DNA of 39,442 nucleotides, taken from the IMG/VR virus record IMGVR_UViG_3300020395_000033, positions 1-39,442 of that record; one strand, 5' to 3'. Shown in pieces: positions 1-39,442 of the stretch. The position numbers and the translations under genes are program-made. Origin of the DNA: a virus. A model generated the notes under the pieces. The model was not told the origin of the DNA. It worked only from the letters and a program-made list of their open reading frames with translations, and ran no database searches. How positions within the stretch are numbered: the first letter of the stretch is position 1; every line of letters starts with the position of its first letter.

Positions 1-246
1 ATGCTTTTTGAAATCATCTCTGACAATGTTGACTTTATGTTCACAGACGTTGACTCAATCGGAACCAGCGACGTCAGCATATGCGTCAACCGAATCATTA
101 AAGAGTATGCACCATTTACTGAGGATTATGCATCCACACCAACCAGGCAGGTCATCAGACGTGTAGTTAACAACTGCATCGCAACATTAAATGACCTGCA
201 TGAGACGCAGTGCTACGAAGACGCCTTCTACATTAGAGAGTCATAA
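1..246 (+). CDS. Unidentified small phage protein (81 aa, possibly 5'-truncated by the window edge)
   Basis: The reading frame is open from the first base of the window to a TAA at 244-246. The ATG at position 1 may be the true start or an internal Met, because nothing upstream is visible. The product is mixed acidic and hydrophobic, with no signal peptide, membrane segment or motif I recognise; two cysteines lie near the middle and one near the end. Codon choice is richer in C and G than in the structural genes to the right. The stop codon lies in the loop of a rho-independent terminator at 235-261, so this is the last gene of a rightward unit. It is probably an accessory early-type protein, but no function can be assigned. 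Confidence 0.5.
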   Translation: MLFEIISDNVDFMFTDVDSIGTSDVSICVNRIIKEYAPFTEDYASTPTRQVIRRVVNNCIATLNDLHETQCYEDAFYIRES

Positions 247-261
247 GACTCTCTTTTTTTT
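235..261 (+). terminator. Rho-independent terminator overlapping the end of the first gene
   Basis: AGAGAGTC (235-242) pairs perfectly with GACTCTCT (247-254) across the 4-nt loop ATAA and runs into a T tract to 261. The TAA stop of the upstream gene is in the loop, so the last codons form the 5' stem. Confidence 0.85.
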
Positions 262-270
262 GTCTTTTAT

Positions 271-297
271 AAAAAAAAGACGACACCCTCAGTGTCG
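271..297 (-). terminator. Leftward rho-independent terminator
   Basis: Read on the minus strand, CGACAC (297-292) pairs with GTGTCG (286-281) around a 5-nt loop and is followed by TCTTTTTTTT (280-271). It faces the rightward terminator at 235-261, so the two units are insulated from each other. It ends transcripts from the two leftward promoters at 348-375 and 596-624. Confidence 0.8.
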
Positions 298-341
298 AAC
301 ATTTTTGTCATCGGAGCGACCCTGCTCCTCTTCTGGTTGTT
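271..341 (-). ncRNA. Putative leftward small RNA of about 70 nt (or leader for a 14-aa peptide)
   Basis: A leftward promoter (375-348) predicts a start near 341, and the only thing downstream before the terminator at 297-271 is about 45 nt. The predicted transcript has an internal GGAGC/GCTCC hairpin (near 328-313) and then the terminator stem. It also contains a 14-codon ORF (311 to 267, minus strand; ATG ACA AAA ... TTA TAA) that reads through the terminator, with an AGGAG about 13 nt before its ATG. Both an sRNA and a micropeptide gene are possible. The promoter and terminator are seen in sequence; expression is inferred. Confidence 0.4.
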
Positions 342-347
342 ATACTC

Positions 348-375
348 ATTATAGTCCATCAGCGACCAGAGTCAA
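348..375 (-). promoter_or_regulatory. Leftward sigma70-type promoter (TTGACT-16-TATAAT)
   Basis: On the minus strand, TTGACT (375-370) and TATAAT (353-348) are separated by 16 bp. The -35 and the sequence upstream belong to a 36-bp direct repeat shared with the promoter at 596-624. A GTGACAGT / ACTGTCAC inverted repeat (383-390 and 397-404) lies immediately upstream of the -35. No gene of ordinary size lies between this promoter and the terminator at 271-297. Confidence 0.6.
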
Positions 376-406
376 CCAATTTGTGACAGTCTTTCAACTG
401 TCACAC
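371..406. repeat. 36-bp direct repeat, copy 1 (promoter/operator module)
   Basis: This stretch matches 620-655 at 31 of 36 positions by eye. It contains a perfect 8-bp inverted repeat, GTGACAGT (383-390) and ACTGTCAC (397-404), with a 6-bp centre. It also contains most of the -35 element of a leftward promoter. The end of the zinc-ribbon gene, including its stop at 394-396, lies inside it. Confidence 0.75.
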
Positions 407-567
407 CATTTAATTTTCTTCTCTTCGTCTGCTATGTCAAAACATATTTCACACATAGCGTCAACCTTTGGAAAATGGTCCCGCCAGTCATATCTTTCCT
501 CTAAGGGTGCATCCCAATAGTAATAGAGGTTAGAATCTTCGATTCCACAGCAGTCGCAAACAGTCAT
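394..567 (-). CDS. Small zinc-ribbon-like protein (57 aa)
   Basis: Two CxxC pairs, C4/C7 and C39/C42, spaced 31 residues apart look like a structural zinc site (zinc ribbon or treble clef). The middle is rich in aromatic residues (three consecutive Tyr at 15-17, then W18 and W28), and the C-terminus is acidic and basic. I chose the ATG at 567-565 rather than the longer frame open to 624, because a leftward promoter (-35 at 624-619, -10 at 601-596) puts the transcript start near 589, downstream of the upstream ATG. The leader would be about 22 nt. It is followed by the small-RNA promoter and the leftward terminator. Cysteine-paired micro-proteins are common among cyanophage accessory genes; a role in nucleic-acid or protein binding is inference only. 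Confidence 0.7.
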   Translation of the reverse strand: MTVCDCCGIEDSNLYYYWDAPLEERYDWRDHFPKVDAMCEICFDIADEEKKIKWCDS

Positions 568-595
568 TTTGAAATGATTTTTATTTGATGTCCTT

Positions 596-624
596 ATAAT
601 AAGCACACCACCAGACGAAGTCAA
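596..624 (-). promoter_or_regulatory. Leftward sigma70-type promoter (TTGACT-17-TATTAT) for the zinc-ribbon gene
   Basis: On the minus strand, TTGACT (624-619) is followed after 17 bp by TATTAT (601-596). The predicted start near 589 leaves a 22-nt leader before the ATG at 567. The region around the -10 is nearly palindromic (CCTTATAATAAG, 592-603). The same 12-mer recurs at 1339-1350, and its first nine bases recur at 2144-2152. Confidence 0.6.
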
Positions 625-655
625 TCAATTTGTACCAGTCTAACAACTGTCACAC
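620..655. repeat. 36-bp direct repeat, copy 2 (promoter/operator module)
   Basis: This is the second copy of the module at 371-406, with five substitutions. The inverted repeat is degraded on one arm (GTACCAGT instead of GTGACAGT) while ACTGTCAC is kept. It sits at the same distance upstream of a leftward -35 as in copy 1, consistent with a shared operator or a duplicated promoter. Confidence 0.7.
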
Positions 656-734
656 TGAGTATGGCACACCTAAGAAACCGAGGTTAATATAGGTGCACGG
701 GGAACAATAACCCCACAATCAAAAGAACATTCAA

Positions 735-1286
735 ATGTTTACTTTCATTCACCCAGAGACCACAATCACAATGACTGACGACCTCAGTTCAATATTTGGT
801 ACTGAGGAAAAGCAGAATTGGACAACAGAATGGTTAGAGCATGTGCAGTACATGATCGAATTAATTGAAGACCAGGCGGAAGACCCTACATGGTTTACTA
901 ATGTAATTCGCAAGACTGCTAACCTATTACTTGAGGAGGACGTCACCAGAGAGGAGGTCGAACAGTTTGTCGACAGATATTCCGCTTATGATCTTGACCA
1001 CCTTGAGGACTACATTGAAGCATGCAAAGAACTTGACGACGACGTGGTTCATGCTTACATTGATGAGCAAGGCGACGTCGCATACGCTGAGTCGGTTCTT
1101 GAAGCATATCAAGGGCAATATGAGAGCATGGAAGACTTTGCAAGACAGATGGTTGACGACTGCGGTGACCTGCAGGACGTGCCTCATTTTATAGAGAATG
1201 CAATTGACTGGGAAGTAATCGCAGAACAATTCCATTGGGACTATAATATCACCATTGACGGGTATGTGTTCAACCTAAACGTATAG
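735..1286 (+). CDS. ardA: ArdA-like antirestriction protein
   Basis: The C-terminal half carries the ArdA hallmark: an AYQGQY segment followed by S-x-E-DFA (about residues 124-137), then IDWE-x-IAEQF and a final GYVF. ArdA proteins are acidic DNA mimics that bind type I restriction-modification enzymes. This one is strongly acidic, with many Asp-Asp and Glu-Glu pairs, and at 183 aa it is close to the usual ArdA length of about 165-180 aa. The ATG at 735 gives the full ORF; Met13 (771) is an alternative start with an equally weak ribosome site. A stem-loop at 1299-1321 follows the stop. The probable role is shielding injected phage DNA from host restriction. The motif match is from memory of the family, and the N-terminal half is divergent. 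Confidence 0.75.
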   Translation: MFTFIHPETTITMTDDLSSIFGTEEKQNWTTEWLEHVQYMIELIEDQAEDPTWFTNVIRKTANLLLEEDVTREEVEQFVDRYSAYDLDHLEDYIEACKELDDDVVHAYIDEQGDVAYAESVLEAYQGQYESMEDFARQMVDDCGDLQDVPHFIENAIDWEVIAEQFHWDYNITIDGYVFNLNV

Positions 1287-1298
1287 GTTGTGCCACTT

Positions 1299-1332
1299 GG
1301 GGAACTGGACCACGGTTCCCCCATTTTGTTCT
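1299..1332 (+). terminator. Probable terminator after the ArdA-like gene
   Basis: GGGGAAC (1299-1305) pairs with GTTCCCC (1315-1321), loop 9 nt, followed by a T-rich but interrupted tract (1324-1332). The interrupted tract makes it weaker than the terminators at 235-261 and 3266-3290. Confidence 0.6.
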
Positions 1333-1373
1333 TTATCCCCTTATAATAAGTGAGTACCAAACAAAAACACTCT

Positions 1374-1583
1374 ATGAATAGAGCAATCGGAACAGTAAGA
1401 GCAACTGATACAAATATCAAGGGGCACGTTCTGAGAGCGTCGTCAGGTGGCGGCATGACATTTACCAAAGCAGGAGGTCTGGGCAAGTGTATGGTCAAAG
1501 ACCTGGATGCAGTAATAGTTCGTGCAAAAAGACAGTATAGGGCAGACCGCAGGGCAATGGTGCTTGAGGGGTCCGCTACGTAG
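1374..1583 (+). CDS. Unidentified small basic protein (about 70 aa)
   Basis: The frame is open from a GTG at 1350, but I prefer the ATG at 1374. A TATAAT at 1342-1347 (within CCTTATAATAAG) would place a transcript start near 1354, after the GTG. The product is basic, with a Gly-rich centre (GGG near residues 25-27, then a Gly/Lys run) and an Arg-rich C-terminal third. No signal peptide, membrane helix or known motif is visible. It lies just after the terminator of the ArdA-like gene and before a GC-rich hairpin. Function is unknown. A long leftward frame on the opposite strand (1241-1591) is probably a shadow. Confidence 0.5.
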   Translation: MNRAIGTVRATDTNIKGHVLRASSGGGMTFTKAGGLGKCMVKDLDAVIVRAKRQYRADRRAMVLEGSAT

Positions 1584-1607
1584 ACTGGCACAGTGGGTTC
1601 GTGTTTT

Positions 1608-1636
1608 GGCAGTGCCCCCGTGGTGGGGGCGTTGCC
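1608..1636 (+). other. Strong GC-rich 12-bp stem-loop in an intergenic region
   Basis: Positions 1608-1619 pair with 1625-1636 over 12 bp, with two G-U wobbles in the middle and a 5-nt loop (GTGGT). No T tract follows, so it is not a standard terminator. Part of the 5' arm (GTGCC, 1612-1616) can instead pair with GGCAC at 1587-1591. The rest of the gene-free stretch 1584-1789 holds only this hairpin, the composite inverted repeat at 1709-1760 and a candidate promoter; I see no tRNA in it. Confidence 0.55.
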
Positions 1637-1708
1637 GATGCCGCCCGATATAAAAACGAAAGGAACCCCTAACCTACAAAGTGTTACGGAAGCGAGAACA
1701 ATATCATA

Positions 1709-1760
1709 AGCAATCCAAATTTTTTTTCCCTGTTAAAAAATCCCCACAGGGTTGATTGCT
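1709..1760. repeat. Composite inverted repeat upstream of the AbrB-like gene
   Basis: AGCAATC (1709-1715) is the reverse complement of GATTGCT (1754-1760), and the match extends past a one-base bulge. Inside it, CCCTGT (1728-1733) pairs with ACAGGG (1746-1751), and a T tract (1720-1727) faces an A tract (1735-1740). The right arm overlaps the candidate -35 TTGCTA (1756-1761). It may be an operator or a structured RNA. Confidence 0.5.
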
Positions 1761-1784
1761 AATAATTCAAAAGTGATATATAAT
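1756..1784 (+). promoter_or_regulatory. Candidate sigma70-type promoter (TTGCTA-17-TATAAT)
   Basis: TTGCTA (1756-1761) is 17 bp upstream of a perfect TATAAT (1779-1784). The start would fall near 1791, giving a short leader before the ATG at 1805. The -35 is only four of six to consensus and is covered by the inverted repeat at 1709-1760. Confidence 0.45.
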
Positions 1785-1804
1785 GGCAAATGATAATCCA
1801 CAGA

Positions 1805-1978
1805 ATGCAAAAAAATAACCCTGATGAAAAACGCCCTATAGAGATTGATACAGTATCTGGTGAGTATTATGTAAGAATCCCTGAATGGATAATTAATGAT
1901 CAGGGTTGGTTTGAAGATACAGAATTAGGTTTTAAAACAGATGGCGATGAACTCATCATTACAGAATACGAAGACTAA
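1805..1978 (+). CDS. AbrB/MazE-like small protein
   Basis: About 57 aa from the ATG at 1805, or 62 aa from 1790. The segment YYVRIPEWIIND, followed by GW, a short acidic turn and GDELIITE, has the beta-strand pattern of the SpoVT/AbrB swapped-hairpin fold (I-P ... hydrophobic, G-D-x-hydrophobic-I-I). That fold is used by dimeric DNA-binding regulators and antitoxins. The protein lacks the Arg/Lys-rich N-terminal arm expected of a strong DNA binder and is acidic. A second ATG at 1783 opens MANDNPQNAKK and then hits a stop at an A7 run (1809-1815). One A fewer would join it in frame to NNPDEKRP. The start is therefore uncertain. The 3' end overlaps the next gene by 38 nt. Confidence 0.6.
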   Translation: MQKNNPDEKRPIEIDTVSGEYYVRIPEWIINDQGWFEDTELGFKTDGDELIITEYED

Positions 1979-2135
1979 CACATATCACATCTATCTAAGA
2001 GGAGAGTGTCTCTTCAAGGATTTGAATGATTATGAGTTTAAATTAATATGGGGAAGGATATATCGGTCATATTTCACAGAGGAATTAACTTACGAAGAGT
2101 TTGAGCAAGAGAATATGATTGATGCTAGTTACTGA
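1941..2135 (+). CDS. Small cyanophage-type conserved protein (64 aa or slightly shorter)
   Basis: The pattern TYHIYL-x-GECLF-x-DL-x-x-x-EF followed by an acidic C-terminus (EELTYEEFEQE) resembles a family of tiny proteins of unknown role that I recall from T4-like cyanophages. ATGs at 1941 and 1947 both lie inside the preceding gene, so translation is probably coupled to it; the conserved part starts only near residue 14. No membrane segment or catalytic motif is present. Function unknown. Confidence 0.6.
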   Translation: MAMNSSLQNTKTNTYHIYLRGECLFKDLNDYEFKLIWGRIYRSYFTEELTYEEFEQENMIDASY

Positions 2136-2157
2136 TATCACTACCTTATAATTTAAG

Positions 2158-2186
2158 TTGACTAAACCTACATATACTGATATAAT
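2158..2186 (+). promoter_or_regulatory. Near-consensus sigma70 promoter (TTGACT-17-TATAAT)
   Basis: TTGACT (2158-2163) and TATAAT (2181-2186) are 17 bp apart. The start should fall near 2193, about 18 nt before the ATG at 2211. It is the best-matching host-type promoter in the window. Confidence 0.8.
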
Positions 2187-2210
2187 GGTAGTATAAACTA
2201 CGTAGGTTTA
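2163..2210. repeat. Perfect 9-bp inverted repeat bracketing the promoter
   Basis: TAAACCTAC (2163-2171) and its exact reverse complement GTAGGTTTA (2202-2210) flank the -10 and the start site, with centres about 39 bp apart. The right half abuts the start codon at 2211. Since the left arm would not be transcribed, a DNA-level operator pair is more likely than an RNA hairpin. Confidence 0.55.
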
Positions 2211-2966
2211 ATGACTAAAGGATTTACAGTTAAAGCGAAATCCCCTGTGGTAAAGAAAGAACCAGAATGGGATTACGATAAGGCTAAGGAGATAGTTAAA
2301 GGTAAAACAGTTGTATTCTGTTTACCTGGTAGAAACGTCTCATATACATTTTTAAAAAGTTTTGTACAGTTATGCTTTGATCTTGTCCAAGCAGGTGCTT
2401 CGATACAGATCTCACAAGATTACTCCTCTATGGTTAACTTTGCTCGTTGCAAGTGCCTTGGTGCTAATGTTCTAAGAGGACCTGATCAAATGCCTTGGGA
2501 TGGTAAGTTACCATATGATTGGCAACTATGGATCGATAGTGATATAGTATTCAATACAGAGAAGTTCTGGCAGTTAGTTCTTATGGAACAAGAGATTGCT
2601 GCTGGTTGGTATATGACAGAGGATGGTAAGACTACTTCTGTTGCTCATTGGTTAGAGGAAGATGATTTCAGAACCAATGGTGGTGTAATGAATCACGAAA
2701 CTGGTGATAGTATAGGTAAGCGTAAGAAGCCATTTACAGTTGATTATACTGGTTTTGGTTGGTTACTTATCAAGAAAGGTGTATTTGAACATGAAGGTAT
2801 GCCATATCCTTGGTTCGCTCCTAAGATGCAAGTCTTTGAAAGTGGCGAGGTTCAGGATATGTGTGGCGAAGATGTCTCATTCTGCTTGGATGCAAAGGAG
2901 GCAGGTTTCGAGATCTGGTGCGATCCTCGCATACGTGTAGGGCATGAGAAGATGAGAGTAATCTAA
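2211..2966 (+). CDS. GT-A-fold glycosyltransferase-like protein
   Basis: 251 aa. D109-S-D111 in a WIDSDIVF context is the DxD motif that binds the metal and nucleotide sugar in GT-A glycosyltransferases. G219-E-D (GEDVSFC) and the late H245 (VGHEK) match the catalytic-acid and final metal-ligand positions typical of GT-2-like enzymes. The first 30 residues are basic and look like an appended tail. There is no signal peptide or membrane helix, so it acts in the cytoplasm. Substrate and acceptor cannot be read from sequence; phage DNA bases, a virion protein or host surface polysaccharide are possible. It has its own promoter (2158-2186), and its stop overlaps the next start (TAATG at 2964-2968). 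Confidence 0.8.
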   Translation: MTKGFTVKAKSPVVKKEPEWDYDKAKEIVKGKTVVFCLPGRNVSYTFLKSFVQLCFDLVQAGASIQISQDYSSMVNFARCKCLGANVLRGPDQMPWDGKLPYDWQLWIDSDIVFNTEKFWQLVLMEQEIAAGWYMTEDGKTTSVAHWLEEDDFRTNGGVMNHETGDSIGKRKKPFTVDYTGFGWLLIKKGVFEHEGMPYPWFAPKMQVFESGEVQDMCGEDVSFCLDAKEAGFEIWCDPRIRVGHEKMRVI

Positions 2967-3121
2967 TGGAACGCTATAACATTACAATAGGAGATAAGTT
3001 AACTTATGAGAAACTAAGTCAATCTGAGTACTTTAATGTTATGGAAGATCTCGCTCAAGAATTTTATCACAATGGTACTCCTAACCCTTGTGATGTACAT
3101 ACTACTATTATTAAAGATTAA
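2966..3121 (+). CDS. Very small conserved-looking acidic protein (51 aa)
   Basis: This short ORF starts at an ATG sharing one base with the previous stop and ends at a TAA sharing one base with the next ATG, so three genes are chained by TAATG overlaps. The product begins MERYNITIGDKL and contains EYFNVMEDLAQEFY, an amphipathic acidic helix, then a Pro/Cys-containing tail. It resembles small proteins of unknown function encoded near tail genes in T4-like cyanophages. No catalytic residues are evident. The gapless overlaps on both sides are the main support. Confidence 0.7.
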   Translation: MERYNITIGDKLTYEKLSQSEYFNVMEDLAQEFYHNGTPNPCDVHTTIIKD

Positions 3122-3267
3122 TGGCAAAAGTTAAAGTGGGTATTATGGGTGGTACTTATGTGGAGGCAACCCCGAAAAAGACTCGTCAAGGAAAAGGCAA
3201 GCATACCAAATATACCGCAACATCCCGTAACTCGGCTCGTAAAAGATACAGAGGACAAGGCAGATAG
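3121..3267 (+). CDS. Very small highly basic protein (48 aa)
   Basis: It starts at the ATG overlapping the previous stop (TAATG) and ends at TAG 3265-3267, whose last bases begin the terminator stem. The C-terminal two thirds are rich in Lys and Arg (KKTRQGKGKHTK, then SARKRYRGQGR) with few acidic residues, so it probably binds nucleic acid or an acidic partner. I recall similar TPKKTRQGKG-type proteins in many T4-like cyanophages next to tail genes, but no experimental function. There is no membrane segment. Other frames over this region give similar-length ORFs; this one wins on overlap and on ending exactly at the terminator. Confidence 0.7.
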   Translation: MAKVKVGIMGGTYVEATPKKTRQGKGKHTKYTATSRNSARKRYRGQGR

Positions 3268-3290
3268 CACCCGAAAGGGTGCTTTTTTTT
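3266..3290 (+). terminator. Rho-independent terminator with GAAA loop
   Basis: AGCACCC (3266-3272) pairs with GGGTGCT (3277-3283) around a GAAA tetraloop and runs into eight T residues (3283-3290). It closes the glycosyltransferase unit just before the late promoter of the baseplate block. Confidence 0.9.
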
Positions 3291-3297
3291 GTCGTGG

Positions 3298-3305
3298 CAT
3301 AAATA
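3298..3305 (+). promoter_or_regulatory. T4-type late promoter motif (CATAAATA)
   Basis: CATAAATA differs from the T4 late consensus TATAAATA at one base. It lies directly after a terminator and 27 bp before the ATG of gp25, where a late promoter for the baseplate block is expected. T4-like phages recognise it with gp55 sigma and the gp33/gp45 activators. Confidence 0.65.
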
Positions 3306-3331
3306 ACCAGAGGAAAGTATATCAACTTTGA

Positions 3332-3739
3332 ATGCCAATAGAGTACGAAAGGAGGTCACAAGGATTTAAGGACATTAGTTTTTCCTTTTTACCCCATCCA
3401 ATTACTAAGGATCTACCTGTATTACTAAATGAACGTGCGATTACTCGTGCGGTACGAAACTTAGTAGAAACAATACCTTCTGAACGTTTCTTTAATCCAA
3501 TGATTGGATCTGAGGTACGTGCATTGCTCTTTGAGAACTATACGATGCCTATTGCGATAGCGATAGAGGATCAAATATTGAATACAATTAAGAATCATGA
3601 GCCTAGAGTTGATAAAGTAGCAGTTGATATTGATCCTAGACCTGATGATAACGCTTTTGAAGTTACAGTTTTCTTTGATATTGTGGGTTTAGATGCCCCT
3701 CGTCAAGCATTTACGTTCATATTAGAACCAACCAGATAA
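3332..3739 (+). CDS. gp25: Baseplate wedge subunit gp25
   Basis: 135 aa, close to T4 gp25 (132 aa). The sequence has the GPW/gp25 family signature: an N-terminal DISFSF-x-x-HP-x-TKDLPVL segment, a central ERFFNP-x-x-GSEVRALLFE segment and the late VDKVAVDIDP segment. In T4, gp25 sits at the inner baseplate, joins the wedges to the hub and primes sheath assembly. The start at 3332 follows AGGAAAG by about 14 nt and lies just after the late promoter motif. The next gene begins 4 bp after the stop. The identification is supported by gp6 following immediately, as in other T4-like marine phages. Confidence 0.93.
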   Translation: MPIEYERRSQGFKDISFSFLPHPITKDLPVLLNERAITRAVRNLVETIPSERFFNPMIGSEVRALLFENYTMPIAIAIEDQILNTIKNHEPRVDKVAVDIDPRPDDNAFEVTVFFDIVGLDAPRQAFTFILEPTR

Positions 3740-3743
3740 AATA

Positions 3744-5705
3744 ATGCCAGTCACACAGTTTACTAACTTAGATTTTGATCAAATTAAGGCACAGATAAAG
3801 AATTATCTGTCAGCGAACTCGAATTTCACTGATTTTGACTTTGAGGGATCTAATTTTGCGATTTTAATCGATACTTTAGCGTACAATACCTATATTAACT
3901 CCTTTAATGCGAACTTAGTTGCTAATGAATCGTTCCTAGACTCTGCTACATTACGTGAAAATGTGGTTTCTTTGGCACGAAACATAGGATATGTACCTAG
4001 ATCTAATACTGCTGCTAAGGCATCTATCACTTTTAGGGTAGAAATTGATGATGCTGCTTCTCAAGTACCTTTTGTTACCTTAAAACCTGGTTTAGTGGCG
4101 GTTGGACAAGCAAATCAAAGCACATATCGCTTCTCTATACCTGAAGCAATCAGTGCAATCGTTGAAAATCATACAAATGATGATGGTAGTGTAAGTAGAG
4201 TTGCTTATTTTGGTACTCAAACCAATCCTATTACTGTTTATCAAGGAAGTTTGGTTGAAAATACCTTTCTTGTGATGACAAATCAAGATCAACGCTTTAT
4301 TTTAGATAATCCTCAGATAGATAGCTCCACAATTACTGTTTTTGTAAGTAAGAACAATACATCTGGGTTAGGAAGACAATTTAAAAAGATCGATAACATC
4401 CTAAATTTAAGCAAAGATTCGGAAATTTTCCTAATACAGGAGATTCAGGACGAGAAATTTGAGATTTTATTCGGTGATGGGTTCTTTGGTAAGAAATTAG
4501 AGAACAATAATCAGATCATAGCACGTTATATTGTAACAGATGGTGCTAAAGGTAACGGTGCTAAGGCATTTGACTTCCAAGGAAGCATTATTGATCAAAA
4601 TGGAGCAACTAAGATACCAAAACAGAACGTATCCATTACTACTGTACAAGGTGCTATAAACGGTTCTGACATAGAGAACATCAACTCTATCAAGTATATG
4701 GCTCCTCGGATGTATTCCGCACAATACAGGGCGGTTACACCAAGGGATTATGAGGCAATTATATCACAGATATACCCTGCGACAGAATCTGTAGCAGTAG
4801 TTGGTGGTGAAGAAATGGATCCACCTCAATTTGGTACTGTTAGAATTAGTATTAAACCTAAAAATGGTACTTATGTATCTGATTTTGATAAACAATACAT
4901 TAAAAATGAGTTAAAGAACTACGCTATTGCTGGTATTAACTCAAAGATTGTTGATCTTAAGGTGCTATATGTGGAGATTGATTCAACAATTTATTATAAT
5001 ACATCACAAGTTGCTACTCCAGATACATTAAAGACTAAAATTACCAATGCTTTAGCCACTTATTCCAATACAGTTGATATTAATAAGTTTGGTGGTAGGT
5101 TCAAGCACAGTAAAACGGTTCAGTTGATTGATAGAGTTCATAATGGTATTACATCAAACATCACTAAAGTACGTATTAGAAGGGATTTAAAGGCACTTCT
5201 AAATCAATTTGCTCAGTATGAACTATGTTTTGGTAATAGATTCTTTATTAACCCTGAAGGATATAACATTAAGAGTACTGGATTTAAGATTATTGGGCAT
5301 GATAAGGTTGTTCATCTAACTGATGTTCCTAATAAGGATGAAAAAGGAAACTTAGATGGATCTATGAAGGGTGTTTTGAGTATTGTTTCTCAAGACGAGA
5401 ACAGTACATTTAAGATTATTGCTAAATCTGTTGGTACAGTTGATTATAAAAAAGGTGAAATATTAATCAATACGATTAATATAGTATCAACTGAGGCTGC
5501 TAATGATGTTGTTGAGATACAAGCATTCCCAGATTCAAATGATGTAATTGGTTTGAAAGACTTATATCTTAGTTTTGATGTTTCTAATAGTAAGATAAAT
5601 ATGGTTAAGGATGTAATTGCTTCTGGCGAAGATGTATCAGGAATCGTGTTCTCCAGAGATTATTATACCTCAAGTTATTCAAACGGAGAACTAGAGAGAA
5701 AATAA
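3744..5705 (+). CDS. gp6: Baseplate wedge subunit gp6 (Baseplate_J-like)
   Basis: 653 aa against 660 aa in T4. The N-terminus (FTNLDFDQIK, then DFEGSNFAILIDTLAYNTY) and the early SFLDSATLRENVVSLARNIGY segment are typical of gp6. The central segment MAPRMYSAQYRAVTPRDYEAI is the Baseplate_J/gp6 core signature. In T4, gp6 forms the continuous dodecameric ring that holds the wedges together and changes shape during sheath contraction. The stop abuts the start of the giant ORF with no spacer (TAA at 5703-5705, ATG at 5706), so the two are almost certainly co-transcribed and translationally linked. Confidence 0.93.
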   Translation: MPVTQFTNLDFDQIKAQIKNYLSANSNFTDFDFEGSNFAILIDTLAYNTYINSFNANLVANESFLDSATLRENVVSLARNIGYVPRSNTAAKASITFRVEIDDAASQVPFVTLKPGLVAVGQANQSTYRFSIPEAISAIVENHTNDDGSVSRVAYFGTQTNPITVYQGSLVENTFLVMTNQDQRFILDNPQIDSSTITVFVSKNNTSGLGRQFKKIDNILNLSKDSEIFLIQEIQDEKFEILFGDGFFGKKLENNNQIIARYIVTDGAKGNGAKAFDFQGSIIDQNGATKIPKQNVSITTVQGAINGSDIENINSIKYMAPRMYSAQYRAVTPRDYEAIISQIYPATESVAVVGGEEMDPPQFGTVRISIKPKNGTYVSDFDKQYIKNELKNYAIAGINSKIVDLKVLYVEIDSTIYYNTSQVATPDTLKTKITNALATYSNTVDINKFGGRFKHSKTVQLIDRVHNGITSNITKVRIRRDLKALLNQFAQYELCFGNRFFINPEGYNIKSTGFKIIGHDKVVHLTDVPNKDEKGNLDGSMKGVLSIVSQDENSTFKIIAKSVGTVDYKKGEILINTINIVSTEAANDVVEIQAFPDSNDVIGLKDLYLSFDVSNSKINMVKDVIASGEDVSGIVFSRDYYTSSYSNGELERK

Positions 5706-8700
5706 ATGAGTCTAGATTTCGATAAGAGAGTACAAGTCAATACTATAATTGAGAAGCAACTTCCTCAATTTTTAGTATCCGATTTTCCAAACGCAACTGA
5801 GTTTTTTAAACAGTATTACCTCTCACAAGAATTTCAAGGTGGTCCAACCGATTTAATTGATAATTTTGATCGTTATCTGAAGGCAGATAATCTAGTTCCT
5901 GAAGTTGTTATCGGAACTACATCTATTACTTCTTATATTAATGAGATTGATAAGACAATTACAGTTGAATCCACAAAAGGATTTCCTGATGAATATGGTC
6001 TATTAAAGATTGATAATGAAATAATCACTTATACAAGTAAAACAGATACTAATTTCTTTGGTTGTATACGTGGTTTTAGTGGTATTACTGGTTTTGGTAT
6101 TGATATAGCATCATCTTTAGATAATACAAATAATCAAGATTTAGTATTTGAGGAAACAAGTTCTGCTGAACATACTAATGGTTCTACAGTTACTAATCTT
6201 AGCGTACTTTTCTTACAAGAGTTCTATCATAAACTCAAAAAAACCTTTTTACCTGGTTTAGAAGATAATGATTTTGTAGAAGGTCTTGATGTTGGTAATT
6301 TCATTAAGCATGCAAGATCTTTCTATCAATCAAAAGGTATTGCTGAATCAGTTCATATATTATTCAAAGTATTATATGGTGTAGATTCTGAGGTATTGGA
6401 TCTAGAAGAAAGGTTAATTAAACCTTCTAGTGCTGAGTATATTCGTAGAGAAGTTGTTATTGCTGAAGCAATTATTGGAGATCCAGCTTTATTGATTGGA
6501 CAAACTATAACAAAATCAACAGATCTAAGAACATCTGCTTCTGTATCGGAAGTTGAAATATTTGAAAGAAATCTTGGTATTGGAGCAAATATTAGAAAAA
6601 CTTACTATAAAATTTCTTTATTTGTTGGATTTAGTGATAGAGATCTAATTGAAGGAACATTTACTATTCCAGGTAAAACAAAAGTTTTAGGTACAACACC
6701 AGCGAATTCCTCTGTAATAACCGTAGATTCTACAATAGGTTTCCCTAGTAGTGGAACATTAGTTAGTGGAACAGGGGCAGCTCGTATCAATAATTCTAAT
6801 ATTACATATACATCTAAGACTGTAAATCAATTCTTAGGGTGTAGTGGTATAATTACTCCTATTGAAGACACTGATGATATAAGAGCAAATGAAACTGTAT
6901 TTGGATATGAAAATGGTGATTTAACCAGAAGAGTTGACTTAAGAATCACTGGTGTTTTATCAGAGTTTGTTCCTGATGGAAATATTAATTTAGTTGAAGA
7001 ACAAGAAAAGATTTATAGTAAGAATGTTGGAGAGAGTATTCCTTCTTATGATAGTCAAAATATTAATGACCAAGATAGAACATATAAGCAAATATTTGCC
7101 AATTCATGGAAATATAACACAAGTAGTCGTTATCAAGTGGAATCATGGGTAGGAAACCCAGTTCTATTAAGTAAAATTGATAAAACTAGTCTGGCTATAG
7201 GAGATGTTATTGAAATATTTGAAAGATATGGATTACAAGTTCTTGGAACAGCAACAATATCAGGTATTGATGAGAGTGATAATTCCTTAACTGGATTGGA
7301 TAACTTAAATCTTAATATTGATCCAAACAAAAAATATGATATTCGTAGAGCTATAAAGAAAGCAAAAACAACTGGATATTCTAATGTAGTTTCTTTAGGT
7401 GATAATGAAAATACTTATCTTGCTGATTCTTTAAATGTATATGTTGATGGTAATACTGAAGGATACGTAGCATCAAACTCATTGCCAAGTTATGATATAG
7501 CAGTAGAACTTTTTAAATCTTCATTTGAAACTGGTAATAACGATACATTGAGTCTACCACAACAGGTAGATCCATTAGATCCATCTATAGCAATTGATTA
7601 TCTTCAAATTAATTTTAGTTCACCTACTAAATTTAATACGGGAGATGCTGTAATATATCAAGCAGTAGATACAGTGGGAGTAGCAGCAACAACTCTTGTT
7701 GGAGTATCTACTTTAAACAATGATAATACAACAAGAGTATTTTATGTTGATGTAACACCAGATAAAACTGGTATAAAATTACACGATTCTGTTGGTTCTA
7801 TTGGTATATCTACTGTTATTTTAAATAAACCAGATACTTTTGATCTTGGTGGTGTTAATCATGTATTCACTCTTCAGGATCATTATAATAGAGATTTAAC
7901 TTATAATCCTATATTAAGGAAGTTTCCATTATCACAAGATCTTTATATAACTGAATTAGGTGAAGATGCTACTGATAATGTAGGTGTATTGATTGATGGT
8001 GTTGAAATTAGATCATCATTAGGTGAAGATGCTGTTGAATATGGTGAAATAACAAATATTGATGTTTTTAATAGTGGTGAAGGATATGATGTATGTAATC
8101 CACCAAAATTAGTAATTGAAAATCCTGTTGTTGGTGGTGCTACTACAGCATTAGCAGAACCAGTAATTAATGGAACTGTTAAAGAAGTTATTATTGAAAC
8201 GCAACTTTTTGATATTGATACATGCCGTTCAGTTTCATTAACTGGTGGTAATGGTAAAGGATGCCTTTTAGAACCTGAAGTTGGTCCTAGATTTAGGGAA
8301 ATTAAATTTAATAGTCAAGATGTAATATTTAATGGTGGTGTTGATCCAGTAGAAGAAGTCATTGCATTTGAGGATGCTCATAAACTATTCAATGGTGAAA
8401 GAATTTTTTATGATAGTAATGGTAATGAGGAGTTGGGAATAGGTGAATTTAAATCTAATGCTACATTAGTTACTGATTATTTGGTAAATGGTTCTGCATA
8501 TTTTGTAAAAGTTCTTAATCCTAAGAATGTAAGACTATTCAATAGTGAAATTGATGCTTTAACTGGTCCAAATGGTATTAATACTATTGGATTCTCAACT
8601 ACTAGTAATGGAATTCATAAATTTAGAACAGAATCAAAAAATACAATAAAATCTGTTAAGGTTATTACTCCAGGAACTGGTTATTCATATAAGAAACTTA

Positions 8701-11700
8701 TCGTTAAACCTGTTGGTATTTCTACTGCTTATGATTCTATCCATTTTGAGAATCATGGGTTCAGTGAAGGTGATACTATTAACTATGCCACAATGGAACA
8801 TAATGGATCTAGTGATCCAATAACAGGATTAAGTACTTATAATGAATATACTGTAATTAAGATAGATGATAATACATTTAGACTTTCTGATAATGGTGTT
8901 GTAGATGCTCCAGATTGGGAAGAAGCAAAAGCATATGTTGTTGATGATTTAGTAAAAGAATCGGATAATACTTATATTTGTGTAACTAATCATACGTCAT
9001 CCAGTGCATTTATAGATGATTATTCTAAATGGGAGTTAACTAAGAAAAAGGACGATTATGTAAGGGGTAAGTATGTTAATCTTACTAGTACAGGAACTGG
9101 ATACAATGTATTCAAGTATCCAGATATAAAAGTTAAAGCTAATGTTTCTTTTGCTTCAACTGTTACTGGAGAAATTAATTTTACTCCTATTATAACTGGA
9201 AATATTATAGGTGCTGATTTATATGAAAAAGGTTCTCATTATGGATCAGAAACCGTAAATCATGATAAAGGTCCAGATACAACTATACAAAATGGTAAAG
9301 AAGCTGAACTTAATGCTATTGTATCTGGTGGTAGAATTGTTGAGGTTCAAGTTCTTAATAGAGGAAAGGAATATTATTCACTACCTGAAATTAAGATAAG
9401 TGGTTCTGGAAATGGTGCTAAGTTTAAACCTGTTATATCTGACGGTCAATTAATTGAGGTTGTTGTAATAAATCGAGGAATTGGATATTCTGCTGCTGAT
9501 ACTTTTGCTTATGCCGATTCTAGAGGTAAAAATGGATTATTTGAGTCAAGAGTTAAAAAATTATATTTGGATGATTCGTATAAACATGGAGAGTTTCATC
9601 TAGAACCACATGGAGATGATAAAGTTACTCTAAGTGCTCATGGATATGGTGCGACATTACAAGGAGCATTTAATAAACTTAATACTGGTGGTCACTCCGC
9701 TATTATTGGATGGGCATATGATGGTAATCCAATATACGGTCCTTATGGTTTTGAAGAAGCAGATAAGTATGGTTCAACCATAAAGAGGATGGAGTCTGGG
9801 TATAGAACAAATCGTGTTAAGATTGAGAATAATATTAATGCTGGTATTAGACCTTCATTAGCAAAATTCCCTATAGGATCATTTGTTAATGATTGGACAT
9901 ATACAAATGAAGGGGATCTTGATGATCATAATGGTAGATTCTGTAAGACTCCAGAATTTCCTAGAGGAATATATGCCTATTTTGCTACAGTTGATGTTAG
10001 TTTACAACCAGTATATCCATATTTTATAGGAAAAACTTATAGATTACCATTTATTAAAGATAATAATAGATTGGATCAATCATTTGATTTTAACAATTCA
10101 ACTTTATCAAGAAATACATTCCCATATAAAGTAAATGAAACATATGCGGATAATGATTTTATTATAGAATCTAATGAGATTGTTAGACAAATGTCTACTA
10201 TAGAATCTGTTACTACAGGTTCTGTAACGGATTTCCAAATATTAGATGGTGGATCTGGATATAAAGTTGGTGATTTTACTGTATTTGATAATACGGGAAC
10301 TAATGGAACTGGTGCTAGAGCTATAGTTGATGAAATTGTTGGTATAGGTGTATCGACATTAAAAACAGAAACACTTAAATATGAGAATGCTGTGTTTACT
10401 TGGGATAATGACTTCCAAGTATCTGCTCATTATAGACCAGAAATTAAATTTGGTAATAATGATAGTGTTGTAGTATCTGGGTTAAGTACATCAAATTTAG
10501 CATTAACAGATTCATTTGCTGTTGGAGTCAAATCAGATACGATGACTCTGGTAAAAGAATTACCTGCTAATACTAATCCTAACGGAACAGTTGAGGATAT
10601 CTACGTTAACACAATATCAAATCTTGTTTCAATTGGATCATCTATTAAGATTGATGATGAATACCTAAAAGTACTGAATTTATATCCTATAGGATCAATA
10701 ATCAGGGTTAAGAGATTTACTAACGCTCCAATTGTTTCTTATGGAGCAACAATCAACACTGTTGCTGATAAAATTACTATTCCAGTTAAATCTAACAAAT
10801 TCCCTTCAAGAACTAATGATTTAGTATATTTTAACTCTACTTTATCAGTTGGTTTAGGAACTACTGGTGGTTCTTCTATCAATTATTCTATTGGTGAGAA
10901 TAACAATCAAGTTCCAATTCCTGCACAAAGTATTTACATACCAAATCATCCATTTGAAACAGGTCAGAAAGTATTCTTTAGAAAGGATGTATTATCACAA
11001 CCTGCTGCCACTTCACTTATGATGAGTGAACTGATTGATGGTAGTGGAATTCAGAATATTCCAGATATATCTTCTGGTGTATCTGAGATGTATGTTATTG
11101 ATAAGGGTACTGATTATATTGGTTTAGCGTTTGATGCTGGTAAGGCACACACTACTAATGGAGTATTTTTCTATGGTACTGGATCAAATAGTTATGAATA
11201 TTCTTTAGAATCTGATTATGAACAAGTAACTGGTGATATTAGTAGATTAGCGACTACAGTAATGACAAAAGTTGCTGCTGCTGATACAACAACACATGGA
11301 TTGAGTAATGGTGATGTTATTAGTTTGGAAGTTATTCCAAATCATGTTGTTGGGTATGGAAATACTCAAGAAATAGATGTTCGCTATAATGAGGAATTTG
11401 AAAAGTTAACATTTAATCCTCAACAATTTGATTCTACTGGTATATCTACTACTAGTGATACTATTGATCCAAATACGATTACAATAGTAAATCATGGATA
11501 TAAAACAGGTGATAAGGTATTTTACGATAGTGATGATGTTATTAGTGGACTTGAAATAGGATCATATTATATTCATGAAATAGATTCATCAAAATTCTAC
11601 TTAACTGAAACTCTAAAGGATGCTCAAGATTTCCCAGCTAAAGTCATTGGAATTACTACTGTAGGATCTACAACTGCTACACATACATTCTCTATTATTA

Positions 11701-14700
11701 ATCCACAAATTACTGTTGTTAAGAATTCCACATTAACTTTTGGATTATCAACAGCAACATTATCAGGATTTGATTTTAATCTTTATTATGATAAGGAGTT
11801 TAAGAATAAATTTGATAATTCTGATGATACTACAGAATTTAATGTTAGTAAATCTGGAACTATCGGTGATGATGTAGTTGGTGCTGCTTTATCCATGACT
11901 TGTACTAAGTCTACACCAAGTAAATTATTTTATTCACTTGATAAATCTGGTTATATAAGCACTGCTGATAAAGATGTTCCTAATTATTCTGAAATAGTAT
12001 TTGTTGAAAGTAACTATAATGGTGATTATGAAATATTTGATGTTGATAATGAGTCATTTAAAATTTCACCAAGATCTATTCCAGAATTAAATGAATATAA
12101 GGTAGAAGATTGTGATAAATTAGAATATTCAACAAAAGCTTCTGATATTGTTGGTTCAATTAAAGGTTTAAGAACAATATCGACTGGTTTTTCTTATAAG
12201 AAGGCTCCTAAATTTAGTTATGTTTCTAGTGATAATGGTAGAAATGCTAATATTGTAGCATTATCAACTTCAATTGGTAATATAAACCAATTAAGAATTA
12301 ATGATATTGGATTTGAGTATTCTTCTGATAATACATTAAGACCAGAAGTTTTCATATCACCAATTATTGGTGTAGATGATTTGGATGAAGTTGGATCTAT
12401 TAATATTATTAATGGTGGATTAAATTATCTTAGTTCTCCAGATTTATTACTTTATGATCCACAAAATAAAAAAGTTGTTGATTCAAATTCATTAGTAGCT
12501 ATAGTTCCCGAACAATCAATTTCTGAGGTTGAAATTATTGCTCCAATAAAGGGTTTAAGTTCAGTAAATCATAGAATAGTTTCTATCAATAATTCTAATG
12601 GTATAGGTATCAACTCAATGACAGTGGAGAGTGAAACTGTTGCTGTATGTTACCTACAAACCCCTATAAATGGTTTTAAAAACGCTCCATTCGCTGAAGG
12701 TGATGAAATCTTCGTTGAAGGTATTCAACGTGTTGGAGAGGCAGGTATAGGTGTTAGTAACACTGGGGCTACAGCAACTACAGTAGTTGGTGAGGGATTT
12801 AACTCCTCAGATTATGATTATAGTTTCTTTAAAGTAAAATCTTATACAGCATCTAACCCAGATGTATTGAGATTTGATCTAGTTGGTGTTACGACTTTCC
12901 CTGGTGATCCTAAAGTTTTCCAATCTGGTTATGCTAATATTGTTAATAGAAAGGTTTATCCAGAATTACAAGTAATACAAAATAGATCTGAGTTCTCTAT
13001 TGATGAATCTATATCAATTAAAGAATCTGGTACTTATATCAAGAAAAATATTAAAGTAGTAGATTATAGAGACGATTTTATTAAAATTGACGGTAAAGAT
13101 GAATTAAAAGTTGGAGATAGATTTATTGGTGATGTTAGTGGAACAAGTGCTACTGTAACATCTATTGATGTTGGTAAAGGTAAATTTAATGTTGATTATT
13201 CAAGTAGAATTAACGTTGGATGGAATGATGATATTGGTAAATTAAATGAAGATTATCAAGTTACTTCCGATAACGATTATTATCAGAATTTATCATATTC
13301 CGTTAAGAGTCCAATTACTTGGGATAAGTTTGTAGATCCAGTTAATAGACTAGTACATCCATCAGGATTAAAGAATTTTGGTGATGTTGTAATACAAAAT
13401 TCTGGAAATTTTGCTGGAGTAACAACACAATCTATAGAACCAACAATTGTATTGGATGTAATTGAGCAAAGAAGAGTTGATACTATTAATAATTTTGATT
13501 TAGTTGTTGATTATGATAAACTTGATAATAAGTCAAAATTTATAGAATTCCAGAATGTAAAGTTAACAGATTATACAAAATGTTTAACAAATAGAGTACT
13601 AATACATGATGATATTAGTCATAGGTTCTCTAGTGTTGGTTTACAGGATTTATTTACTGAAATTGAAGAAATTAATGGAAATTTTGCAAAATATTTAATT
13701 CAGGTAACAGATCCAGATACATTTGATGTTCAAATAAGTGATTTGGTTGTTTTAACCACAACTGAAGATGCTTCTTTATTAGAAAAAACAAGTGATTATA
13801 GTAATATTAAGTTGGGTGATTTTAGTACTGAAGCTGATGCTGAAAGAAAGGCTTTAATTTTTACACCAACAGATTTATATGATAAGGATCATGATATTAA
13901 GGTATTAAAAACTACATTTAGTACAGATGTTCCTGGTGGTGGAGTTTCATCAACAAATCAAACTTTTGGATGTGTTTCTTTAAATGGATCCAATACAACA
14001 ATTAGTAGTGGTACAACTAGTGTTACTGGTACTATTACAGAAACTTTAGTTAATGGTGATTATGAATATAATTTAAGTGTTGTTGATCTTGATTTAAACA
14101 GTACAGATGCTGGATATAATAAAGTTATTCCAGATAAGATTGGATCTTATTTAAGTTCTTGGGAAACAAGACAGAGATCTAATGGAACAACCTATAGAGT
14201 TGGATTTGCTGTTACTGAAATAACTTCTTCAACGACTGCTAAATTGATAGCTGTTAGTGAAGAAAGTATTAGTAATATTATTGTACATACTCCATTAACA
14301 AATATTACAGAGGATACTTATTCTTCAGTAATCGTTGGAACTGCTGGAGATATTGGATTCTTAGGTAGAGATGATCAGCAACCTGTTGTGTTGGGAATTA
14401 CTACAACAACCATTTACAGTTCACCTGATAACGATTTTAATGGATCGTTAACTGATATTCTTATATTAGATAATTTGCGTAGAGATTTAACATATAATGA
14501 AGTTATTCTTAATATTGATCATACAACTGATGAACTACAGTTAATAGAGTCTGTACTTGATACTGGTAAATTTGCTATCACTCATGATCCAATTGGTATT
14601 ATTACTGCTAGACATGAAAATAATACAGTTTATCTTGATATTATTAACGATAGAAATTCATCTTTAAATGCTGGTGTAAATGTAGTTGGATTAGGAACAA

Positions 14701-17700
14701 CAACTGCTGGAATAGGAACATATAGATTTAATGTTACAGGTCAACCAGAAGGTTCTGAAAGATCTTTAAGATTTGAATCAAAATATTCTGGAGAATCTGG
14801 AATATCAACAATTACACGTTTTTCTACATCAATTGACAGTTCTTTAAAATCATTGATTCGTGTTTCTTGTGGAGAAACAACTGTAATGCATCAAGTTATT
14901 ATGATGCAGGATCAAGATGGTGATGCTGTTGTTGTTGAATATCCTTATATTTCAAATAGTGGAACTGATGGAATTGGATCATTTGATACTTCAAATCCAG
15001 AATCTGGAATAATATCATTTAATTTTATTCCAGATGCTGAGTACACTTCATCTGTGGTTGAGGTTCAAGCGTATAATTCAATATTCCAAACTGTAAATGA
15101 TTTTGAAAATGAATCGGATATATTACATTATGGACCAGTTGTTAATGATCTAGTATTATCTGCTTATGATGGTCCTAATGGTGATAGGGCAAATAAGGTT
15201 AACTTTGATCTTAAACACGAAGAAACACCAATCTATTATAAGAGATTTAATCCAAGTGATTCTTCACAATTAGATTTAGTAAATGGTAAGTTTACTTTAC
15301 CTAATCATTTCTTTAACACTAATGAAGAGTTAACATATACTCCATACTCTTCCTTTATTGGTGTTCCTGCTATTGCTCCAGGAATTGCTTCTACTGAAGG
15401 TGCTTCTGGTATTATTAATACTTTACCTGAAAAGGTTTATGTTAAAGCAGTTTCTGGAAGTGAATTCTACTTATACAGTAAACAGGAATTTATTGCTGAT
15501 GGAGAACCTATAACATTTACCGATTCTGGATCTGGTAATGCTCATAAGTTCCAGATGAGTAAGGTTTTAAGTAAAACTGTAATTGGATTAGATGGAATTG
15601 TTCAACAACCAATATCCTATACAGCAGTAGAACATACTTTACTAGATGATGTACCTACTAAAGTAACTACTACAACTTCACTTATATTAAATGCTACTCA
15701 GAATGAAGGTTTAAATCTTGAGATAGAACAGTTTGCTTTGAGTGGAATTAGTTCAGTACAACCAAGAGATGTATTGAAAGTTGGTGATGAATTTATGAAG
15801 GTTATTGAAGTTGGTGTAACAGATTCCAATATTCAAATGCCACTTGAGGGTGATTTAGATGCGAATGGTAAATGGATACCACGTTTACCACCTATTAACT
15901 CTGAAGATGGAACTATAGCAGTAGTTAAAGTGAAGAGAGGTACTTTGGGTACTTCAGCACAGAATCATACTGCTGGAACAGAAGTTAGAGTTCATAGAGG
16001 ATCCTTTAATATTGTTGATAGTACAGTTTGGTTCTTAGATCCACCAAAAGGTAATACAAGACAGAGAAGAAGTGAAACAAATTTACCATATGTTAGAGCA
16101 GAATTTAGTGGAAGAACTTTCTTAAGAACAAATTATGATACCAATATGATATTTGATGATATATCAGATTCATTCACTGGTATTGGAAGAACTTATACAT
16201 TAACTGTTGGTGGTGCTAATACAATAACAGGTGTTGGTGTTGGAAATGGTATTCTATTCATTAACGGAGTATTCCAAACACCATTAACTCTTAATAATTT
16301 GGGTAATAATTATGAATTTGAAAATGATACTAATGTAGGTGTATCAAGTGTTATGTTTACTGGAATTACTTCTGAAAATGGAAGTAGAATCCAATCTGAA
16401 TATGATATCAACCAAAACCAGATTCCAAGAGGCGGTTTAATTGTTTCTATGGGTTCTACTCCTGGTCTCGGTTATGCTCCTCTTGTTGGTGCTAGAGTAA
16501 AACCAGAGAAGAAATCTTTTGGTAACGTTGTTGGTGTAATTACCAGTTTAGTTGGATTTGCTCATTCATCTCTTACTAATATTTCTATCGAAGATGCTGT
16601 ATATGATAATGTTAGTGGAATTATAACAGTAACAACTAACAATCAACATAATTTCTCATTAGATAATCCACCAACAGTTTTACTCAATGAATTAGAATTT
16701 GAGTGTAGTTCATCATATGCTGGAGTAACAACAACAGTATTCAATGATGATAATCGTTCGATACCTGTAGTGGCAATTACTTCAGAGAGAACTTTTGAAG
16801 CATTCTGTGGTGTTTCTACAATTAATCACAACTATGTTTCAGGTGGAACTTACTATAATGGTGGATATGTTTGTGAGTTTTATGATGATTTAACTTTTGG
16901 ATCTGGATATAGAGAACCAGTTTCGATTGGTGTTACTGATATTGCTTATGAGCACAGATTTGTATCTGCTGACAGCAATACTATTGTTAAGAACACTGGT
17001 GGTACAAATAGTACACAATATCAACCAACAAACGCAGAATATGAATCACATACTGGTGATTTACTTTTAACTATAGGACAGCATACTTTAGAAGAAGCAA
17101 CTGCCTATGATATTGATACTGCTTCTTATAGTGCTACTACAGGTAAATTAACAATCAATAAAACAGGACATGATTTTGTTGTTGGTGATTGGATTAAGAT
17201 TGTTGATCATGGAATAACATTTAAGTGTTCTATGGATAATAATGGATCAACTCATTCATATCCAAGACCAACTGATCCAATTAGTGGCAAATGGATTCAA
17301 GTAACCAATAAAACTGCCAATACCTTTAAGGTAGAAGTAGGAACATCTCCTATTGTTAAATTTACACCAACAACAGGAACTACATATGATCCTAATACTG
17401 GATTAATGGTATTGGAAATTGGAGCACATAATCTAACTGTTGGAACAAGTATTAAGATAGCAGAAGAAGGATTGAAGTTTAGTTGTGGATTTAATGGAGC
17501 AACTGGAACTGCTGCTGAGAAATCATATCCTAGATCTAATGGTAACGATCCATTCTATGATAGTGCTTTTAAGATTGAAGATGTAACTGAGACATCAATA
17601 ACAGTTCAGGTATTAACAACTATTCCATCTACTAACATAGATCCTCATACTTTTGTTGATGCTGTAGCAGATTGTGTAGAAACTGGTGGTGATTATGTTC

Positions 17701-20700
17701 ATCAATATGATTCATCTTTGGATGGATGTATATTGAAAGCAAAGGATACAGTTATTCTCAATGATGATACATTAACCTTTACTTGCTCTAGAGATGAGCA
17801 TTATAGTAAGCATACCTATCCAAGAGCAACTGATCCTGCTTCAGGTGCTACATTAGGTATTGATCACGCAAGTTACGATACTATTCGTGTAAATGTTGGA
17901 TCAGGTGGTGGTGCTGGATTTGGTGGTTATGTAACTGCTAAGATTGCTGAAAATGATCATAAGTATGTAAGTTCTTCCTCAATGGGTCTTATGGCTAATG
18001 CTGGAGGACCATTTACAATAACTGACGCTGATTATGATCCTCAAACAGGTATAATGACAGTTACAACATCTGCTACAAATAGTTTCGCAGCAGCAGATGT
18101 TACTGGTATATCAACTGCTTCTTACAACCCAACTACTGGTGTTGTAACATTAGAAACAGCATCTGCTCATGGATTTAGTAATGGCGATTATATTAAGATT
18201 GCTGAAAAATCTTTAGTATTTACATGTGCTCAAGATGATGATGCTACCCAACATGCTTATCCAAGAAAAACTGATCCTATTCATAATAAGTGGATCCAGA
18301 TTTCAAATACATCTGCAACTACTTTTGATATTCAGTGTTTACTTAATACACCTTCTAGTAATACAACAGCACATAAGTTATATTCTGCAGAACCAAATAA
18401 TATTCAGAAAGCAAATAATACTGTTGAATTTGCCCAAGAATGTATAGTATTCACATGTAATAAGGATCGTCATGCTACAACTCATGCTTATCCAAGAATA
18501 TCAGATCCAATATTTGGTTTACCTGTTGGTGTAGAAACCATTGTTAATGCTACAACATTTACAATTAATGTAGGTAAATCACCTGCTGGAACTGGTGGAT
18601 CTTTAGAGTTTGATATTAAGAATGGTGGAGCAAATTATGTAAACCCAGAAATTATAGCACCAGATCCTGCTTATCAGAGTATGTCTATTGAAGGTATTTC
18701 TAGATTAAGTGTAGGATCAACTACAGAGTGTGGTGCTAATCTACTACTTGATATTGAAGTAGATACTAGTCCTGCTCCTGGTATTACTACATCATTAACA
18801 CCAACAGGTGCTTCTTATAATCCAACTACTGGTATTTTGGGTCTTACTTTCGATAGTACTCATCTAAGCGATTCTGGAATTAAGAATGGTGAAATGATTA
18901 CTATCGCCACTGATTCTCTATCATTTAGATGTGATATGGGAAGTAATGATATTAAAAAATATCCAAGATCAGTAGATCCAGCTTGTAAGGAAGATTTAAA
19001 AGTTACTAACTTATCCTCTACTGGTTTTGATGTTCAAATTGGCAGATCACCTATTGTAAATTATGATGTTAGTGCTGCTTCTTATAGCGGAACTACAGGT
19101 AAAATGGTTCTTACAATTGGTGCTAATCATGGACTTAAGAAGGGATCTAGTATTAAATTAGCAGATGAATCGATAGCATTTACTTGTGGTTTTAATGGTG
19201 GTGGAACTAAATCTTATCCAAGAACTACAATTGATACTCATACTGCTCAAGCAGGAACTTCTTATGATCCAATAAATGGAATTTTAACAGTAACTACAAC
19301 ATCTGCTCATAATATGAGAAATGGTGATTGGGTTAAAATTGCTGATAATGCTTTATCCTTCAAGTGTACTTACGGAACAGGACAGCATATTTACGTTGGT
19401 GGAACTTTAACTAATGGTTTAAAAGTAACACCTGTTGGTTCACCATTTGATCAAGATAGAACTATTACCGATGCTCAATATGATCCATCTACTGGTTTAT
19501 TAACATTAGAAATAGGATCTCATACGTATGATACTAATGATTTTGCTGAGATAGTAACTCCAATGGACTTTACTTGTAGTGCTGATGGTCATGCTACAAC
19601 TCATAGTTATCCAAGAGCTACTGATCCAGCATATCAGCAAGGATTACAGATAGCTGATGTAGGAGCAACCAGTATTAAACTTAATGTTGGTATTGTTGAT
19701 GATACAAGTAGAACAAAAACATACCCAAGATCTACAGATCCTATTAGTGGTAAGTGGATCAGAGTTTATGATGCTTCTGGTTCAACATTCAAAATAGATG
19801 TACTACAAGGAGTAGAATCTACTAATAGATCTAATCATGACTTTATGGGATGTGTTGCTGATGCTATAAGCCAAAAACGTGATAGAGCATATGATGCTCC
19901 TATTGAAATTCTTTCTGCAAATCAAGCAGCAGGAACAATAACATTACAAGTTGGTAAAACTGGTAATACAGATGCTCACACATTTAATTCTGGTTCAACA
20001 ACTGCTGGTGCTGTGATTTCTGGTGGAAATTATACACATACATTTATTGAATCAAAACCTAATAGTATTACTAGAGGATATAATAGTAATAATCAATTAC
20101 ATTCCATTCAAAACTTTAAAGTATCACGACCTGGACATTCATTCTCTATCGGTGATAAGTTTAAAGTTGTTGGATTAGTTACTTCTGCTTTAGTTCATGA
20201 ACCAGTTCATGAATTCCAATTAAATGTTGCTAGAACATCAAATGATTACTTCTCAGCATGGCAATTTGGTGAAATAGACTTTATTGATAATATTAAGTTC
20301 ATGCAAGATGGAACCAGAAGAAGGTATCCATTATTCTTGAATGGTCAATTATTGAGTTTTGAGAAAGATGAAACCGATCCATTATCTGCTCAAATAGATC
20401 TTAATGCTATTCTATTGATATTTGTTAATGGTGTAATTCAAACTCCTGAGATAGCATATCAGTTCTTTGGTGGAACATCATTCACATTCACTGAAGCACC
20501 AGATGAAGGTGATAAAGTAGATATATTCTTCTATAAAGGACAAGATGGAGTTGATATTAAGATAGTTGATATTGATGAATCTATCAAACGTGGTGATGAA
20601 GTTAAGATTAATAAGCATCGTAGTATAGCAGGTACAAGAGATCAAGTTGAGGAAAGAACTGTTAAAGAAATTCTTTCTTCCGACTTAATTGAAACTGATG

Positions 20701-21920
20701 TTTATACTGGACCAGGTATTAATGAAAATGACTTCAAACCTCTTGATTGGATTAAGCAAAAGAGAGATAAGTTTATTAATGGTGAAATAGTTTCTAAAGC
20801 AAGAGATTCTATAGAACCACAAATTTATCCTACTGCTAAGATTATAGGTGATTTTACCAATACAACTATAGGTAAGGATGGAACTGATTCTGGTATTTTT
20901 GTTGATGATGCTCATGTATTCCTATATGAAGATTTGTATAATCCAAATATAGATCCAGGTGATCGTTATTCTATTAACGTTGATCAAGTGGATGCTGTCA
21001 TATATTCTCCAGAGAATAATGATTTTGAACAGGCAAACATTACTGCTACTGTTGGTAATGATGGAACTGTAGGGTCATTAACTGTAGTAGATGGTGGTAA
21101 TGGTTATGATTCAGGATCTATCAATTTATTAATTGGTGCTCCAATTGGTGTTGGTGTTGGTACAATGAATCGTGAAGAATTTGAAGTTGCTGGTGTATCA
21201 GAATTTGCTAAAGCAACTGCTACTGTAGTTAATGGTAGTATAGATCCAAGTACAGTTTTAATAACAGATGCTGGTAAAGGATATAGTGTTTCTAATCCAC
21301 CACAAGTTATTGTTCCTTCAGAAGCAACAGATTTTGAGAAAATATCCAAAATCACTAATGTTCAAGGTTGGACTGGTATTATTACTAAGATAGAAGCTAC
21401 TACTGGAACTAATGGAAATGCTGCACTTAAGTTTGAATATCAAGTAGAAACTAATCAATTAGCATCAGATCTTCTTGTTGGATATCCAGTATTCATCCAC
21501 GATACACAAATTGGAGATGGTGTTATTTCAATAGATGCTGATGATGCTAGTGTTGTTGGTGTAGGAACAACATTCTTAGATAATGTTTATAAAGTTCATC
21601 AAACTCAAGCTGTTCAAAGAACAGGTATTATAACATGTAATGTTTCTAGCACATCCAATATTTCTGGATTGATTCAAGAGGGGCAATATGATCAAACTAA
21701 CCTTGGTATTACTACTTGTTTAGGTAGAATATCTTGGGGTAGATTATATAATCCTTTAGATGGTATTGATAGGGATGCTGACAATCCATTAACACTAACA
21801 GTTTCTGGTAAAACCACTAATTCTGGTTTATCTACTTTCCCAACAATTCAGCGTAGAACCTATGATCCTAGCTCTCATAAAGGGTTAAGAAACACTGGTG
21901 CTATTAGGACTATTGTATAA
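5706..21920 (+). CDS. Giant 5,404-aa modular virion protein in the gp7 position
   Basis: One uninterrupted frame of 16.2 kb lies between gp6 and gp8, where T4 has gp7 (1,032 aa). Residues 1 to about 330 are helix-rich (FLVSDFPNATEFFKQYY, LFLQEFYHKLKKTFLPG) and probably attach to the baseplate. A GFP...E-I-I-T-Y-T-S-K motif occurs near 94 and again near 345. W1071-W1109 resembles a chitin-binding-type-3 (CBM5/12) module. Residues 1330-1351 carry a YHYH-type motif (GWAYDGNPIYGPYG). GxGY beta repeats are scattered throughout. Residues about 3780-4735 hold nine F-x-C / YPR repeats. Near 4800-4900 and at about 3520-3550 there are FVNGVIQTP-type modules common in phage fibres. It is probably a baseplate-anchored fibre or adhesin. 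The gp7 equivalence is inferred from position only. Confidence 0.85.
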   Translation: MSLDFDKRVQVNTIIEKQLPQFLVSDFPNATEFFKQYYLSQEFQGGPTDLIDNFDRYLKADNLVPEVVIGTTSITSYINEIDKTITVESTKGFPDEYGLLKIDNEIITYTSKTDTNFFGCIRGFSGITGFGIDIASSLDNTNNQDLVFEETSSAEHTNGSTVTNLSVLFLQEFYHKLKKTFLPGLEDNDFVEGLDVGNFIKHARSFYQSKGIAESVHILFKVLYGVDSEVLDLEERLIKPSSAEYIRREVVIAEAIIGDPALLIGQTITKSTDLRTSASVSEVEIFERNLGIGANIRKTYYKISLFVGFSDRDLIEGTFTIPGKTKVLGTTPANSSVITVDSTIGFPSSGTLVSGTGAARINNSNITYTSKTVNQFLGCSGIITPIEDTDDIRANETVFGYENGDLTRRVDLRITGVLSEFVPDGNINLVEEQEKIYSKNVGESIPSYDSQNINDQDRTYKQIFANSWKYNTSSRYQVESWVGNPVLLSKIDKTSLAIGDVIEIFERYGLQVLGTATISGIDESDNSLTGLDNLNLNIDPNKKYDIRRAIKKAKTTGYSNVVSLGDNENTYLADSLNVYVDGNTEGYVASNSLPSYDIAVELFKSSFETGNNDTLSLPQQVDPLDPSIAIDYLQINFSSPTKFNTGDAVIYQAVDTVGVAATTLVGVSTLNNDNTTRVFYVDVTPDKTGIKLHDSVGSIGISTVILNKPDTFDLGGVNHVFTLQDHYNRDLTYNPILRKFPLSQDLYITELGEDATDNVGVLIDGVEIRSSLGEDAVEYGEITNIDVFNSGEGYDVCNPPKLVIENPVVGGATTALAEPVINGTVKEVIIETQLFDIDTCRSVSLTGGNGKGCLLEPEVGPRFREIKFNSQDVIFNGGVDPVEEVIAFEDAHKLFNGERIFYDSNGNEELGIGEFKSNATLVTDYLVNGSAYFVKVLNPKNVRLFNSEIDALTGPNGINTIGFSTTSNGIHKFRTESKNTIKSVKVITPGTGYSYKKLIVKPVGISTAYDSIHFENHGFSEGDTINYATMEHNGSSDPITGLSTYNEYTVIKIDDNTFRLSDNGVVDAPDWEEAKAYVVDDLVKESDNTYICVTNHTSSSAFIDDYSKWELTKKKDDYVRGKYVNLTSTGTGYNVFKYPDIKVKANVSFASTVTGEINFTPIITGNIIGADLYEKGSHYGSETVNHDKGPDTTIQNGKEAELNAIVSGGRIVEVQVLNRGKEYYSLPEIKISGSGNGAKFKPVISDGQLIEVVVINRGIGYSAADTFAYADSRGKNGLFESRVKKLYLDDSYKHGEFHLEPHGDDKVTLSAHGYGATLQGAFNKLNTGGHSAIIGWAYDGNPIYGPYGFEEADKYGSTIKRMESGYRTNRVKIENNINAGIRPSLAKFPIGSFVNDWTYTNEGDLDDHNGRFCKTPEFPRGIYAYFATVDVSLQPVYPYFIGKTYRLPFIKDNNRLDQSFDFNNSTLSRNTFPYKVNETYADNDFIIESNEIVRQMSTIESVTTGSVTDFQILDGGSGYKVGDFTVFDNTGTNGTGARAIVDEIVGIGVSTLKTETLKYENAVFTWDNDFQVSAHYRPEIKFGNNDSVVVSGLSTSNLALTDSFAVGVKSDTMTLVKELPANTNPNGTVEDIYVNTISNLVSIGSSIKIDDEYLKVLNLYPIGSIIRVKRFTNAPIVSYGATINTVADKITIPVKSNKFPSRTNDLVYFNSTLSVGLGTTGGSSINYSIGENNNQVPIPAQSIYIPNHPFETGQKVFFRKDVLSQPAATSLMMSELIDGSGIQNIPDISSGVSEMYVIDKGTDYIGLAFDAGKAHTTNGVFFYGTGSNSYEYSLESDYEQVTGDISRLATTVMTKVAAADTTTHGLSNGDVISLEVIPNHVVGYGNTQEIDVRYNEEFEKLTFNPQQFDSTGISTTSDTIDPNTITIVNHGYKTGDKVFYDSDDVISGLEIGSYYIHEIDSSKFYLTETLKDAQDFPAKVIGITTVGSTTATHTFSIINPQITVVKNSTLTFGLSTATLSGFDFNLYYDKEFKNKFDNSDDTTEFNVSKSGTIGDDVVGAALSMTCTKSTPSKLFYSLDKSGYISTADKDVPNYSEIVFVESNYNGDYEIFDVDNESFKISPRSIPELNEYKVEDCDKLEYSTKASDIVGSIKGLRTISTGFSYKKAPKFSYVSSDNGRNANIVALSTSIGNINQLRINDIGFEYSSDNTLRPEVFISPIIGVDDLDEVGSINIINGGLNYLSSPDLLLYDPQNKKVVDSNSLVAIVPEQSISEVEIIAPIKGLSSVNHRIVSINNSNGIGINSMTVESETVAVCYLQTPINGFKNAPFAEGDEIFVEGIQRVGEAGIGVSNTGATATTVVGEGFNSSDYDYSFFKVKSYTASNPDVLRFDLVGVTTFPGDPKVFQSGYANIVNRKVYPELQVIQNRSEFSIDESISIKESGTYIKKNIKVVDYRDDFIKIDGKDELKVGDRFIGDVSGTSATVTSIDVGKGKFNVDYSSRINVGWNDDIGKLNEDYQVTSDNDYYQNLSYSVKSPITWDKFVDPVNRLVHPSGLKNFGDVVIQNSGNFAGVTTQSIEPTIVLDVIEQRRVDTINNFDLVVDYDKLDNKSKFIEFQNVKLTDYTKCLTNRVLIHDDISHRFSSVGLQDLFTEIEEINGNFAKYLIQVTDPDTFDVQISDLVVLTTTEDASLLEKTSDYSNIKLGDFSTEADAERKALIFTPTDLYDKDHDIKVLKTTFSTDVPGGGVSSTNQTFGCVSLNGSNTTISSGTTSVTGTITETLVNGDYEYNLSVVDLDLNSTDAGYNKVIPDKIGSYLSSWETRQRSNGTTYRVGFAVTEITSSTTAKLIAVSEESISNIIVHTPLTNITEDTYSSVIVGTAGDIGFLGRDDQQPVVLGITTTTIYSSPDNDFNGSLTDILILDNLRRDLTYNEVILNIDHTTDELQLIESVLDTGKFAITHDPIGIITARHENNTVYLDIINDRNSSLNAGVNVVGLGTTTAGIGTYRFNVTGQPEGSERSLRFESKYSGESGISTITRFSTSIDSSLKSLIRVSCGETTVMHQVIMMQDQDGDAVVVEYPYISNSGTDGIGSFDTSNPESGIISFNFIPDAEYTSSVVEVQAYNSIFQTVNDFENESDILHYGPVVNDLVLSAYDGPNGDRANKVNFDLKHEETPIYYKRFNPSDSSQLDLVNGKFTLPNHFFNTNEELTYTPYSSFIGVPAIAPGIASTEGASGIINTLPEKVYVKAVSGSEFYLYSKQEFIADGEPITFTDSGSGNAHKFQMSKVLSKTVIGLDGIVQQPISYTAVEHTLLDDVPTKVTTTTSLILNATQNEGLNLEIEQFALSGISSVQPRDVLKVGDEFMKVIEVGVTDSNIQMPLEGDLDANGKWIPRLPPINSEDGTIAVVKVKRGTLGTSAQNHTAGTEVRVHRGSFNIVDSTVWFLDPPKGNTRQRRSETNLPYVRAEFSGRTFLRTNYDTNMIFDDISDSFTGIGRTYTLTVGGANTITGVGVGNGILFINGVFQTPLTLNNLGNNYEFENDTNVGVSSVMFTGITSENGSRIQSEYDINQNQIPRGGLIVSMGSTPGLGYAPLVGARVKPEKKSFGNVVGVITSLVGFAHSSLTNISIEDAVYDNVSGIITVTTNNQHNFSLDNPPTVLLNELEFECSSSYAGVTTTVFNDDNRSIPVVAITSERTFEAFCGVSTINHNYVSGGTYYNGGYVCEFYDDLTFGSGYREPVSIGVTDIAYEHRFVSADSNTIVKNTGGTNSTQYQPTNAEYESHTGDLLLTIGQHTLEEATAYDIDTASYSATTGKLTINKTGHDFVVGDWIKIVDHGITFKCSMDNNGSTHSYPRPTDPISGKWIQVTNKTANTFKVEVGTSPIVKFTPTTGTTYDPNTGLMVLEIGAHNLTVGTSIKIAEEGLKFSCGFNGATGTAAEKSYPRSNGNDPFYDSAFKIEDVTETSITVQVLTTIPSTNIDPHTFVDAVADCVETGGDYVHQYDSSLDGCILKAKDTVILNDDTLTFTCSRDEHYSKHTYPRATDPASGATLGIDHASYDTIRVNVGSGGGAGFGGYVTAKIAENDHKYVSSSSMGLMANAGGPFTITDADYDPQTGIMTVTTSATNSFAAADVTGISTASYNPTTGVVTLETASAHGFSNGDYIKIAEKSLVFTCAQDDDATQHAYPRKTDPIHNKWIQISNTSATTFDIQCLLNTPSSNTTAHKLYSAEPNNIQKANNTVEFAQECIVFTCNKDRHATTHAYPRISDPIFGLPVGVETIVNATTFTINVGKSPAGTGGSLEFDIKNGGANYVNPEIIAPDPAYQSMSIEGISRLSVGSTTECGANLLLDIEVDTSPAPGITTSLTPTGASYNPTTGILGLTFDSTHLSDSGIKNGEMITIATDSLSFRCDMGSNDIKKYPRSVDPACKEDLKVTNLSSTGFDVQIGRSPIVNYDVSAASYSGTTGKMVLTIGANHGLKKGSSIKLADESIAFTCGFNGGGTKSYPRTTIDTHTAQAGTSYDPINGILTVTTTSAHNMRNGDWVKIADNALSFKCTYGTGQHIYVGGTLTNGLKVTPVGSPFDQDRTITDAQYDPSTGLLTLEIGSHTYDTNDFAEIVTPMDFTCSADGHATTHSYPRATDPAYQQGLQIADVGATSIKLNVGIVDDTSRTKTYPRSTDPISGKWIRVYDASGSTFKIDVLQGVESTNRSNHDFMGCVADAISQKRDRAYDAPIEILSANQAAGTITLQVGKTGNTDAHTFNSGSTTAGAVISGGNYTHTFIESKPNSITRGYNSNNQLHSIQNFKVSRPGHSFSIGDKFKVVGLVTSALVHEPVHEFQLNVARTSNDYFSAWQFGEIDFIDNIKFMQDGTRRRYPLFLNGQLLSFEKDETDPLSAQIDLNAILLIFVNGVIQTPEIAYQFFGGTSFTFTEAPDEGDKVDIFFYKGQDGVDIKIVDIDESIKRGDEVKINKHRSIAGTRDQVEERTVKEILSSDLIETDVYTGPGINENDFKPLDWIKQKRDKFINGEIVSKARDSIEPQIYPTAKIIGDFTNTTIGKDGTDSGIFVDDAHVFLYEDLYNPNIDPGDRYSINVDQVDAVIYSPENNDFEQANITATVGNDGTVGSLTVVDGGNGYDSGSINLLIGAPIGVGVGTMNREEFEVAGVSEFAKATATVVNGSIDPSTVLITDAGKGYSVSNPPQVIVPSEATDFEKISKITNVQGWTGIITKIEATTGTNGNAALKFEYQVETNQLASDLLVGYPVFIHDTQIGDGVISIDADDASVVGVGTTFLDNVYKVHQTQAVQRTGIITCNVSSTSNISGLIQEGQYDQTNLGITTCLGRISWGRLYNPLDGIDRDADNPLTLTVSGKTTNSGLSTFPTIQRRTYDPSSHKGLRNTGAIRTIV
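8916..9038 (+). other. Chitin-binding-type-3 (CBM5/12)-like module within the giant protein
   Basis: Residues 1071-1111 read W-x-x-AKAYVVDDLV, then NTYICVTNHTSSSAF and finally KWEL. This is the W ... Y-x-x-D-x-V ... Y-x-C ... H-x-S-S-x-F ... W-E-L pattern of small carbohydrate-binding modules found in chitinases and phage tail proteins. Ligand unknown; family assignment by eye. Confidence 0.6.
9693..9758 (+). other. YHYH-type motif within the giant protein
   Basis: Residues 1330-1351 begin HSAIIGWAYDGNPIYGPYG, which matches the YHYH domain pattern (H-x-x-I-x-G-x-AYDG-x-PIYGPYG). This domain is frequent in cyanophage and cyanobacterial surface-type proteins; its molecular function is not established. 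Confidence 0.7.
17034..19905 (+). repeat. Array of nine divergent F-x-C / YPR protein repeats
   Basis: Between residues about 3780 and 4735, a unit of roughly 90-110 residues recurs. Its pieces are a Y-[DNS]-x-x-[TNS]-G-x-[LM]-x-[LIV] strand, K-I-[AV]-x-x-x-[LI]-x-F-x-C, a spacer with His, [SATK]-YPR-x-[TS]-DP, and a KW-I-x-V-like strand. I count nine YPR motifs (Tyr from about residue 3852 to 4673) and nine F-x-C motifs. One F-x-C unit has YVGG instead of YPR, and one unit carries YPR without a preceding F-x-C. The copies are divergent at DNA level, so the duplications look old. Confidence 0.8.
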
Positions 21921-21935
21921 TGATGAAATTATGTC

Positions 21936-21943
21936 TATAAATA
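21936..21943 (+). promoter_or_regulatory. T4-type late promoter (TATAAATA)
   Basis: A perfect TATAAATA octamer lies in the 47-bp gap between the giant ORF and gp8, 25 bp before the ATG at 21968. It would restart late transcription after the 16-kb gene. Confidence 0.8.
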
Positions 21944-21967
21944 AAGAAAAAAAGTACTGTTTATAAG

Positions 21968-23572
21968 ATGCCTGCAATTGTAACTGATCAATTTAGAATT
22001 CTTAATGCTAGTAATTTCGTAGAGAACGTCACTAACGGAAGTAATTCATATTACGTTTTTATCGGACTTGCTAACCCTAAAACACCAACGGAGACTTCAA
22101 AACTCTTTGGTAGAAATTGGGATTGGAATACTGGTGGAACACCTTCTCCTGTAGATAATTTTACAGAAGCATATCATGCTGGTGATACTGTTTTGTATGG
22201 TAAGAGAATTACTGCTGACAATATTCGTAGAGTTATCAGGAAAGTTACTTGGGAACCAAATACAAAATATGATTTTTATAGAGATGATATTAGTTTAGAT
22301 AATAAAACTAAAAATACTAATGTATCAAATCTATATGCCTCAAATTATTATGTCATAAACAAAGAATTTAAGGTTTATGTTTGTATATCAAATGGTTCTA
22401 GTGGATCTAATCCAAATGGAAACATTTCTGCAGATGAACCAAATTTTACTGATTTAGAACCATCTAAAGCAGGTGGTAGTGGTGATGGATACCTTTGGAA
22501 ATACTTATTTACAGTTTCTCCTGCTGATATTATAAAGTTTGATTCTACAGAGTATATTACAGTTCCTAATAATTGGGGAACATCTTCTGATCCTAGTATA
22601 AGATCTGTTAGAGAAAATGCTGATTCAGATGCTAACAGTAATCAGATCAAGCATGTTTATATTGAAAATGAAGGTACTGGATATGGTCCTTTTGAAGGAA
22701 GAGAATGTGAAATTTTAGGTGATGGAAGTGGTGCTAAGGCTAGAGTTGATGCCAGTAATAATAAAATTACAAATGTTGTAGTTAGTGCTGGCGGTAAAGG
22801 TTATTCTTATGGAATAGTTGATTTAGGAACAAGTGGTTCTTCTGGAATAACAGATTCAGCAAAATTAGTTCCCATTATCCCACCATCTAGGGGACATGGT
22901 TTTGATATTTACACTGAATTAGGAACTGATAAGGTTTTGATTTATGCTAGATTTGATGATTCAACTAAGGATTTCCCAACTGATACTAAATTTGCTCAAG
23001 TTGGTATATTAAAAAATCCAACTGTTGCTGATAGCAATACTATTTTTACTGATGGTCAATTTTCTGCTTTAGACGCAATTAAGATTGATGATACACCAGG
23101 TTCTACTGTTACTGGATCTTTAACTATTGGTGAAAAAATATCACAATTAAGAGAAGATGGAAAAACAGCAGAAGCATATGTTGCTTCGTTTGATGTTGAT
23201 ACTAAGGTAATTAAGTATTTTAGAGATAGATCTCTAAATTATACTACTACACAAGATCAAACAGATTATGCTGGAATTGCTAATAAAGGTCAATTCTTTG
23301 ATTTTGAATCTGTTAAGACTAATGGATCACCAGCAAATAAAATTGTAGGTGAAAATGGATTTGATGGACAAGTTTATAGTTCCTTTACTGGTATTACTAC
23401 AACTAGTGTTGATGGAACTAAGGTGGTTAATTTAGGAACTACCTTTAATCAAGGACTATCAACATCAGAGATAAATAAAGGATCGGGTGATTTAATTTAC
23501 CTAGATAATCGACCTTTAATTGCTAGAAACCCTAGACAAAAAGAAGACGTTAAAATCATTCTGGAATTCTAA
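21968..23572 (+). CDS. gp8: Baseplate wedge subunit gp8
   Basis: 534 aa; T4 gp8 is 334 aa, so this is an enlarged homologue. The start AIVTDQFRILNASNFV matches the T4 gp8 N-terminus (AIVTSKFR...). The stretch GSGDGYLWKYLFTVSPAD followed by EYITVPNNW corresponds to the T4 GDGYVWEYLFEIPPD...EYIVVPW segment. The region from about residue 235 to 285 contains two GxGY repeats (GTGYGPF, GKGYSYG) that T4 gp8 lacks and that resemble those in the giant protein and gp14. gp8 is a dimeric wedge component that contacts gp7, gp6 and gp10 in T4. It has its own late promoter, and the DUF4815 gene begins 6 bp after its stop. Confidence 0.87.
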   Translation: MPAIVTDQFRILNASNFVENVTNGSNSYYVFIGLANPKTPTETSKLFGRNWDWNTGGTPSPVDNFTEAYHAGDTVLYGKRITADNIRRVIRKVTWEPNTKYDFYRDDISLDNKTKNTNVSNLYASNYYVINKEFKVYVCISNGSSGSNPNGNISADEPNFTDLEPSKAGGSGDGYLWKYLFTVSPADIIKFDSTEYITVPNNWGTSSDPSIRSVRENADSDANSNQIKHVYIENEGTGYGPFEGRECEILGDGSGAKARVDASNNKITNVVVSAGGKGYSYGIVDLGTSGSSGITDSAKLVPIIPPSRGHGFDIYTELGTDKVLIYARFDDSTKDFPTDTKFAQVGILKNPTVADSNTIFTDGQFSALDAIKIDDTPGSTVTGSLTIGEKISQLREDGKTAEAYVASFDVDTKVIKYFRDRSLNYTTTQDQTDYAGIANKGQFFDFESVKTNGSPANKIVGENGFDGQVYSSFTGITTTSVDGTKVVNLGTTFNQGLSTSEINKGSGDLIYLDNRPLIARNPRQKEDVKIILEF

Positions 23573-23578
23573 AAGAAA

Positions 23579-26500
23579 ATGCCACAAAAGACTAATTTAA
23601 ATATAAGCCCTTATTATGATGATTTTGATAAGGCGAAAAATTATTACAGGGCATTGTTTAAGCCTGGATTTCCAGTTCAAGCAAGAGAGTTATCTGGTCT
23701 CCAATCAATATTACAGAATCAGATAGAATCTTTCGGTAGTCATATCTTTAAAGATGGATCTATGGTTATTCCTGGAGGGATTACCTATGATAGTACATAT
23801 TTTTCATGTAAAATAAATGCAGATCATTTAGGAATAGATGTTAGCATATATCTTGATGCATTGATTAACAATAATGATGGAACGGGAACAAAAATAAAAG
23901 GTCAAAATTCATTAATAACTGCTCGTATTGTTAATTATATCCTTCCACCAACTGAAGGTGTTGATGATATTGTCATATTTGTAAAATATGTGGAAGCAGA
24001 TATTAATAATGTTAGTCAAGCATTTCCAGATGATGAAATATTAATTCTAGAAGAAAATGTTACTTATGGTAACACAACTCTTACATCAGGATCTTCAATA
24101 TTAACTTTAATTTCTGATACTGCTTGTAGAACAGGAACTTCTGTTGGTATAGAACGTGGAGTATATTATCTTAGAGGAACATTTGTAGATGTATCTAAAG
24201 ATTTAGTAATTTTAGAACCATTTTCAACTAAACCATCATATAGGGTTGGTTTTGATGTTAATGAAGAGATTGTTACTGCTGCTGATGATCCTTCATTAAA
24301 TGATAATGCAAAGGGATTTACAAATTACGCTGCTCCAGGTGCTGATAGATTTAAAATAAGTGTAAAATTAACTAAAAAGGATTTATTAGACTATAGTAAT
24401 GATACTAATTTTATAGAATTACTTAGAGTACGTAAGGGTGAAATTAAAAAGTTACAAGATAGAACAGTTTATAATCATATAAGAGATTATTTTGCTCAAA
24501 GAACATATGATGAATCTGGTGATTATTCTGTAAAACCATTTAGCGTCAGTGTTCAAAATTCATTGAATGATGAAATAGGTTCTAATGGAAAATATACTAT
24601 TGATGAAAAAACTGATAAAGGTGCTATACCATCTGATGATTTGATGTGTGTTAATCTATCTTCTGGTAGAGCATATGTAAGAGGATATGATGTTAATATG
24701 TGGAATGAGGTTTTAGATGTAGAAAAACCAAGAGATACTAAAAATATAAAAGCAGGTGCTGTTGATTTTAGAATGGGAAGTATTCTAAAAGTTAATAATT
24801 CTATAGGATCACCTTTACTTGATGTTGGTGGAGATTCTAGTGTTATCGAACTTTATAATCAAAGAAAAGGTTCTACAAACGATAAAAATGGTTTGAAAAT
24901 TGGTGAGGCAAGAGTATATAATTATGCTGTTTCAGATGCTCCATATGAAAATGATACAACATCATGGGATTTACATATGTTTGATATTCAGACATATACA
25001 AATATTAAAATTTCTAACGGAGTTAGTCAAACATTCTTAGAAACTACTTTAGCACCAACTGGATCAAGAGTTAGGGGTAGAAGTAGTGGTGCTATTGGAT
25101 ATGTTGCTGGTATTCCAAGAGCTAATGAAATAGATCTAAGCCAAACTACAGGTAAATTTATTAATGGTGAGCAATTAATAATTAATGAATCAGAAAATAC
25201 TGTTGGTGTTGATACATCTAATGCTTCAATAGTAAGAGTTAATTCATATACTACTGAAGATATTAAGTCAGTATACCAGGCTGCTGCTAATAGTGGTTCT
25301 TCTGGTTCTTCTCCAGAAAACTTTACTGCTGATTCTATTTTACATGATAGAATTCTACCTAATTTTAGAGTTACTGATGAATTAACAGTTGATTATGATG
25401 GAGTAGTAAATGGTAATGCTGAGGCTAAAGCAACATGCTTTGGAAAAAGATTTGGTGGTGCTGTTGGACTTAAGACAGATTCTATTGTTTCGTTTGGTTC
25501 TACTGATCAGGGTGTATTTGTTTATAATAGAGTTGATAGAATTAGTTCTGATGGATCTGAATTAATTCTACAAGCAGTTGAAGATGTTACTGGTCAAAAT
25601 TCACAAGGTCAAGCAGTAACATTCATAGATGGTTCTGTTCCAACTGGTATACAAACATCAACTTTCACTGTAAAAGTACCAAAGATTATCAATTTAGGTA
25701 GATCTGGGTTGTATAGTCAATTACCTAAGAGAAATATTTCTACTATTGATCTATCAGATTCTAATTTAACAATAACTCGTCAGATTAAAGGTTATACTCT
25801 TACAGGTAATTTTATTGAGATTACTGCTGATCAGGCAATGACAGGTGCAGGAAGTAATAATTCTGTAGGAATATCTACTGCATTATTTGAACCATTTGAT
25901 GCTGAGAGATATTCAATTGTTTATGAAGATGGATCAGTTGAACCATTAACTTCTGATAAGGTTCAAATTACTGGTGGATTTACAGTTAGATTTAATGGAT
26001 TAACAAAATCATCTGGTGATGCTACAATAAATGTAACTTTAAAGAAGATTGGTCTATCAAGTAAAGGAAAAGATTTTGTTAGAAGTTCTCAATTAGAAAT
26101 AACTAATACTTCTGGTGTAACAACATCTACTAAAGGATTGACATGGGATCCTGCTTATGGATTAAGAATTGAAGATCATGAAATATCATTGAATGTTCCT
26201 GATGCTGTTAGGGTACATGCAGTATATGAATCAACAAATAAAGATAAACCAACATTTGATAAATTAAAATTTGTATCTGGTCTTGCTTTAGACAATAATA
26301 CATTTATTGGTGAAAAAATAAAAGGTGTTGAGAGTAGATCTATAGGTCAAATTGTAGAAAGAACGGAAAATACAGTTTCATATGTACACCTTAACGATAA
26401 TGAATTTATTTTAGGTGAAAAAGTAGTATTCAATGAATCAAATATTGAAGCTAATTTACAAGAAAAATTTAAAGGTGATTATGTTGATAGAACAAATAAT

Positions 26501-29500
26501 TATAGTTTAGATAAAGGACATAAAAAACAATTCTATGATTATTCTAGAATTGTAAGAAAGAAGAGCTCTTCTATACCATCTAATAAATTATTAGTAGTGT
26601 TTGATTATTATCAAACAACTTCAACTTCAACTGGAGATTTCTTTACTGTAAATTCTTATAGTAAAGATAGATATACTAAGGATATTCCTATTGTTGGTAT
26701 TAATAGGGCAACAGATATTTTAGATTTTAGACCTAAAGTAATTCCATTTGTTGCTGCTAATGCTCCAACTACAGTTAATTCACCATTTTCTTTTTCTAAT
26801 AGAAAGTTTGAAACTACAACGAAATATGCGGTAGCACCAAATGAAAGTACAGTAGTTGGTTATAGTTATTATCTACCTAGAGTTGATAAACTAGTTATTA
26901 ATAAGTTAGGTCAAGCTGAGTTAATTAAAGGTGTATCTGCGGATAGACCAGCACCACCAACTGAACTTGGTGATTCAATGGAAATCGCTCAGATAACTTT
27001 ACCACCTTATTTGTATAGTCCTGAGAATGGACCAACAATAAGGATGTATGATAATAGAAGATTTACTATGAGAGATATTGGAAAGATCGAAAAGAGAGTT
27101 TCCAATCTTGAAGTAATGACTTCTTTAACTGCTCTTGAATTAGATACTAAGTCACTTCAAGTATCAGATTCTAATGGAGTTAATAGATTTAAAACAGGTT
27201 TTGTTGTTAATGATTTTAAAAATAGAGATTTTATCGATTTTAACATAGAGTCTGGATCTAGATGTGATGTTGATGTTGTAAATAAGGAGTTAATAAGTGC
27301 TGTTGATTTTTGGTCAGTAAAAGCAGATCTTGCTCTTAATCCAGCTATTGATAGAGCAACTGCTGATTTAGAATCAAATGTTGGATTATTGGATCCAAAT
27401 TGTCAAAAAACTGGTGATATAATAACTCTTAAATATGATGAAGTTCAATGGTTAGATCAACCACAAGCATCAAGAGTTGAAAATGTTAACCCATTTATGG
27501 TTTCTGTTTTCCAAGGTGCTGTTTATCTAAATCCACCATCAGATAATTGGGTAAGAACAATTTATATTGATGATTATAGAACAGAATCTACTGGTGCTAA
27601 ATGGGTAGAGCATGCACATACTATTTCTGATATCACTACAGTTGATGTAGATACAGATATAACTGAAGTTGAAGTTGAACCTGATGATAGTAGAGACTGG
27701 GTAGGAAATCATACTGATGTTACAACTACAAAGACAACTACCACAACTACCACAACAGAAACAGGATTTACGAATGTTCTAGAAAATGACATTTACCGTG
27801 AATTTGATTATGTTGAAAGTGTTAAAGTATCAGGATCAGCAGATAGGTTTATGCGTTCTAGAAACGTAGCATTTTCTTCTAATGGATTGAAACCATTTAC
27901 TAAACATATTCATAAACTTGATAGTGGTACTCCAGATTTATTCCCTAAAGTTACTAAAATTGAGATGGCAGAAGGATCACAAGGATTCACTGTTGGTGAA
28001 AGTGTAATTGTCCATGATGGTGGTATGGGTGGTAGAATCATTGGTGTTGTAAGAGCTTCAGCACCTAATCATAAATTTGGTATGAATACACCAGATATTA
28101 TAGCTGGAATATCTGGACCAAGCCAAATGATTGAAGAACTTACTAATAATATTTTTGATAGAACATTACCTGCTCCTGGATCAACCTACTCCCCAACTTC
28201 AACTATTTTCAATTGTGATGTTGAGAGTTTAGCAAATGATGTTAATTGTTATGGTTATGTTGTTTTAGGAGCAACACTTGTCGGTGAAACCAGTGGTGCT
28301 CAAGCAACGGTAACAAGTATAGATCTTATTTCTGATAGGTGGGGAGATTTACAAGGAGCATTCTTCTTTAGAAATGCTCAGGCTATTCCAACACCACCAA
28401 AACTATTCTTTGCTGGTACTAAGACCTTTAGATTATCAGCTAATACTACAGGTGAGTATGTACCCATAGGAAGCACTGCTCATGCTAGTGATGCTACAGG
28501 CACATATACAGCCACAGGAACCGTTATAACCCAAGATACAGCAACTGTAGGAGTTAGAAACCCATCTGAACCAGCTCAGAGAGCAAATGAAACTACAACC
28601 ACTATTAATGTCAATTCAGAATCTTCTACAGAGAGAATAGAAGCACCTTATAGGGATCCTATAGCACAATCATTTACTGTAGATGAAACAGGAGCATTCT
28701 TAACTTCTGTCGATGTTTATTTTAATAGAATATCAACAGATAATACAAAACTCTTTGTAGAATTAAGAACTATGGAGTTGGGAACTCCAACAACTTGGCT
28801 TGTTCAAGATTTTGCACAAGTATCAGTAAATCCAAATAATATTAGAGTTTCAAAAGATGCTTCTATTCCAACTAATATTAAGTTCCCATCACCAATTTAT
28901 TTGGAACCTAAGAAAGAATATGCATTAGTATTCCTAGCACCTGGTTCTATTGAGTATGAAATGTGGATAGCTCATAATGGTGAAAAGAATGTTTCAGTAC
29001 CTGTAGGATTGCCAGCAACCACTGACGATTCAACAACTGGTGTTGTAACACAAACTTTCCTTAATGGTAGTTTGTTTAAATCACAAAATGGATCAATATG
29101 GACACCTTCTCAAAAAGAAGATCTTAAATTTACTTTATATAAAGCAGAATTTGCTTCATCTGGAACAGTTACCATGTATAACAGTCCAGTTGAGGCAGGT
29201 AATGAGAATACTCAATCTCTTCCATCCAATCCAATTACAACTTTACCTAGAAAATTGATTGTTCCTGTTTCAGGAATAACCGCAACAACTGCACAAGATA
29301 TACCAGTAGGTAGAAAAATTAGTACTGGTGAACTATCTGATAATGAAGATAAATGTATTACTGGTATTATAGAAGCAAGAGGTGGTGCTGTTCAAGGACA
29401 AGAATTAGAGATTGTTACTTATGGATCAAATTATCCAATTAGTCAATCATATACAGCAGTTGAATTTGAATCTGTTAATGGGATTGGAGTTAATCTAAAA

Positions 29501-31174
29501 GCAAATATTGCTTTTGATGCTGATGGTAAAGCATCACTTACAAGTATTGGTAATGTAAGTGGTGAGACCATGAAGTCATTTAAGGTTGGTGAGATCTTAA
29601 GACCATCTAAAACTTCATCACTTGCTCTTGGTTTAGATCAAGGATCTGGATTAACAGTTGCTGTTAAAGAGATTGTAGCAACCATTGATACATTATTCTT
29701 AACCGATGTTCAAGGTGAAAAATTTGTAGCTAATGAAAAATTAGTTCATTATGGTGTTGCTAATGATACAAGAACCTTTGTAGAAGAAGGAGTTGCTAAA
29801 ACTTCTGCAGAATCTACAGTAAATGGTGATAAGTATAATGGTAACGTAATACAAGTTTCTCAGTATAATCATGGTCATCATGGTGCTACCAATAAGATAA
29901 AAATTAAAGGTGTAGAACCAGATACTGCTTCAACAACACTTACAGGTGCTATTAATGAATCTGATACTCAAGTTTCTGTTGCTGCTACCGATCCAATATT
30001 TGCTAGATTTGCTGGTATAGGTTCTGATAGAGGATTTGCTTTACTTAATAATGAGATTGTATCTTATATTGTTGGGCAAGGTATTCTTAGTTTAGATTCT
30101 AGAGGAGTTTCTGGTACTGTTGCCTCATCTCATCCAGCTGGATCAATCATTCAACCATATGAGATAAATGGTATGTCATTAACAATGGTGAATACAATAC
30201 AGGATGTTACTGTAAATAATACATTAAAAGATGCTGCTAATATTGATACTTACTTCTTAGAACTAGATAGAGGAATGGGATCAAGATCGACTGGTAGAGA
30301 TCAGTTTAGTTTTGCTACTGAGAAATCAGTTGGTGGTAAGAACGTGGGTATATCACAGAATCATCAATTTAGCAATGCCTCTGCTAAATTTAATGTAATT
30401 ACTCCTGGTAAAGGAACTCGTGCTACTGCTTCATTTAGAACGGTTAGTGGTACAAGTGCTGATGGTAATGAAGTATCATTCCTAGATCAGGGATTTGAAC
30501 CTACTGTTTTAAATGAGACAACATTCTTCCCAACACCAAGAATGCTTTGTTCTAAGACTAATGAAGTAGAAAGATTAACTACTTTACCTGATAATAAGTC
30601 ATTAACACTTAAAGTTGATATGATAAGTACTGATACTAATCTATCACCTGTTCTCGATATTAAGAATGCTACATTTATCTTAGGTAGAAATAAGATCAAT
30701 AATCCTATTGGTGCTGATAATTATGCTACTGATAGTAGATCAACACAGTTATCAGATGATCCACATGGTTCTATATTTGTTTCTAGAAAAGTTACTTTAG
30801 CACAACCAGCAACCTCACTTAAAGTTCTTGTTGCTGCTAATCGACAAGCAGAAGCAGATTTTCGTGTTTATTATAGATTATTTACTGCTGATTCTAGTGA
30901 AGTTTCGCAAACATTTAGAGCATTCCCTGGACATAAAAATATGGTTGATCTTGATGGTGATGGTTTTGGCGATCAAATAATTGATATTGGAATGAATGAT
31001 GGTAGACCAGATGCTTTCGTAAAAGCAAATGGACAAGATGATTTCTCAGAATATCAGTTTACTGCTGATGGTCTAGAGGAGTTTAGTGGATTTAGTATTA
31101 AGATTGTAATGGCATCTACTAATGAATCTGTTACTGTTAGACTTAAAGACTTTAGAGCAATTGCTTTAGCGTGA
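23579..31174 (+). CDS. DUF4815-type large virion protein (2,531 aa)
   Basis: The N-terminus (ISPYYDDFDKAKNYYRALFK, then PGFPVQARELSGLQSILQNQ and a FGSHIFKDGSMVIPGG segment) is the signature of DUF4815 proteins, which occur in marine T4-like phages next to baseplate genes. Further features are a Thr run near residue 1380 flanked by acidic repeats, a TESTERIEAPYRDPIAQSF-like junction before a beta-sandwich-type region (about 1690-1800), and a DLDGDGFGD calcium-loop-like motif near 2456. There is no catalytic motif. From its position after gp8 it may occupy the role of T4 gp9, gp10 or the long-fibre attachment, but no direct homology to those can be claimed. Its TGA overlaps a GTG start of the next small gene. 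Confidence 0.85.
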   Translation: MPQKTNLNISPYYDDFDKAKNYYRALFKPGFPVQARELSGLQSILQNQIESFGSHIFKDGSMVIPGGITYDSTYFSCKINADHLGIDVSIYLDALINNNDGTGTKIKGQNSLITARIVNYILPPTEGVDDIVIFVKYVEADINNVSQAFPDDEILILEENVTYGNTTLTSGSSILTLISDTACRTGTSVGIERGVYYLRGTFVDVSKDLVILEPFSTKPSYRVGFDVNEEIVTAADDPSLNDNAKGFTNYAAPGADRFKISVKLTKKDLLDYSNDTNFIELLRVRKGEIKKLQDRTVYNHIRDYFAQRTYDESGDYSVKPFSVSVQNSLNDEIGSNGKYTIDEKTDKGAIPSDDLMCVNLSSGRAYVRGYDVNMWNEVLDVEKPRDTKNIKAGAVDFRMGSILKVNNSIGSPLLDVGGDSSVIELYNQRKGSTNDKNGLKIGEARVYNYAVSDAPYENDTTSWDLHMFDIQTYTNIKISNGVSQTFLETTLAPTGSRVRGRSSGAIGYVAGIPRANEIDLSQTTGKFINGEQLIINESENTVGVDTSNASIVRVNSYTTEDIKSVYQAAANSGSSGSSPENFTADSILHDRILPNFRVTDELTVDYDGVVNGNAEAKATCFGKRFGGAVGLKTDSIVSFGSTDQGVFVYNRVDRISSDGSELILQAVEDVTGQNSQGQAVTFIDGSVPTGIQTSTFTVKVPKIINLGRSGLYSQLPKRNISTIDLSDSNLTITRQIKGYTLTGNFIEITADQAMTGAGSNNSVGISTALFEPFDAERYSIVYEDGSVEPLTSDKVQITGGFTVRFNGLTKSSGDATINVTLKKIGLSSKGKDFVRSSQLEITNTSGVTTSTKGLTWDPAYGLRIEDHEISLNVPDAVRVHAVYESTNKDKPTFDKLKFVSGLALDNNTFIGEKIKGVESRSIGQIVERTENTVSYVHLNDNEFILGEKVVFNESNIEANLQEKFKGDYVDRTNNYSLDKGHKKQFYDYSRIVRKKSSSIPSNKLLVVFDYYQTTSTSTGDFFTVNSYSKDRYTKDIPIVGINRATDILDFRPKVIPFVAANAPTTVNSPFSFSNRKFETTTKYAVAPNESTVVGYSYYLPRVDKLVINKLGQAELIKGVSADRPAPPTELGDSMEIAQITLPPYLYSPENGPTIRMYDNRRFTMRDIGKIEKRVSNLEVMTSLTALELDTKSLQVSDSNGVNRFKTGFVVNDFKNRDFIDFNIESGSRCDVDVVNKELISAVDFWSVKADLALNPAIDRATADLESNVGLLDPNCQKTGDIITLKYDEVQWLDQPQASRVENVNPFMVSVFQGAVYLNPPSDNWVRTIYIDDYRTESTGAKWVEHAHTISDITTVDVDTDITEVEVEPDDSRDWVGNHTDVTTTKTTTTTTTTETGFTNVLENDIYREFDYVESVKVSGSADRFMRSRNVAFSSNGLKPFTKHIHKLDSGTPDLFPKVTKIEMAEGSQGFTVGESVIVHDGGMGGRIIGVVRASAPNHKFGMNTPDIIAGISGPSQMIEELTNNIFDRTLPAPGSTYSPTSTIFNCDVESLANDVNCYGYVVLGATLVGETSGAQATVTSIDLISDRWGDLQGAFFFRNAQAIPTPPKLFFAGTKTFRLSANTTGEYVPIGSTAHASDATGTYTATGTVITQDTATVGVRNPSEPAQRANETTTTINVNSESSTERIEAPYRDPIAQSFTVDETGAFLTSVDVYFNRISTDNTKLFVELRTMELGTPTTWLVQDFAQVSVNPNNIRVSKDASIPTNIKFPSPIYLEPKKEYALVFLAPGSIEYEMWIAHNGEKNVSVPVGLPATTDDSTTGVVTQTFLNGSLFKSQNGSIWTPSQKEDLKFTLYKAEFASSGTVTMYNSPVEAGNENTQSLPSNPITTLPRKLIVPVSGITATTAQDIPVGRKISTGELSDNEDKCITGIIEARGGAVQGQELEIVTYGSNYPISQSYTAVEFESVNGIGVNLKANIAFDADGKASLTSIGNVSGETMKSFKVGEILRPSKTSSLALGLDQGSGLTVAVKEIVATIDTLFLTDVQGEKFVANEKLVHYGVANDTRTFVEEGVAKTSAESTVNGDKYNGNVIQVSQYNHGHHGATNKIKIKGVEPDTASTTLTGAINESDTQVSVAATDPIFARFAGIGSDRGFALLNNEIVSYIVGQGILSLDSRGVSGTVASSHPAGSIIQPYEINGMSLTMVNTIQDVTVNNTLKDAANIDTYFLELDRGMGSRSTGRDQFSFATEKSVGGKNVGISQNHQFSNASAKFNVITPGKGTRATASFRTVSGTSADGNEVSFLDQGFEPTVLNETTFFPTPRMLCSKTNEVERLTTLPDNKSLTLKVDMISTDTNLSPVLDIKNATFILGRNKINNPIGADNYATDSRSTQLSDDPHGSIFVSRKVTLAQPATSLKVLVAANRQAEADFRVYYRLFTADSSEVSQTFRAFPGHKNMVDLDGDGFGDQIIDIGMNDGRPDAFVKANGQDDFSEYQFTADGLEEFSGFSIKIVMASTNESVTVRLKDFRAIALA

Positions 31175-31308
31175 GGAATTCTGTAAATCCAGCAACTAAA
31201 TTTATTATAGATCCTAGTGGATCTGGTAAATTAGTAAAATTTCATCTTCCAATAGATCTTAGAACTGTTGAAGAAAAGTTAAAACACTATCCTTTCAATC
31301 AAATATGA
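31171..31308 (+). CDS. Very small protein, GTG start (45 aa)
   Basis: The frame opens with GTG overlapping the TGA of the DUF4815 gene (GTGA, 31171-31174) and ends at a TGA overlapping the next ATG (ATGA, 31305-31308). It therefore fills the gap exactly, with a 4-nt coupling overlap on each side. The product (RNSVNPATKFIIDPSGSGKL, then VKFHLPIDLRTVEEKLKHY) is basic and has no membrane segment; the -SGSGK- stretch is too short and unsupported to be a P-loop. A GTG start and small size make it easy for gene callers to miss. Function unknown; probably a minor virion or assembly protein by position. Confidence 0.65.
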   Translation: MRNSVNPATKFIIDPSGSGKLVKFHLPIDLRTVEEKLKHYPFNQI

Positions 31309-31559
31309 AAACTTTTAAACAATTTTGTGAAGGTGTAACCCAAGGTAAAACTTTTCCAACATCACCATTTAAACTTACTCCAGGTAAAGGTTATCCATCA
31401 GGAGTTCCTTTTATTAACCTTAAGGGTGGTAAGGAGAATACAATTTTTAAGTGGCAAACATCTAAAAGAAGGGATGTAGGTACTAAAGAAATGCAGAATT
31501 ATCAAGATAAGATTTTTAAAGATTATAAAAATATTACAAATCCAGTTAAAAAAGCATGA
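31305..31559 (+). CDS. Small basic protein with capsid-targeting-like N-terminus (84 aa)
   Basis: The first nine residues, MKTFKQFCE followed by G, closely resemble the T4 capsid-targeting sequence MKTYQEFIAE/A found on internal proteins IPI, IPII and IPIII. The T4 prohead protease gp21 cuts after that Glu. The remainder is Lys-rich with Gly-Pro turns (LTPGKGYPSG) and ends KKA, compatible with a DNA-associated internal head protein injected with the genome. It overlaps both neighbours by 4 nt (ATGA). The targeting role is inference from the motif; FCE/G is acceptable for the hydrophobic-x-Glu rule of gp21 but is not the most common form. It could instead be an ordinary small structural protein. 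Confidence 0.65.
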   Translation: MKTFKQFCEGVTQGKTFPTSPFKLTPGKGYPSGVPFINLKGGKENTIFKWQTSKRRDVGTKEMQNYQDKIFKDYKNITNPVKKA

Positions 31560-31759
31560 TAAGAGTTGAAGGTCAAAAAAATTTATTTCGTGATGAAAAA
31601 TCAGGAGCCATAATTGATATGGACAGTAGATCATATGCAAATTATATGGCAACTAAAAATAGAAAATTGGATGAAAAAGCGGAATTGGATGAAATGAAAA
31701 AAGATATTGATGAAATTAAAACTCTATTAAAACAATTAGCTAATCAGATAACATCTTAA
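31556..31759 (+). CDS. Small protein with C-terminal coiled coil (67 aa)
   Basis: It starts in an ATGA overlap with the previous stop. The N-terminal half (VEGQKNLFRDEKSGAIIDMD) looks like a short beta hairpin. The C-terminal half is a heptad-like helix (AELDEMKKDIDEIKTLLKQL). I recall close relatives of this arrangement in many T4-like cyanophages, always among virion genes, without a known function. No catalytic or metal-binding residues are evident. It is the last gene before a new late promoter, so it ends the gp8 to small-protein unit. Confidence 0.7.
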   Translation: MIRVEGQKNLFRDEKSGAIIDMDSRSYANYMATKNRKLDEKAELDEMKKDIDEIKTLLKQLANQITS

Positions 31760-31761
31760 AG

Positions 31762-31769
31762 TATAAATA
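31762..31769 (+). promoter_or_regulatory. T4-type late promoter (TATAAATA)
   Basis: A perfect TATAAATA lies 3 bp after the preceding stop and 28 bp before the ATG at 31798. The spacing to the start codon is similar to that at 3298 and 21936. Confidence 0.8.
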
Positions 31770-31797
31770 ATAGATAGATTCTGAATTGCATACATAA

Positions 31798-32028
31798 ATG
31801 GCACCAGACATAAAAGTAAGGGTTGGGCAAAAGAACGCAGTGAAGGTTATATCTTCATTGGCTGGTGCTCAAGGCTTATCACTTGCTGAATTAAGCGATG
31901 TCAATGCCTCGAACCTGTTGAATGGAATGGTATTAGTCTACAATGGAGCAACCAAAAAATGGGATGCTACATTATCTTTGACACCTGGAACGGAACAAAA
32001 TTTAGACATTAACGGGGGAAACTTTTAA
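31798..32028 (+). CDS. Small virion-type protein (76 aa)
   Basis: The C-terminal half (LAELSDVNASNLLNGMVLVY followed by NGATKKWDATLSL) matches the L-S-D-V-x-A ... G-x-V-L-V-Y-x-x-x-x-x-K-W repeat found in phage fibre and structural proteins. The N-terminal half has an IKVRVGQKNAVKV strand pair. It is the first gene after a perfect late promoter, and its stop abuts the ATG of the fibre-like gene at 32029 with no gap, so the two products may work together. The name virion protein is inferred from motif and position. Confidence 0.7.
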   Translation: MAPDIKVRVGQKNAVKVISSLAGAQGLSLAELSDVNASNLLNGMVLVYNGATKKWDATLSLTPGTEQNLDINGGNF

Positions 32029-33579
32029 ATGGCAAGTATTATCAGGATCAAACGATCCTCTGGGACAGAAAAACCCGCTAGTCTTGCTTGGGGAGAATTA
32101 GGTTATGTAACTGGTATAGGAAGTTACGGTGGTTTAAACCAATATAAAGATAGAATATTTGTTGGAGATGATGGAACAAACTCCATATCAGTAGGTGGTC
32201 ATTATTACACCTCTATGATGGAACATGCTCCAGGTTCTGTTGATGGGGTTCAAAATACAAGAAATACTGATGGCGGTATAGTTGCCGTCATGGACAACAC
32301 TAGAAGGGTTGACCAATGGAATGTAGATAATCTTAGATTAGATTTAAATACCTTATCATCAACTGATACTGACGGAGACGTTATATTCAGTACTGATGGA
32401 TCTGGGCATGTTAATGTTGTAGATGATACTTTCCTATCATTTGGTTCCGATCATGATGCAATGATCGAATATGATGAGGATGGAGATAATGAGGTAAAAG
32501 TAACTGGTGCTAATTGGCAATTTGATGCTTATACTAGATTTGGTTGTGTTGGAATAAGTTCTAACGTAATTGAAACAAAATCAGGTTGTGGTGATCTCTT
32601 ATTCATTGATCCATATCCAGATGGTTTAAGTAATGAAGGTACTGTTGTTATTAAGGGTAGTTTACAGGTAGATGGAACAACAACATCTGTTAACTCTACA
32701 ATTTCAACTCTTAATGATCCAATACTACATCTTGGTGATCTAACCAGTGAAAAAACAGTAATGGCTGATGTTGCTGTTGGTGTTAATACAATTACTATAG
32801 ATTCTACTGTTGGTATTAATACAGGTGACGTTGTTTCAGGTCCTGCAGGACTTCCTGTTGGTGCTGGTGCTGAGATTACTGATTATGATGATACTACTAA
32901 GATAATTACCATTCAGGGAAATACTACTGCTGGTATATCTACTACAACTCAGATAACAGTTAGTCACGCATACGATACTCAAACTGATCGTGGTATTTCT
33001 TTCGGATACAATACAAGTTCTGGAACTTCAAATAACAAGACTGGATTCTTTGGATACATTGATCAAACGAGTCCAAATAGTGATGCTCCATCAAGAGCAT
33101 GGACATATATCCCCGATGTTAACCTTGCTAACAGTTTAGCAACAGGAACAAGAGGAAACCTTGATATTAAAGGTATCTATTATCAGACAGGCGATTTCAA
33201 TACTCACGGTGTTGTTTACTTTGATGAGAATGGATTACAAACCTCTACTAATGCGGCTGCTACTCCAACATTAACATCAAAACAAGTATTAACTGCGATT
33301 ACTAAAAATAATCTGAATGTAAACAGTAGCGTTACTCTCGATACTGGTGATATTATCAGACAAGATAATAGTAATGCCTATGGTGTTGTTGAAGCAGGTG
33401 GAAACTTAAATGTTATATCTGTAGTTGGTGTTGAAGGTGTCTTTGATACAACAAACAATCTTAGAAAAGAAGGTAATAATGGAACAATTGAAAACTTATC
33501 AGTAACACCTACTGGTGTAAACGTGATATATAGTAACAAACCTACATGGACTTCCACTCTAGATGGAGGTACATTCTGA
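32029..33579 (+). CDS. Fibre-like structural protein with Mtd-type N-terminus (516 aa)
   Basis: The N-terminus (IIRIKRSSGTEKPASLAWGE, then LGY and KDRIFVGDDG) matches the small beta domain at the start of major tropism determinant and many phage fibre proteins (I-K-R-S ... P-x-S-L-x-x-G-E-L ... R-L-F-V-G). Around residues 205-245 the segment GSLQVDGTTTSVNSTISTLN followed by DPILHLGD is a repeat common in cyanophage fibre-like proteins. Ser/Thr/Asn-rich beta-sheet composition continues to the end. It lies between the DUF4815 block and gp13, near where T4 encodes gp12 and fibritin. No C-type lectin variable region or reverse transcriptase is visible, so a diversity-generating system is not supported. 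Confidence 0.75.
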   Translation: MASIIRIKRSSGTEKPASLAWGELGYVTGIGSYGGLNQYKDRIFVGDDGTNSISVGGHYYTSMMEHAPGSVDGVQNTRNTDGGIVAVMDNTRRVDQWNVDNLRLDLNTLSSTDTDGDVIFSTDGSGHVNVVDDTFLSFGSDHDAMIEYDEDGDNEVKVTGANWQFDAYTRFGCVGISSNVIETKSGCGDLLFIDPYPDGLSNEGTVVIKGSLQVDGTTTSVNSTISTLNDPILHLGDLTSEKTVMADVAVGVNTITIDSTVGINTGDVVSGPAGLPVGAGAEITDYDDTTKIITIQGNTTAGISTTTQITVSHAYDTQTDRGISFGYNTSSGTSNNKTGFFGYIDQTSPNSDAPSRAWTYIPDVNLANSLATGTRGNLDIKGIYYQTGDFNTHGVVYFDENGLQTSTNAAATPTLTSKQVLTAITKNNLNVNSSVTLDTGDIIRQDNSNAYGVVEAGGNLNVISVVGVEGVFDTTNNLRKEGNNGTIENLSVTPTGVNVIYSNKPTWTSTLDGGTF

Positions 33580-33589
33580 GAATAAAATT

Positions 33590-33829
33590 ATGCAAGAGAA
33601 TCCTAATAGTGAGGTCGATATTAACGTCCTAGTGAGTTTATATAATCAGAGGCTCTCTCAACTTTCAAATCAAAACGTTCTTCTAGAAGCAAAACTTCAA
33701 ACATTGAAGCAAGATTTTGAAGAACAAAACAATGCTTTACTACAACAACTTGCCGAATATCAAGGTAATGAAGAAGCAGAAATAGTAACTCCCGTAAGGA
33801 ATAATTTAGCAGCAAAACGAAATGGCTAA
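33590..33829 (+). CDS. Small coiled-coil protein upstream of gp13 (about 79 aa)
   Basis: The core (LVSLYNQRLSQLSNQNVLLE, then AKLQTLKQDFEEQ) is a continuous heptad-type helix, so the protein probably forms a coiled-coil oligomer. I chose the ATG at 33590, which comes after the previous stop (33577-33579), over the in-frame ATG at 33563 inside the fibre-like gene; the shorter form begins MQENPNSEVDINVLVSLYN. The 3' end overlaps gp13 by 8 nt, indicating coupling. Similar N-E-R-x-S-Q-L-x-x-E-N helices precede gp13 in cyanophages as I recall them; function unknown, possibly a chaperone or a minor neck component. Confidence 0.7.
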   Translation: MQENPNSEVDINVLVSLYNQRLSQLSNQNVLLEAKLQTLKQDFEEQNNALLQQLAEYQGNEEAEIVTPVRNNLAAKRNG

Positions 33830-34667
33830 ACCAGCAACCAGACAAGGATTAATAGATTACTGTTTAAGGAAGCTGGGTGCTCCTGTATTAGAAATTAATG
33901 TCGATGATGATCAAATAGATGATTTGGTTGATGATGCTATACAGTTTTTCAATGAGCGTCATTTTGACGGTGTTGAGAGAATGTATCTCAAGTATAAACT
34001 TACTCAAGCAGATATTGATCGTGGTCAAGCAAAAAATACAGATGGAGTTGGTATTGTAACTACAAGTGCTACTTCTACAAATATAGCAGGTTATGGAACT
34101 ACTACTGCTAATTGGTATGAAACTTCTAATTTTATACAAGTTCCAGATTCTGTAGTTGGTATAGAAAAGATATTTAAATTTGATAGTAGTTCCATATCAG
34201 GTGGAATGTTTAGTATAAAGTATCAGTTGTTCTTAAATGATCTTTATCACTTTAATTCTGTAGAATTACTTCAATATGCAATGACAAAATCATATCTTGA
34301 GGATATTGATTTTCTACTTACTACCGATAAACAAGTAAGGTTTAATAAGAGACAAGATAGATTATATTTGGATATTGATTGGGGATATGAATCTGCTGAT
34401 GATTGGTTAGTTCTTGATTGTTATAGGGCATTAGATCCAAATTCATTTACGCAAGTTTATAATGATGTATTCTTAAAACAGTATCTCACTGCTCTCATAA
34501 AGAGACAGTGGGGGCAAAATTTAAGTAAATTTAAGGGTGTTAAGTTACCAGGTGGTATAGAAATGAATGGTGGAGAGATCCTTCAGTCAGCAGAATCTGA
34601 ATTGGATGCTTTAAGATCTAGAATGACTACTGAATATGAACTGCCACCATATGACTTTATAGGATAA
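33822..34667 (+). CDS. gp13: Neck protein gp13
   Basis: 281 aa; T4 gp13 is 309 aa. The N-terminus (LIDYCLRKLGAPVLEINVDD, then QIDDLVDDAIQFFNERHFDG) is the conserved gp13 start in T4-like marine phages. The later part has the VELLQYAMTKSYLEDIDFLL helix and the YNDVFLKQYLTALIKRQWGQ NLSKFKGVKLPGG segment typical of the family. In T4, gp13 and gp14 form the neck complex that closes the filled head and binds the tail. Its stop and the gp14 ATG share one base (TAATG at 34665-34669). Confidence 0.9.
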   Translation: MAKPATRQGLIDYCLRKLGAPVLEINVDDDQIDDLVDDAIQFFNERHFDGVERMYLKYKLTQADIDRGQAKNTDGVGIVTTSATSTNIAGYGTTTANWYETSNFIQVPDSVVGIEKIFKFDSSSISGGMFSIKYQLFLNDLYHFNSVELLQYAMTKSYLEDIDFLLTTDKQVRFNKRQDRLYLDIDWGYESADDWLVLDCYRALDPNSFTQVYNDVFLKQYLTALIKRQWGQNLSKFKGVKLPGGIEMNGGEILQSAESELDALRSRMTTEYELPPYDFIG

Positions 34668-36076
34668 TGGCACTAAATCCATATTTTTTACAAGGTGCTC
34701 AATCTGAGCAAAGATTAACTCAAGACCTGATAAATGAACATTTAAAGATGTTCGGTGTTGAGATAACTTATATTCCAAGAAAATTTATAGGAACTGATGA
34801 TGTTTGGAATGAAGTAGAATCTTCCAAATTTGATGATAATTTTGCTATAGAAGCATATGTGAATACGTATGAGGGTTATTCTGGTGCTGGTGATGTATTA
34901 ACTAAATTTGGAATGAGTCTTAGGGATGAAGTGGTTCTTACTATCTCAAAGGAAAGATATGAAGACTTTATTGCTCCTTTTATGTCTGGATTAGATGATG
35001 GAACAGATGATAGTATAGTTCCTGTAACTAATAGACCAAAGGAAGGAGATTTAGTTTATTTTCCATTAGGTCAAAGATTATTTGAAGTAAAGTTTGTAGA
35101 GCATGAAGATCCATTCTATCAGTTAGGTAAGAATTACGTTTATCAACTTAAATGTGAACTCTTTGAATATGAGGATGAGGTTATTGATACTTCTATTGAT
35201 GAGATTGATACACAAGTTCAGGATGAAGGATATATTAGTACAATTAGATTAGTTGGATTGGGAAGAACTGCTGTAGCAACAGCATCAATGGGTGTTGGTT
35301 ATGTTAGTGAAATATTCTTGAATAATGATGGATATGGATTTACATCACCTCCAACAATAACATTTGAAAATTCTCCTGCTGATGATCCTGCTAGGGCTGT
35401 TGGTATTTTAACTACAAGAGCGAATATAACTTCCATTGAGAAAATATTGATGATTAACGCTGGATCTGGTTATGTGACTCCTCCAGTAATAACAATTTCT
35501 GGTGGAGGAGGAGCAGGTGCTGCTGCGACTTGTTCTATTGAATCTGTATATACAGGAGTTATCAGAGTTAATTTGATTGATGGTGGAGTTGGATATGGAA
35601 CAGAACCTACTGTTACTATTTCTGCTCCTGGAGCTGGAACAACTGCTGTTGGAATAGCATCTATAGGAATTGCTGGACAGGATAGTGTTGTTAAGGCAAT
35701 ATATCTTCAAAATCCAGGTAGAGGATATAGTGCTACTCCAGATGTAACTATTGCTCCACCAGCATCTATGGCAGGTGTTGGAACTTACATATTCAATGAA
35801 ATTGTTATTGGTGATAGATCTCAGACTGAAGCAAGAGTTAAATCTTGGGATGAAGATACTAGATTGCTTGAAATAGGTAATGTTGGAATTGGATCTACTG
35901 CTGCTGGATTCTATCCAGGAGAAGATATAGTAGGTCAGGAATCAGGTGCTACTTATGCAGTTTCAATATTTGACCCTGAAGATATTAATGATAAATATAA
36001 CGATGCTAGTGAATTTGAATTTGAAGCAGATCAAATATTAGATTGGAGTCAATCCAACCCATTTGGACAAGTATAA
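34667..36076 (+). CDS. gp14: Neck protein gp14, enlarged by GxGY repeats
   Basis: 469 aa against 256 aa in T4. Residues 1 to about 185 match gp14 (N-P-Y-F at 4-7, then VEITYIPRKF, RDEVVLTISKERYEDF and RPKEGDLVYFPLGQRLFEVK). The extreme C-terminus (ILDWSQSNPFGQ) is also gp14-like. Between them lies an insertion of roughly 200 residues with at least four repeats of the form G-x-G-[YF]-x-x-x-P-x-[VI]-T-[IF] (near 224, 267, 307 and 350). The same type of repeat occurs in gp8 and the giant protein. The insertion probably forms an outward-facing beta domain on the neck, possibly for host or particle-surface binding. The stop overlaps the gp15 start by one base (TAATG, 36074-36078). Confidence 0.88.
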   Translation: MALNPYFLQGAQSEQRLTQDLINEHLKMFGVEITYIPRKFIGTDDVWNEVESSKFDDNFAIEAYVNTYEGYSGAGDVLTKFGMSLRDEVVLTISKERYEDFIAPFMSGLDDGTDDSIVPVTNRPKEGDLVYFPLGQRLFEVKFVEHEDPFYQLGKNYVYQLKCELFEYEDEVIDTSIDEIDTQVQDEGYISTIRLVGLGRTAVATASMGVGYVSEIFLNNDGYGFTSPPTITFENSPADDPARAVGILTTRANITSIEKILMINAGSGYVTPPVITISGGGGAGAAATCSIESVYTGVIRVNLIDGGVGYGTEPTVTISAPGAGTTAVGIASIGIAGQDSVVKAIYLQNPGRGYSATPDVTIAPPASMAGVGTYIFNEIVIGDRSQTEARVKSWDEDTRLLEIGNVGIGSTAAGFYPGEDIVGQESGATYAVSIFDPEDINDKYNDASEFEFEADQILDWSQSNPFGQV

Positions 36077-36918
36077 TGTTAGGAACCTATTTTTATCACG
36101 AAATAATAAGAAAGACTGTTATATCATTTGGAACAGTATTTAATGATATTCATGTTAGACATCAAGATAATACTGGTAAAGATTTAAACGATATTAAGGT
36201 TCCTGTTTCTTATGGGCCAAGACAAAAATTCTTGGCAAGAATACAGCAACAAGCGGAATTAAATAAAGCAACTCAGATTACATTACCGAGAATATCTTTT
36301 GAGATGAATTCGGTTACATATGATCCCACTAGAAAATCTGGTATTACCCAAACATTTAAAGCAATGGATGGGGATAAATTTAAAAAAGTTTTTATGCCAG
36401 TTCCATATAATATAGGATTTCAGTTAAATATTCTTACAAAATTACAAGACGATTCTCTACAAATACTTGAGCAGATATTACCATTCTTTCAACCAGCATT
36501 TACTTTAACTATTGATTTAGTAGATCAAATAGGAGAAAAAAGAGATGTTCCTTTAGTTTTAAATAATATATCATTTACTGATGATTATGAAGGAGATTTT
36601 GATACGAGAAGAGCATTAATTTATACATTAGATTTTACTGCTAAAACTTACATGTTTGGTCCTATTGCTGATAGCACAGATGGACTTATTCGTAAGGTTC
36701 AGATTGATTACTATAGTGATAGTGATCCAAGAACAGCAAAACGTATTCAGAGATATAGAGTAGAATCGACTGCTAAGAAAGATTATAATGAGGATGGAGA
36801 AATAGATCAGTATGATGATCCATTGATTCCACCAGGTGATGATTTTGGATTCACAGAAACTTCGACTTTCTTTGGTGATGCTAAAGATTACAGTCCTACT
36901 CGTAAAATAGACATTTAA
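36076..36918 (+). CDS. gp15: Tail sheath stabiliser / tail completion protein gp15
   Basis: 280 aa from the ATG at 36076; T4 gp15 is 272 aa. The frame is open upstream to 36043, but the TAATG overlap with gp14 and homology to the T4 start (MFGYFYNSSFRRY against MLGTYFYHEIIRKT) favour 36076. Shared segments are VPVSYGPRQKFLARI, ITLPRISFEM, LQILEQILPFFQPAFTLTI and DTRRALIYTLDF. In T4, gp15 forms a hexameric ring that caps and stabilises the tail and binds the head neck. D236-Y-N238-E-D240-G-E-I-D-Q-Y-D247 resembles a calcium loop of the dockerin type. T4 has nothing I recall like this loop. Confidence 0.9.
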   Translation: MLGTYFYHEIIRKTVISFGTVFNDIHVRHQDNTGKDLNDIKVPVSYGPRQKFLARIQQQAELNKATQITLPRISFEMNSVTYDPTRKSGITQTFKAMDGDKFKKVFMPVPYNIGFQLNILTKLQDDSLQILEQILPFFQPAFTLTIDLVDQIGEKRDVPLVLNNISFTDDYEGDFDTRRALIYTLDFTAKTYMFGPIADSTDGLIRKVQIDYYSDSDPRTAKRIQRYRVESTAKKDYNEDGEIDQYDDPLIPPGDDFGFTETSTFFGDAKDYSPTRKIDI

Positions 36919-36920
36919 TC

Positions 36921-37355
36921 ATGAAAGATAATTATGACGATTTGAATGAAACCTTTAACACTGAAATAGAAGTTCAGAACGTTACTGAAAATGGTTGTGT
37001 CCGAAGAAAGGAGGCAACTACTGATATTACTGATGATATTGATAAGGACTATAAGTATACTAGAGCACAATTATATTCACTAATAGAGAAAGGACAAGAA
37101 GCACTTAATGGTATTTTAGAACTTGCTGGTGAAAGTGCTAGTCCAAGAGCATACGAAGTTGCTGGACAAATTATTAAGTCGGTTGGTGATACAACAGATA
37201 AATTAGCAGATTTACAGAAGAAAGTTAAAGATTTAGATGAGGATTCTGTAAAAGCACCAAGTAATGTTACGAATAATGCTCTTTTTGTTGGTTCAACTAG
37301 CGAATTATCAAAAATGCTAAAAGACGGAGTTCTAAATAATAATAACGCCAAATAA
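36921..37355 (+). CDS. gp16: Terminase small subunit gp16
   Basis: 144 aa; T4 gp16 is 164 aa. The central helices (AQLYSLIEKGQEALNGILEL, then SPRAYEVAGQIIKSVGDTTD KLADLQKKVKDL) and the C-terminal NNALFVGSTSEL segment correspond to the T4 A-x-S-PR-x-x-E-V and NATVFMGSPTEL segments. gp16 forms an oligomeric ring that recognises replicated concatemeric DNA and stimulates the gp17 packaging motor. It begins 2 bp after the gp15 stop, with T4 gene order 13-14-15-16 preserved. The large subunit gp17 is not within the window; a 683-aa protein separates it from gp16, unlike in T4. Confidence 0.85.
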   Translation: MKDNYDDLNETFNTEIEVQNVTENGCVRRKEATTDITDDIDKDYKYTRAQLYSLIEKGQEALNGILELAGESASPRAYEVAGQIIKSVGDTTDKLADLQKKVKDLDEDSVKAPSNVTNNALFVGSTSELSKMLKDGVLNNNNAK

Positions 37356-37363
37356 CTTGTTCA

Positions 37364-39415
37364 ATGGACAATATTAGAGTAAAGCAAGAATCTCTTCATG
37401 ATTGGAGATCACAACTTGAAATTGATGAAGGTCTTGTTACTACTGGACTTGCTCTTAGTGCTGCAGGTGGTCTTGCTGCTTGGGCTCTTCCTAAGTTAAA
37501 AAAGAATGTTGATAAAAAACTTGAGGACGCAAGTAAAAATATGTCAATAGGTGGTCAGTATAGAAAGAAACAGATTGAGAAAAATAGTGGTGTAAAATTA
37601 GAACAAATTTCTAATTGGAGAGATGATTTTCATCCAACAGAAATAGAATCTATTGATATAATCAAAGCAGAACCCCTTGTTGAAAGAGATGTTTATGTAA
37701 AATCAGATAGAAATCCTAACACTGGTATTCCAATAGGATTAAAATCTGGTGGTATCAAAGATGCTGGTACTGATCCTGTGGATGTAATGAAAAAAATGAT
37801 ATTAGGTGATAAGGCAGAAGTAAAGAAAAAGAAGGAAACAGTTGCTGCTTCCTATGAGGCAGATCTTGAAAACATAATGCTTGAATTTGTTGAAGAAGAT
37901 ATTAATTTATTATATGAAAATGGATTTACATATGAAGAAATTGCAGAATTTTATATTACAGAAGAGTATTTAACTGAGGCACCAGGATTAATACCAGGTG
38001 CTGTAAAAGGTGCTACATTTATAGCGAAACAAGTTATTCCAAAAGTTACTAGGTTTGCCTTTAAAACAGCATTGCCAAGAGCAAAGAAAGATATAGGAAT
38101 AGTATCTAAATTTGTTAGAAATCCAGAGACTTGGAAAAAAGCACAACAGATAGCTGGAAGAGCAAATAGAGATTTTGATAAAGTAGCATTACCAGCAGCA
38201 AAGGGTGTTAGAAGTGTAGGTAACTTTTTAAAACAACTTCCAGCTCGTACATACGATACTACACAAAAAGTAATTAAGGGAACTCAAAAAACTGTAAATG
38301 CTTTAAAATCCGCAACAAATACAGTTAAATCTACAGGATCTGATCTTGTTAAAAAAACAGGACCAACGGTAAAAAAAGGTGCTAAGAAGTTTACTGATTT
38401 TGTTCTTAATACTTATGATAAAGTCGAAAAGAATGTTGGACAAGCTATTGTAAATAGGGGCAAACAAGATGTTGCTATTAGAAGGTTTGATAAGGCAAAA
38501 GTTAATGTTTGGAAAGATAAACTTGGTGCTAAAGCACTTGAAAGACCTGGTGATAAAGCAGGTGATGTAATTAGTGTTGGTAAAAAAACAGGTGATGCAG
38601 CAAAGTATAGAAAACCTGGAGATCCTTGGCATCAGTTCATGAAAAAACGTAAACCATTAACAGGTGTTCCAAAAGCTCCAGTGGATCGTACTAATAAACT
38701 ACTTACACCAGGAAAAACAACTGTAATTGATAAATTAAGGTCTACAAGAAATAAACTAGCAGATGTTGGTGGAAAGTTAGCAACAACAGCAAAAGATAAA
38801 GGTAGTAAGTTAGTATCTCAGGTTAGAAAATTCTTTGGTAAAAAGAAAACTAATCAATTAACTGGTGCTAGTATAAATCAACGTTCTCTTCCTAGTAAAA
38901 CTTCGGTTAAACCAGTAAAACCATCTACTACTACGACATCATCTGGTCACACATCACCAAAACCAAGTTGGGATTATGTTAGACCAACAAAGATAAAGAA
39001 TTCTATTACACCACCATCTGGTAGTCCAGCACCAAAACCAGAATTTAGAGGTGGTCTTTCTCCAAAATCTTCAAAAGCTACAAGTGCTAAAAGATGGATG
39101 GAATTAAATAAGGCAGCAAAGGCTACTATGGGATCGGATAAAGCAGCAACAACTGCTGCAGTAACTGGGGGTGCTACAGCTGCTGTTGGTTTATTGAGTA
39201 AAAAATCAGATGAAAATAAAACAATTTCTAATACAGAAAAGAAAACAGTTGATCCTAAGAAAAACAATGTTGTAAAAAACAATGTTGTAAAAAACAAGGA
39301 AGAGAAGAAAAAATTAACACCTACTCAAAAATGGGATAAAAAAAGAGTAGCAAAGTTAAAATATGGTAAGAGTGGATCACACTTATCACCACTTGAACAG
39401 GAGATGGCAAATTAA
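37364..39415 (+). CDS. Lysine-rich virion protein, candidate internal head protein (683 aa)
   Basis: The N-terminal quarter has a duplicated W-R motif (SLHDWRSQL at 10-18, QISNWRDDF at 81-89), a hydrophobic stretch (about 24-43) and an acidic helical region (about 164-204). That region ends in YLTEAPG. L203-T-E205/A206 fits the T4 gp21 prohead-protease rule (Leu/Ile-x-Glu, then Ala/Gly). From 206 on, the protein is strongly basic and rich in Lys, Thr and Ser, with little predicted hydrophobic core except an Ala-rich segment near 610-630. The layout suggests an acidic pro-region removed in the prohead and a DNA-binding mature part of about 478 aa. It lies between gp16 and the next gene in the packaging module. 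The internal-protein role is an inference; it may simply be a minor capsid protein. Confidence 0.7.
   Translation: MDNIRVKQESLHDWRSQLEIDEGLVTTGLALSAAGGLAAWALPKLKKNVDKKLEDASKNMSIGGQYRKKQIEKNSGVKLEQISNWRDDFHPTEIESIDIIKAEPLVERDVYVKSDRNPNTGIPIGLKSGGIKDAGTDPVDVMKKMILGDKAEVKKKKETVAASYEADLENIMLEFVEEDINLLYENGFTYEEIAEFYITEEYLTEAPGLIPGAVKGATFIAKQVIPKVTRFAFKTALPRAKKDIGIVSKFVRNPETWKKAQQIAGRANRDFDKVALPAAKGVRSVGNFLKQLPARTYDTTQKVIKGTQKTVNALKSATNTVKSTGSDLVKKTGPTVKKGAKKFTDFVLNTYDKVEKNVGQAIVNRGKQDVAIRRFDKAKVNVWKDKLGAKALERPGDKAGDVISVGKKTGDAAKYRKPGDPWHQFMKKRKPLTGVPKAPVDRTNKLLTPGKTTVIDKLRSTRNKLADVGGKLATTAKDKGSKLVSQVRKFFGKKKTNQLTGASINQRSLPSKTSVKPVKPSTTTTSSGHTSPKPSWDYVRPTKIKNSITPPSGSPAPKPEFRGGLSPKSSKATSAKRWMELNKAAKATMGSDKAATTAAVTGGATAAVGLLSKKSDENKTISNTEKKTVDPKKNNVVKNNVVKNKEEKKKLTPTQKWDKKRVAKLKYGKSGSHLSPLEQEMAN
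39260..39294. repeat. Short tandem repeat, 15-bp period
   Basis: Just over two copies of the unit AAAAACAATGTTGTA encode the tandem peptide KNNVVKNNVVKN near the C-terminus of the lysine-rich protein. This suggests recent slippage. Confidence 0.6.
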
Positions 39416-39442
39416 ATGAAAATATTATCTACTGAAATAAAT
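39416..39442 (+). CDS. Start of the next gene (partial, nine codons)
   Basis: An ATG directly abuts the previous TAA (39413-39415), and nine codons (MKILSTEIN) are visible before the window ends. Position after gp16 makes gp17, the large terminase, one candidate, but nothing in nine residues proves it. Confidence 0.4.

Follow-up and report, generated by a model that had tools for sequence, protein, structure and literature searches.

A giant gene between gp6 and gp8 of a P-SSM2-like cyanophage carries a gp7-homologous core close to its N-terminus

The giant reading frame and its neighbours

The DNA analysed here (the window) is the 39,442-nt IMG/VR record IMGVR_UViG_3300020395_000033, whose best relatives place the virus with the P-SSM2-like cyanophages (Kyanoviridae). 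Based on PHROG and Pfam matches, the genes run in the order gp25, gp6, giant gene and gp8 (Table 1), and downstream of gp8 follow a VrlC-type protein, gp13, gp14, gp3 and the small terminase. T4 gene 7 (1,032 aa) sits between genes 6 and 8, and the giant open reading frame (ORF) occupies the same slot, as a preliminary description of the window had recognised.

Table 1 Features of the giant gene and its neighbours (residues are those of the giant protein unless stated otherwise)
Feature	Position	Strand	Basis
gp25 (sheath initiator), neighbour	3332..3739	+	PHROG, Pfam
gp6 (wedge), neighbour and expected partner	3744..5705	+	PHROG, Pfam
Giant gp7-type baseplate wedge gene	5706..21920	+	phrog_2885 matched by all five slices; ORF call
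Predicted N-terminal helices, residues 1-66, well conserved	5706..5903	+	
Collinear trunk, residues 1-2850; end-to-end with P-SSM2, S-SRM01, S-T4, S-CAM7 and ACG-2014f	5706..14255	+	
gp7 core, residues 196-311, FYQSKGIAES..ILFKVLYG motif; matches T4 gp7 724-814	6291..6638	+	Profile comparison
YHYH-family domain (PF14240), residues 1316-1432	9651..10001	+	Pfam
Poorly conserved stretch, residues 2801-3000 (identity 0.18, gaps 0.45)	14106..14705	+	
Ten full or partial ~85-aa repeats, residues 3806-4702, motif HxYPRxTDP	17121..19811	+	
Conserved C-terminal region, residues 4796-5403	20091..21914	+	
gp8 (wedge), neighbour	21968..23572	+	PHROG, Pfam
VrlC-type structural protein, 2,531 aa	23579..31174	+	phrog_358; DUF4815

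The ORF starts with an ATG at 5706, its stop ends at 21920, and it encodes 5,404 aa (predicted mass 588 kDa) with no internal stops. Its 16,212 coding bases make up 41.1 % of the window, which agrees with the single unbroken frame of about 40 percent described earlier. With the given base composition, a run of 5,404 codons without a stop would arise with a probability of about 10^-198, and the other five frames contain 249-922 stops across the same interval. The GC content by codon position (about 0.44/0.39/0.12) is constant over the entire ORF. No stop interrupts the frame in two close relatives that overlap each other and come from other metagenomes; one (L004) covers residues 1-3783 at 95.5 % identity and the other (L099) residues 2091-5404 at 94.4 % identity. 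Against them, dN/dS is 0.13-0.49 in all 300-codon bins. Close relatives thus show an open frame that is subject to purifying selection. An assembly join, or several genes read through, would be suggested by the unusual length and by nothing else; the frame is open in independent contigs and isolates, and the codon signal is uniform and purifying selection acts along the whole gene, so that a chance or artefactual ORF was rejected and we regard its probability as negligible. ARAGORN called a tRNA-Arg(tct) at 10838-10933, within the giant ORF; there was no such call in nine related stretches, and it is probably due to chance. The Rfam search gave no match.

Several other features of the window were recorded. 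The VrlC-type gene is a second giant gene after gp8, where T4 has gp9-gp12. The gp14 neck protein (34667-36076) has a C-terminal extension (residues 174-380) with hits to two wedge families, phrog_708 and phrog_2885, in the latter at positions 1009-1127; judged from these profile matches, neck (gp14) and baseplate (wedge) proteins have a module in common. Immediately 3' of the small terminase gene, adjoining gp16 on its downstream side, lies a lysine-rich 683-aa ORF (37364-39415) for which PHROGs, Pfam and NCBIfam gave no match, and only short pieces of it (residues 48-107) match P-SSM2-type phages. It is there, between gp16 and gp17, that an insertion hot spot has been described (PMC3037559). 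An ArdA-like antirestriction gene is found at 735-1286 (PF07275, E 9e-9).

A relocated gp7 core

Profiles built from 16 diverse N-termini of the family and from seven T4-type gp7 proteins were compared with hhalign, and they aligned with an E value of 5.4e-9 (probability 95.9, 31 % identity over 91 columns). In this alignment FYQSKGIAES..ILFKVLYG of the window protein corresponds to FYSTKGIEAS..FLFKVLYN of the T4-type gp7s. When the N-terminal family profile was searched against all PDB sequences, only T4-type gp7 was found (5hx2/5iv5, E 2.4e-4; 9f4a, E 2.7e-4). The Pfam family Baseplate_wedge (PF23786) was matched by 13 of the 16 N-termini, with a best E value of 3e-7, although the window's own N-terminus, at 0.0036, stayed below the cut-off. 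Similarly, phmmer with residues 1-1000 gave no match in PDB, gp7 being reached by the family profile alone. The C-terminal region, used as a negative control, gave E 0.39 against gp7.

The predicted helices at the N-terminus stand in the same order relative to the core as those around residues 645-675 of T4 gp7, but are not significant alone (E 0.14), and the gp7 match could not be extended significantly to these helices or to residues 300-450. No significant match to T4 gp7 outside the core was found in the window protein. The likeness to T4 gp7 therefore consists of the same slot and one homologous core of about 90 residues; the link is real but small, and as judged from profile similarity it is confined to residues 196-311. 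In T4 gp7 the core is found within the final third of the protein (residues 724-814 of 1,032), near the C-terminus and after about 700 N-terminal residues, an architecture that the window protein does not have. There the core comes near the beginning (residues 196-311 of 5,404), the first ~600 residues of T4 gp7 have no detectable counterpart, and the ~5,000 residues after the core are unrelated to the N-terminal domains of T4 gp7, as far as sequence tells.

With this core, the expectation that the start of the protein resembles a baseplate domain was borne out, and residues 1-1000 are indeed related to baseplate proteins. The earlier wording that the giant stands in place of gp7 is correct for the slot and misleading as to substitution, since a gp7-homologous core is present in a new position. 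We thus read the giant as a gp7 relative with a relocated core, and not as an unrelated substitute. It has been stated that pelagi- and cyanomyophages lack T4 gp7 and that VrlC appears to have taken its place (PMC7029224). In profile comparison VrlC showed no relation to gp7 (E 0.29), and VrlC was rejected as the taker of gp7's part. As the gp7 core was found in the giant and VrlC had no gp7 match, our results do not support the statement; in GenBank records the P-SSM2 protein already bore the name gp7.

Trunk, repeat array and C-terminal region

According to the preliminary description, the protein continues as a mosaic of binding-type and beta-repeat modules. This was upheld for the YHYH-family domain, which is significant (E 2.5e-25, 90 bits against a cut-off of 25), and for the ten repeat copies, but not for carbohydrate binding: CBM_5_12, the only carbohydrate-binding match, was below the Pfam cut-off, as was E1_FCCH, and neither was used. 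The YHYH domain has a predicted metal-dependent hydrolase activity (PMC7824862). In the members checked the HSPIIGWAxDGNPIYG half of the domain is kept, whereas the YHYH string is absent from the window protein and all members checked, leaving the His/Asp set of PF14240 incomplete. The predicted hydrolase activity is therefore doubtful here.

The repeat region matches phrog_5342, tail fiber protein (E 2e-65), a PHROG name that is an annotation and not a test. Among 24 other IMG/VR contigs which contain both flanks, one ORF of 4,272-5,515 aa fills the slot in 23, and in the 24th the slot is interrupted by masked bases (Ns). The full-length IMG/VR relatives have 1-11 repeat copies; in S-SRM01 no copy was detected. 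When these 23 contigs, the window and P-SSM2 were taken together, the total length followed the number of ~85-aa copies with r=0.954 and a slope of 112 aa per copy, a descriptive figure, as the sequences are related and r overstates the number of independent events. Residues 3600-4800 account for 87 % of the variance in length, and the rest of the protein ranges only from 3,943 to 4,264 aa. The relation between length and copy number is thus observed, and the array may act as a spacer which sets the length of an arm.

Conservation of the C-terminal region (identity 0.41-0.56) is similar to that of the trunk. When residues 1-720 and 4780-5404 were modelled with AlphaFold2, the mean pLDDT values were 55.7 and 54.8, respectively, and Foldseek found nothing in PDB at E<=0.001 for either end, so no claim on the fold is made.

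These features bear on two other views of the extension. The giant itself could be the receptor-binding fibre, with its C-terminal tip contacting the host and the gp7 core merely a mount. Its great length would fit such a role, as would repeats in common with proteins annotated as tail fibres and a YHYH domain, which has been tied to host recognition or wall breaching (PMC7029224, PMC7824862). However, the YHYH motif itself is missing, the variability lies in the repeat array and not in the tip, and the C-terminus is too well conserved for a typical host-range tip; we consider this role unlikely. Alternatively, instead of forming free arms, the extension might fold compactly into a thick rim or a second layer of the baseplate. 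Double-layered baseplates have been predicted for cyano- and pelagimyophages (PMC7029224), and a conserved C-terminal region would be expected if it were buried. The repeat-driven length variation of more than 1,000 aa is nevertheless easier to reconcile with a free arm than with a packed layer, and we give the compact arrangement a modest chance, well short of an even one.

Relatives and proposed role

All five slices of the protein match phrog_2885, baseplate wedge subunit, the family of giant gp7-type wedge proteins of cyanomyoviruses, and the best stretches span profile positions 3 to 4178 of 4179. The window protein thus matches the whole profile, and as expected for the family its gene lies between gp6 and gp8. 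Among annotated proteins its nearest relative is gp7 of P-SSM2 (PSSM2_111, baseplate wedge initiator, 5,195 aa, phrog_2885), which has the same slot and neighbour order, 48.7 % identity over residues 1-2843, a YPR repeat array (11 copies by HMM) and the conserved C-terminus. It is 209 aa shorter and differs in the copy number and arrangement of the repeats. Proteins of the slot have 3,895 aa in S-SRM01, 4,225 in ACG-2014f, 4,314 in S-CAM7, 4,749 in S-T4, 4,458 in MED4-213, 4,067 in Bellamy, 6,180 in S-SM1 and about 6,200 in S-ShM2. The window protein is consequently not the longest of its kind, being exceeded by those of S-SM1 and S-ShM2. Any novelty of the giant gene as such falls away, as P-SSM2 gp7 and others up to ~6,200 aa were already annotated; the gene is genuine and striking, yet of a known kind, a fresh member of the P-SSM2 gp7 family.

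SSM1_102 of S-SM1 (T4-GC969) and SShM2_093 of S-ShM2 lie in the same slot after gp6, and the N-terminal helices can be recognised in them, as can the core and YHYH blocks. Both are longer and differ in architecture, with the core block near residue 620, and in the S-SM1 genome two genes, one for gp9 and one for a 1,387-aa wedge protein, separate SSM1_102 from gp8. SSM1_102 is homologous to the window protein in several blocks. The T4-GC969 protein of S-SM1 was detected by mass spectrometry in purified virions (PMC3037559), and the giant proteins of this slot are accordingly virion parts. In S-SKS1 the homologous gene (L088 14001-26372) is broken into several frames, possibly by sequencing errors there.

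In at least one isolate, S-SSM7, the giant can exist as two chains. SSSM7_101 and SSSM7_103 together match both ends of the window protein and are separate genes, with an N-terminal part of 3,007 aa and a C-terminal part of 3,001 aa. The 340-aa gene between them matches the T4 gp9-type tail fiber connector (phrog_677, E 2e-37), and its place hints that the division in S-SSM7 may lie near the point of fibre attachment. The split corresponds to the interval ~2650-3400 of the window protein, within which the poorly conserved residues 2801-3000 fall. One could therefore imagine that the full chain is made and then cut, giving an ordinary gp7 from the N-terminal part and one or more separate fibre or rim proteins from the rest. 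The separate halves of S-SSM7 with the connector gene between them and the poorly conserved stretch speak for it, as do the slot protein of S-CRM01, with just 1,454 aa, and the 874-aa gp7-like protein of pelagiphage Mosig, after which comes a distinct gene with a tail fibre annotation. On the other hand, there is no known cleavage site or link to a protease, the single ORF is kept in 23 of the 24 relatives, and in T4, gp7 occurs as an intact monomer (PMC3004832). We find cutting distinctly improbable. Extension by fusion with genes that elsewhere lie between gp7 and gp8 was also considered and rejected: comparison with g6 and g7 of S-CRM01, the Mosig fibre gene, and gp9 and SSM1_104 of S-SM1 gave no or only weak similarity at the level of modules.

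The giant is, in our opinion, probably a gp7-type wedge protein of a P-SSM2-like T4-type cyanophage, consisting of a gp6-joining core, an outward extension and a repeat spacer. T4 gp7 binds the gp6 dimer in six copies per baseplate (PMC3004832); gp7 connects the inner baseplate with the network of peripheral fibres, and in type VI systems TssG takes the corresponding position (PMC5813253). By analogy, each of the six wedges would have its gp6 dimer joined by the gp7 core in the N-terminal ~310 residues. For this core homology was shown, and the partnership with gp6 is deduced from T4 and from the position of TssG/gp7 in type VI systems. The remaining ~5,000 residues would be a largely beta-rich extension leaving the wedge outwards, made up of a conserved trunk (to ~3680), an extensible array of 1-11 repeats of ~85 aa and a conserved terminal region. 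Its most probable task would be to form, as a single chain, the baseplate's outer rim and arms, a task that T4 divides among the gp7 N-terminal domains, gp10, gp11 and gp12, and the copy number in the array would set the arm length. It is a tentative and rather doubtful step further that one tunable chain per wedge has replaced the whole of the outer baseplate formed in T4 by these domains and proteins. The earlier idea that a protein this long could reach far from the baseplate and act as a built-in fibre is plausible at most: the models of both ends were poor, the C-terminal tip is well conserved, and the halves are separate in S-SSM7, so one continuous chain is not needed. A literature search found no structure of a P-SSM2-type baseplate.

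The present analysis shows where the gp7 core lies and how far it reaches, and it adds the case against replacement by VrlC and the repeat-number rule. The kinship with gp7 through a moved core, contrary to replacement by VrlC, fixes the place of the giant gene in the wedge, and the repeat-number rule ties arm length to the gene in a testable way. Marine cyanophages and pelagiphages rank with the most abundant viruses. If one chain per wedge has indeed replaced the whole outer baseplate, the giant protein would represent a one-protein, tunable baseplate arm built from a relocated gp7 core, with a reach set by repeat copy number.
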